A stretch of DNA of 64,000 bases, taken from assembly GCF_900323545.1 (NCBI RefSeq), contig NZ_OOHN01000008.1:2338932-2402931 (forward strand). The letters run 5' to 3'. Numbering within the stretch: position 1 is the first letter of the stretch; every line of letters starts with the position of its first letter. This document shows, in pieces, positions 1 through 64,000 of this stretch. The stretch is from Actinomyces sp. Marseille-P3109. Its GTDB lineage: Bacteria > Actinomycetota > Actinomycetes > Actinomycetales > Actinomycetaceae. The notes under the pieces were generated by a model. It ran no database searches. It saw only the letters and a list, made by a program, of their open reading frames with translations, and was not told the origin of the DNA. The translations under genes and the position numbers were made by a program.

Positions 1-992
<992 letters not shown>

Positions 993-1323
993 GGGGCGCT
1001 CCTCGGGTCCTGGTATCGGTGCGTGTCTTGAATCAGGGGCTCCGCGCCGGTGCGGGCGTCCCGGCAGGGGCTTCCGGAATCTGGAGCCGTCGCCGTGCGG
1101 CGCCCACGACGGCGTGGCTGGGCCAAGCATACGGTGCGCCGTGTTGCCGGGAAATCACACGCATCCGAGATCACAGCATCAGCGGACCGCTCGAGGGGAG
1201 CAGCCCCGAGGCCCGGCCGCCCGCTCCTGGAGCCCACCCCCCACACACGCGGCGGGCCGACGGCCATCGACAATGGGTACCTTTCCCCGACCACAGCGGT
1301 CCTCCACGCATTAGCCTGCCGTT
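993..1323. other. Divergent intergenic region between lysC and an ABC exporter
   Basis: About 330 bases separate the starts of two divergent genes. It must hold both promoters and the lysC ribosome binding site. I see no convincing ORF, hairpin or repeat. No Shine-Dalgarno is visible in front of the rightward ATG at 1324, so that gene may be translated from a leaderless or very short leader. Confidence 0.5.
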
Positions 1324-2264
<941 letters not shown>

Positions 2265-2268
<4 letters not shown>

Positions 2269-3353
2269 CTTGGAATGGTGTACGCGCCATCATGGTGCTC
2301 GAGCTGCGGCAGCGGGTGCGGGCCACGCGCTGGCGCGTCATGCTGGGAATCTGGCTGGCCGTCCTCATCCTGCTGTGCGGCGGGCTGGCGATCGCCGTGG
2401 AGACCACGAGCCCCGGAGACACATCCAACGAGTACCTTCTGGCCCTCTACGACGTCGTCGTCTGCTTCGTCCTGGGGATCGGGCTCATTGTGGCCCCCAC
2501 GCTGTCGGCGACGTCGATCAACGGGGACCGGGCGGACGCGACCCTCGCGCTGCTACAGGCCACGGCGCTGCGCAGCCAGGAGATCGTCGTCGGCAAGCTG
2601 CTGGCGGCCTGGGCGGCGGCGATCGCCTTCCTGGCCGTGGCGGCGCCCTTCCTCATCATTCTGACGGTTGCGGGAGGCTCGCACTGGCAGGCGCTCGTCG
2701 CCCACCTGGTCATCCTCGTCTTCACACTGGGAGCGGTGTGCGCGATCGGCCTGGGCTTCTCAGCGTTGACGGCGCGCCCCTCGGCCTCCGCGGTCCTGAC
2801 CTACATCGTGGTGGCCGCCCTGACCGTCGGGACGCCCCTGACCACGGCGATCGCCTCATCCCTGGTGACCGGCACGCAGACCGAGGTGGACTACCACGTG
2901 GACTACGACAGATCGACCGACGACAAGCTCGTCTGCCACTCAGAGCCCGAGGTTGAGACCCATGAGGTCACCCGCACCGACCGGATCTGGTGGATGCTGA
3001 CCCCCAACCCCTTCGTGGCCCTGGGGGACGCCACCGCCCACGCGCCGCAGCAACCGGCCTCGGCCGGCTTCGGCGCCCCGGACTCCTTCCTGTCCCTCAC
3101 CGGACAGGGCGTTGACGCAATGCGCAACCCTCAGCCCGAGCGGGTCGTCTACAACTACTGCGAGGACCGGGAGGACTCCTACGACGGCCCCTCCAGCATG
3201 GGCAGCCGCGATGGCCCCAAGGCGGAGCACCTGGCCTTCTGGCCTGTGAGCCTGGTGGCGCTCATGGCCCTGGGGGCAGGCGGCGTCGTGACGGCCAGCA
3301 GGCGCCTGCGCGTGCCGGCCGGCAGGCTGCCGCGCGGCGTGCGTCTGGCCTGA
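2265..3353 (+). CDS. ABC-2 type transporter permease
   Basis: Membrane partner of the overlapping ATPase. The 362 residues start with a cytoplasmic Arg-rich segment and a first membrane helix (VMLGIWLAVLILLCGGLAIA). A central block of helices follows at about 60-205, then a hydrophilic, presumably extracellular region of about 110 residues containing two Cys, and a final helix before a basic tail. This layout fits ABC-2 family permeases that carry a large loop before the last helix. The gene ends 25 bases before a perfect hairpin that probably terminates it. The substrate is unknown. Confidence 0.87.
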
Positions 3354-3377
3354 GCGGAGGCGTTTCCCTCCCTTCGT

Positions 3378-3444
3378 CGAGCCGGGCAAATTTCGCGTAG
3401 CCCTACCGTTTTTCTGTAGGGCTACGCGAAATTTGCCCGGCTCG
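3378..3444. repeat. Dispersed hairpin repeat, copy 1 (probable bidirectional terminator)
   Basis: Perfect inverted repeat with 29-base arms (3378-3406 and 3416-3444) around a 9-base loop. The arm contains the family core GAGCCGGGC, a variable hexamer (AAATTT here) and CGCGTAGCCC. It lies between two convergent genes, 25-26 bases from both stop codons. Three further copies are at 5393-5463, 40911-40979 and 43201-43271. Confidence 0.9.
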
Positions 3445-3470
3445 GCGTGAGGGGTGTGAGTGGACCTCGG

Positions 3471-4247
3471 TCAGGCCGTCTTCCAACGGAAAAGCCGAGC
3501 CCCCAGCAGGCCGCAGACCACCGTCATGCCGATGAGCACCGCGAGCGCCGTCCCGTAATCCGTCCAGGACCGGCCGGACCACATCCCCTGAAGGAGGTCG
3601 ACCAGGTAGTGGAAGGGCGAGTAGCGGGCCACGCGTTGGACGCCCTGCGGGATCTGGCTCTGGGGGACGAAGGCCCCGGAGGTCATCATGATGACGATGA
3701 ACAGCCCGTTGCCGATTCCGGTGGCCGCGCGCGAGGAGGGGTAGAGGGCGGCCAACGTGTAGCCCAGCGCCAGGAAGGCCATCAGCCCCAGGGCCGCAGC
3801 GGCCAGGACCGCCACCGGGCTGCCCTGGAGCCGCACCCCAAAGCCGAGGGCTCCCACCAGCAGCGCCAGGACGATTCCCACCAGGCTGATGAGGAAGTTG
3901 ACGGTCAGGTCGGCCGCGACGAAGACCCGAGGGCTCAGCGGCGTGGCCCGCAGACGGGTCAGGGCCCCGCTCTCGCGCAGCTGGAGCTGGTTGGTGGGCA
4001 GGATGATGATTCCGGTCATCCCCACCACGAGGCAGGCGCAGGCGGGCAGGGTGGCGTCCATGAAGCCGTGGCCGCCGAACTGGGGACTGGGGTCATTGCC
4101 GAAGAGCACCCCGAGGACGGCCACCAGCAGCGGGGCGAGGATGAGGGTGAAGAACAGGCCGACGGGCTCGCGCAGGGTCGAGCGGGCCAGCATGACGAGC
4201 AGGGTCGTAAAGGTTCGGCGGGTGCGCGCGGTCGGCATGGTCGGCAT
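3471..4247 (-). CDS. ABC-2 type transporter permease (DrrB-like)
   Basis: The 258-residue integral membrane protein has six predicted helices and the ABC-2 membrane-domain pattern. It resembles drug-exporter permeases of the DrrB/YhgE type (segments RESGALTRLRATPLSP and YSPFHYLVDLLQGM are characteristic). It lies 63 bases downstream of its ATPase on the same strand and is certainly in the same operon. The N-terminus MPTMPTARTRR is basic and cytoplasmic. Likely role: export of a hydrophobic compound or lipid; the substrate is not determinable. Confidence 0.9.
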   Translation of the reverse strand: MPTMPTARTRRTFTTLLVMLARSTLREPVGLFFTLILAPLLVAVLGVLFGNDPSPQFGGHGFMDATLPACACLVVGMTGIIILPTNQLQLRESGALTRLRATPLSPRVFVAADLTVNFLISLVGIVLALLVGALGFGVRLQGSPVAVLAAAALGLMAFLALGYTLAALYPSSRAATGIGNGLFIVIMMTSGAFVPQSQIPQGVQRVARYSPFHYLVDLLQGMWSGRSWTDYGTALAVLIGMTVVCGLLGARLFRWKTA

Positions 4248-4310
4248 GGTCGTGTCTCTTCTCAGCGCTCGGTTTTTCGGTAGTCGGTTGCTCAGCCGGA
4301 TCCCGGCCGG

Positions 4311-5219
<909 letters not shown>

Positions 5220-5306
5220 CGGGACTCCTGGATGATGGTGTCCGTCGAGGTGGATCGCCTCAGCGGGAGGGCTCTGCGCGCCCTCACGCCACCTATCGTC
5301 GCACTG

Positions 5307-5329
5307 TATAACTAGTTTTACAAGTTATA
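5307..5329. promoter_or_regulatory. Palindromic operator-like site upstream of the DrrAB-like operon
   Basis: TATAACT and AGTTATA form 7-base arms around a 9-base spacer, an AT-rich island in GC-rich DNA. It is 88 bases upstream of the ATPase ATG at 5219. The size and symmetry suit a TetR- or PadR-family dimer, the usual regulators of such exporters. No regulator gene is adjacent, so the binding protein is unknown. Confidence 0.55.
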
Positions 5330-5392
5330 CGGACCGAGTTGGTTGATGTCGCGTCTCGTCCTCGCCCCTCACTCTTCCAGCCACCCCGCCCC

Positions 5393-5463
5393 GTCGAGCC
5401 GGGCGTTTTTCGCGTAGCCCAACGGAAAAACGGTGGGGCTACGCGAAAAACGCCCGGCTCGAC
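5393..5463. repeat. Dispersed hairpin repeat, copy 2
   Basis: Perfect 28-base arms (5393-5420 and 5436-5463) with a 15-base loop. The variable hexamer is GTTTTT on the left and AAAAAC on the right, so pairing is kept although the sequence differs from copy 1. It starts 38 bases beyond the recR stop and probably terminates dnaX-recR transcripts. Confidence 0.9.
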
Positions 5464-5500
5464 GACAGAGAAGGGAGGGAGGGTGGAAGTGGAAGGAGTC

Positions 5501-6109
5501 TCAGTCCTCGACGCGGCGTCGACCCTCGAAGGCCCGCCCGAGGGTGACCTCGTCGGCATACTCCAGATCCGCCCCCACGGGCAGGCCGGAGGCGAGCCGG
5601 GAGACGGGCACGGCCATGGTGCGCAGCATGCGGGTGAGGTAGGCGGCGGTCGCCTCACCGACGACGTCCGGGTCGGTGGCCAGGATGACCTCCTCGACCT
5701 CACCCGTCCCGAGGCGGCTGAAGAGCTCGCGCACGCGCAGGTCGTCGGGGCCGACGCCGTTGATGGGGTCGATGGCGCCGCCGAGCACGTGGTAGAGCCC
5801 CCGGTACTCGCGGGTGCGCTCGATCGCGACGACATCCTTGGGCTCCTCGACGACGCAGATGACGCGCTGGTCGCGGCGGGGGTCGCGGCAGATGGCGCAC
5901 TGGGGGGCCTCGGCGATGTTGCCGCAGGTCTCGCAGAAGCGGACCTTGGCCTTGACGGCGCGCAGGGCCTCGATGAGGCGCTCGACGGCGGCCGAGTCGG
6001 CGGCGAGCACGTGGAAGGCCATGCGCTGGGCGGACTTGGGCCCGATGCCGGGCAGCTCGCCGAACTCGTCGATGAGGTCCTGGACGGCGCCTTCGTAGAC
6101 GGCGGGCAT
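5501..6109 (-). CDS. recR: Recombination mediator RecR
   Basis: RecR works with RecO and RecF to load RecA on gapped DNA. The 202-residue length is normal. Visible in order are the helix-hairpin-helix ([16 protein letters not shown]), a four-Cys zinc finger ([16 protein letters not shown]), the Toprim domain with [12 protein letters not shown] and [11 protein letters not shown], and the C-terminal tail. The ATG begins one base after the dnaX stop (TGA C ATG), the conserved dnaX-recR arrangement, so the two are co-translated. Confidence 0.96.
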
Positions 6110-6110
6110 G

Positions 6111-9100
6111 TCAGCGTCCTTCCTGGGTCACGGTGACCTCTTCGATGACTTGGGCGCCGAGGATCCGTTTGACGACCTCCAGGCCGACGACGCCGGCGTC
6201 CTCGGCGTCGGGGTCGTCCTCGCTGGGGGTGTCGTCGGCCAGGGAGTCCGTGCCGGTGTCCTGGGCTGCGGCGCGGGCAGCAGCCATGGCGGCGGCCAGG
6301 CGCGAGCCCGCGATGCCCGAGGGCGCCCAGGTGGCATCGTCCTCGGGAGGGGCGCTCGAGGCACTGAGCTCCTCGGGGGCTGGGCCCGGGCTGAAGGGGC
6401 TCGACGGCGTCCCCTCCCAGGTGACGGGGGCCAGGCCGGGTGAGCCGGCGGTGGCGTCGAGGGCGCCAGGCGCGCCTGCGGCCGGCGCCTGTGGCGACTG
6501 AGGGGACTGCGGCGGCTGGAACGACTGGGGAGCGGCTGAGGCCGATGAGGACGATGCGGCCCCGCCGGGAATCTCCGGCAGGGCGCGCAGACGGTGGACG
6601 GTGGCCAGGGGCGCCTCGTCGGGCGCCTGCGCGGCGGGAGCGGAACGGGACTGCGCGGGAGAAGCTGAGGCGGCCGGAGCCGACGTCGAGGCAGGCGCAG
6701 AAGCGTGCTGAGGACTGGCGGGGCTGGGCTGAGAGCCGACGGCGGTTCGCGGAGCGTAGGGGGATGACGCCTCGGTCCCGGGGCCCGCGGGCGCTGTCGA
6801 GGCGGGGGAACCGCCGACCGCAGGAGACGACGGCGCAGAGGTCGGCACGGACTGGGTGGGCACGGTTCCGCCGCCGGGGACGGCGACCGGGCCCCAGCCG
6901 TCGTCCAAGCCGGCGCCGCCGGAGGCAGGAGCGGGTGCTGAGGCGGGCGCCGGGGCCGAGCCGCCGCCGGGGATCGCAACGGGCCCCCACCCGTCGTCGG
7001 GGTCCGCGGGGTTCGCGGGAACCGCCGACGCCGTCGGGGCAGCATGGGCGGCGGCCCCCGGGGCCGTCTGGGGCGTGGAGGAGGCGGAGACCGCCGGGGT
7101 TTCCGGGGAAACCGCCTGGAACTCGGAGGGCGCAGGACCGGCCGGCGCCGCGCGCGGCTCGGGTGAGGTCACGGAGTCCCGCCCGCCGGGCTCCGGCGCG
7201 GCGTGGTGTCCGGCGGGATCGGTGCGCTGAGCGGGACCAGAGGACTCATCGGCACCGAGGGACCCGGAGTACTCGGCATAGGGATCTCCGCCCCAGTCGT
7301 CCTCGGCCGGCGGCTCGATGATCGGGGAACCGTCGTCCCACGTGGTGGAGACGGGCCGACGCGCCTGAGCGCGGTCGGCGGGCTCGACGTCGGCCGGCCG
7401 GGTGGATCCAGTAGCGGGGGCCTGATCTGCCGGGGCCTGGACGGCCTGACCGGCGTCAGCATCAGCGCCGTGCATCTCGGCGCCGTTGAAGTCCTCCGAC
7501 TCACCACCGTGGGCGGCCGAGTCGAAGGCGCCGGCTTGCGGGCCAGGACCGCTCGGGCCCGCCCCGGGCACTGCGCCACCGTAGGATCCCTGCGGTCCAC
7601 CGTGACCGACGTCATGGCCGGGAGCGCTCACACCAGGAGAACCGAGGTGGCCGGCAGGTCCCTGGGGGCCACCGCCAGGTCCGCCCGGTCCCCCAGGACC
7701 ACCTCCGGGGCCACCTGGCCCGTCGTCGCCGGCGACGATGGCACGTACCTCGAGGCGCAGGCCGAGAGCCTGGTGAAGGGCCGCGGAGAAGATGGGGCCG
7801 TGGCCGCCGTTGTCGAAGGCGCCCACAAGGCCGGGCGCGGTGAACAGAAGGGTGAAGAAGCCCCCGGAGACGGTGCCCGGCCGGGAGTTCGGGCCGACCA
7901 GCGCCCAGGTCGCGCGCCGCGAGCGCTTGGCCGCCTCCAGGACCTCCTCCCAGCGGGTGCGGATCATCTCCGCGTCGGCCGCCTCGCCCCCGCCCGGACC
8001 GCCTGGAGCACCGACGCTCCCATGGGCCGCAGGGGCCGCGGGGGCCGCAGGCGCGCTCGGAGCAGCCGGGGCGCTCGCCGGCCCGACTCCGCGTGGGGGC
8101 TGCTCAGCAGGGCCGTGGGCCGGCGCCGCCGAAGCCGACGGCGCGGAAGAGCCCGGCGCAACAGAGGCCGACGACGCGACTGAAGCGGCTGGCCCGTGGG
8201 ACGAGGCGCCGTCGTTCGGACCGTCCCAGCTGACGGCAGGGCCGGCCTGCGGGACCCGCACGGCTGACGTCGAGCCTGCGGCGGGCGCCGAGGCCGTGGC
8301 CGGGGCCGGCGCGGACGCCGTCGCCGGAGCACTCGCTGAAGCATCACCGGACTCGTTCCAGCCGCCCGCCTTCGACACCTGCCCCCAGCCGTCGTCGGAC
8401 TGGGGAGCCTGCGGAGCCGAGGCGGGCGCAGCACTCGCGGCTCCCTCCGGTCCCCCTACGTTCTCGGGTCGCGGGCCCCCTCGCCGGCCGGCGGCGTCCG
8501 CGGAGGCCTGTCGGGCGATCTGGGCGGCCATCTCGCGCCCGGAACCGGCGGGCATGCCGCTGGGCGCACTGCCGGGGGCGCCAGCGCCTGCACCACCGGG
8601 GGCGGGCGACGACGTCGGCCCGGCACCTCCGACCTGCCCAACCGCGCCGCCCGCGCCCGCGGCGCCACCGGTCGGAGCGTGGCCGGCCGGGATGAGCAGG
8701 CGGGCCACGAGCAGCTCGAGCTGGAGTCGGGGGGAGGTGGCGCCGACCATGGCGGTCAGGGCCTGGGCGGTGGTGTCGGCGGCTCGGGAGAGGGCCGCGG
8801 CCCCCATGGTGCGGGCCTGAAGGTCCATGCGCTCGAGCTCGTCAAGCGGCATGGAGCCGAGGGCCGCGCCGGCCTCGGAGCCGGCCAGGGCGATGACGAG
8901 GAGGTCGCGCAGGCGGGCCAGCAGGTCCTCGACGAAGCGGCGGGGGTCGTGCCCGGAGGAGACGACCCGGTCGACCACCCGGAAGACGCCGGCGCCGTCA
9001 GCGGCGGCGATCGCGTCGACGCACTGGTCGAGCATGGTGGTGTCGGTGTAGCCGAGCAGGGCGACGGCCCGCTGGTAGTCGACGCCGCCGTCGTGCGCCC

Positions 9101-9782
9101 CACCGATGAGCTGGTCCATGACGGACAGGGTGTCGCGCACGGAGCCGCCGCCGGCACGCACCACGAGGGGGAAGACGCCGGGGCCGATCTCGACGCCCTC
9201 GGCCCGGCACAGCTGCCCCAGGTAGCCCTCGAGGATGTCGGGCGGGACGAGGCGGAAGGGGTAGTGGTGGGTGCGCGAGCGGATGGTGCCGATGACCTTC
9301 TCCGGCTCGGTGGTGGCGAAGATGAACTTCACGTGCGCGGGAGGCTCCTCGACGAGCTTGAGCAGCGCGTTGAAGCCCTGCGCGGTGACCATGTGGGCCT
9401 CGTCGAGGATGAAGATCTTGTAGCGGTCGCGGGCCGGGGCGAAGGCGGCGCGCTCGCGCAGGTCGCGGGCGTCGTCGACGCCGTTGTGGCTGGCGGCGTC
9501 GATCTCGACGACGTCGAGGCTGCCGGGGCCGCCGGTGGCCAGGTCCCGGCAGGACGGGCAGGTGCCGCAGGGGGTGTCGGTGGGGGCCTGGGCGCAGTTG
9601 AGGCAGCGGGCCAGGATGCGCGCCGACGTCGTCTTGCCGCAGCCGCGCGGGCCGGAGAAGAGGTAGGCGTGGGTGACGCGGTCGGCCCGCAGCGCCGCCA
9701 TGAGCGGAGCGGTGACGTGGTCCTGCCCGATGACCTCCTGGAAGGCGTCGGGGCGGTAGCGGCGGTACAGAGCGGTGGTCAC
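6111..9782 (-). CDS. dnaX: DNA polymerase III subunit gamma/tau, unusually long
   Basis: Clamp-loader ATPase that organises the replisome. It starts at a GTG (9782) giving [21 protein letters not shown]. The AAA+ core shows Walker [10 protein letters not shown], a zinc-binding Cys cluster ([19 protein letters not shown]), the DEAH-type box ILDEAHMV and a sensor motif (FATTEPEKV). Domain III ends near residue 370. Then come two long Ala/Pro/Gly/Ser-rich stretches (roughly 375-575 and 700-1180) flanking a folded segment with [17 protein letters not shown]. The protein closes with a conserved-looking tail ([20 protein letters not shown]). At 1223 residues it is about twice the E. coli tau length. 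No slippery heptamer for a gamma frameshift was seen. Confidence 0.95.
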
Positions 9783-9902
9783 GGGCCGAGCCTAATCGGC
9801 CGGGCCGACCCCGTGCGAGGTACCGGGCGAGTCGGGGCCCACTGGCACGGTCTGGCACGATGGGGGCGCTCGTCCGTCGTCGGCGGCAGAAACGGAGGAA
9901 CC

Positions 9903-10409
9903 ATGTCCGTCACCGAGTCGCTCCTCACCCGCCACCTCGCCTACTCGGCCGAGGTCCGCGCCCGGGGCGGTCTGGCGGCCAAGGGCACGCAGAAGGTCGC
10001 GGTCGTCGCCTGTATGGACTCGCGCGTGGACGTCTTCGCGGTCCTGGGACTTAACCCGGGAGAGGCGAACGTCATCCGCAATGCCGGCGGCGTCGTCACC
10101 GAGGACACGATCCGCTCCCTGACGATCAGCCAGCGCCTCCTGGGCACCGAGGAGATCATCCTCATCCACCACACCGACTGCGGCATGCTCTCCTTCACCG
10201 ACGACGAGCTCTGCCGCGCCCTGGAGGAGGAGACGGGCGTGCGACCGGCCTGGGCACCAGGGTTCTTCACCGACCTGGCCGACAACGTGCGCCGATCGAT
10301 CACCCGCATCAAGGCCTCGCCGTTCATCCCCCGCACCGACGCCGTGCGCGGCTTCGTCCTGGACCTGGCCACCGGCCGCCTGGAGGAGGTCGACGCCGCC
10401 GCGGCGTGA
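9903..10409 (+). CDS. Beta-class carbonic anhydrase
   Basis: Interconverts CO2 and bicarbonate in the cytoplasm using zinc. The 168 residues contain the zinc ligands in order: Cys37 in CMDSR, with Asp39 and Arg41 forming the gating dyad, then His90 and Cys93 in HHTDCGM. The motif RNAGG supports the family. The short form without a C-terminal extension matches mycobacterial Rv1284-like enzymes. The ATG at 9903 follows GGAGGAACC. It is divergent from dnaX and ends before the SRP RNA region. Confidence 0.93.
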   Translation: MSVTESLLTRHLAYSAEVRARGGLAAKGTQKVAVVACMDSRVDVFAVLGLNPGEANVIRNAGGVVTEDTIRSLTISQRLLGTEEIILIHHTDCGMLSFTDDELCRALEEETGVRPAWAPGFFTDLADNVRRSITRIKASPFIPRTDAVRGFVLDLATGRLEEVDAAAA

Positions 10410-10417
10410 CCCTGACC

Positions 10418-10531
10418 TACTCCACGAACCTCGGGTCCCACTGGCAGGGAGTTGTCCGTACTGAACGAGCCCCGGGCCCTCGTGGAGTACACCCATCCCC
10501 CAAGCAGTAGACCCCGACCCTCGTGGAGTAC
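10418..10531. repeat. Three-copy CTCGTGGAGTA repeat with partial hairpin
   Basis: The motif TACTCCACGA at 10418 is the reverse complement of TCGTGGAGTA, which occurs again near 10480 and near 10520. The first two can fold into an imperfect hairpin with extra pairing between CCTCGGG and CCCGGG. It lies just past the carbonic anhydrase stop and could be its terminator. The third unit in direct orientation suggests a duplicated repeat element. Confidence 0.6.
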
Positions 10532-10599
10532 AGCAGGAGGACTGCGGGGCGCCGTCGAGCCCGCCGGCCTGCCGCCCGAGCAGACCGCCCCGCCGCTGC

Positions 10600-10690
10600 C
10601 GGAAGACGTCAGGACCCCTCGCACACCCGTCAGAGCCTGCTTACCCTTGCTACCTTCCGGTCCTGGGGGATTCACTGGATGACGCCGCAC
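10600..10690 (-). ncRNA. ffs: Signal recognition particle RNA (small, 4.5S type)
   Basis: The minus strand contains the highly conserved SRP helix 8 apical sequence GGACCGGAAGGTAGCAAGGG followed by TAAGCAGGCTCTGACGGGTG, including the GGAAG tetraloop context and the symmetric internal loop bound by Ffh. A closing stem can form between CGTCA (10684-10680) and TGACG (10611-10607). It lies between tRNA-Ser and dnaX, the usual actinobacterial location. The exact ends are approximate. Confidence 0.85.
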
Positions 10691-10964
10691 GAGGGGCCGA
10701 GCGAGAGAATACCCGATCCGGCCCCCGGTTGCGAACCGGCCCCGACCGGTCCCATCCCCGCACCCGAGCTCGAGGACGCACCGTAAGGCTCGAGGGCTGT
10801 CCTGGGAGGTAGGTCCTTGAGGCCTGCGGTGCGTCCGTGTGGGGAGCCGATGCAGCAGAACCGGTCTCGCGTGACAGATCCCACCGCCCCGGGCTGGCCC
10901 CGGGGATGGGCGGTCCGATATATTGCTTTCTCGTTGCACGCGGTTGTCGCCGCGTGGAGCGCCT

Positions 10965-11052
10965 GGAGGATTCGCCTAGTGGCCTATGGCGCACGCTTGG
11001 AAAGCGTGTTGGGTGCAAGCCCTCGGGGGTTCGAATCCCCCATCCTCCGCCA
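10965..11052 (+). tRNA. tRNA-Ser (anticodon GGA)
   Basis: Acceptor stem GGAGGAT/ATCCTCC, T arm GGGGGTTCGAATCCCCC and a long class-II variable arm. The anticodon loop TTGGAAA places GGA at 10999-11001, which reads UCC/UCU serine codons. The encoded CCA is at 11050-11052. Upstream, ATATATTGC near 10920 is a likely -10 region. Confidence 0.97.
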
Positions 11053-11055
11053 CCA

Positions 11056-11083
11056 CCCCGGGATCTGAGCGATCCCGGGGTTT
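11056..11083 (+). terminator. Rho-independent terminator after tRNA-Ser
   Basis: CCCCGGGATC and GATCCCGGGG form a 10-bp stem with a 5-base loop, followed directly by TTT, four bases beyond the tRNA CCA. Confidence 0.88.
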
Positions 11084-11176
11084 CGTTGTCTCCCCTCCAT
11101 GCCGTCTCCCCCGGCAGACGACCGACTGGTACCTCTCCCCATCGACGCGGCCACCGACTCCTGCCACGGTTACCCC

Positions 11177-11797
11177 ATGCGCACGAAAACCTCTGCCCTC
11201 ATCGCCCTGCCCACCGCACTCCTGCTCGCCCTCAGCCTCAGCGCCTGCGACGAAGACGCAGTGAGCACCACCCCCACGGACTCCTCGTCGTCGAGCAGCG
11301 ACGACTCATCGACTTCCTCGGACAATGAGTCACAGGACTCGAAGGACTCCGACGACGCCTCGCCCTCGTCAAAGGCCAGCGCCTCGTCGACATCCTCCTC
11401 CAGCGCCACCGCCGACCCCAACGCCCGGACCGTCACCATCGAGGACCTCAAGGCCGGCGACTGCGTCTCCGACATCGCCACCGACACTCAGGACAGCCAG
11501 AAGGTCGCCACCGAGGCAACTGTCGTCGACTGCTCGACGCCCCACCAGTACGAGATGGTCGGAACCGGAGACACCACGGCCTCCACCTTCTCCGAGGCCG
11601 ACACCAGTACCGAGATGTCCAAGATCTGCGAGCCGTTGGTGACCAGCTACGTCGGCTCCCCCTCCAAGGCCAACAGCTACAGGATCCTGGCCGTCACGCC
11701 GTCGCAGGAGACCTGGGACCAGGGCGACCGCACCTTCGTGTGCTTCGCCCAGAACTCGGATAAGTCCCCATTGAACAATTCCATCAAAAACTCCTAG
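11177..11797 (+). CDS. Septum-formation-type lipoprotein (first of two paralogues)
   Basis: The ATG at 11177 is chosen because it starts a lipoprotein signal peptide (MRTKTSALIALPTALLLALSLSAC, lipobox LSAC). A Ser/Asp-rich low-complexity tether (about 30-85) follows. The folded C-terminal domain is of the septum-formation family found in actinobacterial membrane proteins, recognised by LKAGDC, VVDCSTPHQYE and two more Cys. The four Cys probably form disulfides outside the membrane. The 206-residue product shares this domain layout with the gene at 12046. The biochemical function is unknown. Confidence 0.82.
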   Translation: MRTKTSALIALPTALLLALSLSACDEDAVSTTPTDSSSSSSDDSSTSSDNESQDSKDSDDASPSSKASASSTSSSSATADPNARTVTIEDLKAGDCVSDIATDTQDSQKVATEATVVDCSTPHQYEMVGTGDTTASTFSEADTSTEMSKICEPLVTSYVGSPSKANSYRILAVTPSQETWDQGDRTFVCFAQNSDKSPLNNSIKNS

Positions 11798-12045
11798 TCT
11801 GTCCCCGTTGAGCAGAACATCAACCGGCAGACGGACCGCCATGCGGGAGCCACGGCTCACCCCTTGACTCCCGTGACGACAACCGTCCTGCCACCCACTC
11901 CGTCCGGGTGGCGACCCTCCGTCTCTCCGTCTCAGGTCGCCACCCGGGCCTTATCCCAGATATTTACAGCCCGCTCCCCACACGTGGCCAGGATCCCGAG
12001 GAAAACCGGCACAATCCGGGCATTCCGACTGTTACGGTTCGGTGT

Positions 12046-12519
12046 ATGCGCCCGCTGACCACGCTCCTTGTTCTTCCCGCGTCCGCTGTTCTTGCCGTGG
12101 GGCTGTCCTCCTGCAGCCTGTTCTCCTCGGGAACCACCACCGCCACCAAGGACCTCAAGGTCGGGAACTGCTACAACACCGTGAGCAGCAAGGCAGGTGG
12201 CAACAACCCGGTCGGCGAGGTCACGGTGGTCGACTGCGCCAAGACCCACACCTACGAGGTCATCGCCCAGACCACCTTCCCCGACGACGTCGACACGCTC
12301 CCCAACGAGGGCGCGATCAAGTCCCTGGGCGAGGGCTTCTGCCAGGGGGAGGACTTCACCACGTACGTCGGGGTCGAGGCCAGCAGCTCCAGCTACCAGA
12401 TCGAGTACCTCTCCCCCAGCCAGGACACCTGGGCCAAGGGAGATCGCCTCGTCACCTGCGTGGTCACTCAGGGAGACAAGTCAGAGGTCAAGGGCTCGGC
12501 CAAGGACTCCAAGAAGTAG
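12046..12519 (+). CDS. Septum-formation-type lipoprotein (second paralogue)
   Basis: A 157-residue lipoprotein beginning at ATG 12046 with signal MRPLTTLLVLPASAVLAVGLSSC. It lacks the Ser/Asp tether of its neighbour but keeps the same domain: LKVGNCYNT, VVDCAKTHTYEVIAQT, FCQGEDFTTYVG, LSPSQDTWAKGDRLVTC. The pair is in tandem with 248 bases between, most likely a gene duplication. The first TAG is followed by a strong hairpin. It acts at the outer face of the membrane; the role in septation is inferred only from the family name. Confidence 0.82.
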   Translation: MRPLTTLLVLPASAVLAVGLSSCSLFSSGTTTATKDLKVGNCYNTVSSKAGGNNPVGEVTVVDCAKTHTYEVIAQTTFPDDVDTLPNEGAIKSLGEGFCQGEDFTTYVGVEASSSSYQIEYLSPSQDTWAKGDRLVTCVVTQGDKSEVKGSAKDSKK

Positions 12520-12527
12520 TCCGCACC

Positions 12528-12563
12528 GGCGTCCTCAGCGAACCCGAGTCCGCTGAGGACGCC
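12528..12563. terminator. Bidirectional hairpin between convergent genes
   Basis: GGCGTCCTCAGCG and CGCTGAGGACGCC are perfect 13-base arms with a 10-base loop. The hairpin lies past the lipoprotein stop (12519) and overlaps the last codons of the opposing dehydratase-like gene (stop at 12535). Confidence 0.75.
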
Positions 12564-15303
12564 GTTCTTCGGCGACGTCCGGGGACGACGGCGTCCCGTC
12601 GGCCACCGGCCCGAGTCCCGCCAGCAGGTCGTCCGTGGTCACGCAGGCCTGTGACTCGCCCACGGGGCCGGGGCCGCCCTCCGGTTCAGGCGTCCCACGC
12701 GCAGATTCCGCCTGCGCCATGTGGGCGGTGGAGATCATGAGCTTGATGCGGTTGAGCTGGTTGACCTCGCTGGCGCCGGGGTCGTAGTCGATGGCGACGA
12801 TGTTGGCCCGGGGGTAGCGGCGTCGGACCTCGCGGAACATGCCCTTGCCCACCACGTGGTTGGGCAGGCAGGCGAAGGGCTGGCAGCACACGATGTTGGG
12901 CACGCCGTGCTCGATGAGCTCGATCATCTCTCCGGTGAGCAGCCAGCCCTCTCCGGCCTGGTTGCCCAGGGAGAGCACCGTCGAGGCCTTGCGGGCCAGC
13001 TCGGCCGTGGAGGGCTCGATGTCGAAGGTGCCGCCGGCGGCTCGCAGGGCGGCGCGGGCCGGGGCCTGGAGCTGCTCGATGAACCAGACGGCCGCCTTCT
13101 TCTTGGCCACACTCTCCTTGCCGATGCCGTAGGCGTCCGCCTCCCACTGGGCGGTCACCAGCCCGGACAGGAAGAAGGGCAGGAGCCCGGGGACGGCCGC
13201 CTCGCAGCCCTCGGCCTCGATGACGTCGATGACGTGGTTGTTGGCGTCGGGCTGGAACTTCACCAGGATCTCGCCGACGACGCCGACGCGCGGGCGCCGG
13301 GGCTCGTCACGCCGGGGCAGGTCGTTGAACTCGCGGACCATCTCGCGCAGGAGGCGGCGGTAGCCGATGCGCCCGCCCCAGGTGGCCGAGCGGCCCTTGT
13401 GCTCGAAGTACTCCCCGATGATGCGGTTCCAGCGATCGACGAGCTCCTGGGTGGCGCCTTCGACCACCTCGTAGGGGCGAACCCGCAGCAGGCAGGTGTT
13501 GAGGGTGTCGCCGATGATAATGCCCTGGAGCATCTTGAGGCCCATGGTGGCGGTCAGCTCGAATCCGGGGTTGGACTCGATGCCCTGCAGGGAGATCGCC
13601 ACGACCGGCACCTGCGGGTAGCCGGCCTCACGCAGTCCCTTGCGCAGCATGGCGGCGTAGTTGGTGGCGCGGCAGATGCCGCCGGTCTGGGAGATGGCCA
13701 CGACGCAGGAGTCGGGGTCGTGGCTGCCGTCGGTGAAGGCGCCGATGAGCTGGCCGATGACCATGATGGCGGGGAAGCAGGCGTCGTTGTTGACGTAGCG
13801 CAGGCCCACCTCGAGGTCGTCGCGGGTGGCGGACTCCAGGAGCTCGACCTTGTATCCCAGGCGCCGCATGAGCGGTTCCAGGGGCCGGAAGTGCACGGGG
13901 CTCATCTGCGGCATGAGGATGGTGTGGGTGGCGCGCATGGCCTCGGTGAAGACCGGACCGGTGGCCCCCGGCAGCTCTCGCCCTCCGACGGCGCCGGCCG
14001 TCTCCCGAGCCGTCGTGTCCGGCATCTCCTCGCCTGTCTCCTCATCACCCCTGGCTGCGAGCTCTTCGGCAGGCGCGGTCGTGTCGATCTCGACGGCGTC
14101 GTCGAAGGTGCCGTCGGCCTCGCCGGGGGCCTCCTCGGTGCGGGTGGCCTTCCCAGCGGTCTCTTTCTCCGCGGCGCGGGCCTGGGAGGCGGCGGTCAGG
14201 GAGCGCAGGCGGATGGTGGCGGCGCCGAGGTTGGAGACCTCGTCGATCTTGAGGCTCGTGTAGACGCCACCGGCGGACTCCAGGATCTCCTGGACCTGGT
14301 CGGTGGTCAGGGCGTCGACGCCGCAGCCGAAGGAGTTGAGCTGGACGAGCTCGAGGTCGTCGCGGGTGGTGACGAGCTCGGCGGCCTGGTAGAGGCGCGA
14401 GTGGTAGGCCCACTGGTCGCGCACCCGCAGGCGCCCGGTGACGCCCCGGGTGGCCACGGGCTTGGGAGTGGGCAGGCCGACGCCGGTGACGTCGGACCAG
14501 TCGGCCGGAGCCTGCGGATCGGTCCGGGACTCGCCCAGCCGACGGCGCAGTGCGGCCACGGCCCGGCTGAGCGCCCCGGTGGCGACGGCGTGCTCGGCGC
14601 CGTCGCCGGGGTCAGGAGCTCCGGCCTTGCCTGCCGCCTCACCAGTCGACTGGCCGGCGGCCTCGTTGCCGGCCTGGCGGGCGATGGCGGCCCAGTCGGT
14701 CTTCTTGGGCTTCTTGGGTCTGGCCGGCCTGGCGGGGCGCTTGCCCGGTTCGGTTCTGCTGGCCTTGTCAGCCGTTCCGGTCTCGCCCGCCTTTCGGGCC
14801 TGCCCGGTGGTCTCGTCGTCGGCGCTGCCTCCGGATTCGCCGCCGCGGTCGGCGTCGGAGCGAGATGGCCGGGTACTGCCCGACGCTTGGGAGCCGGCGC
14901 TGGGACCGGCAGCCGACCCGGTAGCGCTCGCCACGGCGGAGTCGGTCGCCCCGGTCGGGCCGGGGGCTGCGGCGTCGGGCTCGGGCAGGAGGGAGTCCTC
15001 GGACAGGACGGCCAGGCCCAGGGTGTTGATGACGTCGGGGATGCCGTGGTTGATCTCGGGGTCGATGTGGTAGGGCCGTCCGGCCAGGACGATTCCCTTG
15101 CGGTCGTTGTCCTCCATCCACGTCAGGGCGCGGCGGCCCTCGGCGCGCACGTCGGCCTTGAAGGCGGCGTCCTCGGCGAAGCCGGCGGCCACGGCCCGGC
15201 GGGCCTCGGGCAGGGTGACGTCCCAGTCGGCGAAGACCTCGACGAGCCGCTCGGCGAGCGTCGCGGGGTCGGCCAGGTTGAGGAAGGGGGAGAGCATCCG
15301 CAC
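12535..15303 (-). CDS. 2-hydroxyacyl-CoA dehydratase-like protein, C-terminal half of a split gene
   Basis: This 922-residue frame continues the protein encoded by 15123-18056. Removing one copy of the 47-bp duplication at 15286-15378 joins the two in frame into about 1824 residues. It opens with FLNLADPATLAERLVEVFADWDVTLPEA and then has Ala/Ser/Gly-rich linkers (about 110-270 and 375-440). The conserved part includes PQMSPVHFRPLEPLMRRLGY, ISQTGGICRATNYA, NNDACFPA and CCQPFACLPNHVVGKGM. These Cys fit the iron-sulfur dehydratase-related family seen fused to activases. An ATG at 15303 with G-rich sequence upstream could allow separate translation. The physiological substrate is unknown. Confidence 0.8.
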   Translation of the reverse strand: MRMLSPFLNLADPATLAERLVEVFADWDVTLPEARRAVAAGFAEDAAFKADVRAEGRRALTWMEDNDRKGIVLAGRPYHIDPEINHGIPDVINTLGLAVLSEDSLLPEPDAAAPGPTGATDSAVASATGSAAGPSAGSQASGSTRPSRSDADRGGESGGSADDETTGQARKAGETGTADKASRTEPGKRPARPARPKKPKKTDWAAIARQAGNEAAGQSTGEAAGKAGAPDPGDGAEHAVATGALSRAVAALRRRLGESRTDPQAPADWSDVTGVGLPTPKPVATRGVTGRLRVRDQWAYHSRLYQAAELVTTRDDLELVQLNSFGCGVDALTTDQVQEILESAGGVYTSLKIDEVSNLGAATIRLRSLTAASQARAAEKETAGKATRTEEAPGEADGTFDDAVEIDTTAPAEELAARGDEETGEEMPDTTARETAGAVGGRELPGATGPVFTEAMRATHTILMPQMSPVHFRPLEPLMRRLGYKVELLESATRDDLEVGLRYVNNDACFPAIMVIGQLIGAFTDGSHDPDSCVVAISQTGGICRATNYAAMLRKGLREAGYPQVPVVAISLQGIESNPGFELTATMGLKMLQGIIIGDTLNTCLLRVRPYEVVEGATQELVDRWNRIIGEYFEHKGRSATWGGRIGYRRLLREMVREFNDLPRRDEPRRPRVGVVGEILVKFQPDANNHVIDVIEAEGCEAAVPGLLPFFLSGLVTAQWEADAYGIGKESVAKKKAAVWFIEQLQAPARAALRAAGGTFDIEPSTAELARKASTVLSLGNQAGEGWLLTGEMIELIEHGVPNIVCCQPFACLPNHVVGKGMFREVRRRYPRANIVAIDYDPGASEVNQLNRIKLMISTAHMAQAESARGTPEPEGGPGPVGESQACVTTDDLLAGLGPVADGTPSSPDVAEERRPQRTRVR

Positions 15304-18056
15304 CCCCGAACCCCCGGGACCCGTGCCCCCCAGGGGGAGAGCATCCGCACCCCCGAACCCCCGGGACCCGTGCCCCCCTCAGCGCCGTCAGCACCCTCGC
15401 CACCGTGGGGCTGCCCGTCGCGCACGGCCTCGACGTTGTTGCGGATGACCTCGGGGTAGGTGGCCACGATCGGGCAGTTGAAGTGGTCGGCGGCGCCCCG
15501 GACGAGCTCGCGCTCGTAGAAGACGCAGGGGAACCAGATCGTCGTGACGCCCTTGGCGATGAGGGCCTCGATGTGCCCGTGGGCGAGCTTGGCCGGGTAG
15601 CAGACGTTCTCCGAGGGGATCGTGTCCATGCCGGACTCGAAGAGCTCGTGGTTGGAGCGCCCCGAGATCATGACGCGGAAGCCAAGCGATGTGAGCACCG
15701 TGAACCACAGCGGGTAGTTCTCGTACATGCCCAGCACCCTGGGGATGCCGATGTCCCCGCGCGTGGCCGCGCCCTCGCGCAGGCGCCGGTAGGAGAAGGC
15801 CCGCTTGTACTTGTAGTCGTAGAGGTTGGGCAGGTCGGACTTGGTGGCGCGCCGCTCCTGGGTGGCGCCCCGCTCGCAGCGGTTGCCGGAGATGTGGCGC
15901 TGTCCGTCGTTGAAGGTGGTGATGGTCAGCTGGCAGTGGTTCTGGCACAGCTTGCAGGTGGCGGTCTCGGTGGTCAGGCTGAAGCGGGAGAGCTCGCCCA
16001 GGCTCATGAGGCCCGAGGGCACGCCGTCGTAGGTGGCCCGGGCGCTCAGGGCCGCGCCGAAGCAGCCCATGAGGCCGGCGATGTCGGGGCGCACCACCTC
16101 CCGGCCGGTGAGCAGCTCGAAGGCCCGCAGCACCGCGTCATTGAGGAAGGTGCCGCCTTGGACCGAGACCCGCTCGCCGAGCTGGTCGGCGTCCTTGAGC
16201 TTGATGACCTTGTACAGGGCGTTGCGCACCACCGAGTAGGACAGGCCCGCGCTGATCTCCCCCACGGTGGCCGACTCGCGCTGAGCCTGCTTGACCGAAG
16301 AGTTCATGAACACCGTACAGCGGCTGCCCAGGTCCACCGGGCGCTCGGCGTGCAGCGCGGCCTCGGCGAACTCACCGATCTCCAGGCCCATGGACCGGGC
16401 GAAGGTCTGCAGGAAGGAGCCGCAGCCGGCCGAGCAGGCCTCGTTGACGCTGATGGAGTCGATGGCGTCGCCCTTGATGCGCAGGTACTTCATGTCCTGG
16501 CCGCCGATGTCGATGACCGAGGTGACCCCGGGGTTGAGGTAGGCCGCCGCCCGGTAGTGCGCCATCGTCTCGACCACGCCCTCGTCGATGCGCAGCGCCG
16601 CCTTGACCAGGGACTCCCCGTAGCCGGTGACGCAGGAGCGCACGATCCGCACGCCATCAGGCATCTCGCGGTGGATGCGGCGCAGGATCTCCACGGCGGC
16701 CGTCACCGGGTCGCCCTCATTGCCGGCGTAGTGCTCCCACACGATGCGCCCGCGCCCGTCCAGGACGACGGCCTTGATCGTCGTCGAGCCGGCGTCGATC
16801 CCCAGGAAGCAGTCACCGTCCCGGAACTCCCCGCCTGTCCCCGACGCCGACGCCGCATGAGGCCCCTCGTCGTCGATACCGTCGAGCTCGTCGTCCGGGC
16901 CGTCCGGCTCGGGTCCGCTCTCCTCGGGGGACTCCTCGGGGACCGGCCAGTGGGCCCGCTCAATGTGCGCGCGGGCGTGACGCTCACGGAAGGCCTCCAG
17001 CTCGGCGGTGTCCTGGAAGAGCGGACGCATCCGGGAGGTGCCCAGGGACAGGGCCTTGCGGGTGGCCAGGCGGGTGGACAGCTCCGGGATCGGCGTCGGC
17101 TCACCCGAGGAGAGCAGGGCGGCGCCGATGGCGACGTAGAGCTGGGCGTTGTCGGGGCAGGTGAAGGAGTCGACCTGCTCGGCAAGGGTCCGCTCGAAGG
17201 CGGCGCGCAGCTGGGGCAGGAAGTGCAGCGGCCCGCCCAGGAACATGACGTGGCCACGGATGGGGCGCCCGCAGGCCAGGCCCGCAATGGTCTGGGTGAC
17301 GACGGCCTGGAGGACGGAGGCGGCCAGGTCCTCACTCGCAGCACCCTGGTTGATGAGCGGCTGGAGGTCGGACTTGGCGAAGACGCCGCAGCGCGAGGCG
17401 ATGGGGTAGAGCGTCGTGTAGCGCGAGGCCAGGTCGTCCAGGCCGGCGGCGTCGGTGTGGAGGAGCTGGGCCATCTGATCGATGAAGGCACCGGTGCCGC
17501 CCGCGCAGGTGCCGTTCATGCGCTGCTCGGGGGTGGGGTGGAGGTAGGTGATCTTGGCGTCCTCACCACCGAGCTCGATGACGACGTCGGCCTGCGGATC
17601 GCACACGCGCACCGTCTCGGTCTCGGCGATGACCTCCTGGACGAAGGGCAGGCCCATGAGGGTGGCCAGGGACAGCCCGGCGCTGCCGGTGACCGCCCCA
17701 CGCACGACGGCGCCCGGGTAGGCCCGGCCGACCTCCTCCAGCAGCCGGGTCAGCTCGCCGCGCACGTCCGCGTTGTGGCGCCGGTACTCAGCAAACACCG
17801 GGGACACCGGAACCGCCGGGGCCGACGCCGAGTCGGGACGGTTACCGGCGCCCGCCTCGGGCAGGCGCTCGGGCAGGAGGACCAGCTTGATGGTCGTCGA
17901 GCCGATATCCAGCCCCATCCGCAGGACCGTCGGGACACCGACGAGGCCGGAGCCGCCGGGCACTGAGGTCGCCGTGCGTGCGGCGAGCCCCGTGGTCACC
18001 GCGGACGCAGCGGGCGCAGGTCTCTGCAAGCCGGCAACAGAAGCAGGAACGGACAT
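15123..18056 (-). CDS. BadF/BcrA-type acyl-CoA dehydratase activase, N-terminal half of a split gene
   Basis: ATP-dependent activase of the ASKHA fold, which in known relatives injects electrons into a partner dehydratase. Two activase domains are present. The first has GLDIGSTTIK and CAGGTGAFIDQM. The second has GIDAGSTTIK, IDIGGQDMKYLR and the cluster-binding region NEACSAGCGSFL. A DUF2229-like segment with ENVCYPAKLAHGHIEALI follows. True sequence ends near 15379 (GTGPGGSGVRMLSP); the remaining roughly 85 codons down to 15123 are out-of-frame translation caused by the 47-bp duplication. The start ATG 18056 gives an Ala-rich leader before the first domain. The gene faces a divergent TetR regulator. 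Confidence 0.85.
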   Translation of the reverse strand: MSVPASVAGLQRPAPAASAVTTGLAARTATSVPGGSGLVGVPTVLRMGLDIGSTTIKLVLLPERLPEAGAGNRPDSASAPAVPVSPVFAEYRRHNADVRGELTRLLEEVGRAYPGAVVRGAVTGSAGLSLATLMGLPFVQEVIAETETVRVCDPQADVVIELGGEDAKITYLHPTPEQRMNGTCAGGTGAFIDQMAQLLHTDAAGLDDLASRYTTLYPIASRCGVFAKSDLQPLINQGAASEDLAASVLQAVVTQTIAGLACGRPIRGHVMFLGGPLHFLPQLRAAFERTLAEQVDSFTCPDNAQLYVAIGAALLSSGEPTPIPELSTRLATRKALSLGTSRMRPLFQDTAELEAFRERHARAHIERAHWPVPEESPEESGPEPDGPDDELDGIDDEGPHAASASGTGGEFRDGDCFLGIDAGSTTIKAVVLDGRGRIVWEHYAGNEGDPVTAAVEILRRIHREMPDGVRIVRSCVTGYGESLVKAALRIDEGVVETMAHYRAAAYLNPGVTSVIDIGGQDMKYLRIKGDAIDSISVNEACSAGCGSFLQTFARSMGLEIGEFAEAALHAERPVDLGSRCTVFMNSSVKQAQRESATVGEISAGLSYSVVRNALYKVIKLKDADQLGERVSVQGGTFLNDAVLRAFELLTGREVVRPDIAGLMGCFGAALSARATYDGVPSGLMSLGELSRFSLTTETATCKLCQNHCQLTITTFNDGQRHISGNRCERGATQERRATKSDLPNLYDYKYKRAFSYRRLREGAATRGDIGIPRVLGMYENYPLWFTVLTSLGFRVMISGRSNHELFESGMDTIPSENVCYPAKLAHGHIEALIAKGVTTIWFPCVFYERELVRGAADHFNCPIVATYPEVIRNNVEAVRDGQPHGGEGADGAEGGTGPGGSGVRMLSPWGARVPGVRGCGCSPPSSTWPTPRRSPSGSSRSSPTGTSPCPRPAGPWPPASPRTPPSRPTCAPRAAAP
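15286..15378. repeat. 47-bp tandem duplication that splits the activase/dehydratase gene
   Basis: Two identical 46-base copies (15286-15331 and 15333-15378) are spaced 47 bases apart. The unit contains GGGGGAGAGCATCCG and CCCGGGACCCGTGCCCCCC. Because 47 is not a multiple of three, the second copy shifts the frame. Deleting 47 bases takes codons from the upstream frame exactly into the downstream one. Both copies are visible in translation as the same DNA read in two frames (GPGGSGVRMLSP then ARVPGVRGCGCSPP). Confidence 0.92.
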
Positions 18057-18416
18057 TCTTCACCTCGGCGCGTGCTTGCGCCGACCCCATGAGAGCCGAC
18101 GACGATGTGGGCTGTGGCCCACGGTATCGAGGCGAACTACCACCCTCAACGCTGTTGAAATACCGACGCCGTCACGACGGAACACCTCGCCGCACTTGGC
18201 GCGATGACGCCCACAGACCCCGTCGACCTCGATCCCGGCTCTCCGCGGATCTGAACATCGTTGAATATCGCATCGATAGACTTACCTAAAAATAGGGTGC
18301 TCGTCACACACCCATGCGTCCCGCCACCCCACGTAAGGGCCGTGTTCTCCCGGGACTTCTCCGGTTCGACGAGGCGGTAGGGCCGAAGGGTCTGGTGACG
18401 CCCGTAATCTCCTGGA
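18057..18416. promoter_or_regulatory. Divergent regulatory region between the activase gene and tetR
   Basis: A 360-base region with an AT-rich core at about 18245-18300 (GTTGAATATCGCATCGAT and TACCTAAAAATAGGG). Related GTTGAA words occur near 18153 and 18257. It probably holds both promoters and a TetR binding site. No ORF longer than shadows of neighbours is evident. Confidence 0.5.
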
Positions 18417-19127
18417 GTGACCAGTGATGCCGTCAGTGCGCCGCAGCCGAGCGCCTCACCATGGGAGATGGGACCCGGCCGTCCCGCTTCCGGCCGTGGG
18501 CGCCGTCGGGGACCGCGCCGCCGGCCAGAAGCGGGCAGTGCCCAGCAGTACTCGACACGGGAGGCGATTCTCACCGCTGCGCGAGAGTCGTTCCTGGCCC
18601 AGGGCTACGAGGGCACGACGATCCGAGCGGTGGCTCGCACGGCCGGGGTCGACCCGGCGCTCGTCTCCTACTACTTCGGCTCCAAGGGGGATCTCTTCGG
18701 GGCGGCCGTCAACCTGCGGGTACGGGCGAGCGAGGAGATCGCGGCCGCCGTCAGCGGGGATCTGCGCTCGGCCGGCCCCCGCCTGGTGAGGCTGTCACTG
18801 ACCGCCTGGGACGACGCCGCCGACGGCGCGACCTTCCGCACGCTGCTGCGGTGGATGGCCACGGACGTCAGCGCCCCCGAGGCGATCCAGTCCTACGCGA
18901 CCGAGCAGATCGCCGTCCCGATGGCCGAGGCCCTCAAGCAGTCGGGCCTGTCAGGGATATCCGCACGCGAGAGGGCCACCCTGGCCGGGTCCCAGCTGGT
19001 GGGGCTGGCCATGATCCGTTACGTCCTGAGACTGGAGCCCGTCGCGAGCGCGAGCGTCGACCACCTGGTGGAGGTCGTCGGGCCTACGATCCAGCACTAC
19101 CTCACTGGCCCGTTGCGCCCTAGGTGA
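18417..19127 (+). CDS. TetR-family transcriptional regulator
   Basis: The helix-turn-helix is clear at about residues 46-92: REAILTAARESFLAQGYEGT, then IRAVARTAGVDPALVSYYFG and SKGDLF. The remaining C-terminal part (about 140 residues) is the ligand-binding and dimer domain, in the style of the AefR/TetR_C subgroup that often follows VSYYFGSKGDLF. GTG at 18417 was taken as the start, giving an unusual basic Pro/Arg-rich leader of about 40 residues. A later start (ATG 18468) is possible. It is divergent from the dehydratase activase gene, which it may control; this is inference from position. Confidence 0.87.
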   Translation: MTSDAVSAPQPSASPWEMGPGRPASGRGRRRGPRRRPEAGSAQQYSTREAILTAARESFLAQGYEGTTIRAVARTAGVDPALVSYYFGSKGDLFGAAVNLRVRASEEIAAAVSGDLRSAGPRLVRLSLTAWDDAADGATFRTLLRWMATDVSAPEAIQSYATEQIAVPMAEALKQSGLSGISARERATLAGSQLVGLAMIRYVLRLEPVASASVDHLVEVVGPTIQHYLTGPLRPR

Positions 19128-19166
19128 GCCACCCGGACCGACGTGCAGTGGCCGCCGTCAGCACGA

Positions 19167-19937
19167 TCAGCGCGCCACGTCACCACCGGACATGCGCATG
19201 TAGACGTACACCGTCAGTAGAAAGATCATCGGGATAACCACGAGCAATCCGATGACGGTCGGCAACCCGGCGAAGTAGAGGGGGAGGATGACGAGCGCCA
19301 ACAGCGGCGCGTTCCCCCCTTGCTTCATGAGGTGGCATGAGCGGCCGATCGCCTTGAAGCAGGAGCAGCCCTCGTTCATGGCCACGACCACCGCCACCCA
19401 GAAGAAGTAGCCGACCACCAAGCCGCCGAGGGGGAAGATGGAGGCGATGGAGCCCGCAAGACCGACGAGCACGAGCGCGGCAGCCGCATCGAAGCCATGG
19501 GGCGGCACAACGAGGGACCGGACCGTCACCTTCTCCCCACGGGCGATCCGAAGCGCAGCGGTGTAGAAACCCAGCGCCATCATCAGCCCCCAGATCAGCG
19601 CCGCCGGGATCCCGATCGCGGCAATGATCGCGCCGTTCTCCTCACCGACCACGCTGACGATTCCGACCATCACCACTGCCATCACCAGGAGGCTCAGCGG
19701 CATCCAGGCGATGATGAGGGGATTGGCGAAGGTGCGGGACAAGGCCCATTTGACGGCGTCGCCCACAATGATCTCCGGCACCGGAGGCCGCGGGGGAACC
19801 ACGTAGGCGGGCGGCTGCGGGTAGCCGTAGACGCCTTCGACGCCCGGCGCCGGGGGCACGTAGCCGTAGTGGCCGGCACCGCTCGGCGTGCCAGGAGATT
19901 CACGAGACTCGGACACAGGGCCTTCTTCCTGGGACAT
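19167..19937 (-). CDS. Membrane protein with Pro/Tyr-rich N-terminus
   Basis: 256 residues from ATG 19937 (MSQEEGPVSESRESPG). The first 65 residues are Pro/Gly/Tyr-rich, then five or six membrane helices follow, including PLIIAWMPLSLLVMAVVMVGIV and FPLGGLVVGYFFWVAVVVAM. A Cys-rich loop (NEGCSCFKAIGRSCHLMKQGG) is conserved-looking, of the kind in actinobacterial proteins that cluster helices with a glycerophosphoryl-transferase-like membrane domain. An earlier in-frame ATG at 19976 falls inside a terminator hairpin and is unlikely. No Shine-Dalgarno is seen. Function unknown. Confidence 0.75.
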   Translation of the reverse strand: MSQEEGPVSESRESPGTPSGAGHYGYVPPAPGVEGVYGYPQPPAYVVPPRPPVPEIIVGDAVKWALSRTFANPLIIAWMPLSLLVMAVVMVGIVSVVGEENGAIIAAIGIPAALIWGLMMALGFYTAALRIARGEKVTVRSLVVPPHGFDAAAALVLVGLAGSIASIFPLGGLVVGYFFWVAVVVAMNEGCSCFKAIGRSCHLMKQGGNAPLLALVILPLYFAGLPTVIGLLVVIPMIFLLTVYVYMRMSGGDVAR

Positions 19938-19942
19938 GGAAA

Positions 19943-19977
19943 CATGTTCGCCCGGGTTGAGAACCCGGGCGAACATG
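19943..19977 (-). terminator. Hairpin terminator of the upstream lipoprotein gene
   Basis: CATGTTCGCCCGGGTT and its exact complement form a 16-bp stem with a 3-base loop. It follows the stop of the 20006-21010 gene by 28 bases and ends in TTTCC on the minus strand, directly before the start codon of the next gene. Confidence 0.75.
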
Positions 19978-20005
19978 CACGTGGTCGGAACCAGTCAGGT
20001 CCGAC

Positions 20006-21010
20006 TCAGAAGGTCTCGTAGCGCGCGGAGCTGAGGAAGACTCCGTGACCGGTCTCGGTGTTGCGGCAGGTCATACCGGTCTCCTCGGAGCTGCACACCC
20101 AGGAGCCGAAGACGACGGACTGGCCGTACTCAACCACCTGAGGCGAGGAGGACCCACCGCCGCGGAAGGACTCATCCAGGGAGAACGCGCCCTCGCCGCG
20201 GCCGCCGATCTGAGGCGTCGCGCCGCTGCTGAGGTCGAACCACCAGTTGGGCGAGCCCGCCGAGTCCTGGCCGAAGGTGCCGTCGGAGCGGTAGGACAGC
20301 ACACCGCAGCCCGCATAGTTGGCGGACAGGTCGCAGCCGATGTTGCCCGACGGCGAGACGATCATGGCAGTCTTCTCCGAGACGAGGTTGTCCGGAACGA
20401 AGGACGTGGCCTGCTCAGCCTGCGGGGCAGCCGGCTCGGCCGGGGCCGGCGCGGGGGTGGTCTTGTCGGCATCGCCGGAGTTGTCGGCGGGCGCCGGGGC
20501 GGGCGCCGGTGCCGTCTGTGCATCGGGCGCCGCGGGCTGCGCCGGCTGAGAGGTGTCGACCTGAGGCCCGCTGGGCTGGCTCGCGCTGCCGCCCGCCTCC
20601 GGGGCCTTGGACGCACCACCGTTCTGAGTGCTCGCCTTGGAGGCTCCTGAGCTCGCCGCTCCGCTGCCGGATGACTGCGTCCCGCTGGCGGCCGGGCGCG
20701 GCTCGCTGGCGCGCGGACTCGAGGGACGCGCACCGGTGCTGGCGGAGGACTGGGGCGACGAGGACTCGCCAGCGCCCTTACCGGTGGGGCTGGGGATGCG
20801 TGGAGAGGCGTGAGCCGGCTGCTGCCCGGAGGTCGGCTTGGCGCTGGCCGTGGACTGGGTCTTGGCGGAGGACGACGAGCCCGCGGTGCCCTGCTGGTTG
20901 GCGTTCGAGGCGCCACCGGACTGACAACCGGCCAGGAGCATGGCGGTCGAGGTGAGGACAACAAGGGACAGGGGAATGGTGAAGCCGCTTCGGCGGACCG
21001 CGATGGTCAT
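20006..21010 (-). CDS. Secreted lipoprotein with long Ser/Ala/Pro tether
   Basis: 334 residues. It begins with a lipoprotein signal peptide (TIPLSLVVLTSTAMLLAGCQ, lipobox LAGC). About 170 residues of Ser/Ala/Pro/Gly low-complexity sequence follow, then a C-terminal domain of about 130 residues with four Cys (MIVSPSGNIGCDLSANYAGCGVLSY and SWVCSSEETGMTCRNTETGHGVFLS). That domain resembles the secreted DUF6636-type fold of actinobacteria. The lipid anchor plus flexible arm suggests a domain displayed through the cell wall. No catalytic motif is recognisable. Confidence 0.8.
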   Translation of the reverse strand: MTIAVRRSGFTIPLSLVVLTSTAMLLAGCQSGGASNANQQGTAGSSSSAKTQSTASAKPTSGQQPAHASPRIPSPTGKGAGESSSPQSSASTGARPSSPRASEPRPAASGTQSSGSGAASSGASKASTQNGGASKAPEAGGSASQPSGPQVDTSQPAQPAAPDAQTAPAPAPAPADNSGDADKTTPAPAPAEPAAPQAEQATSFVPDNLVSEKTAMIVSPSGNIGCDLSANYAGCGVLSYRSDGTFGQDSAGSPNWWFDLSSGATPQIGGRGEGAFSLDESFRGGGSSSPQVVEYGQSVVFGSWVCSSEETGMTCRNTETGHGVFLSSARYETF

Positions 21011-21340
21011 GGCTGCGGCATCCTTTCGGTCGACGTCGGTGCACCCAACACGGTACTAGAGCGCCGAAGACGAGGGGAACAGTCTGGAGATCAGCAACAG
21101 CGCCACTTGTCGACATCAGACAACCCCCATTCCCAGCAAACCATTAGATTTCGTTGTGATAACGCCAATAACAATGAGATGACGGATTGATCGTTCCGCA
21201 GACCACATTCCAACTAGTGAGACAGATAACGGATTGGCGACTCGCCCTCGGAGGCCGGTCGGGCCGTTCAGCAGGCCTCCGCGGACGGGTGCACCTCCCC
21301 ACGGCGCTCCCGTGCGCCTTGCGCCACTTCATTCACTAGG
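21011..21340. other. Intergenic region with AT-rich promoter segment
   Basis: About 330 bases between divergent genes. The stretch 21110-21190 is strikingly AT-rich for this genome (for example TTAGATTTCGTTGTGATAAC, AATAACAATGAG) and likely contains promoters for the lipoprotein and possibly the rightward gene. No gene or stable repeat is evident. Confidence 0.5.
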
Positions 21341-21688
21341 ATGTCCCCCGTGATCTTCAAGGCAGTGCGAGAGAGGCCCCCCTACCCCGACCACGGGGTC
21401 ACCACTCAGCGCGAGTGGGCCGTCATCGCACCTCGGCAGATCCGCCTGGCCGATCTCACCACCACCCGGGCAACCCTCGATCTGCGCAGCCTTCTGGACG
21501 ACGACTCCACCTTCTTCGGGGATCTCTTCGCCCACGTGGTCTCCTACAAGGGGGACCTCTACCTGGAGACCGGGCTGCACAGGGCGCTGCGCGCCGCCCT
21601 GCAGGGACGTACCGCGATCCACGCCCGCATCCTGGAGGTCACCGAGGACGGGACACCGCGGCTCGCGCCCGCGCCGCCGACCGCCTGA
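21341..21688 (+). CDS. Conserved actinobacterial protein (VapB-like annotation class)
   Basis: A 115-residue soluble protein. The central region FFGDLFAHVVSYKGDLYLE then TGLHRALRAALQGRTAIHARIL is strongly conserved in small actinobacterial proteins. These are encoded immediately before a LytR_C-domain gene and are sometimes labelled VapB-type antitoxins. No PIN toxin is adjacent here, so an antitoxin role is not supported by context. ATG 21341 or GTG 21353 could be the start. It is followed after 153 bases by the LytR_C gene. Confidence 0.72.
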   Translation: MSPVIFKAVRERPPYPDHGVTTQREWAVIAPRQIRLADLTTTRATLDLRSLLDDDSTFFGDLFAHVVSYKGDLYLETGLHRALRAALQGRTAIHARILEVTEDGTPRLAPAPPTA

Positions 21689-21841
21689 CACGGCCCGACA
21701 CCGACTGACCACTGACTGGCCACCGAATGACAGCGGTGAGCAGCGGTTGACACCGCGGGCTCCTCGCCGCCCAGCTCGGTCCCATGTCACATCGGGCCCG
21801 GCGACGCCCGGCGAGCGCCGTCGTCCATTACTCTGGATCGC

Positions 21842-22450
21842 GTGAGTAGTCCCGTAGATCCGCGCACCGAGTACCGGCGACACATGCAGCACCGCCAGGC
21901 GACCGTCATCGGATCGGTCCTGGCTGTCATGGTCGTCGCGGTCACCGTGAGCCTCCTGGTGTCGCTGGGCATCCTGCCCGCCTACAACCCGGGCTTCTCG
22001 CAGCCCAAGAGCACCGCGACCTACGTGCCGCAGCCCTGCCCGCCCGACGGCGCGAAGACCGTGGACGTGACCTCGCTGACGATCAACGTCTACAACGGCT
22101 CCGAGTCGGTGGGCCTGGCGACCACGGTGCAGCAGGAACTGGAGGAGGCGGGCCTGACCGTCGCCTCCGCGAGCGACTGGCCGGGGGGCATCTACAAAGG
22201 CGAGGTCCAGATCCTGTCCTCCAAGGGCAGTCTGACCAATGCCTACTCCCTGGCTCAGATCTTCCCCAACTCGGCGGTGCAGATCGATGAGAGCCTGGCC
22301 GAAGACGACCCCACGGTCTCGGTGGTGCTGGGCAAGGAGTACCTGCAGAACGCGCTGAACGCCGACGAGATCAAGCTGCTCGGCGCCGACAAGCCCATCG
22401 CCGCCCCCAGCGACTGCGTCCCGGCTGACAAGGCCGCGAAGAAGAGCTGA
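21842..22450 (+). CDS. LytR_C-domain membrane protein
   Basis: 202 residues from a GTG start. A short cytoplasmic N-terminus leads into one membrane helix (VIGSVLAVMVVAVTVSLLVSLGIL). An extracytoplasmic domain follows with the LytR C-terminal pattern LTINVYNGSESVGLATTVQQ, then EVQILSSKGSLTNAYSLAQIFP. In Actinobacteria such proteins associate with cell-envelope glycopolymer assembly, although this one lacks the LytR-CpsA-Psr catalytic domain. It follows the conserved gene at 21341, the usual pairing. Confidence 0.85.
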   Translation: MSSPVDPRTEYRRHMQHRQATVIGSVLAVMVVAVTVSLLVSLGILPAYNPGFSQPKSTATYVPQPCPPDGAKTVDVTSLTINVYNGSESVGLATTVQQELEEAGLTVASASDWPGGIYKGEVQILSSKGSLTNAYSLAQIFPNSAVQIDESLAEDDPTVSVVLGKEYLQNALNADEIKLLGADKPIAAPSDCVPADKAAKKS

Positions 22451-22484
22451 GCCGGGACGCCGCCGTCGGACTGCGACCCGGCTC
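22449..22484. terminator. Hairpin between convergent genes
   Basis: GAGCCGGG (22449-22456) pairs with CCCGGCTC (22477-22484) across a 20-base loop that can itself pair partly. It starts at the LytR_C stop codon and ends next to the permease stop at 22485. Confidence 0.6.
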
Positions 22485-23957
22485 CTAGGCTCCGTCCTTG
22501 TCCTCGCCAGCACTGTCGCCCGCACTGCCGCCCCCACGGATCGACTGCATCGAGGCTTTCTCGGGGGAGGCGGCCGAGGGGGCGTGGGCGGCGCGGCTGG
22601 AGTAGGCCGGGCCCTCCAGCTCGGTGCCGGCGGGCGCTGAGGCCGGGGAGGCCTGCTCCAGGTTGGTGCCGCGCACCTTCGAGATCCAGCGCATGGCGTG
22701 GTAGACGCCGATCGCGGCCAGCGACCCCAGGGCGATGCCCTCGAAGGTCATGCCGTCCCAGGCCAGGGTGTAGTTGGCGATGGCCACCACCATGGAGATG
22801 GCCGCCGTATTGAGATTGACGGGGTCGGAGAAGTCCACCCGGTTCTGCACCCAGATGCGCACGCCCAGCATGCCGATCATGCCGTAGAGGACCGTGGCCG
22901 CACCGCCCAGGACGCCGGCCGGAATGGTGGCGATGATCTCGCCGAACTTCGGCAGCAGCGACAGGCTCAGGGCGGTGAGCGCCGCCACGACGTAGGCAGC
23001 GGTGGAGTAGACGCGGGTGGCGGCCATGACGCCGATGTTCTCCGCGTAGGTGGTGGTTCCCGAGCCGCCGCCGGTGCCGGCGAGCATGGTGGACAGCCCG
23101 TCGGCGAACAGGGCTCGTCCGGTGACGTCGTCGAGATTCTCCCCGGTCATCGCGGAGACGGACTTGACGTGACCGATGTTCTCGGCGACCAGGACGAGCA
23201 CCACGGGGACGAACAGGCCCAGGTAGCTCACGTCGAAGGCCGGGGGGTGGAAGTGGGGCAGGCCCAGGACGGGGGCATCGATGACTTTGTCGAACTGCAC
23301 CTCGCCGCGCACCACCGCGGTGGCGTAGCCGATGAGCACGCCGATGAGGATCGCCAGGCGCCCGACGATGCCCTTGAACAGGACGGTGATGACGAGGATC
23401 GACACGATGGTGACGACGGCCGTCACTGGGGCCTGCTTGACGTTGTTCCAGGCCGAGGGCGCCAGGTTGAATCCGATGAGGGAGACGATCGCGCCGGTGA
23501 CGATCGGGGGCATGAGCCGGTCGATCCAGCCGGCCCCGGCCAGGTGGACGACGACGCCCACGATCAGCAGGGACAGTCCCGCCGCGATGATCCCGCCCTG
23601 GGCCAGGGAGGCCTTGTGGGGATCGATGGGGCCGCCGCCGTTGGCCGTGTAGCCGGTCACGGCTCCGATGGGGGCGATGAGTGCGAAGGAGGAGCCCAGG
23701 TAACTGGGCAGGCGCCCGAAGGTGATCCCCAGGAACAGGAGCGTGCCCGCACCGGTAAAGAACAGCGTCGTCGCCGGGTCGAAACCCGTCAGGAGCGGCA
23801 CCAGGAAGGTGGCGCCGAACATGGCGACGACGTGCTGGATGCCGATGCCGATCGTGCGCGGCCAGGTGAGGCGCTCACCGGGGGCGACGACCTCGCCCGG
23901 AGCGATCGACCGGCCGTCGCCGTGGAGGCGCCAGCCACGAGAAGGAGAAGAGGACAC
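22485..23957 (-). CDS. uraA: Uracil/xanthine permease (NCS2 family)
   Basis: Proton-coupled nucleobase uptake. GTG at 23957 was chosen because AGGAG lies upstream and the product then begins shortly before GERLTWPRTIGIGIQHVVAMFGAT, the NCS2 N-terminal signature. About 14 helices follow. The family motifs AENIGHVKSVSAMTGENLD and GGSGTTTYAENIGVMAATRVYS match UraA/PyrP-type carriers, where the conserved Glu residues bind uracil. The hydrophilic C-terminal tail is about 75 residues. A uracil salvage enzyme (upp) is present elsewhere in the window. Substrate is inferred from the family. Confidence 0.93.
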   Translation of the reverse strand: MSSSPSRGWRLHGDGRSIAPGEVVAPGERLTWPRTIGIGIQHVVAMFGATFLVPLLTGFDPATTLFFTGAGTLLFLGITFGRLPSYLGSSFALIAPIGAVTGYTANGGGPIDPHKASLAQGGIIAAGLSLLIVGVVVHLAGAGWIDRLMPPIVTGAIVSLIGFNLAPSAWNNVKQAPVTAVVTIVSILVITVLFKGIVGRLAILIGVLIGYATAVVRGEVQFDKVIDAPVLGLPHFHPPAFDVSYLGLFVPVVLVLVAENIGHVKSVSAMTGENLDDVTGRALFADGLSTMLAGTGGGSGTTTYAENIGVMAATRVYSTAAYVVAALTALSLSLLPKFGEIIATIPAGVLGGAATVLYGMIGMLGVRIWVQNRVDFSDPVNLNTAAISMVVAIANYTLAWDGMTFEGIALGSLAAIGVYHAMRWISKVRGTNLEQASPASAPAGTELEGPAYSSRAAHAPSAASPEKASMQSIRGGGSAGDSAGEDKDGA

Positions 23958-24254
23958 GAGTGGTCTCCTGCCTGAGCGAAGAGGTGAATGACAGTGTCCC
24001 GTGGAAGGACCGGCGGGACGCTCGGCAGGACCCGGCAGAGCCTGCCGGGACTTCAGCATAGCCCCTGGCCGGGGACTGGGCCGTTCTGGGCCGGTCTGGG
24101 CCGGTCGGGCCAGTCAGGCCGCTCGTCGCGGGCCGCGGTCAGGCGCGGCCCGCCGCACCCAGCCGTGTCCAACTGCACCCAGGCGAGTCCAGTGCCCTGC
24201 CAGTTCCTCCGTGGGAACGATGCCGTCTCCAGCGACGGCGGGCATGATGGAGTC
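23958..24254. other. Divergent region with short GGGCCGGTC repeats
   Basis: About 300 bases upstream of both flanking genes. At 24080-24120 there are tandem degenerate copies of TCTGGGCCGG. A small hairpin CCCGGCAGAGCCTGCCGGG is centred near 24040. Either might act in the 5' leader of the permease mRNA. No recognised riboswitch was identified. Confidence 0.4.
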
Positions 24255-24638
24255 ATGATGACCGCCCGGCCCGCACCTCCAGGACAGAGCGCAGCGCCCT
24301 TCTCCCCGGGCTCGGAGCAGTACGTCGACGGGCTCCCACCGGGGTTCGTCTTCCCCGGCACCGAGAACCTCGACCCCGCGGAGATCTTCTCCGGTCCCGG
24401 CTACACGGCACCGCGCCCTCGCACGGACTCCGGGGCAACGGCCGCCATGGTCTGGGGCCTGTTCAGCCTCGTCCCCGTCGTCGGCATCGTCGCGATCATC
24501 CTGGGCATCAGTGCGCTGCGGCGGCTGCGCCGCAGCTACGACGCCGGGGAGGGCATGGCCTGGCTGGGACTCATCCTCGGATCCGCCTTCACCATCATCT
24601 GGCTCTTCATCCTCGTGCTCGTACTGTTCGCGAAGTAG
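24255..24638 (+). CDS. DUF4190-like small membrane protein
   Basis: 127 residues: a 60-residue Pro/Gly-rich cytoplasmic part and two membrane helices (AAMVWGLFSLVPVVGIVAIILGISAL and GLILGSAFTIIWLFILVLVLF). They are separated by a basic loop RRLRRSYDAGEGMAW, the hallmark order of the DUF4190 family common in Actinobacteria. Two consecutive ATG codons at 24255/24258. Function unknown. Confidence 0.75.
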   Translation: MMTARPAPPGQSAAPFSPGSEQYVDGLPPGFVFPGTENLDPAEIFSGPGYTAPRPRTDSGATAAMVWGLFSLVPVVGIVAIILGISALRRLRRSYDAGEGMAWLGLILGSAFTIIWLFILVLVLFAK

Positions 24639-24676
24639 GTGCCCCGCGCCTTCGACGGGTCCCCTACAGTGGTCCC

Positions 24677-25414
24677 GTGAAGCCTTTCATCATGGTGACG
24701 ACGCGCCCCGAGCACGAGGCGGCGCAGGCCGAGTACGAGTCCTTCCTTGCCCAGAGCGATCTGTCGCGCGGCGACCTGCAGCACATCGCTCTGGAGGAGG
24801 TCGACTTCCTCGAGTCCTTTACCGCAGCCGATGTCTCCGGGGTGCTCATCGGTGCCAGCCCTTACAACGCGGACACGCCGGCCGCGGAGAAGACCCGCAG
24901 CCAGCAGTACGTAGAGGACCAGATCCGCGAGCTGCTGGCGGTAGTCCTCAAGGAGGGGATCCCGCTCCTGGCGACCGGCGTCGCCCTCCAGGTCCTGGCC
25001 GCCTACCTGGGCACCGGGACGCACGAGGAGTTCGGCGAGGAGCTGGGCGCCGTCGACCTGTTCCTGACGGCGGACGGCCGTGAGGACCCGGTCCTGGCGG
25101 GGCTTCCCCAGGCCATCACCGTGTTCGCCGGGCACTACGAGGGCGTGGGAGAAGTGCCCGCGCACGCGACGCTGCTGGCGAGCTCTCCCAACTGCCCCGT
25201 TCAGATGCTGCGCGTGGGCAGGAACATCTACGCCTGCCAGTTCAACCCCGAGCTCGACGCCGCCCGGTTCGAGCAGCGCGTGAGCATCTACGATGAGGCC
25301 GGCTACGGCGACCCGGACATGAGCGAGGACATCCTCACCCAGGCCCGGTCCTCCGAGGCGCACGATGCCGGGCAGATCATCCGTAACTTCGTCTCGCACT
25401 TCGCACGCAACTGA
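24677..25414 (+). CDS. Class-I glutamine amidotransferase-like protein lacking Cys and His
   Basis: 245 residues in the GMP-synthase-like GATase1 fold, paralogous to the gene at 29550-30284 (shared MKPF start, G(A/G)SP(Y/F)NA, QFxPELD). In the paralogue the nucleophile elbow is GACYG with Cys100 and the dyad is QFHPE with His189. Here the elbow reads LATGV with Thr100, and the His is Asn190 (QFNPE). Glutamine hydrolysis by the usual triad is therefore impossible. The gene is otherwise intact, with no frameshift, suggesting a non-catalytic or changed role. No operon partner is obvious. Confidence 0.85.
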   Translation: MKPFIMVTTRPEHEAAQAEYESFLAQSDLSRGDLQHIALEEVDFLESFTAADVSGVLIGASPYNADTPAAEKTRSQQYVEDQIRELLAVVLKEGIPLLATGVALQVLAAYLGTGTHEEFGEELGAVDLFLTADGREDPVLAGLPQAITVFAGHYEGVGEVPAHATLLASSPNCPVQMLRVGRNIYACQFNPELDAARFEQRVSIYDEAGYGDPDMSEDILTQARSSEAHDAGQIIRNFVSHFARN

Positions 25415-25506
25415 CACACCCGGCGCGCAGGCCGCCTGACGCCCTGGAAACCGGGCAGGAGACGAGGCTCGCAACCTCTCTCAGCAACAACGACCAGGAC
25501 TACGCC

Positions 25507-26946
25507 ATGACATACCCGCCACCCCATCCAGGGGCGCCTCAGGGCCAGGGCAGCGCAGGCTCGCCGTACGCTCCCTATGCGATGTACGGCCAGCAGCCCG
25601 CGAACGCCCCGTACGCCCCGTACGCCGGGACTCCGCACGGGCAGGCGCCGACGCCGGCCGGCCAGGCCGCCTATCTGCCCCCCGAGCAGCTCGCGATCCC
25701 GACCCAGTCGGTGTATCGCGCTCCGGGAGAGGCCGCCTTCCCGGGGCAGGTCTACCCACCGGCACAGGTTCCGGCGCCGCAGTACCTCACCGGCCCCGCC
25801 GGAGCACCGCGGTACCGGCCATACCAGCAGCACCAGCCGTATGCGGACTCCAGGTCCCCGTACCTGAGCGGAGCGGCCACAGCGCCCGGTTACTCCCCCG
25901 GAGGCCGGCTCCCACAACTGAGTCACCCGGGCGCAGGAGCGCCTGCACCCCAGGCCATCGGCGCAGGACACCATGTGCCATGGCGCGGCGAAAAGGCCGC
26001 AGTACTGATCATGATGATCGTTGCCTGCACTCTCCAGGCCATCGTTTTCATCGCCATGATCCTCAACCTCACAAAAAACAATGACTGGTTGAGCTTCCTG
26101 CTCGTCGGTGTCATGCTCATCTGCCTTACACCGGTGATCTGGTCATTTTACTTCGGATTACGCCACCTGTTCCGCAACCAACCGGTCTCCGAGATGGTAG
26201 GGCTTTCACTGTGGTTCGGCTATGGAGTACTCGGGCAACTGAGCGGCACATCCGACAACAATCCACACGCTGACCTCTTGGCCGTCGTCGTCGTCCTGTC
26301 CTTCATCGTCACCACGACGGGTGCCGTCTTAACCGCACGACTCAATCAGCGACTACGGACCCCACAGCCATGGACCATCACTGTCGCCCTGGGGGCCTGT
26401 CAGTTCGTGCTGCTCAACAATGCTCTCCGCCTGGCGGAACTCGGTGTCTTCGCCTACACGGCGACATCGAGAGGCAAGAACATCAGTCAGTACACGGCCA
26501 GCACATGGCTCGTATGGTCAGGCTCAGGAGGGGTCGGACTTCCTCTGTTACCGGGACTGGTCATTTTGGTCGCGATCACTTCTCTGGCCGCCGCCGGAGT
26601 CTTCCTGGGAACGCGGTCTCCCCACAGCAGAGCCTTCCGAATCACATCCGTGACCGCCGTCTCTCTGCTGACCCTCTGCAACCTCGTCATCGTCCTGACC
26701 TACGGATTGCCCACCAGCGGCGAGCACGCGCACAAACCCTCCGACATGGGAGTGGAAGTGCTGACCATCACGATCATTGGAGCCGTCCTAATCGGATCGA
26801 CCTTGCTCGCAGGGCGTCGCCCTATCGCGTCATCCACCAACGGCAACCCGTATGGCCCTCACACCGGAGGTACGTCTGCACCGGGCGCGCACAGCCGCTT
26901 CCGTCAGTACGGCCGGCCCCAGTCGCCCCTGGGAGGCGGATACTGA
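25507..26946 (+). CDS. Polytopic membrane protein with Pro-rich head (tandem paralogue A)
   Basis: 479 residues. Residues 1-155 are Pro/Gln/Tyr/Ala-rich and hydrophilic, then PWRGEKAAVLIMMIVACTLQ begins a block of about eight membrane helices reaching near residue 440, with a short polar tail. The next gene has the same layout and the similar PWRRERVIALIAMLLACGTQ at the boundary, so the two form a tandem pair. No known transporter motif is recognised. The helical part uses more A/T-ending codons than the neighbouring genes. Function unknown. Confidence 0.7.
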   Translation: MTYPPPHPGAPQGQGSAGSPYAPYAMYGQQPANAPYAPYAGTPHGQAPTPAGQAAYLPPEQLAIPTQSVYRAPGEAAFPGQVYPPAQVPAPQYLTGPAGAPRYRPYQQHQPYADSRSPYLSGAATAPGYSPGGRLPQLSHPGAGAPAPQAIGAGHHVPWRGEKAAVLIMMIVACTLQAIVFIAMILNLTKNNDWLSFLLVGVMLICLTPVIWSFYFGLRHLFRNQPVSEMVGLSLWFGYGVLGQLSGTSDNNPHADLLAVVVVLSFIVTTTGAVLTARLNQRLRTPQPWTITVALGACQFVLLNNALRLAELGVFAYTATSRGKNISQYTASTWLVWSGSGGVGLPLLPGLVILVAITSLAAAGVFLGTRSPHSRAFRITSVTAVSLLTLCNLVIVLTYGLPTSGEHAHKPSDMGVEVLTITIIGAVLIGSTLLAGRRPIASSTNGNPYGPHTGGTSAPGAHSRFRQYGRPQSPLGGGY

Positions 26947-27027
26947 GATCGCTCAGGAGGCGTGAGGCCGGCACTCAGGTTCATCTCGCTCATCGACACC
27001 GACCATCAGGTCGACCACAATGCAGCT

Positions 27028-28434
27028 ATGTCGCAGCCGTTCCCGCCACCTCAGGCCAGCCACACCCCTCCGGTATCGGGCGGACCCCAGGGAAGACCTG
27101 AGCAGTTGCACGGTCTACCTCCCGGTCCCCCATCGCCGTCGGTCTCCCCGTACGCCGCCTTCGCGCACGGGTCGTCACCCCAAGCCGCCCCACCGGCCGA
27201 CTACCCCTACCTGCAGTACCGCGGGCAGACCGCCGTTCCGACCCAGCCAGTGGCTCAGCACCTCTCCAGCGCCGGGCAGCCCGCCAGCGGGCTCGTCGTC
27301 GGTGAGACAAGCCCAAGGCCTTATCAGACCGGTCCCACAGCAACCTTTCCCAGATCCGTTCGCGCGCCTTCACCTGCCGCTGTCACCGCTACCCCGCAGC
27401 CGTTCGCGCAGCCACGACTCGCCGGTTCCCCGGCGCCCAGTGCCACCCGCATGGCCGTTCCCTCCGCATCTGCGCCTTGGAGGCGAGAGCGAGTCATCGC
27501 GCTGATCGCGATGCTACTCGCTTGCGGGACCCAACTCGTATGGACCCTGATCGACGCCTTCAAGCATCCGTCCTTCCATACCGATGCGGGATTCACGATG
27601 CAGTTCTTCGTTGAATTGGCCTTCTACATCTTCCACACTCCGGGAGCCTGGTGGTTCATTCTTATTCTCTTGCCACTGAGATCCATATGCAGGAATCGCC
27701 CCACGGCAGTACCGGCGGCAGCAGCATTACAGCTGTTCCTGATAGACGTCCTGATATTCAACAACAGCCCCATCAGCAATCCTCTTCCCATCCTCTGCCT
27801 TCTGGTGATGGCGAGCGCAGCCATCGCCACGGCATTCATGAATCAACGCACCCCGTCACCATGGCCGTGGCCGGTTACCCTGGGACTGTCAGTCAATCTG
27901 TTCATACTCGTGAGCATGCTTCATCGTCTTGTGAAGTCCATCTTGTACGCTTCTAACGTCTATCACGTACGAAGCGCCACAATCGGACTGTGGATGGTCC
28001 CGTCCCCCTCGAACGAGCACCCCGGAACTCCATACACCCCCGGGATCCTCCTGACGATCATCACCGCCATCATTGCCGCAGTCACCCTGTATTTCGGGTA
28101 CCGCCCATCGCGACGGCCCGTATTCGCGAAGCTCTGCGGAATCGCCCCGATGATCATCACCCTGCACAATATCTACATCCTCTCCGCCTTCGGCCTCTCC
28201 GGCGCTTCCGTCATCTCCGCGCTCGGCTTCACCGTCATTGGTCAGGGGAGCCACCCTCACGCGGCTTTTCGCGCATGGGTGGCGTCGATCCTTCTGGGTC
28301 TCATCGCCGTCGGGGTGACGGTACTGCTGAACCGCCGCTCGTCAGCCAGGAGACCCACCCAGATGGGCCAGGGCATGCGGGCAGTGGTGGCCGCACAACC
28401 TCAGTACCAGGGTTACCACCCCTACGCGAGGTAA
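27028..28434 (+). CDS. Polytopic membrane protein with Pro-rich head (tandem paralogue B)
   Basis: 469 residues from ATG 27028 (MSQPFPPPQASHTPPV); an upstream in-frame ATG would add 22 residues of poor quality. Pro/Ala/Ser-rich residues 1-150 precede about eight helices starting at RERVIALIAMLLACGTQLVW. It shares architecture with the gene at 25507, 81 bases upstream on the same strand, and is probably co-transcribed. Not recognised beyond being a membrane protein. Confidence 0.7.
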   Translation: MSQPFPPPQASHTPPVSGGPQGRPEQLHGLPPGPPSPSVSPYAAFAHGSSPQAAPPADYPYLQYRGQTAVPTQPVAQHLSSAGQPASGLVVGETSPRPYQTGPTATFPRSVRAPSPAAVTATPQPFAQPRLAGSPAPSATRMAVPSASAPWRRERVIALIAMLLACGTQLVWTLIDAFKHPSFHTDAGFTMQFFVELAFYIFHTPGAWWFILILLPLRSICRNRPTAVPAAAALQLFLIDVLIFNNSPISNPLPILCLLVMASAAIATAFMNQRTPSPWPWPVTLGLSVNLFILVSMLHRLVKSILYASNVYHVRSATIGLWMVPSPSNEHPGTPYTPGILLTIITAIIAAVTLYFGYRPSRRPVFAKLCGIAPMIITLHNIYILSAFGLSGASVISALGFTVIGQGSHPHAAFRAWVASILLGLIAVGVTVLLNRRSSARRPTQMGQGMRAVVAAQPQYQGYHPYAR

Positions 28435-28716
28435 CGGCGTCTCCACTCACATCAACCGCCAGTGAGCGGAGTCCTCGTTTGGCCCCGCCCACTCCTCACC
28501 CGGCTCCGAGCTCTTAGTGACGGCACACCCCAGCGGCGCGCCGCTACTCACCCGACCTTCCCACCACACCGCGTCACCAAGGAGTCTCCTCCGCGCACTC
28601 GCAAGATCGTGTCCGCCTCCCTGCTCGTCGCCGTCTGCAAGAAGAGCTTCGGCCAGCGCCCATTCAGTGAGCACGGGCCGGAATCGGTCTGACGTCTGTC
28701 ACCACGAAGGCTGCGA
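28435..28716. other. Convergent intergenic region, no gene seen
   Basis: About 280 bases between the end of the tandem membrane paralogues and the end of the opposing NAD(P)-binding gene. Small open frames here have no Shine-Dalgarno and no recognisable content. No clear terminator hairpin was found. Confidence 0.4.
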
Positions 28717-29403
28717 TCAGGACAGGTCGGCGTACTCCTGAGGCGCATCGGTGACGGCCTGGGCGATGGGGGTGTCGCCGTCGTAGAAGGGGATGACCTT
28801 GCCGATGCTGGCCGGCTCGGCGAGCACGGCGGCGATGACACGAGCCACGTTGCCACGAGACGTCGGTGCCTTCGAGGACGGGGTGCCCTTGAGTACGCGG
28901 GCCACGGTGATGGCTCCGGTGGGCTCCTCCAGGGTCAGCAGGCCCGGTCCCAGGATCGTCCAGTCCAGGTCGGTGGTCTGCAGGTGGCGGTCGGCCGCGA
29001 TCTTGGCGATGGCGTAGGCGCGCAGCGGGTGGTCCACGGACACCTCCCCATAGGCGGTGAGGAAGGAGACCATGACGTAGCGCTTGACCCCTGCTGCCGC
29101 CGCGGCCTCCATGGAGCGGATGGCGGCGGCGCGGTCGACGGCGTCGGTACGCTCCGGGCCGCCCTTACCGCCGGCCCCGGCGGACCAGACGATCGCGTCG
29201 GCGCCGGCGAAGGCTTGGGCGAGCTCGGCGACGTCGGCCTCCTCGACGGACAGGACCAGTGGGATAGCGCCAGCGGCGGCGACGTCGTCTGCCTGATCGG
29301 GGTTGCGGATGAGGGAGACGACCTCGTGACCGGCCTCCACGAGCAGCGGGGCGGCCAGCAACGCGACCTTGCCGTGGCCTCCGATCATAACGATGCGGGA
29401 CAT
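28717..29403 (-). CDS. NAD(P)-binding atypical SDR-family protein
   Basis: 228 residues from ATG 29403. The N-terminal Rossmann motif is MSRIVMIGGHGKVALLAAPLL (GxxGxxA-type dinucleotide binding). The segment DAIVWSAGAGGKGGPERTDAVDRAAAI and VKRYVMVSFLTAYG follow, typical of the NAD(P)H-binding (YwnB/BVR-like) atypical SDR group, without the classical YxxxK pair. Such proteins act as reductases or redox sensors. Single gene, flanked by oppositely oriented and spaced neighbours. Confidence 0.85.
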   Translation of the reverse strand: MSRIVMIGGHGKVALLAAPLLVEAGHEVVSLIRNPDQADDVAAAGAIPLVLSVEEADVAELAQAFAGADAIVWSAGAGGKGGPERTDAVDRAAAIRSMEAAAAAGVKRYVMVSFLTAYGEVSVDHPLRAYAIAKIAADRHLQTTDLDWTILGPGLLTLEEPTGAITVARVLKGTPSSKAPTSRGNVARVIAAVLAEPASIGKVIPFYDGDTPIAQAVTDAPQEYADLS

Positions 29404-29549
29404 GTGCGACGCCCTTTCTGAAGAGTTCTTGAACCTTCGGGGCCGATCAAACGGTTCGGCCCGGGTGTGCCCCAGCATTCACCCCGCCCGCGCCGTACGC
29501 GCCTCCTCCCGCGCTGGGCGAACTGGGAAATACGCCGACGGCGCGCTCG

Positions 29550-30284
29550 TCAGTCGCGGGCGTGGACGGACACGAAGTTGGCCAGGAGCTTCCAGGATTC
29601 GGAGACGTCGTCGAGGCGCACGCGCGCCTGGAGCTCGGCGAGCTCGCCGTCGGCGAAGTAGCCGTGGCCGGAGTAGAAGCCGAGCCGGTGAGCGAGGTAG
29701 TCGCCGTCGAGCTCGGGGTGGAACTGGGTGGCGTAGAGGTTGCTCTTAATGCGGAAGATCTGAACGGGGCAGGCCCGGCCGGTTCCCAGGACGACGGCGT
29801 GGGGCGGCAGCTCCGTGACGGCCTCCTTGTGGGCGACGAAGGCCTGGAAGACCTCCGGGACGCCCGCACAGATCGGGTCGGCCAGCCCGGCCTCGGTGAG
29901 GCTGACGTCGGGAGCGGTGACGGCCTCGCCGTAGGTCGCGTCGACGACGGCGCCCTGGTGGCAGGCGAGCGTGCCGACGCCGTAGCAGGCGCCGAAGAAG
30001 GGGAAGTCGGCCTCGACGACCCGATCGAGCAGGCCGGAGAGCTCAGTCTCGACCCGCTTCTGGATGGCGGACTTCTTCTCCGGCGGGGTGGAGGCGTTGA
30101 AGGGAGAGCCGCCCACGAGGATGCCGGACCAGTCGTCCAGGTCGACCTGCGGCAGGGGCTGGGACTCCAGTCGCAGTCGGACGAGCGTGGACTCGTCCAG
30201 GCCGGTGCGCTTGAGGAAGGCCTCGTACTCGGCGTCAGCGGGCTCGTCGTCGCTGCGGGTGGCCAGGAAGAGGAAGGGTTTCAC
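29550..30284 (-). CDS. Class-I glutamine amidotransferase (GMP-synthase-like domain)
   Basis: 244 residues with a complete catalytic triad: Cys100 in FFGACYGVG, His189 and Glu191 in QFHPELD. The start MKPFLFLATRSDDEPADAEYEAF matches its paralogue at 24677. Stand-alone proteins of this type hydrolyse glutamine or gamma-glutamyl compounds; the acceptor is unknown. It is the functional-looking member of the pair, 4 kb from the degenerate one and on the opposite strand. Confidence 0.88.
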   Translation of the reverse strand: MKPFLFLATRSDDEPADAEYEAFLKRTGLDESTLVRLRLESQPLPQVDLDDWSGILVGGSPFNASTPPEKKSAIQKRVETELSGLLDRVVEADFPFFGACYGVGTLACHQGAVVDATYGEAVTAPDVSLTEAGLADPICAGVPEVFQAFVAHKEAVTELPPHAVVLGTGRACPVQIFRIKSNLYATQFHPELDGDYLAHRLGFYSGHGYFADGELAELQARVRLDDVSESWKLLANFVSVHARD

Positions 30285-30351
30285 GGGATGACCTTAGCGG
30301 GGGCTGACAGGCGGGGCAGCATTGTTTCTCACGCCGTTCTCAGAATCACGT

Positions 30352-31185
30352 TCAGGCGCCGGCTTGCAGGCTTCTGAGGACCTCCTCGACGGCGGCCAGG
30401 GCGACGCCGGAGGCCTGGCGCAGGGAGTGCTGCGCCCGCCCGAGGTTGCCGCCGGCGGCCGGGGCGTCCAGGTAGGTCAGGGCGGCGACGGACACGCCCC
30501 GGCAGGCCAGGGCCATGGCCTCGGCAACGGAGTCGGTGACGGCGACGTCGGCACCCAGGGACACCAGGGCTCGAGCCTCGGCGGGACTCGGGCGCAGCGG
30601 GCCGGGGATGAGGGCGACGACGGCGCTGCCGCTCACTCCCCGCAGGCGCCCCAGGCGCTCGGCGAGGTTCGCGTCCCAGCCGGCGGAGACCATGCCGGTG
30701 GCCGGGAAGAGGGGGCCGCCGGAGAGGTTGAGGTGGTCGGCGACGACACGCACCTGGCCGGGCGCCGCATCGCCGGACCGGCCGCCGGCCATGTCACCGG
30801 AGCCGTGCAGCGGGGTGGCGCGCGTGATGAACAGGGCGGCGCGCAGGCGGGCGCCGCTGGCGATCCGAGCCAGCGCCGTCGTGCTGCGGGCGGACTCGCC
30901 CTCGTACAGGCTGGTGCGGCCGCGGGCGACGAGGACGCCGAGGCCACCGCGCTCGTAGGACATCAGGGCGTCCTCCTGGCCGGGGGCGCTCGGGGCATGG
31001 ACGCCGGGAAGGAAGGACAGGCGCACGCGGGCGGCAGGCCGTCCCCAGGCCTGGTCGAGGTCGCGCAGGAAGGCCGGTTCAGCGACGACGAGGAGGTCGT
31101 GGCGGGCGCGACCCGTGGCCAGGAGGATGGAGGCGCCATCGGGGTCCTCATCCCAGGTTCCTGGTGAGGCGGGCTGCTGGGCCAT
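30352..31185 (-). CDS. Purine-nucleoside-phosphorylase-family protein, diverged
   Basis: 277 residues starting ATG 31185 (MAQQPASPGTWDE) with GGAGAAC upstream. The class-II PNP landmarks are recognisable: GRTSLYEG, RVVADHLNLSGGPL, and ALIPGPLRPSPAEARALVSLGADVAVTDSVAEAMA. The usual GPxFETPAE segment, whose Glu binds the purine base, has become GPLRPSPAE. The region that normally supplies the base-binding Asn reads ALTYLD. It may use a different base or be inactive. Its first eight bases and upstream region recur at 33576-33608 as part of a rearrangement. Confidence 0.75.
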   Translation of the reverse strand: MAQQPASPGTWDEDPDGASILLATGRARHDLLVVAEPAFLRDLDQAWGRPAARVRLSFLPGVHAPSAPGQEDALMSYERGGLGVLVARGRTSLYEGESARSTTALARIASGARLRAALFITRATPLHGSGDMAGGRSGDAAPGQVRVVADHLNLSGGPLFPATGMVSAGWDANLAERLGRLRGVSGSAVVALIPGPLRPSPAEARALVSLGADVAVTDSVAEAMALACRGVSVAALTYLDAPAAGGNLGRAQHSLRQASGVALAAVEEVLRSLQAGA

Positions 31186-31210
31186 GGGTTCTCCTCGGAT
31201 GGGCCCGGGG
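31178..31210. repeat. Rearrangement repeat B, left copy
   Basis: The 33 bases here (TGGGCCATGGGTTCTCC and onward) are identical to 33576-33608. They cover the start codon and ribosome binding site of the PNP-like gene and run into the hrpB C-terminal fragment. They mark the left edge of the rearranged 5-kb block. Confidence 0.92.
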
Positions 31211-32938
31211 TGCTGCTCGCCCACGGACTGGGCGCGCGCCCCGCTGGCCCCGATCCCCGAGATCCTGTCCGCGGACCTCACCGGTGCGGCCCTGGAGCTG
31301 GCCGTGTGGGGCGTGCCCGACGGCGCGGCACTGGCCTGGGTGGACGAGCCTCCGGCCGCGGCGATGGCGGCCGCTCGGGAAACGCTGGAGCGCCTGGGGC
31401 TGGCCGGCGCCGACGGCGTGACTCCCCTGGGTCGGGCGGTGGCCGGGCTGCCGGCGCCGGTGCGCGCGGGCCGGGCCCTGCTGGCGACGGCGCCGATTCT
31501 GGGGGCACGGCGGGCGGCTCGGGCGACGGCTCTGCTGACCGCCGACCTGCGAGCCCCCGGCGGGGACCTGACGGCCCTGGCCCGGCAGGTGCGCGGCGGC
31601 GGGGCGGGGTCGGGGGTCTGGAAGGCGGAGGCGCGCCGCCTGGAGCAGGCCTGCCGGCGTGCCGTCTCCGCGCATCCCGAGCATCCCGGCACTGCGAGCG
31701 CCGCCCCTGAGGCGTCGGGGGCACTGGGGGCGTCGGGGTCCCCGGCCAAGAGCCGCGGCCAGGACGCCGAGCCCCGGCCCGACGGCGTCGGCGGCAACGT
31801 TCCTGAGACCGTGGCCGGTGAGGCCGCCGGGGCGCACGATCTGGAGGCCTCAGTGGCTCTGGTGGCAGGGACGGCTCAGCCCCAGTGGATCGCCCGGCGG
31901 CGTGGGCCGGCGCCTCGGGCCGGGCAGGAGGCGCAGTACGCGAGCGTCGCCGGGACCGGGCTGCGCCTGGCTGCGGGCTCGGCGCTGGCAGAGTCCGAGT
32001 GGCTGGCGGTGGCCGGCGTCGACCTGACAGCCGGGCGCGGGGACGCGCTCATCCGCGCCGCGGCGCCCCTCGATGAGCTGGCGGCGCTGGAGCTGGCCGG
32101 GGCCTGGCTGGCCCAGGAGGAGCGCACCGTGTGGGACGGTGGGCGGCTGCGCACCGAGCGCGTGCGCCGGCTGGGGGCCATCACGCTCGCCGCCACCCCG
32201 GGGCCGCCTCCGGGACCGCAGGCGGTGGCGGACGCGGTCGTCGAACGGGTGCGCGCCAAGGGAGCCGATGCGGGCCTGGTCGTACTGCCGTGGGACGAGG
32301 AGGCCCGGAGCCTGCGCGCACGGCTGGCCCTGCTGCACGAGCACCTGGGCGAGCCCTGGCCGGATATGAGTGATGCGGCCCTGGAGACCCGGGCCGAGGA
32401 GTGGCTGGCGCCGGCGGTCATGAGCCTGGTCGGGCAGGGCGGCGGGTCGGCCGGGGAGGCGGCGTCGGGCGCGGGGAGCAGGCGCTTCAGCCTGGAGCGG
32501 CTGGATGTGGCCGGAGCGCTGCGGGCACTTCTGCCGTGGCCGCAGGCGGGGCGCCTGGACGAGTTGGTGCCCGAGCGACTCGAGGTCCCCTCCGGCTCAC
32601 AGGTGCGGGTGGACTACACCTCTACAGGCGGCGGCTCCACCACTGCCAGCGATTCCACCGGCGCCGGGCAGGCGGGTCGGCCTGTGCTGGCGGTGCGAGT
32701 CCAGGAGTGCTTCGGCTGGGCGACCACGCCGCGGATCGTGGAGGGCCGGGTGGCGGTGCAGCTGCACCTGCTCTCGCCGGCGCGCCGGCCAGTGGCCGTC
32801 ACCGACGACCTGGCCTCCTTCTGGGAGCAGGGCTACCCGCAGGTGCGCGCCGAGATGCGCGGCCGCTACCCCAAGCACGCCTGGCCCGAGGACCCGTGGA
32901 ACGCGCCCGCCACGAGGGGGACCGGACGACGTCGGTGA
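31196..32938 (+). pseudogene. hrpB: HrpB-type ATP-dependent helicase, C-terminal fragment
   Basis: The frame carries everything after helicase motif VI: RMGPGCC, LAPIPEILSADLTGAALELA, a winged-helix/ratchet region (ERLGLAGADGVTPLGRAVA) and the HrpB-specific C-terminus. The latter is seen as LDELVPERLEVPSGSQVRVDY, RVQECFGWATTPRIVEGRVA, LLSPARRPVAVTDDLASFW and RGRYPKHAWPEDPWN. No motor motifs I-VI are present. The matching N-terminal half is at 35092-36279, downstream instead of upstream. The open frame extends into the start region of the PNP-like gene but has no real start. The fragment cannot act as a helicase. Confidence 0.9.
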
Positions 32939-33093
32939 GTGGGAGTGAGGATGATCCGAGGGGGCATCCGGGGGACGGCGGGCGACAGGTGCCGCAGAGG
33001 GCCGGCACCACCGAGAAACCCGAGGAGGCCCGAGGAGGCCCCCACGACTCCGGCTGACCCCGGCGCTCTCAGGACGACCGGCTCAGCGACGAC

Positions 33094-33552
33094 TCACCAC
33101 GTGGAGGCGTCCAGGCGGCTGAAGCGGAAGCCGGTGGGGTTGTGCTCGGTGTCGGGATCGGCGTCGGGCACGACGTACCCGACGATCTGGAGGTTCCAGG
33201 TACCGCGCCCGCCCCACAGCGTGGCCGTGGTGCGGGTGCGGCCGCGCACCACCGGGAAGCCTGTGATCGTGTCGGCCTGGACGGAGACCACCTCGTGGGC
33301 GTGGTAGCGCATGGCGCCGGTGTCGATGTCCCCGAGCCACTCGATCTTGGGCTGGGGGTAGCCGGTCATGTGGGTCAGGACGCAGTCGTCAGTCAGCAGG
33401 GCGTCGATCGCCTTGGTGTCGCCGGCAACCATGGCGTCGCACAGGAGGGCGTAGAGGTCGGCGGCCGCGTGAGGCGCGACCTCGGATGCGTAGGGGTGGG
33501 GGTGGGTCTGGGTGCGGGACAGGGTGCGGGATTCGTGGGGACGGCGACTCAT
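33094..33552 (-). CDS. SnoaL/NTF2-like protein
   Basis: 152 residues: AADLYALLCDAMVAGDTKAI, DALLTDDCVLTHMTGYPQPKIEWLGDI, then ADTITGFPVVRGRTRTTATLWGGRGTWNLQIVGY fit the nuclear transport factor 2 fold (DUF4440 or SnoaL-like). Such small proteins are often hydrolases or isomerases or steroid-delta-isomerase-like; no assignment is possible. The first codons and upstream DNA are duplicated at 36236-36289, so its native promoter lay beside the 36290 flank. It now sits against foreign upstream sequence. Confidence 0.82.
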   Translation of the reverse strand: MSRRPHESRTLSRTQTHPHPYASEVAPHAAADLYALLCDAMVAGDTKAIDALLTDDCVLTHMTGYPQPKIEWLGDIDTGAMRYHAHEVVSVQADTITGFPVVRGRTRTTATLWGGRGTWNLQIVGYVVPDADPDTEHNPTGFRFSRLDASTW

Positions 33553-33608
33553 GGGTCAAGGGTAGATCCCGACATTGGGCCATGGGTTCTCCTCGGATGG
33601 GCCCGGGG
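33522..33608. repeat. Abutting repeats A and B: junction of a duplicated block
   Basis: Bases 33522-33575 (A, 54 bases) are identical to 36236-36289, and 33576-33608 (B, 33 bases) are identical to 31178-31210. The two abut without a spare base. That is the signature of a block's right end joined to its left end, as in a tandem duplication or circle. Confidence 0.93.
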
Positions 33609-33785
33609 CGGGCGGAAGGGCGGGGACGATGACCGGCACGGGGGCACCGGTCAGGGTGGGGCGAAGTTTACGCGAAGATGTCGGGGCGCGCCGCCGGTCC
33701 CAGCCGGTCCCAACGGCTCCAGCCGACTCCGGGCGGTCGCGGTCAACTGTCGCCCGTCGCCTGCCGCGGAGAGCTGCGGCGACAT

Positions 33786-34289
33786 CTACATGGTGCGATC
33801 GAAGTAGATGTTCGCCCCAATGAGACCGAAGACCTGAAGGCACAGGACGATACCGACGACCGGCTCCATCCGGCCCCCGAAGGCGCCTACGGGGACAGCG
33901 ACAAGGTTTCCGATGAACCCGACGACGCCTACCAGCGCCCAGGCCCGCCGCGAGGCGGCCCTGTCCCGTTCGTCCTCCCGATTCTCGAGTTCCCGGACGA
34001 AGAAGGTGTCGTATCCGAACCTCTTGGCAACAAACAGGGCGACGAGCGCCAGCATTGCGGCCGTCCCCCCGCTGGCGGCGCCATAGAGGAAGCCGTTGCG
34101 GATCGGGATCGTGAAGGTGGCCACCCACAGGAGGAGCACGATGACGATGGCGGACGTCATGCCTGCGGCGGCGATCTGCCGTGGCACGGCGGTCATCGGG
34201 CCTTTCCGCGCTTTCGGCGTCGAGCCGGAGGAGGACGAACCGGCGGTCGGGGTGGAGGTAGGGGTGGGCGTGGGATCTGACTCAGACAT
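33786..34289 (-). CDS. Small membrane protein of unknown function
   Basis: 167 residues. A Thr/Ser/Pro-rich N-terminus is followed by four hydrophobic segments (AAAGMTSAIVIVLLLWVATF, AASGGTAAMLALVALFVAKR, AWALVGVVGFIGNLVAV and VVGIVLCLQVFGLIGANIYF). A charged loop lies in the middle (RELENREDERDRAASRRAW). It overlaps the stop of the XRE regulator gene upstream by 8 bases, a pairing typical of small membrane proteins under an HTH regulator. Function unknown. Confidence 0.75.
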   Translation of the reverse strand: MSESDPTPTPTSTPTAGSSSSGSTPKARKGPMTAVPRQIAAAGMTSAIVIVLLLWVATFTIPIRNGFLYGAASGGTAAMLALVALFVAKRFGYDTFFVRELENREDERDRAASRRAWALVGVVGFIGNLVAVPVGAFGGRMEPVVGIVLCLQVFGLIGANIYFDRTM

Positions 34290-34479
34290 GGAAGATCTCC
34301 TCGACAGTGGTCTCGAAGTAGCGGGCGATGGCGATGGCGAGGGGAAGGGAGGGGTCGTACTTGCCCTTCTCGATGGAGTTGACGCTCTGTCTGGACACGC
34401 CCAGGGCGGCTCCGAGCTGGGCCTGGGTGAGGCCGCGGGCCTCGCGCAGGCTGCGCACGTCGTTATCCAAGGCGATCAT
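34282..34479 (-). CDS. XRE-family helix-turn-helix regulator
   Basis: A 65-residue, single-domain Cro/C1-type DNA-binding protein: NDVRSLREARGLTQAQLGAA, LGVSRQSVNSIEKGKYDPSL, then LAIARYFETTVEEIFHV. ATG 34479 is used; GGAGG directly abuts it, so the in-frame GTG at 34494 is an alternative. It is translationally coupled to the downstream membrane protein gene. A cluster of TTGACA words lies upstream and is the probable autoregulatory site. Confidence 0.9.
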   Translation of the reverse strand: MIALDNDVRSLREARGLTQAQLGAALGVSRQSVNSIEKGKYDPSLPLAIAIARYFETTVEEIFHV

Positions 34480-34521
34480 CCTCCGAGTGGACACACACCC
34501 CACGAGAGGATGTCGTGTTTG

Positions 34522-34563
34522 CTTGACATGTCTAGTGTGCTTGACAACATCCACCATGTCAAG
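34522..34563. promoter_or_regulatory. TTGACA repeat cluster, probable XRE operator
   Basis: CTTGACATG at 34522, CTTGACA at 34540 and the inverted CATGTCAAG at 34555-34563 lie between the divergent XRE and 34633 genes. TTGACA also matches a -35 box, so operator and promoters may overlap and couple both transcripts. Confidence 0.55.
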
Positions 34564-34632
34564 TCTGCTTCACACAACAGCTTTATTGGATGCTGTGTGC
34601 AAGAAGAGAAGAGCGACGCCTAGCATTCAGTC

Positions 34633-35001
34633 ATGGCTGAACGAACCTTCGTCGTTAATGCACCGCTGGATCAGGCCCGGGTGGCGGTCTTGAACGTCTT
34701 CACCAGTGAAGGCTGGACCGTCTCCCCCTTCTCCGGAGACACCATCCAAATCTCCCGCGGCAAGAAGGGCATGTCCATCGCCTTCGGCGCGCTCATGGGC
34801 GATACCTTCTATCTTTCGCAGAACCTTCAGTTCGGGACCGGTCCTCGGGGCGAGACCCTGGTGCGCTACCTCTCCTCGACGGACTCTGCCTTCATCGGCG
34901 GGGCGATGGGCATGCACAAGTCCTTGAAGACGCACGAAGAGTACGTCGCCAAACTCGCCCAGGTCTTGCAGTCCCAGGGGATCCTCCTGGGCGTGCAGTA
35001 A
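34633..35001 (+). CDS. Small conserved-looking protein of unknown function
   Basis: 122 residues, soluble: TFVVNAPLDQARVAVLNVFTSEGWTV, then ISRGKKGMSIAFGALMGDTFYLSQNL and GETLVRYLSSTDSAFIGGAMGMHKSLK. The pattern of an N-terminal beta strand, a helix pairing with SEGW and a small hydrophobic sheet recalls polyketide-cyclase-like or DUF-type lipid-binding folds. I cannot place it in a family. It is divergent from the XRE gene. Confidence 0.65.
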   Translation: MAERTFVVNAPLDQARVAVLNVFTSEGWTVSPFSGDTIQISRGKKGMSIAFGALMGDTFYLSQNLQFGTGPRGETLVRYLSSTDSAFIGGAMGMHKSLKTHEEYVAKLAQVLQSQGILLGVQ

Positions 35002-35033
35002 CTTGCGCCCCCACGAGAACCTTTTTCTCACTC

Positions 35034-35091
35034 ACCGACATTTTCTTCACAGATGACGCGGCTCCGCGCATCCTGTGAAGAAAATGTCGGT
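35034..35091. repeat. Inverted repeat with 19-base perfect arms
   Basis: ACCGACATTTTCTTCACAG (35034-35052) and its exact complement (35073-35091) enclose a GC-rich 20-base centre that also pairs partly (GACGCGG with CCGCGC). It sits directly upstream of the hrpB start and downstream of the 34633 gene. It could terminate that gene or be a small palindromic element. Confidence 0.8.
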
Positions 35092-36279
35092 ATGACTCGA
35101 CCGACCGACCCCATCAGAGCACTGCTCGCCTCTCCCCCTCACCTGCCGGTGGTCGAGGTGCTGCCCGAGCTGCGCGAGCGCCTCTCCCTGGGTCTCACTG
35201 GGTCCGACGGCGTCGGCGCCTGCCTGGTGCTTACCGCACCGCCCGGCACCGGCAAGACGACGCTCGTACCGCCGCTCCTGGCCGACGTCCTCGCCGGCGC
35301 TCTTACCTCGGCCCCGGGCGCCGGGGCGCCGGACGGCGACACCCCGGGACGACGGCCCGGCCGCGTCGTCGTCACCCAGCCGCGGCGCATTGCCGCCCGT
35401 GCTGCCGCCCGCCGCCTAGCCGGCCTGCTGGGCGAGGAAGTCGGCGGCACCGTCGGTTACGCGGTGCGCGGGGAACGGCGCACCGGCCCGGACACCCGGA
35501 TCGAGATCGTCACCGCTGGACTCCTCCTGCGTCGCCTCCAACGCGACCCGGAACTGGTCGGCGTCGACGCCGTCATCCTCGACGAGGTCCACGAGCGATC
35601 CCTGGAGAGCGACCTGCTCCTAGCGTTCCTGACGGACGCACGCGCCGCCCTGCGCGAGGACCTCACGCTCGTGGCCATGTCCGCCACGCTCGACGCCGAT
35701 CGCCTGCGCGACATCCTGGGCGGCACGCTGGAGGGTTCGGGCGGCACGAACGATGCAGGCCGGGGCCGGGCGCCGCTGGTGAAGGTTCCCGGCCGCCTCC
35801 ACCCCCTGGAGAAGGTGTGGGCGCCGCCGGGACGGACCGGTCGTCTGGGGCCGCGCGGGGTGCCGCGCGAGTTCCTCGCTCACGTCGCCGCCACCGTGGA
35901 GCAGGCCCTGGCCGAGCAGGACGGTGATGTGCTGGTCTTCCTGCCCGGGGCCCGCGAGGTCGACGACGTTGTCGCTCGCCTGCGCGCCGGCGCGCCCGGG
36001 AACGTGGACGTCCTTCCGCTGCACGGCCGCCTGCCCGCGAGCGCGCAGGACACGGCCCTGACCCCGAGCCCGGCGGGGCGGCGGCGCGTCGTGGTGTCCA
36101 CGAATGTGGCCGAGTCCTCGCTGACGGTTCCCGGGATCCGGGTGGTGGTGGACTCCACGCTGGCGCGCGAGCCGCGCCTGGACGTGGCCCGGTCCATGAG
36201 CGGGCTGGTCACCGTCGGGGTCTCGCGGGCGGCCGGGGTGCGGGATTCGTGGGGACGGCGACTCATGGGTCAAGGGTAG
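35092..36279 (+). pseudogene. hrpB: HrpB-type ATP-dependent helicase, N-terminal fragment
   Basis: From ATG 35092 the motor core is complete through motif V: Walker A APPGTGKTT, GRVVVTQPRRIAARAAARRLA, LDEVHERSLESDLLLA, VAMSATLDADRLRD, VLVFLPGAREVDDVV, STNVAESSLTVPGIRVVVDS. It stays homologous up to VTVGVSRAAGV, where motif VI (QRxGRxGR) should follow. Instead it enters repeat A, reading antisense 5' sequence of the SnoaL-like gene, and stops at 36279. Motif VI, needed for ATP hydrolysis, is absent from both fragments. The rest of the gene is at 31196-32938. Confidence 0.9.
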
Positions 36280-36289
36280 ATCCCGACAT
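36236..36289. repeat. Rearrangement repeat A, right copy
   Basis: 54 bases identical to 33522-33575, containing the first codons and leader of the SnoaL-like gene in antisense. It marks the right edge of the rearranged block and fuses to the truncated hrpB N-terminal fragment. Confidence 0.92.
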
Positions 36290-36414
36290 CGGACACATGA
36301 GGGACCAAGCGCTTTCAGCGCGCGTGGCAGGTGTGCAGGTCCTGCCGCATCTGACGTTGCAGCCCGTTTCACGGCGTTGCACTGGACGGCTCTCCGCGTG
36401 ACGAGAGACGGTCA

Positions 36415-36451
36415 GGGCCCGCCGGACAGCTCGTGGCTGCTCGGCGGGCCC
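36415..36451 (-). terminator. Hairpin after tRNA-Ser(CGA)
   Basis: GGGCCCGCCG (36415-36424) pairs with CGGCGGGCCC (36442-36451); inner GAC/CTG-type pairing extends it. It lies nine bases beyond the tRNA 3' end on the minus strand; no T run is present. Confidence 0.6.
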
Positions 36452-36459
36452 TCCCGTGG

Positions 36460-36548
36460 TGGCGGTAGCGCTGGGATTCGAACCCAGGGTGGCTATGAAC
36501 CACACAGACTTTCGAGATCTGCACCTTCGGCCGCTCGGACACGCTACC
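36460..36548 (-). tRNA. tRNA-Ser (anticodon CGA)
   Basis: Acceptor stem GGTAGCG/CGCTACC, discriminator G, encoded CCA at 36462-36460, T arm CTGGGTTCGAATCCCAG and a class-II variable arm. The anticodon loop CTCGAAA gives CGA, reading UCG. It lies beside tadA, a frequent neighbour. Confidence 0.96.
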
Positions 36549-36627
36549 TCGCTCATGAGGGTACACGGACGGCGGCCCGCGCCCCAACGCGGCATTCTGC
36601 GGTATCAGTCACGACCGACGTCGGCCC

Positions 36628-37227
36628 TCAGCGGCGGTCGGCGAAGAAGGCGGTCAGGAGGTCCTGGGACTCCTGGGCGCGCAGGCCGGCGCGCACCTCG
36701 ACCTGGTGGTTGGCGCGGGCGTCGCGCACGACGTCGCGCACCGAGCCGCAGGCGCCGGTTCTCGGCTCCCAGGCCCCCAGGATCAGTCGGGCCACCCGGG
36801 CCAGGACGATGGCGCCGGCGCACATGGTGCACGGCTCGAGGGTGACTACGAGGGTGCAGTCGTCCAGGTGGGAGTCGCCCAGGGCCGCGCCGGCTGCGCG
36901 CAGGGCGCGGATCTCGGCGTGCGCCGTCGGGTCGTGCTCGGCCTGGCGGGCGTTGGCGGCCTCGGCCAGGACGGCTCCCTGCGGCGAGAGGACGACGGCG
37001 CCCACCGGCACCTCCCCCGCCTCACCCGCCGAGCGGGCCAGTTCCAGGGCCCGGGCCATCGCGGCGTCCAGGACACGGTCGGCTGCTCGGCCCACGACGC
37101 CGGCAGCGCCTGCAGCGCCCCGGCCCGCACCGACGTCGGCCGGGGCGGGAGGGACCGGCGGCTGCGCGGAAGGTGAAGGCGTCACAGCCCCAAGGATGAC
37201 AGACCAGGAGGGGGAACGACGGAGCAA
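36628..37227 (-). CDS. tadA: tRNA-specific adenosine deaminase
   Basis: Deaminates A34 to inosine in tRNA-Arg(ACG). Zinc motifs: HAEIRAL (His zinc ligand and proton-shuttle Glu) and PCTMCAGAI (two Cys ligands). ARANHQVEVRAGLRAQES near the C-terminus is typical of bacterial TadA. The conserved domain starts near MARALELARSAGEAGEVPVGA; the upstream Ala/Pro-rich leader makes the true start uncertain (ATG 37227 or GTG 37185). Confidence 0.92.
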   Translation of the reverse strand: MLRRSPSWSVILGAVTPSPSAQPPVPPAPADVGAGRGAAGAAGVVGRAADRVLDAAMARALELARSAGEAGEVPVGAVVLSPQGAVLAEAANARQAEHDPTAHAEIRALRAAGAALGDSHLDDCTLVVTLEPCTMCAGAIVLARVARLILGAWEPRTGACGSVRDVVRDARANHQVEVRAGLRAQESQDLLTAFFADRR

Positions 37228-37359
37228 CCGTTCTCACCCCGCTCTCGCCCGACTCCGCTCGATCCGTGCCACCTCAGCTCACCGATTGCGATCGGACCTC
37301 ACGCGCCGAGAACTGCCCCTCACAGCCCTGACGCCGCCGACCAGTGTCGGGCGGAATAC

Positions 37360-37384
37360 ATAACGGACACATCGTCTCCGTTAT
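37360..37384. promoter_or_regulatory. Palindromic operator-like site upstream of the BCCT transporter
   Basis: ATAACGGA and TCCGTTAT form perfect 8-base arms with a 9-base spacer, about 145 bases upstream of the likely GTG start. The symmetry suits a dimeric repressor such as TetR/BetI. No such regulator is adjacent. Confidence 0.5.
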
Positions 37385-37528
37385 AGGCTCCACACGAGGC
37401 GCCCGGACCCGGGCCGGTACCTGACCCGCCGGCACCCCCTATATCTTGTCCCCGGTGTCTTGGTGGCTTCCCCTCGCGTCCCCAAGCCCAGTACTCCAAC
37501 GAGTCCCCATGAAGAACGGAGCAGGTCG

Positions 37529-39745
37529 GTGAGCCGGTCCCCCGAAACGAGCGAGCAGAGCGAGTCCACAAAGGACGAGCCCTCAGACCGCGCCCCCCAT
37601 CCCTCTGAGCACACTCCACCGCTCGAGGCTCAGCCCGAGTCCCAGTCCGGCGTTCAGCCCGACGACCCGCCCGGCAAGCAGCCTCTCAACCCGGTGGTCT
37701 TCTTCGTCTCAGCCGCCATCATCACCGTCGTCGCCCTGGCCGCGATCTTCGCCCCCCAGGTGGTCAACGACGCCTTCGGCACGGCCGTGACCTGGACGAG
37801 CCGCTGGTTCGGGTCCTTCTACATCCTCCTCATCACCGCCGCGCTCGTCTTCATCCTGGCGCTGGCCTTCTCCCGCTTCGGTCGGGTGCGCCTGGGGCCG
37901 GACAACTCGACACCGGACTTCTCCACCTTCTCCTGGACGGCCATGCTCTTCGCGGCCGGTATCGGCACCGAGATCCTGTTCTTCGCCGTCGCCGAACCGG
38001 TCGACCAGTACATGCACCCGCCCACCGGGGACGGTCAGACCGTCCAGGCCGCCCGCGACGCGATCGTCCTGTCCCTGTTCCACTACGGCATCTCAGGCTG
38101 GGGCCTGTACGCACTGGTGGGCCTGTCCATGGCCTATTTCGCCTACCGACGCCGTGACACGCTCACGCTGCGCTCCACCCTGCGTCCGCTGCTGGGCCGG
38201 CACACCGAGGGCATCATCGGCGACGTCGTCGACGCCGCGGCACTCGTCGGCGGGGTCTTCGGCATCGCGGCCTCGCTGGGGGTCGGCGTCGTCCAGCTCA
38301 ATGTGGCCCTCAACATCCTGTTCGGGCTGCCGCAGGGCTTCCCCACCCAGATCGGGCTGACCGCCCTGGCCGTCATCATGGCGACCGTCTCAGCCGTCTC
38401 CGGCGTCGACCGCGGCGTGCGCGTCCTGTCCACCATCAACGTGCTGCTGGCCATCGGCCTGGCCCTGTGGGTGCTCATCACCGGAAACGCCGCCTTCCTC
38501 ATCGACGCGCTCGTGGGCTCCATCGGCGACTTCTTCACCCGCTTCCCGCTGCTGACGCTGGAGACCTACGCCTACAACCGGCCCGATGAGTGGCTCAACG
38601 CCTGGACCCTGTTCTTCTGGGCCTGGTGGATCGCCTGGGCGGCCTTCGTGGGCATGTTCCTGGCCCGTATCTCGCGCGGCCGCACCATCCGCCAGTTCGT
38701 GCTCGGCAGCCTCCTGCTGCCCTTCTGCTACATCCTCATGTGGGTGGCCATTTTCGGCAACCACGCCCTCGACCTGGTCATCCGCGGCAACGGCGAGTTC
38801 CGCGACATCACCCTCAACCAGCCCGAGCAGGGCCTGTACTGGATGCTGGAGCACCTGCCGGGGCAGAAGATCCTCATCGCCCTGGCCCTGTTCATCGGCA
38901 TCCTCTTCTACGTCACCAGCGCCGACTCCGGGGCCCTGGTCATGGCCAATCTCTCCAGCCGTATCCGCTCGGCGCGCCAGGACGCCACCGCCTGGCTGCG
39001 GATCTTCTGGGCCACCCTGACCGGCATCCTCACCATCGCGATGCTCGTGGCCGGCGGCATCCCCATCCTCCAGCAGGCCACGATCGTCATGGCGCTGCCC
39101 TTCTCCGGGGTGCTCATCCTCATCATGTACACGCTGTGGCGGTCCCTGAGCACCGAGGACACCTACAACCAGGCCCTGTCCATCGCCAACCGCAACCGCG
39201 CCCTGGGCTTCAACGGCTCGGCGGCCGGTCTGGAGCAGACGCCGTGGCGCGAGCGCCTGGCCCACACCCTCAACTCCGTCTCGCCCGACGAGGCCGGCCA
39301 CGCCATGGAGCGGCGCATCGTGCCGGCCCTGGAGGCCGTGGCCACCGAGCTGCGCAAGGAGAACGTCTCCGCCGAGGTCTTCGTTGAGGGGCCCGAGGCG
39401 CAGGACCCCGACGACGAGCGCACCTTCCTGGGGCGGGCCAGCCTGGTCGTCTCCTCCGAGCCGGCCAGCGAGGTCGGGGAGGAGCAGTCCAGCTCCATCG
39501 ACTCCTTCCGCTACGTGGTGCGCATGGTGGTCACGCCCGTGCCCGCCTACGGGTTCGCCGTCCACGAGGCCGACGACCTCACGGTGCGCCTCGAGGTGCG
39601 CCCGCACAGCGGCGGCCAGGGCTACGACGTCGTCGACTGGAACTCCGACCAGGTGGCCCATGACGTGCTCGACCACTACGAGCGCTGGCTGGAGTACGTG
39701 GGCACCTCCGAGAAGACCGAGTCCCGGTTCTCACGCCGGCTCTGA
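37529..39745 (+). CDS. betT: BCCT-family betaine/choline/carnitine transporter
   Basis: Takes up a quaternary ammonium compound for osmoprotection or catabolism. GTG 37529 is preferred because GGAG lies seven bases upstream; a frame-open ATG at 37460 would add 23 residues. A Ser/Glu-rich N-terminus precedes 12 helices. Family signatures include WTAMLFAAGIGTEILFFAVAEP and WTLFFWAWWIAWAAFVGMFLARISRGRT with the Trp-rich substrate box. A long cytoplasmic C-terminal domain of about 180 residues makes it BetT-like (proton-coupled choline uptake) rather than short BetP-like. The gene symbol is by resemblance only. Confidence 0.85.
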   Translation: MSRSPETSEQSESTKDEPSDRAPHPSEHTPPLEAQPESQSGVQPDDPPGKQPLNPVVFFVSAAIITVVALAAIFAPQVVNDAFGTAVTWTSRWFGSFYILLITAALVFILALAFSRFGRVRLGPDNSTPDFSTFSWTAMLFAAGIGTEILFFAVAEPVDQYMHPPTGDGQTVQAARDAIVLSLFHYGISGWGLYALVGLSMAYFAYRRRDTLTLRSTLRPLLGRHTEGIIGDVVDAAALVGGVFGIAASLGVGVVQLNVALNILFGLPQGFPTQIGLTALAVIMATVSAVSGVDRGVRVLSTINVLLAIGLALWVLITGNAAFLIDALVGSIGDFFTRFPLLTLETYAYNRPDEWLNAWTLFFWAWWIAWAAFVGMFLARISRGRTIRQFVLGSLLLPFCYILMWVAIFGNHALDLVIRGNGEFRDITLNQPEQGLYWMLEHLPGQKILIALALFIGILFYVTSADSGALVMANLSSRIRSARQDATAWLRIFWATLTGILTIAMLVAGGIPILQQATIVMALPFSGVLILIMYTLWRSLSTEDTYNQALSIANRNRALGFNGSAAGLEQTPWRERLAHTLNSVSPDEAGHAMERRIVPALEAVATELRKENVSAEVFVEGPEAQDPDDERTFLGRASLVVSSEPASEVGEEQSSSIDSFRYVVRMVVTPVPAYGFAVHEADDLTVRLEVRPHSGGQGYDVVDWNSDQVAHDVLDHYERWLEYVGTSEKTESRFSRRL

Positions 39746-39769
39746 CCCGCACCTGCCCGCACGCCAACG

Positions 39770-39863
39770 GGACGTTCCACGCGGGCGGGGACAGAATTCC
39801 TGTCCCCGACGGCGTCGAATGTCCCCGCCCGGTTTCAGTTGCACCCGGCCGCGCGGAACGTCC
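39770..39863. repeat. GC-rich nested palindrome between convergent genes (repeat family 2)
   Basis: Outer arms GGACGTTCC (39770) and GGAACGTCC (39855) enclose an inner perfect hairpin GGGGACAG...CTGTCCCC (39787-39807) and GGGCGGGGACA/TGTCCCCGCCC pairing. On the minus strand GCGCGGCCGGGTGCA lies between two GGGCGGGGAC boxes; the same order recurs at 63276-63324. It probably terminates both convergent genes. Confidence 0.7.
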
Positions 39864-39902
39864 CCGCCAGTGGCCGGGAGCAGTCGGAGAAGGCCGGGAG
39901 GG

Positions 39903-40766
39903 TCAGTCCTCCTCGATCGTGTAGGCGGAGAGGCGCTCCTGGAGCTCGGGGTCGTAGTGGTCGACGACGCCCCGCCCCTCGTCGAGGGCGGCGATGGCCC
40001 GCATGTCGGCGTCGTCGAGCTGGAAGTCGGTGACATCGAGGTTGGTGACCATGCGCTCGCGGTGGACCGTCTTGGGGATGACGATGACGTCGAGCTGGAT
40101 GAGGTAGCGCAGGGCCACCTGGGCGGCGGACTTGCCGTACTTCTCGCCGGCGGCGGTGAGCACCGGGTGGGTGAAGATGTTGTTGCGGCCCTGGGCCAGC
40201 GGCCCCCATGACTCCAGGGCGGTGCCGTACTTGGCGTACCAGATGCGGTTGTCGGCCTGCTCGTTGAAGACGTGGGTCTCCATCTGGTTGACGGCCGGGG
40301 GCACCTCGACGTGCTGCGCCAGGTCCACGAACCGGTCGGGGAAGAAGTTGGAGACGCCGATGGCGCGGACCTTGCCGGCGTCCAGGGCCTTCTCCATGGC
40401 GCGGTAGGTGCCGTAGTAGTCGCCGAAGGGCTGGTGGACCAGAAGCAGGTCGATGTAGTCGGTGCCCAGGCGGCGCAGGGAGCCATCGATGGAGCGGGCG
40501 GCACGCTCGTCCCCGGCGTTGGAGATCCACACCTTGGTGGTCAGGAAGACATTCTCGCGGGGCAGCCCAGAGGCGGCGACGGCGGCGCCCACACCCTCCT
40601 CGTTGCGGTAGGCCTGGGCGGTGTCGACGTGGCGGTAGCCCACCTCGAAGGCCTCGAGCACGGCCCGCTCAGTCTCATCCGGCGGGGTCTGGAAGACGCC
40701 GTAGCCGATCTGGGGGATGTCGACGCCGTTGTTGAGAGTGATGGTGGGGGCGGAGTCAGTGGCCAT
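39903..40766 (-). CDS. Aldo/keto reductase
   Basis: 287 residues, NADPH-dependent carbonyl reductase of the AKR5-like bacterial group. Signatures: GYRHVDTAQAYRNEEGVGAAV (catalytic Asp and Tyr), FLTTKVWISN (catalytic Lys), IDLLLVHQPFG (His), GVSNFFPDRFVDL and VIPKTVHRERM (cofactor phosphate binding). All four catalytic residues are present. Physiological substrate unknown; relatives reduce 2,5-diketo-gluconate or methylglyoxal. A 69-base hairpin repeat lies upstream, past the end of the preceding operon. Confidence 0.93.
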   Translation of the reverse strand: MATDSAPTITLNNGVDIPQIGYGVFQTPPDETERAVLEAFEVGYRHVDTAQAYRNEEGVGAAVAASGLPRENVFLTTKVWISNAGDERAARSIDGSLRRLGTDYIDLLLVHQPFGDYYGTYRAMEKALDAGKVRAIGVSNFFPDRFVDLAQHVEVPPAVNQMETHVFNEQADNRIWYAKYGTALESWGPLAQGRNNIFTHPVLTAAGEKYGKSAAQVALRYLIQLDVIVIPKTVHRERMVTNLDVTDFQLDDADMRAIAALDEGRGVVDHYDPELQERLSAYTIEED

Positions 40767-40848
40767 GAGTTCTCCTTCGATGCGCTCGGTGCAGGCAACC
40801 TAGTCCCGTCGGAGGGTACGGCGTCAGCCCCTTTCGCGCCCGGCCCAA

Positions 40849-40920
40849 CCGGTGCGTCGACGGGATCAACGGCGCCGAGCCGGGCCGGTGCGTCGACGGG
40901 ACCAACGGCGCCGAGCCGGG
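40849..40920. repeat. 36-bp tandem duplication ending in the hairpin-repeat arm
   Basis: Two copies (40849-40884, 40885-40920) differ at one base. Each ends in GCGCCGAGCCGGG, which is also the outer left arm of hairpin copy 3, so part of that element has been duplicated outward. Confidence 0.85.
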
Positions 40921-40979
40921 CATTTCTCGCGTAGCCCTACGGAATTTCTGTCGGGCTACGCGAGAAATGCCCGGCTCGG
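40911..40979. repeat. Dispersed hairpin repeat, copy 3
   Basis: Perfect 27-base arms (40911-40937, 40953-40979) with a 15-base loop. The variable hexamer is ATTTCT left and AGAAAT right, differing from copies 1 and 2 but fully paired. It begins 50 bases past the stop of the FtsX-type permease gene. Confidence 0.9.
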
Positions 40980-41028
40980 TGCTGCCCCGTCTGTTGACGG
41001 GGACGTTCCGCACAGACAGGTCGGCGCA

Positions 41029-42387
41029 TCAGTCGCGGGCACGCAGGACCTGCCCCAGGCTCTGCTCGCCCGCGAGCGCTCCGGCTCGAGCCGAGACGAC
41101 GACGGCCAGGCAGGTGGTCGCCAGGGTCGCCGCGCACACGAGGCCCAGCGTCGTCCAGGGGAAGTCCGTCAGAATGCTGGCCAGGGACCGGTGCAGAGCC
41201 TCGGACAGGAGGACGGCCGTGGCCAGGGTGACGAGCAGGCCGAGGACGGTCGCAGCGGCGGCGTGGAGAAATCCCTCAAGGACCTCGATGGCCAGGACGT
41301 CGTGCTCCATGGCGCCGGCGGCACGCAGGAGGGCGGCGTCACGACGACGTCGGCCCGCGCTCATGGCGATGACGGCCACACCCCCGGTCCAGGACACGAG
41401 GAAGGGCAGCCCGAACACGGAGGAGAATGCCCCGACGCTCACGTCGGGAGAAACCGACGCCGGACCGAAGGCGATGGCGACCAGCCCGATCGTCACCACG
41501 AAGGGCAGGACGGTGGCCGCCGAGCGGCGCGTCTCCAGGGCGCAGGTGCGTCCGGCGACGTGCCAGGCGACGCCGGGACTCGGGATCAGGGCGGCGAGCA
41601 GACGCTCCAGCACCGGACTGAGCCAGCTGCACAGGATGCACACGAGGATCAGCCCGCTCAGGGCGCCGTTGAAGATCGCCATGAAGATGTTCTCCTGATT
41701 CGCCCCGTTGCGGATGGTGAGGAGCGCCGTGACCCACCCGGATGCGGCCAGGACGGCCCAGAACAGTCGCAGGACGCCCCGGGAGGCACGGCCCTTGTCC
41801 CGCTGCGTTCGCTGCCCGCCGGTCCCGCGCAGCAGCAGGGCCTCCGGGGTGCGCGAGGCCCGTTTGGCGGCGCCCCGACCTCCCATGACGAGGGTGCCGG
41901 CGCTGATGATCGCGGTCCAGATGAGGTCGGCGGGATCCCACTGGGGTACGGCGCCGGGCAGGGAGATGCCGTCGGAGACGAGCCGGTGCATCATGAACCG
42001 GCCGATCGGCAGGCTCAGCGGCACCGCGGCGAGGGAGGCGAGCAGCCCCAGGACGAGGAGCTGGCCCTGGATGATCAGGCGGACCCTGGTCGGGCTCATG
42101 CCCAGGGCCTTCCACAGCCCGTGGTCGCGCTCTCGCTGGGAGACCGCCAGGTTGCTGGTGGAGGACAAGACGGTCATGGCTGAGATGACCACCGTGCCGA
42201 TGATGATTCCGGTAAGCACATTGACGCTCTCCATATCAACACCGCCGAGGGTCTTGGCGGAGGCCTTGATTCCGTGGACGACCCTGAACTGACCGGCGAT
42301 GGAGGCCGCCGCGACGACGGCGACGACGGCGGTCCACGCCCAGGAGCCGGCGTGGTGGCGCAGGTCGGACAGGAGCAGGCGGATCAT
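41029..42387 (-). CDS. FtsX-like ABC permease (MacB type)
   Basis: 452 residues with the FtsX-domain layout: an N-terminal helix (AWTAVVAVVAAASIAGQF), an extracytoplasmic segment, and helix groups around ISAMTVLSSTSNLAVSQRERDHGLWKALGMSPTRVRL and TGGVAVIAMSAGRRRRDAALLRAAGAM. The RERD..LWKALG pattern before LIIQGQLLVL is characteristic of lipoprotein or antimicrobial-peptide export permeases. It overlaps the ATPase gene by 4 bases. Likely exports or resists a peptide or lipid, under control of the nearby two-component system. Confidence 0.88.
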   Translation of the reverse strand: MIRLLLSDLRHHAGSWAWTAVVAVVAAASIAGQFRVVHGIKASAKTLGGVDMESVNVLTGIIIGTVVISAMTVLSSTSNLAVSQRERDHGLWKALGMSPTRVRLIIQGQLLVLGLLASLAAVPLSLPIGRFMMHRLVSDGISLPGAVPQWDPADLIWTAIISAGTLVMGGRGAAKRASRTPEALLLRGTGGQRTQRDKGRASRGVLRLFWAVLAASGWVTALLTIRNGANQENIFMAIFNGALSGLILVCILCSWLSPVLERLLAALIPSPGVAWHVAGRTCALETRRSAATVLPFVVTIGLVAIAFGPASVSPDVSVGAFSSVFGLPFLVSWTGGVAVIAMSAGRRRRDAALLRAAGAMEHDVLAIEVLEGFLHAAAATVLGLLVTLATAVLLSEALHRSLASILTDFPWTTLGLVCAATLATTCLAVVVSARAGALAGEQSLGQVLRARD

Positions 42388-43193
42388 CGGGAGCCTCCGG
42401 CACCGCGGGCGGACAGGACGGCGTCGGAGACGGCGGCGGGGTCACCTCCGGGTAGGGCGGCGACGAGACGACCGGCATCCATGACGAGGACGTGCTGGGC
42501 CCGGGCGGCGGCTGCGGCGTCGTGCGTCACCATGAGGACGGTGGCCGACTTCGGGGCAGGAGCTGCGGGCACGGCGCCAGGCACAGCACCGGGGCCTCCG
42601 GCGAGCTCGGCGAGCCAGTCGAGGACGGTCGCGGCGGCTGCGACGTCGAGGGCGGCCGTGGGCTCATCGGCGAAGACGATATCGGGGCGGGAGGCCAGGA
42701 CGCGGGCAATGGCGACGCGCTGCCGCTCGCCACCGCTCATCTGGTGAGGCAGATGGCGGGACTGGTCGCTCAGACCCACACGCTCAAGGGCCTCGTCGAC
42801 GGCACTGCGGCTCAGGGGTCTACGGCGTAGGCGACCGGGCAGGGCGACGTTGTCGCGCGCGGACAGGGAGGTGACGAGGTTGTCGTCCTGGAAGACGAAG
42901 CCGACGTGCCGGGCCCGGAAGCGGGCAGCAGGCCGGGGGCGCAGCGAGCTCGTCCGGGTGCCGAGGAGCTGGACGATGCCGGCGGTGGGGGCGTCGAGCC
43001 CGGCGATGCACTGCAGGAGAGTTGACTTGCCGCAGCCGGAGGCACCGACCAGGGCGGTGAAGCTGCCGACGGGCAGGACGAGGTTGACGCCGTCAAGCGC
43101 GGTGACGTCGGCGTTGCGGCGGCCTTCGACGGGGAAGACGCGGGTGAGTCCGGCTACCTCAATGGCCGGCGGCACCCGCGTCGGCGGCGTCAT
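42384..43193 (-). CDS. MacB/LolD-type ABC ATP-binding protein
   Basis: ATG 43193 (MTPPTRVPPAIEVAGLTRVFP) is chosen because sequence further upstream is the hairpin repeat. The 269 residues carry Walker A GASGCGKST, Q-loop FVFQDDNLVTSL, signature MSGGERQRVAIARVLA, Walker B DIVFADEPTAALD and H-switch VTHDAAAA. The Ala/Pro-rich insertion before TVLMVTHD (AGGPGAVPGAVPAAPAPKSA) is unusual but lies in a variable loop. First gene of an operon with the FtsX permease. Confidence 0.93.
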   Translation of the reverse strand: MTPPTRVPPAIEVAGLTRVFPVEGRRNADVTALDGVNLVLPVGSFTALVGASGCGKSTLLQCIAGLDAPTAGIVQLLGTRTSSLRPRPAARFRARHVGFVFQDDNLVTSLSARDNVALPGRLRRRPLSRSAVDEALERVGLSDQSRHLPHQMSGGERQRVAIARVLASRPDIVFADEPTAALDVAAAATVLDWLAELAGGPGAVPGAVPAAPAPKSATVLMVTHDAAAAARAQHVLVMDAGRLVAALPGGDPAAVSDAVLSARGAGGSR

Positions 43194-43200
43194 CGGAGGT

Positions 43201-43271
43201 GCCGAGACCGGCATTTCTCGCGTAGCCGGGCCGAATTTCTGTTGGGCTCCGCAAAAGGCGCCCGGCTCGGC
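43201..43271. repeat. Dispersed hairpin repeat, copy 4 (degenerate)
   Basis: Left arm 43201-43227, right arm 43244-43271. It has the family core ATTTCTCGCGTAGCC and CGCCCGGCTCGGC, but several mismatches break the stem (AC for GC, CCGCAAAAGG for CGCGAGAAAT). It lies 34 bases beyond the stop of the 43304 gene and immediately before the ATPase start. Confidence 0.8.
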
Positions 43272-43303
43272 GCCGTCTGCGGTGGGGTGCCCCTGGCGAC
43301 GGA

Positions 43304-43849
43304 TCATGACAGCCCCCACATCCCTGCGACCGTAACGACGAGCCAGGTGAGGACGGATACCGTTCGGCTTCCCGCTAGGGAGCCCAGCCCCCATCGCACA
43401 GCCGACCTCCTCAGCCAGGGTCCCATAATGGTGAACAGTGCGGCCAGGACCGACGGCAGCCAGGCCCGCACCTCGGCGCCGCTCATCCTGGCGAGCAGCT
43501 CGCGCGCACCCGGCCCCAGGTCGTGCGCCAAGCTCTCCGCTATACCGTCTGGCGCGGTGGCTCCCAGGACCGGCGTCAGCTGTTGCCCGACGACGACAAT
43601 CAGCAGCGCCAGCGCCACGGCTTCGGCGCCCACCGCCACGTACCAGCGCGTATAGCCCCGATGTCGTTCGTGGACACGTACCTCATCGGAGTCCGCCGGC
43701 AGCACCGGCTCGTCGGTTCCCGGCCCGAGCACCTCGGTTCCGGCGGAGTCCTGGACGCGGGTGGGCGTGCGGGCCGGTCCTGAGGAGGTGGGGCCGGAGG
43801 TGTCGCAGGCAGCGGCTGCATGGCGTGGAAGGAACGGGTCGAGGCTCAT
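43304..43849 (-). CDS. Membrane protein of unknown function beside the exporter
   Basis: 181 residues from ATG 43849. The first 75 residues are polar (ATPSS-rich, acidic). Two or three helices follow (RWYVAVGAEAVALALLIVVVGQQL, RAWLPSVLAALFTIMGPWLRR, VSVLTWLVVTVAGMWGLS). No Cys, no signal. It lies between the exporter genes and the divergent histidine kinase, so an accessory role in that module is possible; that is inference. Not recognised. Confidence 0.65.
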   Translation of the reverse strand: MSLDPFLPRHAAAACDTSGPTSSGPARTPTRVQDSAGTEVLGPGTDEPVLPADSDEVRVHERHRGYTRWYVAVGAEAVALALLIVVVGQQLTPVLGATAPDGIAESLAHDLGPGARELLARMSGAEVRAWLPSVLAALFTIMGPWLRRSAVRWGLGSLAGSRTVSVLTWLVVTVAGMWGLS

Positions 43850-44045
43850 GTGCACCAGTTCACTCTCCACGGGCCGCCATCGCACTGGTGCTCACCCCCG
43901 TCTTCGTATCCGGCTAGCCCTACCTCACCCCTGGTCGCGTGAGCACTACCTCCGGGGTGCCAGCACCACCTTGCCGCCCTGTACAGCCCCCACACGGGAG
44001 CCAGCACGAGTGCACCCCAAACGTCATCCCGTTAGCGTCGTCGAC

Positions 44046-45521
44046 ATGACCTCGATGCCCACCAGCGTCCCGCCTACCGATCACCGCCCCGCCTGGTACA
44101 GCCGGCGTAGCCTGTGGCCCCGCATCATCGGGTGGGAGCTCCTGCACGCCGTGCTGTGGATGCCGAAGGTCTTATTCCTCCTCCCAGCCACCTTGATGTT
44201 CCACCTGTCGGTCCCCCTGGGGGCGGCGTTGGAGCGCATCATTGCGCGCAGATTGGGTGCGGATGCCCCCTCTGGCCGCAAGGAGGGTGAGCGCAAGACT
44301 CCGTGGCTGCTGGCGCGTCCCGCCCACGCGGAGTTCTGGCGGCAGGACCTGCCCCTGTGCCTGGGGGGCCTGGCCCTGACCACGGCATCATTCCTCGTCG
44401 GCGGATTCCTCGGTACCGCGGCGGTCAGCAGTATCCTGGCGCCGTTCCTGGCCTCCCCGGAGGACACCTTCACAGTTCGTCTGTTCGGTCCGGAGATGAC
44501 GGTCACCGGCCCGCAGCAGGCCTGGCTGCTGGTGCCGGCCGGGTTGCTCGGCCTGGGCCTCGCCGCCGGGGCGCTCCTGGGTTTCGGGGCACTGCGGCTG
44601 CTGCTGGTGGAGGCGCTGTCGGGCGAGCGCAAGAAGCAGCGCCTGGAGCAGCTGACCGCCGAGGTCGGCCACCTCACGGCCAGCCGCGCCACCCTCATGG
44701 ATGCCTTCGAGGCCGAGCGCACCCGCATTGAGCGGGACCTGCACGACGGCGCCCAGCAGGACCTCGTCGCCCTCACCATGAGCCTGGGCGGGCTGCGCCT
44801 GGCCGCCGAGTCCCTGCCCGACGACGGTGCCAACGCCACGTCCCGTACCACCCTGCTGAAGGGGATAGACACGGCGCAGGACCGCGCTGAGGCGGCCCTA
44901 CGGGACCTGCGTGAGACGGTGCGCGGCATCCGCCCGGCAGTCCTGTCCGAACGCGGCCTGGCACCGGCTCTGAAGGATCTGGCGGGTCGGGCCCCGCTGC
45001 CGACCAGTGTCGTCGTCAATGCCGAGGAGGACGACCTGGCCCAGATCTCGCAGCCTGTGGCGACGGTCGTCTACTTCGCGGTGTCCGAGGCAGTCACGAA
45101 CGCCGCCAAGCACGCTCAAGCCGAGCGTGCAACGGTGACACTGCACTGCACGGACAGCGGGCTGAGCGCCCTCGTGACCGACAACGGGCGCGGCGGGGCC
45201 GACCCCGAGCGCGAGAATGCCACCGGCCTGCGGGGCATGGTGCAGCGGGTGGAGTCCATCGGTGGGCAGTTGGAGGTCGACTCCCCCGTCGGCGGTGGGA
45301 CACGGCTGATGATCACGGCCCCGCTGACGCCGCCTTGGGGCGCGGACGGCCCGGAGGATGGCCGGGCGGGCGATCAGCAGGATCGGCCGGACGGGCGACC
45401 CAGCGGTCACGGGGGCGACCAGGCGCCCGCCGCTCAAGAGGCCGGTCCGGCGGGCGTCTCCCAGGGCCGACAGGCCCGGCCGCAAGCGCTGACGCCGGCA
45501 GCGGTGTCGGCTCCTGCGTGA
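44046..45521 (+). CDS. NarL-type sensor histidine kinase
   Basis: 491 residues. Several membrane helices lie in the N-terminal half (PKVLFLLPATLMFHLSVPL, LGGLALTTASFLVGGFLGTA, WLLVPAGLLGLGLAAGALLG). The HisKA_3 dimerisation box is RIERDLHDGAQQDLVALTMSLG, with phospho-acceptor His near residue 233. The HATPase has VSEAVTNAAKHAQAERATVT and VTDNGRGGADPE, GLRGMVQRVE. The C-terminal 55 residues are polar low-complexity. It is followed by its response regulator and faces the FtsX/ATPase exporter genes, the classic arrangement for sensing the exported or damaging agent. Confidence 0.9.
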   Translation: MTSMPTSVPPTDHRPAWYSRRSLWPRIIGWELLHAVLWMPKVLFLLPATLMFHLSVPLGAALERIIARRLGADAPSGRKEGERKTPWLLARPAHAEFWRQDLPLCLGGLALTTASFLVGGFLGTAAVSSILAPFLASPEDTFTVRLFGPEMTVTGPQQAWLLVPAGLLGLGLAAGALLGFGALRLLLVEALSGERKKQRLEQLTAEVGHLTASRATLMDAFEAERTRIERDLHDGAQQDLVALTMSLGGLRLAAESLPDDGANATSRTTLLKGIDTAQDRAEAALRDLRETVRGIRPAVLSERGLAPALKDLAGRAPLPTSVVVNAEEDDLAQISQPVATVVYFAVSEAVTNAAKHAQAERATVTLHCTDSGLSALVTDNGRGGADPERENATGLRGMVQRVESIGGQLEVDSPVGGGTRLMITAPLTPPWGADGPEDGRAGDQQDRPDGRPSGHGGDQAPAAQEAGPAGVSQGRQARPQALTPAAVSAPA

Positions 45522-45668
45522 GCACGTCACCAGCCTTCACAAGGTCTGCAGACCTGGCGGCCATGACGGATCCGGCCGCCGCGGTGATCCCGGCGGCACC
45601 GGCGTCCTGGGAGAGATCCCGGTGTCCACAACCCACACCCACCCGGTCGACTGGGGCAGGATGTCCCC

Positions 45669-46568
45669 ATGAGGATCATGCTCGCCGATGACGCCACCCT
45701 TCTACGTGAAGGACTGGCAGGGCTGCTGACCACCGCCGGCCACGAGGTCGTGGCACAAGTGGCCGACGCCGACGCCCTGCGCACCGAGGTCGAGCGTCTG
45801 GCCGCTGCCGGGCAGCTGCCCGACGTCGTCGTCACCGACGTGCGGATGCCGCCGACCGGCACGGATGACGGGCTGCGCGCAGCCATCGACCTGCGCCGGG
45901 CCCATCCGGGGCTGCCGGTGGTGGTGCTGAGCGCCTACGTGGCCGGGCCCTACGTGCAGGATCTGCTGGAGGAGACCGAGTCCCCGACATCCCCGACCGG
46001 CGGCGGCGGTGGCGCTGTGGGCTACCTGCTCAAGGAACGCGTGGGGCGGGTGGCGGACTTCCTGCACTCGCTCGACGTCGTCGTGGGCGGCGGAGTGGTC
46101 ATCGACCCCGAAGTGGTCTCCCACCTCATGAAGGCCGCCCGCGCCGCCGCCACCGGGCACGAGGCGGCCCCCGCTACCTGGACCGGTCAGGCTGCAGGAG
46201 TCGCGGGAGCAATGACGGAGCAGACGCCAGGAGCGGCGTCCGGTGCGCCGATGAGTGCGGCCGCCACACCACCCGGCCCTTGGGTGCCGGTGCCTGTCCG
46301 GGTGGGATCGCCGCCGACACCGCCGGGCGGGATCGCGAGCGCGGCGCCGGGCGGAGCGGGACTGGACCGGCTGACACGGCGCGAGCAGGAAGTACTCGAG
46401 CTCATGGCGCAAGGGCTGTCGAACGCGCAGATCGCCGAGCGGCTGGTGCTCTCCGACGGGGCGGTGGCCAAGCATGTGGCGAACATCTTCCGGGGGCTGG
46501 ACCTGCAGCCGGGCGAGGAGAACCGGCGTGTACGGGCCGTCCTGGCCTGGTTGCATGCCCGGGCCTGA
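45669..46568 (+). CDS. NarL/LuxR-family response regulator with long linker
   Basis: 299 residues: receiver domain (MRIMLADDATLLREGLAGLL, phospho-acceptor region VVVTDVRMPP, switch region VVLSAYV), then an Ala/Pro/Gly-rich linker of about 90 residues, and a LuxR-type helix-turn-helix (LTRREQEVLELMAQGLSNAQ with IAERLVLSDGAVAKHVANIF). Family members are usually near 215 residues; the excess is the linker. There is also a Gly-rich insert (ESPTSPTGGGGGAVGY) in the receiver. It is the partner of the kinase 147 bases upstream. Confidence 0.92.
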   Translation: MRIMLADDATLLREGLAGLLTTAGHEVVAQVADADALRTEVERLAAAGQLPDVVVTDVRMPPTGTDDGLRAAIDLRRAHPGLPVVVLSAYVAGPYVQDLLEETESPTSPTGGGGGAVGYLLKERVGRVADFLHSLDVVVGGGVVIDPEVVSHLMKAARAAATGHEAAPATWTGQAAGVAGAMTEQTPGAASGAPMSAAATPPGPWVPVPVRVGSPPTPPGGIASAAPGGAGLDRLTRREQEVLELMAQGLSNAQIAERLVLSDGAVAKHVANIFRGLDLQPGEENRRVRAVLAWLHARA

Positions 46569-46665
46569 AACTGACCACACGGCGCAGTGGTCACGCCGTG
46601 AGCGAGGACGAGGCCGGCGCGGCGTCGGAGCGGTGTGGGCTCGACTGTAGGATTAGGCTGTCCCC

Positions 46666-47304
46666 ATGCGCCTCCACGTTGCCGATCATCCCCTCATCGA
46701 TCACAAGCTCTCCGTGCTGCGAGACGAGAGGACGCCGTCGGCGGTCTTCCGCCAGCTGGTGGACGAGCTCGTCACCCTGCTCGCCTACGAGGCCACCCGC
46801 GAGGTGCGCACCGAGGAGGTGGAGATCCGCACCCCCGTGGCGGTGGCGCAGTGCCGCCGTCTGGCCGATCCACGACCGATCGTGGTGCCGATCCTGCGCG
46901 CGGGCCTGGGAATGTTGGAGGGCATGACGCGCCTGCTGCCCACCGCCGAGGTCGGCTTCCTGGGGATGAAGCGCGATGAGGACACCCTGGAGGTGGAGAC
47001 CTACGCCAACCGTCTGCCCGACGACCTCTCGGGCAGGCAGTGCTTCGTCGTCGACCCCATGCTCGCCACCGGCCACACCCTCGTGGCCGCCATCGACTAC
47101 CTGCTTGAGCGCGGGGCGCGCGACGTCACCGCGCTGTGCCTCATCGCCGCTCCCGAGGGCGTCAGGACGCTCGAGGAGGCCGTCGGGGAGCGCGCGAACG
47201 TCACGGTGGTGACCGCCGGGGTCGATGAGCGGCTCAACGAGCACGCCTACATCGTGCCCGGGCTCGGCGACGCCGGGGACCGCCTCTACGGCATCGTCGA
47301 CTGA
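46666..47304 (+). CDS. upp: Uracil phosphoribosyltransferase
   Basis: Converts uracil plus PRPP to UMP in pyrimidine salvage. 212 residues, standard length. Motifs: [33 protein letters not shown], the PRPP loop [16 protein letters not shown], and uracil-binding [28 protein letters not shown]. The start ATG 46666 is preceded by TAGGATTAGGCT, a candidate -10. It may work with the uracil permease at 22485. Confidence 0.97.
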
Positions 47305-47411
47305 ATCCTCAGCTGACCGATACACTGCCTGCCCCTCGAACAACAACGAGTCGGGTGCTGATGGCCTGACTCCGCGGTATGCCGCCGTAAAGTCCGTTAG
47401 GCTCGGGAGCC

Positions 47412-49427
47412 ATGACGACGGGGCACTCACCTTCTTCCGCGGACTACGACGCGACGACGGCACTCAGCAGGTTCGCCTCGCCGCAGGACCTTGAGCGGAT
47501 CGCCGCCACCCGTCCCGACCTGCACTCGATCCTGGCGACCAACCCGTCGATCCCGCCCCAGGTCCGCGCGATGCTGGAGCGGTCCGACGACGTCGTCGTC
47601 CAGGAGGTGCTGGCGCGCCAGGCCGGGCGGGGCGCGCCCCAGTCCGCCGGGGTCGCGCCGCCCGCGCAGCCGGGACAGCCGCAGGCCCCCGGCCAGATCG
47701 CCCCGATGGCGCCGACGATGGCGGTGGGGCCCCAATCGCAGCAGGCGGCCTCCGCCGGCTCCGGCTACGGGCAGACATCCCAAGGCTATGGCAGCGTCCA
47801 GCCGACGACGCCCGGGGCGGTACCGCAGGGGGCCTCGACCCAGGGGGCCGCGCCTCAGGGGTACGGATATGGGGCGGTCGCCCAGCCCCAGCAGAGCCCG
47901 CTCCTGCAGGACCCGTCTCAGGTGGCGCAGCCCATCGCCCTGCCGCCACCCTCCCGGCACTACTCGGCTCCGTCGATGCAGTCGGCCGCCCAGCACGTGG
48001 ATCAGCAGCCCGCGATGCCGCCCGGGGTACGGATCGGCGTGCTGCCGGGGCAGGCACAGGGCCAGAGTCAGGGCCAGTTCGCCGCACCAGCGTATGGCGC
48101 ACCGATGTACGCGCCACCGGCCCAGCCTCGGAGGAGGCGGGGCCTCACGGTGCTCGCGATTGTTCTGCCGATTGCCCTGCTCCTGACCGGAGGCGGCGTG
48201 ACCGCCTGGTACTTCCTGTGGCGGAGCGACGTCTCCTCGTCCTCTCCGTTCGTGACCCCATCGGAGGCCTGGGTCAACGGCGCGGACAAGGCATGGAGCG
48301 TCGATGTCGCAGCCAACAAGGAGCCCTACGTGGCCGGCCATCATTTCCTCACGCTCGACAGGTCCGACGGCACTCTGACCGGCTACACCGCGTTGGGAAA
48401 CAATATGAAGGAGGCATGGCAGACCACCCTCGACGACGAGGACCTGAGCTCCCCCTATGGCCCCGCCCCCAGTTTTCAGAGCTGGGGTGACAACACACTC
48501 GTCTACAAGTCCACGCTCATCGACCTTCAGTCCGGCGACACCTCGTCAGCCCCCTGGGGCGATGAGAAGTCGGCGATCATCGCCGACGACATCGCCATCT
48601 CCTGCAAGGCGAGTGACAAGTGCACCGCCTGGGACTCCCAGAAGCAGCAGAAGTGGACGCGTGAGATCCCTGGGGCGGGAGAGATGTCCTCCTCCACCTT
48701 CTATAACAACCAATCCATCCTCACCAGGGGAAACCAGCGCTACACCTGGCTGTACAACGTCATCATCAACATCGACAGCGGGGAGACGCTCATTCTGGGC
48801 GGAGACTCCAAGGCCGACCCCGACCTCATGAGCATCTCCTTCAAGGACGGCTGGGGGACCTTCGAGAAGGACGAGGATTCCGACTCGGATTCGGACTCGT
48901 CACTGAAAACTCAGTACGAGGCAACGATGTACGACTTCAAGGGCAAGAAGCAGAGCAGCTACACTGTGACCTTCGCAGCGGGAGAGAGGGTTGTCCTGAG
49001 CGAGGAGGAACTCCTTACCGCCGAGGAGTACCGCACCTATTTCAAGGACCAGGACTACAGCGAGGCCAAGCTGACAGCAACAGCTGACAAAAAAGGATGC
49101 ATCACCAAGCTCAGCCCGAAGAAGGGCAAGTCCATCAGCGTCCCTCAACCCAAGGACAGCGGCGGTTCCTCCTATGACTCGGACTCTCCCACGTGCGCGT
49201 CCGGTGCGACGGATTCTCGGAACGGCGGCGTCGTCAAGCTGACCACGTGGAACCGCGGGGACGTCAACTCGATACAGATGCTCATGAACGTCAAGACCGG
49301 CCGGGAGATCGCCTTCAGCGGGATCGATTGGAAGAGCGGGGACTCGCTCATCATCGCGACACCCGACCTCGTCATCGGCTACGACAAGGACGACGGGAAG
49401 GTCATCGGCTTCAAGCCCGAATCCTGA
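47412..49427 (+). CDS. Membrane-anchored protein with N-terminal variant LRR domain
   Basis: 671 residues. Residues 10-75 resemble the actinobacterial variant-leucine-rich-repeat domain (ASPQDLERIAATRPDLHSIL, ATNPSIPPQVRAMLERSDD). A Gln/Pro/Gly-rich cytoplasmic stretch to about 235, one membrane helix (LTVLAIVLPIALLLTGGGVTAWYF), and an extracytoplasmic domain of about 400 residues follow. That domain is Asp/Ser/Lys-rich with paired Cys and may be beta-propeller-like. An acidic run DSDSDSDSS is at about 497. No enzymatic motif. The role is unknown; the layout suggests sensing across the membrane or at the septum. Confidence 0.75.
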   Translation: MTTGHSPSSADYDATTALSRFASPQDLERIAATRPDLHSILATNPSIPPQVRAMLERSDDVVVQEVLARQAGRGAPQSAGVAPPAQPGQPQAPGQIAPMAPTMAVGPQSQQAASAGSGYGQTSQGYGSVQPTTPGAVPQGASTQGAAPQGYGYGAVAQPQQSPLLQDPSQVAQPIALPPPSRHYSAPSMQSAAQHVDQQPAMPPGVRIGVLPGQAQGQSQGQFAAPAYGAPMYAPPAQPRRRRGLTVLAIVLPIALLLTGGGVTAWYFLWRSDVSSSSPFVTPSEAWVNGADKAWSVDVAANKEPYVAGHHFLTLDRSDGTLTGYTALGNNMKEAWQTTLDDEDLSSPYGPAPSFQSWGDNTLVYKSTLIDLQSGDTSSAPWGDEKSAIIADDIAISCKASDKCTAWDSQKQQKWTREIPGAGEMSSSTFYNNQSILTRGNQRYTWLYNVIINIDSGETLILGGDSKADPDLMSISFKDGWGTFEKDEDSDSDSDSSLKTQYEATMYDFKGKKQSSYTVTFAAGERVVLSEEELLTAEEYRTYFKDQDYSEAKLTATADKKGCITKLSPKKGKSISVPQPKDSGGSSYDSDSPTCASGATDSRNGGVVKLTTWNRGDVNSIQMLMNVKTGREIAFSGIDWKSGDSLIIATPDLVIGYDKDDGKVIGFKPES

Positions 49428-49488
49428 GGCAACATGGCCGGGCGCATTCCCGGCCGAACGGGGACATCTCACGCGTACGGGTACGGTC

Positions 49489-49518
49489 GGTTCTGGTAGT
49501 GCATCCACCACCAGAACC
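49489..49518. terminator. Hairpin between convergent genes
   Basis: GGTTCTGGT (49489-49497) pairs with ACCAGAACC (49510-49518), 12-base loop, between the stops at 49427 and 49534. Confidence 0.65.
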
Positions 49519-49533
49519 CGCCAGTTGGTGACG

Positions 49534-50640
49534 TTAGTGGTGCAGCTCAAGCAGCTGCTCCAGAATGGACACCACCGCACCGGGGCGCGAGGGGACGCGG
49601 ACCGTCCGCCTCCTCGCCCTGACCTCTTCCAGGCCGTCCCCGACGATGACACCGATGTCTGCCGCGCGGATCATCGCCACCTCGTTGGCGTCGTTGCCTA
49701 CCGCGACCCACGTGGAGACGGGCCGGTGGCGAAGGCCCGGCGTCTGCCCCATGACGGCCGTCCTTCCTGAGGTATCCGCCCATCCCGAGGCGGCCAGCTC
49801 CTCCTCGCCGGTCGGCAGCCTCATGCAGACGCTCTTGTCCACCCCTGCCGCGCAGACGTCGACCACGCCGTCCTCATGCGGGTAAGCGACGACGCCGTCG
49901 AGGCGCAGTCCCAGCAAGTCCTGGAGAGTGTCCGCGGGCTCTGGGCCGCCCGTCTCCTGCGCGCCAGCAGCCCTCGTACCCGACGCTCCCTGTAGCGGAT
50001 CGGCAATCCTCTGCCTGATGATGTCCTGCCCCGCACGGCCCTGGTACCTCCTGCTGACGACCGTCACCTTGAGCACGTCCTCAGTCGGCACCTGCGCCGG
50101 GTCGGTGTACCACTTGCCATCCGGGTAGTCCCGCATGTGCTCCAGGCCGTCCCAGAGGCCCGGTGCCGTCTCGGAGTCTTGGCCGCCCCTTCGCCGGGTC
50201 TCCTTCTCTGCCGCTGCCCCTGGAGACGCAGCGACATCTGAGACCGCTGCAGACACCGCCCGTGACGACGGCTCTGCGAGAGGATCATGCCCTGCCAGTG
50301 CGGTGAAAGAGTGGCCCTGGTCCACGTAGAGGGGCATGCCCGCGCGGAAGGCGGCGTCCACGACGGCGCGAACGTGATCCGCACTCATGGGGTAGCGCCT
50401 CTCCTTGTCTCCTAGGCACAAGAGAGCCCCGTTGAGGCAGACCGATCCTTCCAGGCAGGTCACGGCGTCCCCCAGTACCTCGACCATTCCTCGGGGCGCA
50501 CGCGAGGTCGCCACGATGACCGAAATGTCCTCACATCCCGCGGCCCGCCTGAGAAAGGGGGCCAGCCGTGGATCGGCGACTCCGCCGAAGACGACGGTCC
50601 CGTCCAGGTCTGTCACCACGCCCACCGGGCCGCTCAGCAT
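49534..50640 (-). CDS. HAD-superfamily hydrolase (Cof-like)
   Basis: 368 residues, likely a phosphatase. Motif I is VTDLDGTVVFGG (both catalytic Asp), motif II IVATSRAPRG, and motif IV VGNDANEVAMIRAADIGV typical of Cof/IIB HADs. A cap domain of about 200 residues separates them; it contains a low-complexity stretch (VSAAVSDVAASPGAAAEKETRRR) that may be an insertion. Its ATG overlaps the upstream NUDIX stop by 7 bases. Substrate unknown; last gene of an overlapping operon. Confidence 0.86.
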   Translation of the reverse strand: MLSGPVGVVTDLDGTVVFGGVADPRLAPFLRRAAGCEDISVIVATSRAPRGMVEVLGDAVTCLEGSVCLNGALLCLGDKERRYPMSADHVRAVVDAAFRAGMPLYVDQGHSFTALAGHDPLAEPSSRAVSAAVSDVAASPGAAAEKETRRRGGQDSETAPGLWDGLEHMRDYPDGKWYTDPAQVPTEDVLKVTVVSRRYQGRAGQDIIRQRIADPLQGASGTRAAGAQETGGPEPADTLQDLLGLRLDGVVAYPHEDGVVDVCAAGVDKSVCMRLPTGEEELAASGWADTSGRTAVMGQTPGLRHRPVSTWVAVGNDANEVAMIRAADIGVIVGDGLEEVRARRRTVRVPSRPGAVVSILEQLLELHH

Positions 50641-51056
50641 TGACCACGCATCCTTGCAATATCAGGAATCACCCTGCTCTGAAAGGTGGACCCATCACCT
50701 GGCGAGCAGGTCACGGGGACCCACTCTACGGCCTCGATCTCAGAGCGAGGGACCGGGTCGCCCACAATATCGCACATGTAGACGAATAGGGTGATCATCC
50801 TGCTCCGGTCGAAGATGGAGACGTCATCGTAGGCACCAAAGTAGGTGGCCGACACCAACGAGACCCCGAGCTCCTCATCAAGCTCACGGCCGAGGCAGGC
50901 GACATGCGACTCCCCCCTCTCCAGCTTGCCTCCAGGAGAAATGAGGTCGGTCGTACCACGCTTGCGGACAAGCAACACGCTATTCCCGCGGAGAACGACC
51001 GCAGCACACTTGACAATTGGCGAACTCTCCCCCATGTCACGCTTATCACGTCGCAC
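50634..51056 (-). CDS. NUDIX hydrolase
   Basis: 140 residues from GTG 51056, chosen because AAGGAGGG lies about 10 bases upstream; it overlaps the transporter stop by 11 bases. The complete NUDIX box is GGKLERGESHVACLGRELDE followed by ELGV, fitting Gx5Ex7REUxEExGU. The neighbouring segment CAAVVLRGNSVLLVRKRGTTD is typical. It hydrolyses a nucleoside diphosphate linked to another moiety. Part of the HAD/NUDIX/DMT operon. Confidence 0.92.
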   Translation of the reverse strand: MRRDKRDMGESSPIVKCAAVVLRGNSVLLVRKRGTTDLISPGGKLERGESHVACLGRELDEELGVSLVSATYFGAYDDVSIFDRSRMITLFVYMCDIVGDPVPRSEIEAVEWVPVTCSPGDGSTFQSRVIPDIARMRGQC

Positions 51057-51936
51057 CCGCTCCCTCCCTCCTTGAGCGGCGAATGTAGTGCATATTGAGG
51101 CCGATGATCGCCCCGATGACCACCGACCCACCTACGAGTGAGGCCGCCCCGGGATTCTCACGGAAGAACAGCCACACCCACACCGGGCCCAGCACCGTCT
51201 CCGCCAACACGAAGATCGCCACATGGTGCACGGGCAGGAACTTCGGCCCAACCGATAAGCAGACCAGACCGACCGGCATGACCACGAAGCCCTCGGCTAC
51301 CAGAGGCAGCCACGAGGATGACTCGTCAGGAGCCTCGACCCCATGCAGAAGGGCGGCAGCGGCGATTGCGCACAGCGCCCCGCCGACGGCAGTGGTGAGG
51401 AAGGGGCTGGAGCGGCGTCTGGAGGAGCATACGAAACCACCGCTCATCGACACGGCAGCCAGCAGGGCCAGCAGTTCCCCCCGACCTGCGGCGCTGGACA
51501 GCTGTGAAGCGAAGATGACCGTCATACCGGCCAGCGACGCCAGGATCGCCAGGACCGTCGGCCGGTCGATGCTGGCCCGGAGAAACACTCGTCCCAGAAC
51601 TGCCGACCATACCGGCATGGTCGCCATGATAAAAAGCGTGTTAGCGACGGAAGTGCTCTCGATGGAGTACACGAACGCCACCGATGCCATCCCGAACATC
51701 AGTCCGTTACCCCAAGCAGCCCACTCGTTGTCCCAGCGTTGCTTTACTCCAGCAACGTGGCAGACTCCTGCCGCCAGCACCATGGCAGCGCATATCAGCA
51801 CGCCGCGCCACAACGACAACACCCCGGCCGGCTGATCTACAGCACGGATGAGGGCTGCATCGAAGGACATGAGCAGGACCCCGCCGAGCACCACCACCGC
51901 GCCCTGAGCGTATCGGTTATCTAGTATTTCCGGCAT
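51046..51936 (-). CDS. EamA/DMT-family transporter
   Basis: 296 residues with ten predicted helices and the duplicated EamA domain (first half ending near VFLRASIDRPTVLAILASLAGMTVI, second ending VFVLAETVLGPVWVWLFFRENPG-like). GGAAGGA lies 8 bases before the ATG, inside the preceding open frame, so translation is coupled. Probably a metabolite exporter or importer linked to the NUDIX/HAD pair. Stop overlaps the NUDIX start. Confidence 0.88.
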   Translation of the reverse strand: MPEILDNRYAQGAVVVLGGVLLMSFDAALIRAVDQPAGVLSLWRGVLICAAMVLAAGVCHVAGVKQRWDNEWAAWGNGLMFGMASVAFVYSIESTSVANTLFIMATMPVWSAVLGRVFLRASIDRPTVLAILASLAGMTVIFASQLSSAAGRGELLALLAAVSMSGGFVCSSRRRSSPFLTTAVGGALCAIAAAALLHGVEAPDESSSWLPLVAEGFVVMPVGLVCLSVGPKFLPVHHVAIFVLAETVLGPVWVWLFFRENPGAASLVGGSVVIGAIIGLNMHYIRRSRREGAGAT

Positions 51937-52148
51937 CTGATCAGTCCTTCCAGGTCGCGGCAGAAGGCCTCGGTAGCATCGACCCAGGAGTCATCCTTGC
52001 ACCCCAGGCTCGAGTACGAGTAGCGAATGATTCCCTGACGCCTGAAATACTTGGCGCTGGGTGGAAGCTCTCGTGCCATCACGTCCGCGCCGGCCCCTCT
52101 TCTGGACATCCTGACCGCCGCCATGGGGAGCATAGGCGCCAACGACAC
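51921..52148 (-). pseudogene. Probable 3' remnant of a gene upstream of the DMT transporter
   Basis: A 75-codon frame whose last part reads like a real protein end (FRRQGIIRYSYSSLGCKDDS, WVDATEAFCRDLEGLI) and overlaps the transporter start by 16 bases with a shared Shine-Dalgarno. The N-terminal portion is short, and DNA beyond 52148 turns sharply AT-rich with a different gene. I read it as the truncated 3' end of a former first gene of the operon. The family is not recognised. Confidence 0.5.
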
Positions 52149-52152
52149 ACCC

Positions 52153-52518
52153 TCAAATACGAAGAGCCACTTGTCTCACAATTATTGATTTCGCTTCAAT
52201 GTGACTATTTCCTTCGTGAAGAAGCTTGCAACGCAACGAATAGCACATATCGCCGTTGAAGTACGATTCAGACACCTCACCCTCAGGAGTGAACTTTTTA
52301 GCTTAGTTGACGAGGATGTGGCCATTAAACCAAGCCACGTATCGTTTAGTCGACCTCTTTCGACACTCTGGATATTCGACAAGTCCACAGATGTCCGGGA
52401 TTTTCAGAGCCAAAGCTAACGCAGCACGGTAATGACCCGAGTCAAGACAGCGACGCACTTCAGAAATAATGTCATCCATAATGATCCCCATATCTTCAAT
52501 GCAGTGCTGGCAACACAT
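52153..52518 (-). pseudogene. AT-rich conserved gene broken by one in-frame TAA
   Basis: Read from about ATG 52479: MDDIISEVRRCLDSGHYRAA, LALALKIPDICGLVEYPE, KRYVAWFNGHILVN, then TAA (52305-52303), then in the same frame AKKFTPEGEVSESYFNGDMC, YSLRCKLLHEGNSHIEA and a terminal TGA at 52153. The two parts together match a widespread uncharacterised family (AALxLALxIPDICG, YxxWF, CYxLRCxxLHEG) found on mobile or low-GC DNA. One nonsense change therefore kills a recognisable gene. Base composition is far from the neighbours, implying transfer. Confidence 0.75.
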
Positions 52519-52744
52519 AGAATGATTGGCAAACTTTGCCTTTCAGACCCAATCACTTGAGCTGTGCCTTGAGGGTAGCACTGCGACGGCGGGAGACTCA
52601 AGACCCAAATTTGAGCCTCAAAAACCATCAGTCTAAAATTAATGAAGCTTTCACGTTAAACTCCATTATTCCGAACGAACTTATTTTGCGTTAATTTCAG
52701 TTGAACTAATCCCATTAAACTTCACGTCGATTACTCATTATTTT
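52519..52744. other. AT-rich non-coding stretch
   Basis: About 225 bases, very AT-rich for this genome (TTAATTTCAGTTGAACTAAT, CTCATTATTTTTCAATC). It lies after the response-regulator stop and before the broken gene. It is likely part of the same acquired segment; the T-rich end may help terminate the two-component operon. Confidence 0.55.
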
Positions 52745-53434
52745 TCAATCACCCTTGTACCAGGCGACGGCGATTTGGACGCGGTCGCGCAGGTGGAGCT
52801 TGGCCAGGATGCGACTGACGTTGCGGCGCACGGAGGCGGGCTGCAGCACGAGCCGCTCGGCAATCTCCTCGTTCGACATCCCCTCCGCGATGAGCCGGGC
52901 CACGTCGAACTCCCTGGGCGTGAGTGCCCCGAACCTCTCCCGCAGCTCCTCGCGCTGCGCACCGGACAGCGCCCGCGGAACCCCTCGCGCGATGAGCTCC
53001 TTGGTGACGCGCGGCGTAAGCACCGCATCACCCTGCGCCACCGCCCGCACCGCCTGAGCCAGCTGCGCCGCGCGCACGTCCTTGAGCAGAAACCCCGACG
53101 CCCCCACCTCCAACGCCCCGAAGGCGTAGTCGTCCTCGTCGTAGGTGGTCAGCACCAGCACCTTCACCGTCGGGAACCGCCGCGCCATCGCCCGGGTCGC
53201 GCTGATCCCGTCCATGCCCGGCATGCGCACATCCATGAGCACGACGTCGGGCAGCCCCGACGACCGGTTCAGCTGCTCCAGGACCTCCAGCGCCTCCTGC
53301 CCGTCACCGGCCTCACCCACCACGCGCAGGTCCGGAGCCTTGCGGATCATGAGCGCCAGCCCCAGGCGCGCGTAGCGCTGGTCGTCCACGATCATGACCG
53401 ACGTCGGCCTCAACCCCTCCGATTCCACGCCCAT
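52745..53434 (-). CDS. NarL/LuxR-family response regulator
   Basis: 229 residues: receiver (VMIVDDQRYARLGLALMIRK, VVLMDVRMPGMDG with the phospho-acceptor Asp, VLVLTTYDEDDY, GFLLKDV) and LuxR-type DNA-binding domain (LTPREFDVARLIAEGMSNEE, IAERLVLQPASVRRNVSRIL). The product is of normal length and overlaps no neighbour. It follows its kinase by 3 bases and is probably translated with it. Likely regulates the FtsX/ATPase exporter at 56097-58276. Confidence 0.93.
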   Translation of the reverse strand: MGVESEGLRPTSVMIVDDQRYARLGLALMIRKAPDLRVVGEAGDGQEALEVLEQLNRSSGLPDVVLMDVRMPGMDGISATRAMARRFPTVKVLVLTTYDEDDYAFGALEVGASGFLLKDVRAAQLAQAVRAVAQGDAVLTPRVTKELIARGVPRALSGAQREELRERFGALTPREFDVARLIAEGMSNEEIAERLVLQPASVRRNVSRILAKLHLRDRVQIAVAWYKGD

Positions 53435-53437
53435 GCC

Positions 53438-54730
53438 TCAGCCCTCACCGCGAGTTCTCGGCACCGTCGCCGTCACCAGCCAGCCGCCGTCGGACTCGGG
53501 CCCCCAGTCCAGCGATCCTCCCGCCACCTCGATCCGGTCCCGCAGCCGCGGCAGGCCGGTCCCCTCCGCAGACCCACCACGGCAGCCGTCGTCTTCCCCG
53601 CCACTGTCACCCGAGGCGCCGTCGTTGCGAACCGTCACCGTCACCGCCGACTCGCCGTGGTCCCAGGACACCTGCACCTGCGACAGCACCGGGGCGTGCC
53701 GTACCGCGTTGGTGAGCGCCTCCCGGGTGAGCGCGAAGCACAGGTCGGCCTGGGCTTCGTCGTCGGCCCGCTGCCCGGTCTCGGTGAAGACGACCGTGAC
53801 GCCCAGCGACCGGACCCTGCCGACGACGCTCCTGATCTCATCCCAGGACCGGCACCCGGCGCCGTCCCGGTTCGGTGAGTCCCCGCCGTCGGCCAAGGCC
53901 CTGACCGCCCGGCGCGTCTGCTCCAGGCACTCCCGGGCCACCTCGTTGATGCCACCGAGCGCCTCATCGACCTCCGGGTCGGCGCTGCCGGCCAACCCCT
54001 CGGACAGAGCGATGATCGTGGTCAGGCCGTGCCCCACGGAGTCGTGCAGCTCCGCGGCGATACCGGCCCGGCTCACCGCGCGGTCGCGCTCGGCCCGAAG
54101 CACCCGGAAGCGCTCCCGCTCGGCTTTGGCGTCGGCTTGCGCCGCCCGCCAGTTCGCGACGCTGCGCGCAAGCATCGCCGCGATGGCCGTCATCAGGACG
54201 GCGACCACCTGGCTGAGCCACTCCTCCATCAGGATCCCGGGCGGGGCCACCAGGACGGCGCTGGCCGTCGCCATGAGACAGGCCGCACCGATGACCGCGA
54301 GGTGCTGCCACAGCGGGAGCCGGCTCACCGCGCTCCCCAGCGCCACCAGCACCGGGACGAGGAAGAAGTTGTTGAGCCCCAGTGCCGAGGCCGCCACGTA
54401 CACGGCGCACTCGGTCAGGAAGACCGCCAGCGGGTGCCTGCGCCGCGCAGTCAGGAGCGCCGTCGACCCAATGGCCGCCAGGATGAGAACCGTGAATCCG
54501 ATTCTGGTCGGGGCGATCCCCCCAACCAGGCCGCCGTCGCCGACGCGGCCGGTCAGCACCGCGCTGCCGATCATGCCGCCCTGGTAGGTGGCGCACAGGA
54601 TGAGAAGCAGCGTGGACAGGATGCCGGGGCCGGCCTGCGCAGGCGCCGGCTGGCGCACCCACTCCCCCAGCGTCCGCCAGGTGTTCCTCAGCCTCATCGC
54701 CGACGACGAGCCGCGCTCTTCACCGGACAC
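53438..54730 (-). CDS. NarL-type sensor histidine kinase
   Basis: 430 residues. Five or six membrane helices occupy residues 35-190. The HisKA_3 region is RAGIAAELHDSVGHGLTTII (phospho-acceptor His in LHD). The HATPase shows LTREALTNAVRHAPVLSQVQ, a degenerate-looking G region VRNDGASGDSGGEDD with an acidic Gly-rich insertion, then GTGLPRLRDRIEVAGGSLDW. Start ATG 54730 precedes a basic leader; MRLRNTWRTL at residue 12 is an alternative. Operon with the response regulator. Confidence 0.9.
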   Translation of the reverse strand: MSGEERGSSSAMRLRNTWRTLGEWVRQPAPAQAGPGILSTLLLILCATYQGGMIGSAVLTGRVGDGGLVGGIAPTRIGFTVLILAAIGSTALLTARRRHPLAVFLTECAVYVAASALGLNNFFLVPVLVALGSAVSRLPLWQHLAVIGAACLMATASAVLVAPPGILMEEWLSQVVAVLMTAIAAMLARSVANWRAAQADAKAERERFRVLRAERDRAVSRAGIAAELHDSVGHGLTTIIALSEGLAGSADPEVDEALGGINEVARECLEQTRRAVRALADGGDSPNRDGAGCRSWDEIRSVVGRVRSLGVTVVFTETGQRADDEAQADLCFALTREALTNAVRHAPVLSQVQVSWDHGESAVTVTVRNDGASGDSGGEDDGCRGGSAEGTGLPRLRDRIEVAGGSLDWGPESDGGWLVTATVPRTRGEG

Positions 54731-54855
54731 CAGCGTCCCTCCCTCCCCGTTGCGTCCGTACCCTACGCCCCGAGATCTGAACCCCGGCCGCAGTCAGCAG
54801 GCCGCAAGGCACAGTCGCGGCAAACACCGAATAACACGAGACAATTTCCGACGCC

Positions 54856-55443
54856 TCAGAGTGTCAGCTCCTGACGGCAAGCAGTAACGAAGGCATTCAG
54901 TTCCTCTTTCTCGAGGCGGGTGAGCAGGTCGTTGACAGACCATCGAGGCCCTTTACGACCAGTCCGGGATACCACTGTTGTGAACACGTTCCGAACCGCC
55001 TCGGGATACAGCCCCAGCACATCGAGAAGAAACTCGTCTGGAGATTGGGTGAACAACTCACCAGGAAGAGCGGCATCGTCGAAGTCCTTGAGGTTGAACG
55101 TGACGATGACGTCCGCGCGTCCCATGAGAGCCGCTGCGACGACGTGCCGGTCGCCAGGATCCGGAAGTCTGGGGACCGAGGGTAGAAGAGTCTCCCAACC
55201 CTGCACCTGGGCATCTGGCAGCGCCAGGTTCATCCGCCGCCGAAGTCGTTTGACGTAGCCACGGGACTCCTCCTCATCCCTATCGCGCAAGGCGTGCAGC
55301 CGAAGTACTGTTCTCTCAACCTCCTCCTCAATCTTCTCGCTCCACAAAGGCCTATAGACCTTCCGTACAGCAATCTCAAGAAGAACGTCTCGCAGTGTGC
55401 TGGGGACCAGCACACAGGCATCAAGTACTGCGGAAAACGCCAT
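54856..55443 (-). CDS. PIN-domain ribonuclease toxin
   Basis: 195 residues. PIN features: VLDACVLVPSTLRDVLLEIA (first acidic residue), the middle Glu-rich helix EKIEEEVERTVLRL, and LPDPGDRHVVAAALMGRADVIVTFNLKDF with the C-terminal acidic residues. It begins 3 bases past the stop of an HTH protein, the standard antitoxin-toxin order of PIN modules with an excisionase-like partner. Predicted to cleave RNA when unneutralised. Slightly lower GC than neighbours. Confidence 0.88.
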   Translation of the reverse strand: MAFSAVLDACVLVPSTLRDVLLEIAVRKVYRPLWSEKIEEEVERTVLRLHALRDRDEEESRGYVKRLRRRMNLALPDAQVQGWETLLPSVPRLPDPGDRHVVAAALMGRADVIVTFNLKDFDDAALPGELFTQSPDEFLLDVLGLYPEAVRNVFTTVVSRTGRKGPRWSVNDLLTRLEKEELNAFVTACRQELTL

Positions 55444-55446
55444 CGG

Positions 55447-55938
55447 TCAGTCCTGGGAGCGGAGATCCTTGAGGACTTGGCGAGCCTCGACGGGGTCATC
55501 GTCGTAGGCGCCCATCGCCTGAGCGTCGGCCACCATGTCCGACAGGGCCTCATTCGCCGCCCGACGCTGACGCTCACGGAATTCCAGCACGTCAGTGAGG
55601 AACAAGCGACGATGCCGTCTGACCTTCTCAAACGGGATCTCGCCGGCCTCCAACATCCTGACCAGCGTCGGCCGCGAGATGCCCAGCATGTCAGCCGCCT
55701 CCTGGGTCGTCAGACGTTGATCCTGCGGCGCCACCGTCACGGCCAATCCTCGACGCATCGCATCCACGACCTGAAGAAGGGCCTCAGCCACCGCGGGAGG
55801 GAGGTCAATCGTCTCACCATTGACGGTCAGCCGGGGCGTCGCACCGGAGGATGCCTCCAGTTCCGTCACTATCTCGGCAAAATGCCCGGCGACATCCTCC
55901 TCAGGAAGGTAGGTCTTGCTCTCAATCGTCACGGTCAT
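55447..55938 (-). CDS. Excisionase-like HTH antitoxin
   Basis: 163 residues from ATG 55938. The DNA-binding part is LTTQEAADMLGISRPTLVRM, LEAGEIPFEKVRRHRRLFLTDV, a MerR/excisionase-type helix-turn-helix. The N-terminal 85 residues (VNGETIDLPPAVAEALLQVV) resemble the segment found before this domain in chromosomal PIN antitoxins. The acidic tail (YDDDPVEARQVLKDLRSQD) probably wraps the toxin. Upstream DNA near 55950-56010 holds GTTTTGAGCGATTTGAG-like repeats, probable autoregulatory sites. Confidence 0.85.
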   Translation of the reverse strand: MTVTIESKTYLPEEDVAGHFAEIVTELEASSGATPRLTVNGETIDLPPAVAEALLQVVDAMRRGLAVTVAPQDQRLTTQEAADMLGISRPTLVRMLEAGEIPFEKVRRHRRLFLTDVLEFRERQRRAANEALSDMVADAQAMGAYDDDPVEARQVLKDLRSQD

Positions 55939-56096
55939 GGCACACTCCAACACTGCTGTTCGTTCACTGTTTTCGAGTTGATCGTTTTGAGCGATTTGAG
56001 TGTAAACCTCAGCAGGCGTCGACACAAGGCGAGGGCTGTCGCTTCTGCCAGACTCCTCGAACCCCAGGCAACCAACGGTACGACCCGATCACAACC

Positions 56097-57488
56097 TCAC
56101 TCGGCCGCCAGGACGGTGCCGATCGGGGTCCGGGTGGCGCCCCGGATCGGAGCAAGCAGCACCATAGCCAGGGCCAGAAAGGACAGGAGCGCCACCAGCA
56201 GCACCGGCCCGACGCCGGGGCGCACCACCAGCGGCAGCCCGGCCCTGGCGTAGAAAACAGCCTCGCCGACCGCCGTCACCGCCAGCGGCACGATCGAGAT
56301 CAGCAGCGCCGTCCCCACGTACAGGCCCGCCTCGATGACCACCTGCCGGCGCACGCCGCGCACCGTGCTCCCGGCGCAGCGCAATACCGCGAGCTCACGC
56401 TGCCGGGACCGGGAGGACATGCCGACAACGGCCACGGCCCCCAGCAGCGCCATCGCCCCGAGGATCGCCGCCAGCACCAGCGAGTCCACCTGGTTGATCG
56501 CCACGCTCAGGTGCGCCGCCTCCACCACCGCCTGCCCCGTGGCAAGACTGGTCGTGAGCGCCGCAGTGAAGGAGATCGCCAGGGCCAGCAGGCCGATGGC
56601 ACTCGCCGCCGAGGCACTGCGCCACAGCGCCGAACGGCGCGCAATGAGCCACGGCCCACCCAGCCGCGCCAACGGCGCCGACCACATCCGCAGCAGCCCC
56701 GGGATGAGCGCGGGTGCGAGCAGCACCACGAGGACCGCGAGCAGGAGGGACGCCAGGGTCGCCTGGCCCCCGCCGGTCGGCCACCCCTCCACCATCCGGC
56801 CGGGCCGGACCAGGACGGCCGCCACCAGCTGGCCGGCGCACGCCAGCCCCCACAGCCCCGCCGCGACCCACCGGAGCACACCCATGCGGCGTCGCCCACC
56901 CGGGGCCGCGTCGCGAACCGCCTCCACGGCAGGCGTCCGCACCGCGGCGCGTGCCGGGCCCACTGCCCCCAGGACCGCGACGGCGACCACGACCACCACG
57001 GTGAGCAGCAGCGTCGTCGGCGTCTGGGCGACCTCGATCCGCCCCATGCGCGCGGCCGCCAGGCGGGTGAGTACCGAGGCGAAGGGCTGGGCCGCCACCA
57101 TCCCCAGCAGGATCCCGGGCACGCAGGCCACCAGCCCCAGCACCGCCACGGTGGCGAGGACGGCGACGAGGACCTGCCGGGGCAGGGCGCCGGCGAGCCG
57201 CCACAGGGCCCAGCTCGTGCGCAGTGCCTGCACGCAGGACTGCCCGACGACAGCCACCACCGGGACCGTCACCATCGCGGTGTAGAAGGCGACCGAGACA
57301 CCCGGAACCGTGAGCTCGGCCGGGTCCACTCCCGCCGCCCACGCCGCAGCGACGACGTCGGGCCGGGTGACGGTCATGCGGTGCACCAGGCAGACGTTGA
57401 CGAGCCCCGCGGCGAGGGCCAGCACCGCCACCGTCCCCGACCAGGCCCGCCACTGGGCAGCCAGGGCGCGCAGGGTGTAGCGGGTCAT
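56097..57488 (-). CDS. FtsX-like ABC permease
   Basis: 463 residues: N-terminal helix WSGTVAVLALAAGLVNVCLV, large extracytoplasmic part, repeated FtsX helix blocks with the permease signature SRQRELAVLRCAGSTVRGVRRQV near residue 365, and a C-terminal helix bundle. It overlaps the upstream ATPase by 4 bases. Second copy of the FtsX/ATPase type in the window; similar in layout to 41029-42387 though diverged. Probably a peptide or lipid exporter partnered with the two-component system at 52745-54730. Confidence 0.87.
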   Translation of the reverse strand: MTRYTLRALAAQWRAWSGTVAVLALAAGLVNVCLVHRMTVTRPDVVAAAWAAGVDPAELTVPGVSVAFYTAMVTVPVVAVVGQSCVQALRTSWALWRLAGALPRQVLVAVLATVAVLGLVACVPGILLGMVAAQPFASVLTRLAAARMGRIEVAQTPTTLLLTVVVVVAVAVLGAVGPARAAVRTPAVEAVRDAAPGGRRRMGVLRWVAAGLWGLACAGQLVAAVLVRPGRMVEGWPTGGGQATLASLLLAVLVVLLAPALIPGLLRMWSAPLARLGGPWLIARRSALWRSASAASAIGLLALAISFTAALTTSLATGQAVVEAAHLSVAINQVDSLVLAAILGAMALLGAVAVVGMSSRSRQRELAVLRCAGSTVRGVRRQVVIEAGLYVGTALLISIVPLAVTAVGEAVFYARAGLPLVVRPGVGPVLLVALLSFLALAMVLLAPIRGATRTPIGTVLAAE

Positions 57489-58276
57489 GCCGCAGCTCCC
57501 GTCTGGTTGACGGCGGCCAGCAGCTCGTCGGGGGTGGCACCACAGCGGCGGTCGACAATGCGGCCATCGCGCATGATGAGCACGGTCTCCGCCAGGGCAG
57601 CGGCCCCCAGGTCGTGCGTCACGAGGACGACGGCGGCCCCATCGTCGGCCAGGCGCCGCAGCTCGGCCAGGACGAAGGCGGCCGAGCGGGTGTCCAGGGC
57701 CCCGGTGGGCTCATCGGCGAAGACGACTGGTGGACGGCGGTAGAGGACTCGGCCCAGGGCGACGCGCTGCTGCTCGCCGCCCGAGAGCGTCGTCGTGGGC
57801 GCATCGGCGCGCGCCTCCAGCCCCAGCCCGGCCAGGACTTCCCGCACCCTCGCCGAATCGGGGCGCCGGCCGGACAGAGTGTCACCGATCGTGATGTTCT
57901 CCCGTACCGTCAGGTAGGGCACGAGGTTGTAGGCCTGGAAGACGAAGCCCACCCGATCGCGGTAGAGCTCGGCCACCCGCGCCGCCGGGAGCCCGCCGAG
58001 GTCGTGCCCGAGGATCCTGACCCGGCCCGACGTCGCCGCCTCCAACCCGGCCAGGCACAGCAGCGCCGTCGACTTGCCCGAGCCGCTGGGGCCGACCAGC
58101 GCCGTCATCCGCCCCAGCATCATCGCGCAGGAGACGCCATGCAGGATCTCGATCGGTTCCCCACCGGGGGTCGGGAAGGACTTGCGCAGATCGCGCGCCT
58201 CGACAGCCGGCCCGACGGCGCTCATGCCGGCAGCGCCGCCCGCCCTGTCCGCACCGTCCCCGCCCCGAACCACCAT
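57485..58276 (-). CDS. MacB/LolD-type ABC ATP-binding protein
   Basis: About 263 residues from ATG 58276 (MVVRGGDGAD); ATG 58324 or 58225 are alternatives. Walker A GPSGSGKST, Q-loop FVFQAYNLVPYLTV, signature LSGGEQQRVALGRVLYR, Walker B PVVFADEPTGALD and H-switch VTHDLGAA are all present. Upstream partner of the overlapping FtsX permease. The ribosome binding site is weak for all candidate starts. Confidence 0.92.
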   Translation of the reverse strand: MVVRGGDGADRAGGAAGMSAVGPAVEARDLRKSFPTPGGEPIEILHGVSCAMMLGRMTALVGPSGSGKSTALLCLAGLEAATSGRVRILGHDLGGLPAARVAELYRDRVGFVFQAYNLVPYLTVRENITIGDTLSGRRPDSARVREVLAGLGLEARADAPTTTLSGGEQQRVALGRVLYRRPPVVFADEPTGALDTRSAAFVLAELRRLADDGAAVVLVTHDLGAAALAETVLIMRDGRIVDRRCGATPDELLAAVNQTGAAA

Positions 58277-58679
58277 GGATCTGACCGTCCTCTCATCCGT
58301 GAATCCGCTGGCACCATTGGACACCGTCGGGCGCCCGCGGTTTCAACCTAGGCGGCCGCGCCGGCTCCCGGACCCGCAGACCGCGAACTGTCCACAGATG
58401 ATGACAACGCCGGGCCCGCTGACAACGCGGCCGGCCGCACACATCGAGGACGTGCCTTCGCACCCAGGACGTGCCCTTCCCGCACACGACGACAGTCAGA
58501 CCCCAGTGATCTGTCGGAAGACGCAGTCCTCGTGGGACACGTACGTCCCCCGCCACGAGCAGCACCCCCAGCCATCATCAAAGACCTACAAATATTACTG
58601 TTTCGTTAGTCTATTTAACATAAGAGAACTCTCATGCTCACTTGTGGTCCCTCTAGGGATGGCTCGTGACAGTTGAGAC
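58277..58679. promoter_or_regulatory. Divergent regulatory region
   Basis: 400 bases between the exporter operon and the sensor-transporter operon. The segment 58585-58640 is AT-rich (TACAAATATTACTGTTTCGT, TCTATTTAACATAAG) and likely carries the rightward promoter. No ORF of substance, no recognisable riboswitch. Confidence 0.5.
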
Positions 58680-58829
58680 ATGAACACCTCACGCCGAATC
58701 CTCGCCCTGGCTCTGCTCATGCTCGTCCCGGTGGCGCTGGCGTTGGCCGCCGAGTTCATGGCCGTCGTCCCCGGCCCGCCCGCGCAGCCCAGCCCGGTCC
58801 ACCTCTCCTCCGCCGGAGAGGGGAGCTGA
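58680..58829 (+). CDS. 49-residue membrane peptide, in frame with the following kinase
   Basis: MNTSRRILALALLMLVPVAL then ALAAEFMAVVPGPPAQPSP: a single membrane helix with a short polar tail ending at TGA 58827-58829. The reading frame continues directly after this TGA into the kinase. It may be an independent small membrane protein, or the 5' end of a gene interrupted by a nonsense change. Confidence 0.5.
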   Translation: MNTSRRILALALLMLVPVALALAAEFMAVVPGPPAQPSPVHLSSAGEGS

Positions 58830-58892
58830 CTCCCCGCCCGGCTGCGCATCGTCGCCTGGACACTGTTCGTCGTCGCCCTGGGTCTGACCAGC

Positions 58893-60374
58893 ATGATCGT
58901 CTCCGTGCGTTCCACTCTCATGGCGGACATCTCCCGCTCCGCCAACACCGACGTCGCCCACGAGGTCAAGGAGCTCCAGAACTTCGCGGCCACCGGCGTC
59001 GACCCGCGGACCTCCCAGCCCTTCACCTCCACCACCCGCCTCATGGAGGTCTACCGGGACAGCCAGCAGCTCACCGACCGGGAAGCCACCATCATCTACA
59101 ACCACGCCACAGGCCAGGCCACCCAGGCCTCCGGCGCCTCCGCCCCGACCCTGAACCTGACCAGCACGGATCCCCTGTTCGTGAAACTGCTGCAGTCGCC
59201 GTCGGGCGCCACCGACTACGGCAGCGGAGAGGTCCGCTGGGCCCGGGTCGAGCTCGAGCCCAACGACCCTTCCCAGCACCTATCCGTCATCACCATGAGC
59301 TTCACCGCCTCGCGCGTGGACCAGATCAACGCCACGATCTGGCTCATGGTCGGCATCAGCGCGGCCGTCCTGGTCCTCACCGGCGTCGTCGGGCTGCTCG
59401 TGGCCCGCCAGATCCTCAGGCCCCTGCGCGACCTGCGCACCGCGGCCGCCTCCGTCTCCACCCAGGACCTCAACCGGCGCCTGCCCGTCAAGGGCCGTGA
59501 TGACATCGCCGGCCTGACCGAGGAGTTCAACGACATGCTAGACCGCCTCCAGGAGGCCTTCGACGGCCAGACCCAGTTCGTCCTGCGCGCTCACCAGGAG
59601 ATCTCCGGTCCCCTGGCCGTCTTGGACGCGCGCCTGGCCAGCCAGCCGGCCACCCGTACCGTCCTCCAGCAACGCGCTCAGATCGCCGAGCTGCAACGGA
59701 TCCTCGACGACCTCCAGTCCCTCACCCAGGCCGAACGGCGCGACTTCGCCCACCTCACTCCCGACGTCGAGGTCACCGAGCTGGCCCGCACCCTGCTCGA
59801 CGACGTCGAGGCCATGGCCCCGGGCCGCTGGAAGCTCGATCTGAGGGTCCGGGGCACGGCCACGCTCGACGTCGAGCGCGTGCGTCAGGCCACCGGCCAC
59901 CTCGCCCGCAACGGGCTGCAGCACGGCGACGGCCCCCTGACCCTCACCATCGCCCCCGGCACCGACGGCTACGGCCGCAGCGGGCTGGAGATCTCCGTGA
60001 CCGACGAGGGTCCGGGACTGGCCGACGACGACGTCGACTGGCTCTTCGAGCGCTTCACGCAGGGCGAGACCGGTGGTAGGCCGCGCGGCGCCGGGCTGGG
60101 CCTGGCCATCGTACGGGCCATCGCCGACGCCCACGACGGCACCGTGTTCGCCATCTCCGCCTCCGGCCAGGGGGCCACCGTCGGCCTGCGCATCCCGGCC
60201 GACAGTTCCTGGAACCTCTCCTCGGACCCCGATCCCGCCGTCGTCTCCTCCCCGGCCACCGTCCCCTCCTCACGCACCTCGGCGGACACGGCGCCCCGAG
60301 TGACCACCGGTGAGCCGGCGGTTGCCCACGACGACCGCGCGCATGACGCCTCGGGAGAGGAGGCCGGCTCATGA
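58893..60374 (+). CDS. HAMP/HATPase sensor kinase-like protein with degenerate H-box
   Basis: 493 residues as opened at ATG 58893, but homologous membrane-helix sequence starts earlier (LPARLRIVAWTLFVVALGL from 58830), right after the in-frame TGA. It has an extracytoplasmic sensor to about 150, a second helix (IWLMVGISAAVLVLTGVVGL), and HAMP (RPLRDLRTAAASVSTQDLNRRLP). The dimerisation box is FVLRAHQEISGPLAVL, where the usual phospho-acceptor His is Gln (His sits one residue early). ATP-binding motifs DEGPGL and GAGLGLAIVRAIADAHDG remain. No response regulator is adjacent; it overlaps the SLC13 gene. Confidence 0.82.
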   Translation: MIVSVRSTLMADISRSANTDVAHEVKELQNFAATGVDPRTSQPFTSTTRLMEVYRDSQQLTDREATIIYNHATGQATQASGASAPTLNLTSTDPLFVKLLQSPSGATDYGSGEVRWARVELEPNDPSQHLSVITMSFTASRVDQINATIWLMVGISAAVLVLTGVVGLLVARQILRPLRDLRTAAASVSTQDLNRRLPVKGRDDIAGLTEEFNDMLDRLQEAFDGQTQFVLRAHQEISGPLAVLDARLASQPATRTVLQQRAQIAELQRILDDLQSLTQAERRDFAHLTPDVEVTELARTLLDDVEAMAPGRWKLDLRVRGTATLDVERVRQATGHLARNGLQHGDGPLTLTIAPGTDGYGRSGLEISVTDEGPGLADDDVDWLFERFTQGETGGRPRGAGLGLAIVRAIADAHDGTVFAISASGQGATVGLRIPADSSWNLSSDPDPAVVSSPATVPSSRTSADTAPRVTTGEPAVAHDDRAHDASGEEAGS

Positions 60375-61942
60375 CCACCGCGACTGACACCGCCAACTCC
60401 TTCGAGACCGACACACCCACCGTGCGCGAGACCCTGCCGCTCTCCCTGGCGAGGCGCGGCGAGCCCGCTCCGGCCCGGCGTCTGCCGTGGCGTCGCATCC
60501 TGTCCGCCGTCCTCGCCGCGGGCCTGTGCGCGGCGGTCGGGGTGGCCTCCTGGCGGGCGGGCGGCGCCGAGGGGAGCCTGTCGGTCACCGGCGCGCTCAC
60601 CCTGATCATCTTCATCACCGCGGTGTGGGCCTGGGCCTTCACCAACGTCGACGACACCTACATCTCCCTGGGCGCCGCCACCGCCCTGGTCCTCACCGGC
60701 GGCCTGAGCCCGGACGAGATGTTCGCGAGCCTCGGGGACGACACGATCTGGCTGCTGGTGGCGGCCTTCGTCATCGCCGTCGGGGTGAGCGCCTCGGGCC
60801 TCACCGGACGCCTGGCGGCCTGGCTGGTGACCGGCACCGACCACCCACGCGTCCTGGTCCACCTGGTGACGGCCGCGATCGTCGCCACGGTCTTCGCAGC
60901 CCCCTCCACCTCGGGGCGGGCGGCTCTGCTGCTACCGGTCTACACGTCCCTGGCCAGCGCGCTGCGCACCGGGGCGGACAAGGACCCCGCTCTGGCAGCC
61001 TCACGCAAGCGGCTCATCCACGCCCTGTCGCTCATCTTCCCCACCGTCATCCTGCTGTCCGCGGTCGGTTCCTTCCTGGGGGCGGGCGCCCACCTGGTGA
61101 CCTCCCACATCGTGGCCTCGGCCGGTGGGCAGGAGTTCTCCTTCGCCGGCTGGCTCCTGCTGGGCCTGCCCCTGGCGGCCCTGTCCAGCCACCTGTCCAC
61201 CGAGCTCATCGTGTGGCTGTTCACCCGCAAGGAGGACATGCGCCGTCGGGTGCGCGTCGACATCGCCGACCTCGCAGCGGCCTGCCCGACCCCGCTCACC
61301 GGTCCCCTGACCCAGGCCGAGAACCGGGCCGCCCTGCTCGTCGGCACGGTGGTGGTGCTGTGGTGCACCGAGTCCCTGCACGGCGTCGACCCAGCCATCG
61401 TGGCCCTCCTGGGCGTGCTGGTGACCTCGCTGCCCGGCTACGGCTCGGTAGCGCTGCGCAAGGCGCTGGCCAAGGCCCCCTGGTCGCTGCTGGTCTTCAT
61501 GGCGGCCACCCTCGCCATGGGAGACGCGCTGGTGTCCACCGGCGCCGCGGAGTGGGTGGCGACCTCGGCCTTCGATGCCCTGCGGATCGACTCGCCCTGG
61601 CCCTTCATGCTCGTGGTGGTGGGGCTCTCGACCGCCTCCCACCTGGTCATCCAGTCGCGCTCGGCCCGCTCGGCGGTGCTCATCCCGATCATCGTGGCCT
61701 TGGCGCCGGCGGTGGGCGTGAACCCGGCCGCGGCCGCCTTCGCCTCGACGGCGGCCGCCGGCTTCTGCCACACGCTGCCGTCCTCGGCCAAGCCGGTGGC
61801 CATGTTCTCCGACATCGACGGCACGGAGACCTTCTCCCCCGAGGACCTGCGACGCCTGTCGCTGCTTCTGGGGCCCCTCATGGTGGTCCTGGTCATGGCC
61901 TGCAGCGCCTGGCTGTGGCCGCTGCTGGGCCTGCACTGGTGA
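60371..61942 (+). CDS. SLC13/CitT-type permease
   Basis: 523 residues, about 12 helices. Features: AATALVLTGGLSPDEMFASLGDDTIWLLVAAFVIAVG, APSTSGRAALLLPVY, and VIQSRSARSAVLIPIIVALAPAVGVNP plus a closing TLPSSAKPVAMF-like loop, matching anion symporters of the divalent-anion (SLC13/DASS or ArsB-like) superfamily. It overlaps the sensor-kinase stop (TCATGA) and precedes glycerate kinase, suggesting uptake of glycerate or a related acid; that is inference. Confidence 0.83.
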   Translation: MTTATDTANSFETDTPTVRETLPLSLARRGEPAPARRLPWRRILSAVLAAGLCAAVGVASWRAGGAEGSLSVTGALTLIIFITAVWAWAFTNVDDTYISLGAATALVLTGGLSPDEMFASLGDDTIWLLVAAFVIAVGVSASGLTGRLAAWLVTGTDHPRVLVHLVTAAIVATVFAAPSTSGRAALLLPVYTSLASALRTGADKDPALAASRKRLIHALSLIFPTVILLSAVGSFLGAGAHLVTSHIVASAGGQEFSFAGWLLLGLPLAALSSHLSTELIVWLFTRKEDMRRRVRVDIADLAAACPTPLTGPLTQAENRAALLVGTVVVLWCTESLHGVDPAIVALLGVLVTSLPGYGSVALRKALAKAPWSLLVFMAATLAMGDALVSTGAAEWVATSAFDALRIDSPWPFMLVVVGLSTASHLVIQSRSARSAVLIPIIVALAPAVGVNPAAAAFASTAAAGFCHTLPSSAKPVAMFSDIDGTETFSPEDLRRLSLLLGPLMVVLVMACSAWLWPLLGLHW

Positions 61943-62070
61943 GACCGGCCGGCCCAGCGGCGTCGGACGGTCTCACTGCGGAACGCCATTGCCTCGTACC
62001 TCTCTGTTTCCCAACCACCCCCGCCATCTCCTGACACATCATGACAACCCAGTACTTCCGGAGGAAGATC

Positions 62071-63267
62071 ATGCCTACGACCGTACCCACCCGCATTCTC
62101 GTCGCCCCCTCGGGCTTCAAGGAGAGCCTCTCCCCCGAAGGGGTGTGCCAGGCGGTGGCCGCCGGGGTGCGCCGCCTCCTGCCCGGCGCCGTCGTCGTCG
62201 AGCTGCCCCTGGTCGACGGCGGAGAGGGCTCGGCGGCCACGATGGCCCGGGCCACCGGCGGCGACCTCGTCACCACCCGCGTCACCGGTCCCGTCGGCGA
62301 GCCGGTCGACTCCTACCTGGCCCGGCTGGGCGGCTCGGCCCAGGGGACCTGGTTGGTGGAGATGGCCGCGGCGGCCGGCCTGCGCCTGGTGCCCGCCGGC
62401 ATGCGAGACCCCGGCGCCACGACGACGACCGGCGTCGGCGAGCTCATCTCGGTGGCGCTCGACGGCGGGGCCCAGCGCATCATCATCGGCTGCGGCGACT
62501 CGGGGACCTGCGACGGCGGGGCGGGGGCGCTCGTCGCCCTGGGCGCCCGGCTCCTGGACGCCGATGGCCACGAGGTCGACCCGATCGGCTCGAACCTGAT
62601 CCGGGTCCAGCGGATCGAGACCTCCGACATGGACCCCCGCCTGCGCGGCGTCGAGGTCCTCGTGGCCGGCAACATGCACAATCTCCTCACCGGCGAGCAC
62701 GGGGTGGCCCGTGTCTTCGGGCCGCAGAAGGGGGCGAGCCCCGAGCAGGTGGAGGCTCTCGAGAAGGGGCTGGTCCACTGGGCCGGTCTCCTGGCCGAGG
62801 CCTTCCCCTCCCAGGCCGCCCACCGTAACCTGCTCACCGGCCCGGGCACCGGAGCCTCGGGCGGACTGGGCGCTGGGCTCGCCGCTGGGCTGGGGGCCAG
62901 GCTGCGCTCACGCTTCGATGTGCTCATGGATGCCGACCTGTGCGGGGTCGACCTCGACGCCCAGATCGCCCGAGCGGACCTGGTCATCACCGCCGAGGGC
63001 GCCGTCGACTTCCAGACGCCCCGTGGCAAGATCCCCGCCGAGGTGGGGCGCCGGGCCAAGCTGGCGGGCAAGCCTGTTATCGCGCTGGCCGGCTCGATCG
63101 GCCACGGCTCCGAGGCGGTCCACGCCGCCGGGATCGACGCCGTCATGGGCATCATCCCGGTCCCCATGGACCTGCCCGAGGCAGTCTCCCGCGCCGAGGA
63201 GCTCGTCACCGACGCCACCGAGCGGGCGCTGCGCCTCATCCTCCTGGGCGCCGCCATCGCCGCCTGA
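62071..63267 (+). CDS. Glycerate kinase
   Basis: 398 residues from ATG 62071, selected for GGAGGAAGATC directly upstream. Phosphorylates glycerate to 2- or 3-phosphoglycerate (garK/glxK family). Hallmarks: LVAPSGFKESLSPEGVCQAV, DGGEGSAATMARA, GVGELISVALDGGAQRIIIG, GCGDSGTCDGGAGAL, FGPQKGASPEQVE and DLVITAEGAVDFQTPRGKIPAEV. Completes a sensor-permease-kinase group. Confidence 0.95.
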   Translation: MPTTVPTRILVAPSGFKESLSPEGVCQAVAAGVRRLLPGAVVVELPLVDGGEGSAATMARATGGDLVTTRVTGPVGEPVDSYLARLGGSAQGTWLVEMAAAAGLRLVPAGMRDPGATTTTGVGELISVALDGGAQRIIIGCGDSGTCDGGAGALVALGARLLDADGHEVDPIGSNLIRVQRIETSDMDPRLRGVEVLVAGNMHNLLTGEHGVARVFGPQKGASPEQVEALEKGLVHWAGLLAEAFPSQAAHRNLLTGPGTGASGGLGAGLAAGLGARLRSRFDVLMDADLCGVDLDAQIARADLVITAEGAVDFQTPRGKIPAEVGRRAKLAGKPVIALAGSIGHGSEAVHAAGIDAVMGIIPVPMDLPEAVSRAEELVTDATERALRLILLGAAIAA

Positions 63268-63275
63268 ACCGACAC

Positions 63276-63324
63276 GGGCGGGGACACTCTGCGCGGCCGG
63301 GTGCATCCTCGAACGGGCGGGGGC
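63276..63324. repeat. Repeat family 2, second copy
   Basis: GGGCGGGGAC, then GCGCGGCCGGGTGCA, then CGGGCGGGGGC: the same order and near-identical spacing as the minus strand of 39819-39863. It lies nine bases past the glycerate kinase stop, between convergent genes; a further GGCCGGCCGCGGCCGGCC palindrome at 63322-63339 strengthens a terminator role. Confidence 0.75.
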
Positions 63325-63388
63325 CGGCCGCGGCCGGCCTCACGACCAACCGCAGCCGGCCCCCGCGACCAGCCCGCAGCCCCTGACG

Positions 63389-64000
63389 TCAGAACGCCGG
63401 GATGACGGCCTCGTCGGGCCAGGTCGTGGTGATGTACTGGCGCAGCTTTTCGTCGTTGAGGAGCTTGGCGAGCTTCTTGAGGTGCTCGTTGTCCTTGTCG
63501 TCCTTGCGCACGACGAGCTGGTTGGGGTACTCGGAGTCCTTGCCGCCCTTCTCCAGGAAGAGGGAGTCGTTCTTCGGGCTGAGCCCGGCCTCGATGGCGT
63601 AGTTGCCGTTGATGACCGCGGCCTCGGCGTCCGGCATCGACTTGTAGACCTGGGCGCCGTCGACGGTGGTGAACTTGAGGTTCTTCGGGTTGGAGGTCAC
63701 GTCGGTGTCAGTGGGCAGCTCGGCGGACTTGTCCAGCTCGATGAGCCCGGCCACGGCCAGGAGCTTGAGGCCGCGCGCCGTGTTGGCCGGGTCGTTGTTG
63801 AGGACGATCGTGCCGCCGTCCTGGATCTCCTTGACGTCCTTGTAGCCCTTGGAGGTGTAGATGCCCATGGGCTCGATGTGGACGTCGGCGATGGAGACGA
63901 AGTCGTAGCCCTTCTCCTTGTTCTGCTGCTCCAGGAAGTTGGGGGTCTGGTAGAAATTGGCGGCCAGCGACCCGTCGTCCAGGGAGGAGTTGGGGGTCTG
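63389..64000 (-). CDS. metQ: MetQ/NlpA-family methionine-binding lipoprotein, C-terminal part
   Basis: Open at the right window edge (about 204 codons visible). Sequence QTPNFLEQQNKEKGYDFVSI, IADVHIEPMGIYTSKGYKDV, LNNDPANTARGLKLLAVAGLI and DAEAAVINGNYAIEAGLSPK is characteristic of the NlpA family (methionine ABC substrate-binding protein). The lipoprotein signal and the MetN/MetI genes lie outside. It ends at 63389 with a normal C-terminus (WPDEAVIPAF). Confidence 0.95.
   Translation of the reverse strand, partial: QTPNSSLDDGSLAANFYQTPNFLEQQNKEKGYDFVSIADVHIEPMGIYTSKGYKDVKEIQDGGTIVLNNDPANTARGLKLLAVAGLIELDKSAELPTDTDVTSNPKNLKFTTVDGAQVYKSMPDAEAAVINGNYAIEAGLSPKNDSLFLEKGGKDSEYPNQLVVRKDDKDNEHLKKLAKLLNDEKLRQYITTTWPDEAVIPAF

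Follow-up and report, generated by a model that had tools for sequence, protein, structure and literature searches.

The window analysed here, a stretch of 64,000 nucleotides from the oral Actinomyces sp. Marseille-P3109, contains two adjacent segments whose order is exchanged and whose orientation is kept, an arrangement that cuts hrpB in two (Table 1). As the first-pass annotation had described, the C-terminal part of the gene precedes the N-terminal part. Pfam assigns the HrpB domains to two separate ORFs, with DEAD and Helicase_C in the N-part and HrpB_C in the C-part; the proteins P0121-P0124 carry the helicase core and HrpB_C in one chain. Both halves are open frames without stops. Their limits differ in part from those first proposed: for the C-half (31196-32938) the end holds, but alignment to relatives places the beginning of hrpB homology only at 31211, and for the N-half (35092-36279) the start holds, but hrpB ends at 36241 and the remaining ORF is read-through into repeat A. 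Motif VI, about 8 codons, is missing from both halves as had been reported, and the full loss is larger, at 47 bp or 16 codons. Searches of the strain's own assembly, using the block DNA or either half as query, found no second hrpB copy in the contigs with readable sequence, which are all except three small, all-N ones; weaker matches to the N-part are taken to be a related HrpA-like gene.

The ORFs of the block's small genes are unbroken. The left flanking gene has its start codon and SD-like sequence within repeat B, and a Pfam scan of 30355-31182 gave no match. No transposase or recombinase was matched by Pfam in any of nine scanned ORFs at the locus, and the 13 inverted-repeat pairs listed (at least 18 nt) all lie away from the breakpoints.

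Table 1. Features of the rearranged hrpB locus, in window coordinates.
Feature	Position	Strand	Remarks
Left flanking gene	30352..31185	-	277 aa from a putative ATG start after an SD-like sequence
Repeat B, left copy, end of left flank	31178..31210	+	Exact match to 33576-33608
Junction left flank / hrpB C-part	31210..31211		Without microhomology; from alignment to relatives
hrpB C-terminal part	31211..32938	+	575 codons, HrpB_C domain
SnoaL-like / DUF4440 gene, intact	33094..33552	-	Pfam PF14534, 2e-13; start codon inside repeat A
G-quadruplex motif across left edge of repeat A	33493..33540	+	Motif at most 30 bp away in 10/10 relatives
Repeat A, copy on hrpB C-part segment	33522..33575	+	Exact match to 36236-36289
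Novel junction A/B, joining the ancestral block's outer ends	33575..33576		Without microhomology
Repeat B, copy on segment X	33576..33608	+	Exact match to 31178-31210
G-quadruplex motif across right edge of repeat B	33599..33625	+	Motif at most 30 bp away in 10/10 relatives
Segment X small gene	33786..34289	-	167 aa; no Pfam match
Segment X HTH_3 regulator gene	34282..34557	-	Pfam
Segment X small gene	34633..35001	+	122 aa; no Pfam match
hrpB N-terminal part	35092..36241	+	DEAD + Helicase_C; stops short of motif VI
Microhomology, junction hrpB N-part / repeat A	36236..36241	+	6 bp
Repeat A, right-flank copy	36236..36289	+	Exact match to 33522-33575
tRNA-Ser (CGA), right flank	36460..36548	-	

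Comparison with close Actinomyces relatives establishes the ancestral order, which in all ten aligned genomes reads left flank, repeat B, small genes, hrpB N-part, hrpB C-part, DUF4440 gene, repeat A and right flank. The synteny check suggested earlier thus showed an intact hrpB and, after it, the SnoaL-like (DUF4440) gene in 10/10, and the left flank is collinear in every case. The window corresponds to this order with adjacent segments of ~2.7 and ~2.4 kb exchanged and 47 bp of hrpB gone. Across the genus, the N-part precedes the C-part in 37/37 other genomes that hold both sides of motif VI on one contig, and none of 48 other genomes carries both hrpB halves twice. Among the proteins listed as relatives of the C-part, 120/120 have the motif VI pattern. 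In three relatives with draft genomes, G022, G029 and G037, the match to hrpB begins at a contig start or spans contigs, though not at motif VI. In G017, a more distant member of the genus, hrpB is intact, and 6.4 kb upstream of it lies a partial copy of the start of the gene, 77% identical and with unrelated genes in between; this copy is old and its order is not rotated, and it indicates that local duplication of part of hrpB does occur in the genus. Near-identical intact HrpB proteins were found in metagenomes, which makes the split look private to this strain or to its assembly. The tail by which the N-part ORF reads through into repeat A, searched in four pieces as a marker of the rotated arrangement, occurs in none of the 240 proteins listed. 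One protein, P0076 (96% over 39% of the N-part), has only a middle HrpB stretch between unrelated ends and is uninformative on the junction. A second order difference, seen against G023 (window 52750-58434 versus 58558-63304), was dropped because the segment at 58.8-63.3 kb has a patchy distribution across the genus (7/25 genomes, this one included, match it at E <= 1e-100), so that gain at another site fits equally well.

The scars at the junctions are short and precise. Repeats A and B are exact (54/54 and 33/33) and abut as first noted, and they are the sole exact direct repeats of at least 24 bp spaced 200-20,000 bp apart in the 64-kb window. Measured against the ten close relatives, A/B is the end-to-end junction of the ancestral block, again in agreement with the earlier account: the block has been opened at a new inner point within hrpB and its outer ends joined. 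At the junction between the hrpB N-part and repeat A, the microhomology is 6 bp relative to seven of the ten relatives and 1, 2 and 4 bp relative to the other three; 6 bp would be expected in 0.4-1.2% of cases under random pairing within 40 bp. Elsewhere, 20 sampled stretches whose repeat flanks were compared gave seven pairs of other exact short repeats, two of them adjacent, hence six places. Three (L166, L171:1333 and L174) have ungapped flank identity of at least 0.6 on one side and so reflect local similarity, as does L157, whose gapped flank identity on one side reaches 0.64 where the background does not exceed 0.59; L175 resembles a tRNA end, and L171:2932 is a 35-bp copy adjoining a quadruplex motif.

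All three breakpoints carry a canonical G-quadruplex motif on the + strand in 10/10 relatives. One lies where repeat B meets segment X, one in the hrpB motif VI codons and one at repeat A's left edge. The motif within hrpB is seen in the relatives alone, as it is lost from the sequence of this strain. Window-wide, counting both strands and a padding of 10 bp, quadruplex motifs take up 1.0% of positions, a chance estimate that is post hoc, since the motif was spotted after the breakpoints were read. By a G4Hunter-type score, the local maxima rank in the top 0.4% of window positions at the end of B, the top 0.1% at the start of A, and the top 1.5% at the end of the N-part, the last computed on the rearranged sequence; the outer duplication edges are ordinary, at the top 16% for the start of B and the top 9% for the end of A. 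The presence of a quadruplex motif at each of three breakpoints points to a common cause. Among 86 such motifs in 464 kb sampled from this genome, none outside the locus is accompanied by a second exact repeat scar spaced more than 1 kb apart, in a scan that misses repeats shorter than 24 bp or crossing the ends of stretches. GC skew was too noisy to assign the replication strand; an origin near dnaA (C8:2601050) would suggest that the + strand serves as leading-strand template here, a point kept out of the evidence.

Because motif VI is missing and the protein is split, HrpB is probably inactive in this arrangement, judging from its sequence. A functional two-piece HrpB, with the two halves each produced and coming together in trans, appears hardly plausible: each half is open and free of stops, but a very recent break would equally leave the frames open, neither half contains motif VI, which helicases of the HrpB class require, and several other genus members lack hrpB or carry it in eroded form.

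The reading we favour, with moderate confidence, is a real, recent and strain-private exchange of two adjacent chromosomal segments in a single step, in which breaks or template switches occurred at three quadruplex motifs. The chromosome would have broken, or replication stalled, at the three motifs, and the freed pieces (X with the hrpB N-part, ~2.7 kb, and the hrpB C-part with the DUF4440 gene, ~2.4 kb) would have rejoined in the opposite order. Fill-in of staggered ends on either side would leave the 33- and 54-bp duplications, and trimming within hrpB the 47-bp loss; alternatively, serial template switching among the three stalled sites may have produced identical scars. All three values arise naturally from a single three-break event. 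Against the exchange stand the lack of an independent record of the rotated order among the 240 proteins listed and the lack of microhomology at two of three junctions. Ku (PF02735) was found in 0/49 genus genomes and in 1/14 controls, B. subtilis, so classical end joining is unavailable. Quadruplex motifs are also sites where sequencing and assembly fail, and we share the first-pass annotation's view of misassembly as the main alternative. In that case the locus would have fallen into short contigs at the three motifs, with ends overlapping by 33 and 54 bp and missing 47 bp, and the two short contigs would have been placed in swapped order and joined without Ns, hrpB being intact in the strain. 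Local mis-ordering of contigs during scaffolding swaps order, keeps orientation and breaks at hard-to-read motifs, as at this locus, and is a frequent error with short neighbouring contigs. The two blunt junctions, the unique record of the arrangement beside near-identical intact proteins, and the three draft relatives with interrupted hrpB matches also fit, as do observations from a bird genome study, in which short-read assemblies under-represent quadruplex and GC-rich stretches and such stretches are tied to sequencing errors (PMC7757076). However, the sampled 464 kb contain zero N and no similar scar outside the locus despite their many quadruplex motifs, a single contig passes through three full-length 16S genes, and the assembly has a completeness of 99.98 and a contamination of 0.26. 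Assemblers join contigs via overlaps or Ns, whereas the three joins here have neither an N nor an overlap of useful length, the leftover overlaps are unequal in a way unlike k-mer overlaps, and one junction has microhomology. We regard an assembly error as a serious but less probable explanation.

The history first proposed as simplest, a tandem duplication (or circle reintegration) of a 5.1-kb block with an intact hrpB followed by a complementary deletion in each copy, is possible but not favoured. Its expected junction is exactly A/B, every segment fits, one deletion junction has the 6-bp microhomology, and G017 provides a local partial hrpB duplication elsewhere in the genus. However, two independent deletions must then stop no further than 33 and 54 bp from the ends of the block and no further than 47 bp from each other inside hrpB, a geometry that uniform random deletions reproduced in 7e-6 of simulated trials, under a crude model. 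None of the 48 other genomes has both hrpB halves in duplicate, and the G017 copy is old, partial and unrotated. This sequence of events thus seems improbable.

Several known systems resemble the locus in part. Circular-intermediate rearrangements in human segmental duplications convert the order A-B/C-D into B-A/D-C, and cattle translocations of this type are also mentioned there (PMC7450558). These share the rotated order, the outer ends joined inside, and small indel or microhomology scars, but as described there they are duplications at a distant acceptor site, whereas here the block lies in its own place in a bacterium with no full duplicate left. Tandem duplication-random loss, as outlined for mitochondrial gene order (PMC3283314), likewise changes order and leaves each gene once; at this locus nothing beyond 33 and 54 bp is left, at the breakpoints. 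Fork stalling and template switching, or MMBIR, is similar in placing several short-scar junctions in one locus, with microhomology at one, but two junctions here have none and the mechanism is putative for this organism. The locus differs from a scaffolding error in joins without Ns and without overlap. The one paper found to contain Actinomyces together with HrpB, each as a whole word, is a phage review.

Swaps of neighbouring segments without repeats are hard to account for in bacteria that lack Ku end joining. As a tentative generalization, held with low confidence, same-strand conserved quadruplex motifs may mark three break or stall points that were joined, allowing a Ku-less bacterium to swap kilobase segments in one step. 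Should the locus prove to be an assembly error, it would serve as a warning that quadruplex motifs can yield gapless and plausible gene splits. If the junctions are real, they provide scars resolved to the base pair at three conserved quadruplex motifs and make quadruplex-linked bacterial rearrangement directly testable; quadruplex-guided segment swapping, if true, would be a route to both gene-order change and gene splitting.

The first-pass annotation of this locus, which placed the halves of hrpB in swapped order around two abutting repeats, holds with small corrections: the repeats are exact, and the domains fall on separate parts, DEAD and Helicase_C being matched by the N-part and HrpB_C by the C-part that precedes it. 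Repeats A and B abut at 33575/33576 and are the sole exact direct repeats of ≥24 bp, spaced 200-20,000 bp, across the window, which sits within a 3.09-Mb contig of a 3.15-Mb genome in 8 contigs. Immediately 5' of the hrpB start lies a near-perfect 58-bp palindrome (35034-35091); similar sequences at five further genome sites mark it as a dispersed hairpin repeat.

Coordinates of repeats, quadruplex motifs and partial copies (window positions unless a sampled stretch, L171 or L187, is named)
Feature	Position	Strand or relation
Repeat A	33522-33575 and 36236-36289	exact copies, direct
Repeat B	31178-31210 and 33576-33608	exact copies, direct
G-quadruplex motif at the breakpoint between repeat B and segment X (B/X)	33599-33625	+
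G-quadruplex motif at the repeat A breakpoint	33493-33540	+
35-bp repeat pair	L171 2932-2966 and 3159-3193	copy adjoins quadruplex motif
hrpB partial copy and intact gene, genus genome G017	L187 3958-4422 and 10348-10825	

The locus was aligned to 15 relatives (L039-L053). The ten closest (L039-L048) share the order left flank to 31210, 33576/33609 to 36241, 31211 to 33575, right flank; in all ten, hrpB is intact, with the N-part directly before the C-part and the SnoaL-like DUF4440 gene next, the arrangement for which the earlier annotation had proposed looking in relatives. Against these, the window has its two inner segments exchanged, the orientation of both unchanged. In L049-L053 the N-part likewise lies directly 5' of the C-part, with little DNA-level match to the small genes of segment X. 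The adjoining 36290-36460, from repeat A to tRNA-Ser, is a variable site next to a tRNA gene, short in the window and >1 kb longer in some relatives (e.g. L039, L041).

A survey of the hrpB halves in the genus Actinomyces covered 49 genomes, including this one. Tallied from the N-part and C-part search tables, N precedes C at close spacing in 37/37 other genomes with both motif VI sides on one contig, drawn from 48 and including two that look frame-shifted (G035, G036) and one that continues on a second contig (G037). The C-part match is absent in six of the remaining 11 (G012, G015, G027, G046, G047, G048); G029 has hrpB split over two contigs, G022 has only a C-part beginning at the contig start, and G032, G039 and G044 carry remnants, or a gene with its middle missing or unrecognised. 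hrpB is repeatedly lost or broken within the genus, and never in the window's manner among the 48 other genomes. Bearing on the rearrangement history, G017 has, 6.4 kb upstream of its intact hrpB and beyond unrelated genes, a partial copy of the start of hrpB at 77% identity.

In 10/10 close relatives, 53 bp lie between the counterparts of 36235 and 31211; repeat A shares six of them, which leaves 47 bp missing here. The loss amounts to 16 codons of hrpB, of which the first 8 are motif VI, bearing out the claim that this motif is gone from both halves. The break appears recent or restricted to this assembly, because near-identical intact proteins exist (P0121, from a cluster of 41 member sequences, 372/381 against the N-part and 563/575 against the C-part; P0123, 375/383 and 536/575), the motif VI pattern occurs in 120/120 C-part relatives among the matches listed, and the read-through tail pieces of the rotated N-part were found in 0/240 proteins among the matches listed. 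The identity of the repeat pairs at 87/87 bases and the lack of stops within either hrpB half agree with this dating.

Microhomology is 0 at the left flank/C-part and A/B junctions; at the N-part/A junction it depends on the relative taken as ancestor, being 6 bp for seven of the ten and 1, 2 and 4 bp for the remaining three, against an expectation of 0.4-1.2% for at least 6 bp when pairings are drawn at random within 40 bp. The window holds nine canonical G-quadruplex motifs on the + strand and four on the - strand, together covering, when padded by 10 bp, 1.0% of positions. Beside those at B/X and repeat A, a third overlaps, in relatives, the hrpB stretch missing here, and a + strand motif lies ≤30 bp from each of the three breakpoints in 10/10 relatives. 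By a G4Hunter-type score the B end ranks in the top 0.4% of window positions, the A start in the top 0.1% and the N end in the top 1.5%, and the outer edges of the two short duplications are unremarkable (B start top 16%, A end top 9%). The chance of a motif at all three sites, the cube of 1% or one in a million, is a post hoc estimate, the motif having been sought after G-rich breakpoints were noticed and local motif density being above the window average. The window motif at 36217-36254 is partly produced by the rearrangement itself.

On balance we lean towards a single three-breakpoint segment swap at quadruplex motifs. A single event, made by three breaks or by three switches of template, would exchange the two inner segments, each break leaving either a short overlap (33 or 54 bp) or a 47-bp gap, so small scars would require no coincidence. 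Ku was detected in 0/49 genus genomes (and, among 14 control genomes, in B. subtilis only), so joining would have proceeded by alternative end joining or replication template switching. The rotated order and short scars resemble those described for human segmental duplications formed via circular DNA intermediates (PMC7450558). The history first proposed, duplication of the block followed by complementary deletions, is less likely than the swap and indeed improbable: with one independent random deletion per copy, scars this small arose in 7 per million trials of a crude model with uniform ends.

Misassembly, already named as the main alternative, stays the main rival to the swap, at an appreciable though minor probability: two short neighbouring contigs placed in exchanged order would give nearly the same picture, and the assembly includes small contigs of 2-5 kb. 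Assemblers, however, rarely make joins without overlap and without N, and the joins at this locus show neither a usable overlap nor N. The 464 kb sampled (the window plus 20 stretches, ~15% of the genome) contain no N, and three full-length 16S genes are crossed by the contig. Short-read assemblies are poor in quadruplex and GC-rich stretches, as reported for a bird genome (PMC7757076), yet the 464 kb sampled here hold 86 quadruplex motifs and no second exact-repeat scar spaced >1 kb.

Other repeats and variable segments were also seen. Near position 2.253 Mb of the main contig, 35 bp within or beside a histidine-kinase-like gene recur as an exact second copy 227 bp away; this copy is absent in the five relatives aligned, and therefore looks like a templated insertion. 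A 41-bp sequence, seemingly a tRNA 3' end, occurs twice in stretch L175 (12693-12733 and 18791-18831, 6.1 kb apart), as at the ends of integrated elements. The intergenic 10416-10531 and 39769-39870, the latter matching in both orientations, have partial matches elsewhere in three relatives and are probably dispersed repeats. Segment 58840-63260 is patchy in the genus (7/25 genomes at E <= 1e-100, own counted) and, in G023, its order with the neighbouring segment differs.

The motifs at B/X and repeat A, both on the template strand, lie close to the starts of the left gene (in the ancestral order) and the DUF4440 gene, respectively; kept in 10/10 relatives, they are possible regulatory elements. 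In Xanthomonas citri, an hrpB mutant shows altered biofilm formation and motility, in a paper that treats the function of E. coli HrpB as not described at its time (PMC4804567). Here, judging from the sequence, HrpB should be inactive. Repeat B contains the start codon of the left gene, and repeat A the DUF4440 start codon, so that after the swap the DUF4440 gene would sit behind the left gene's upstream region, and both genes would have altered upstream regions, of which 25 bp stay native for the left gene and 23 bp for the DUF4440 gene.
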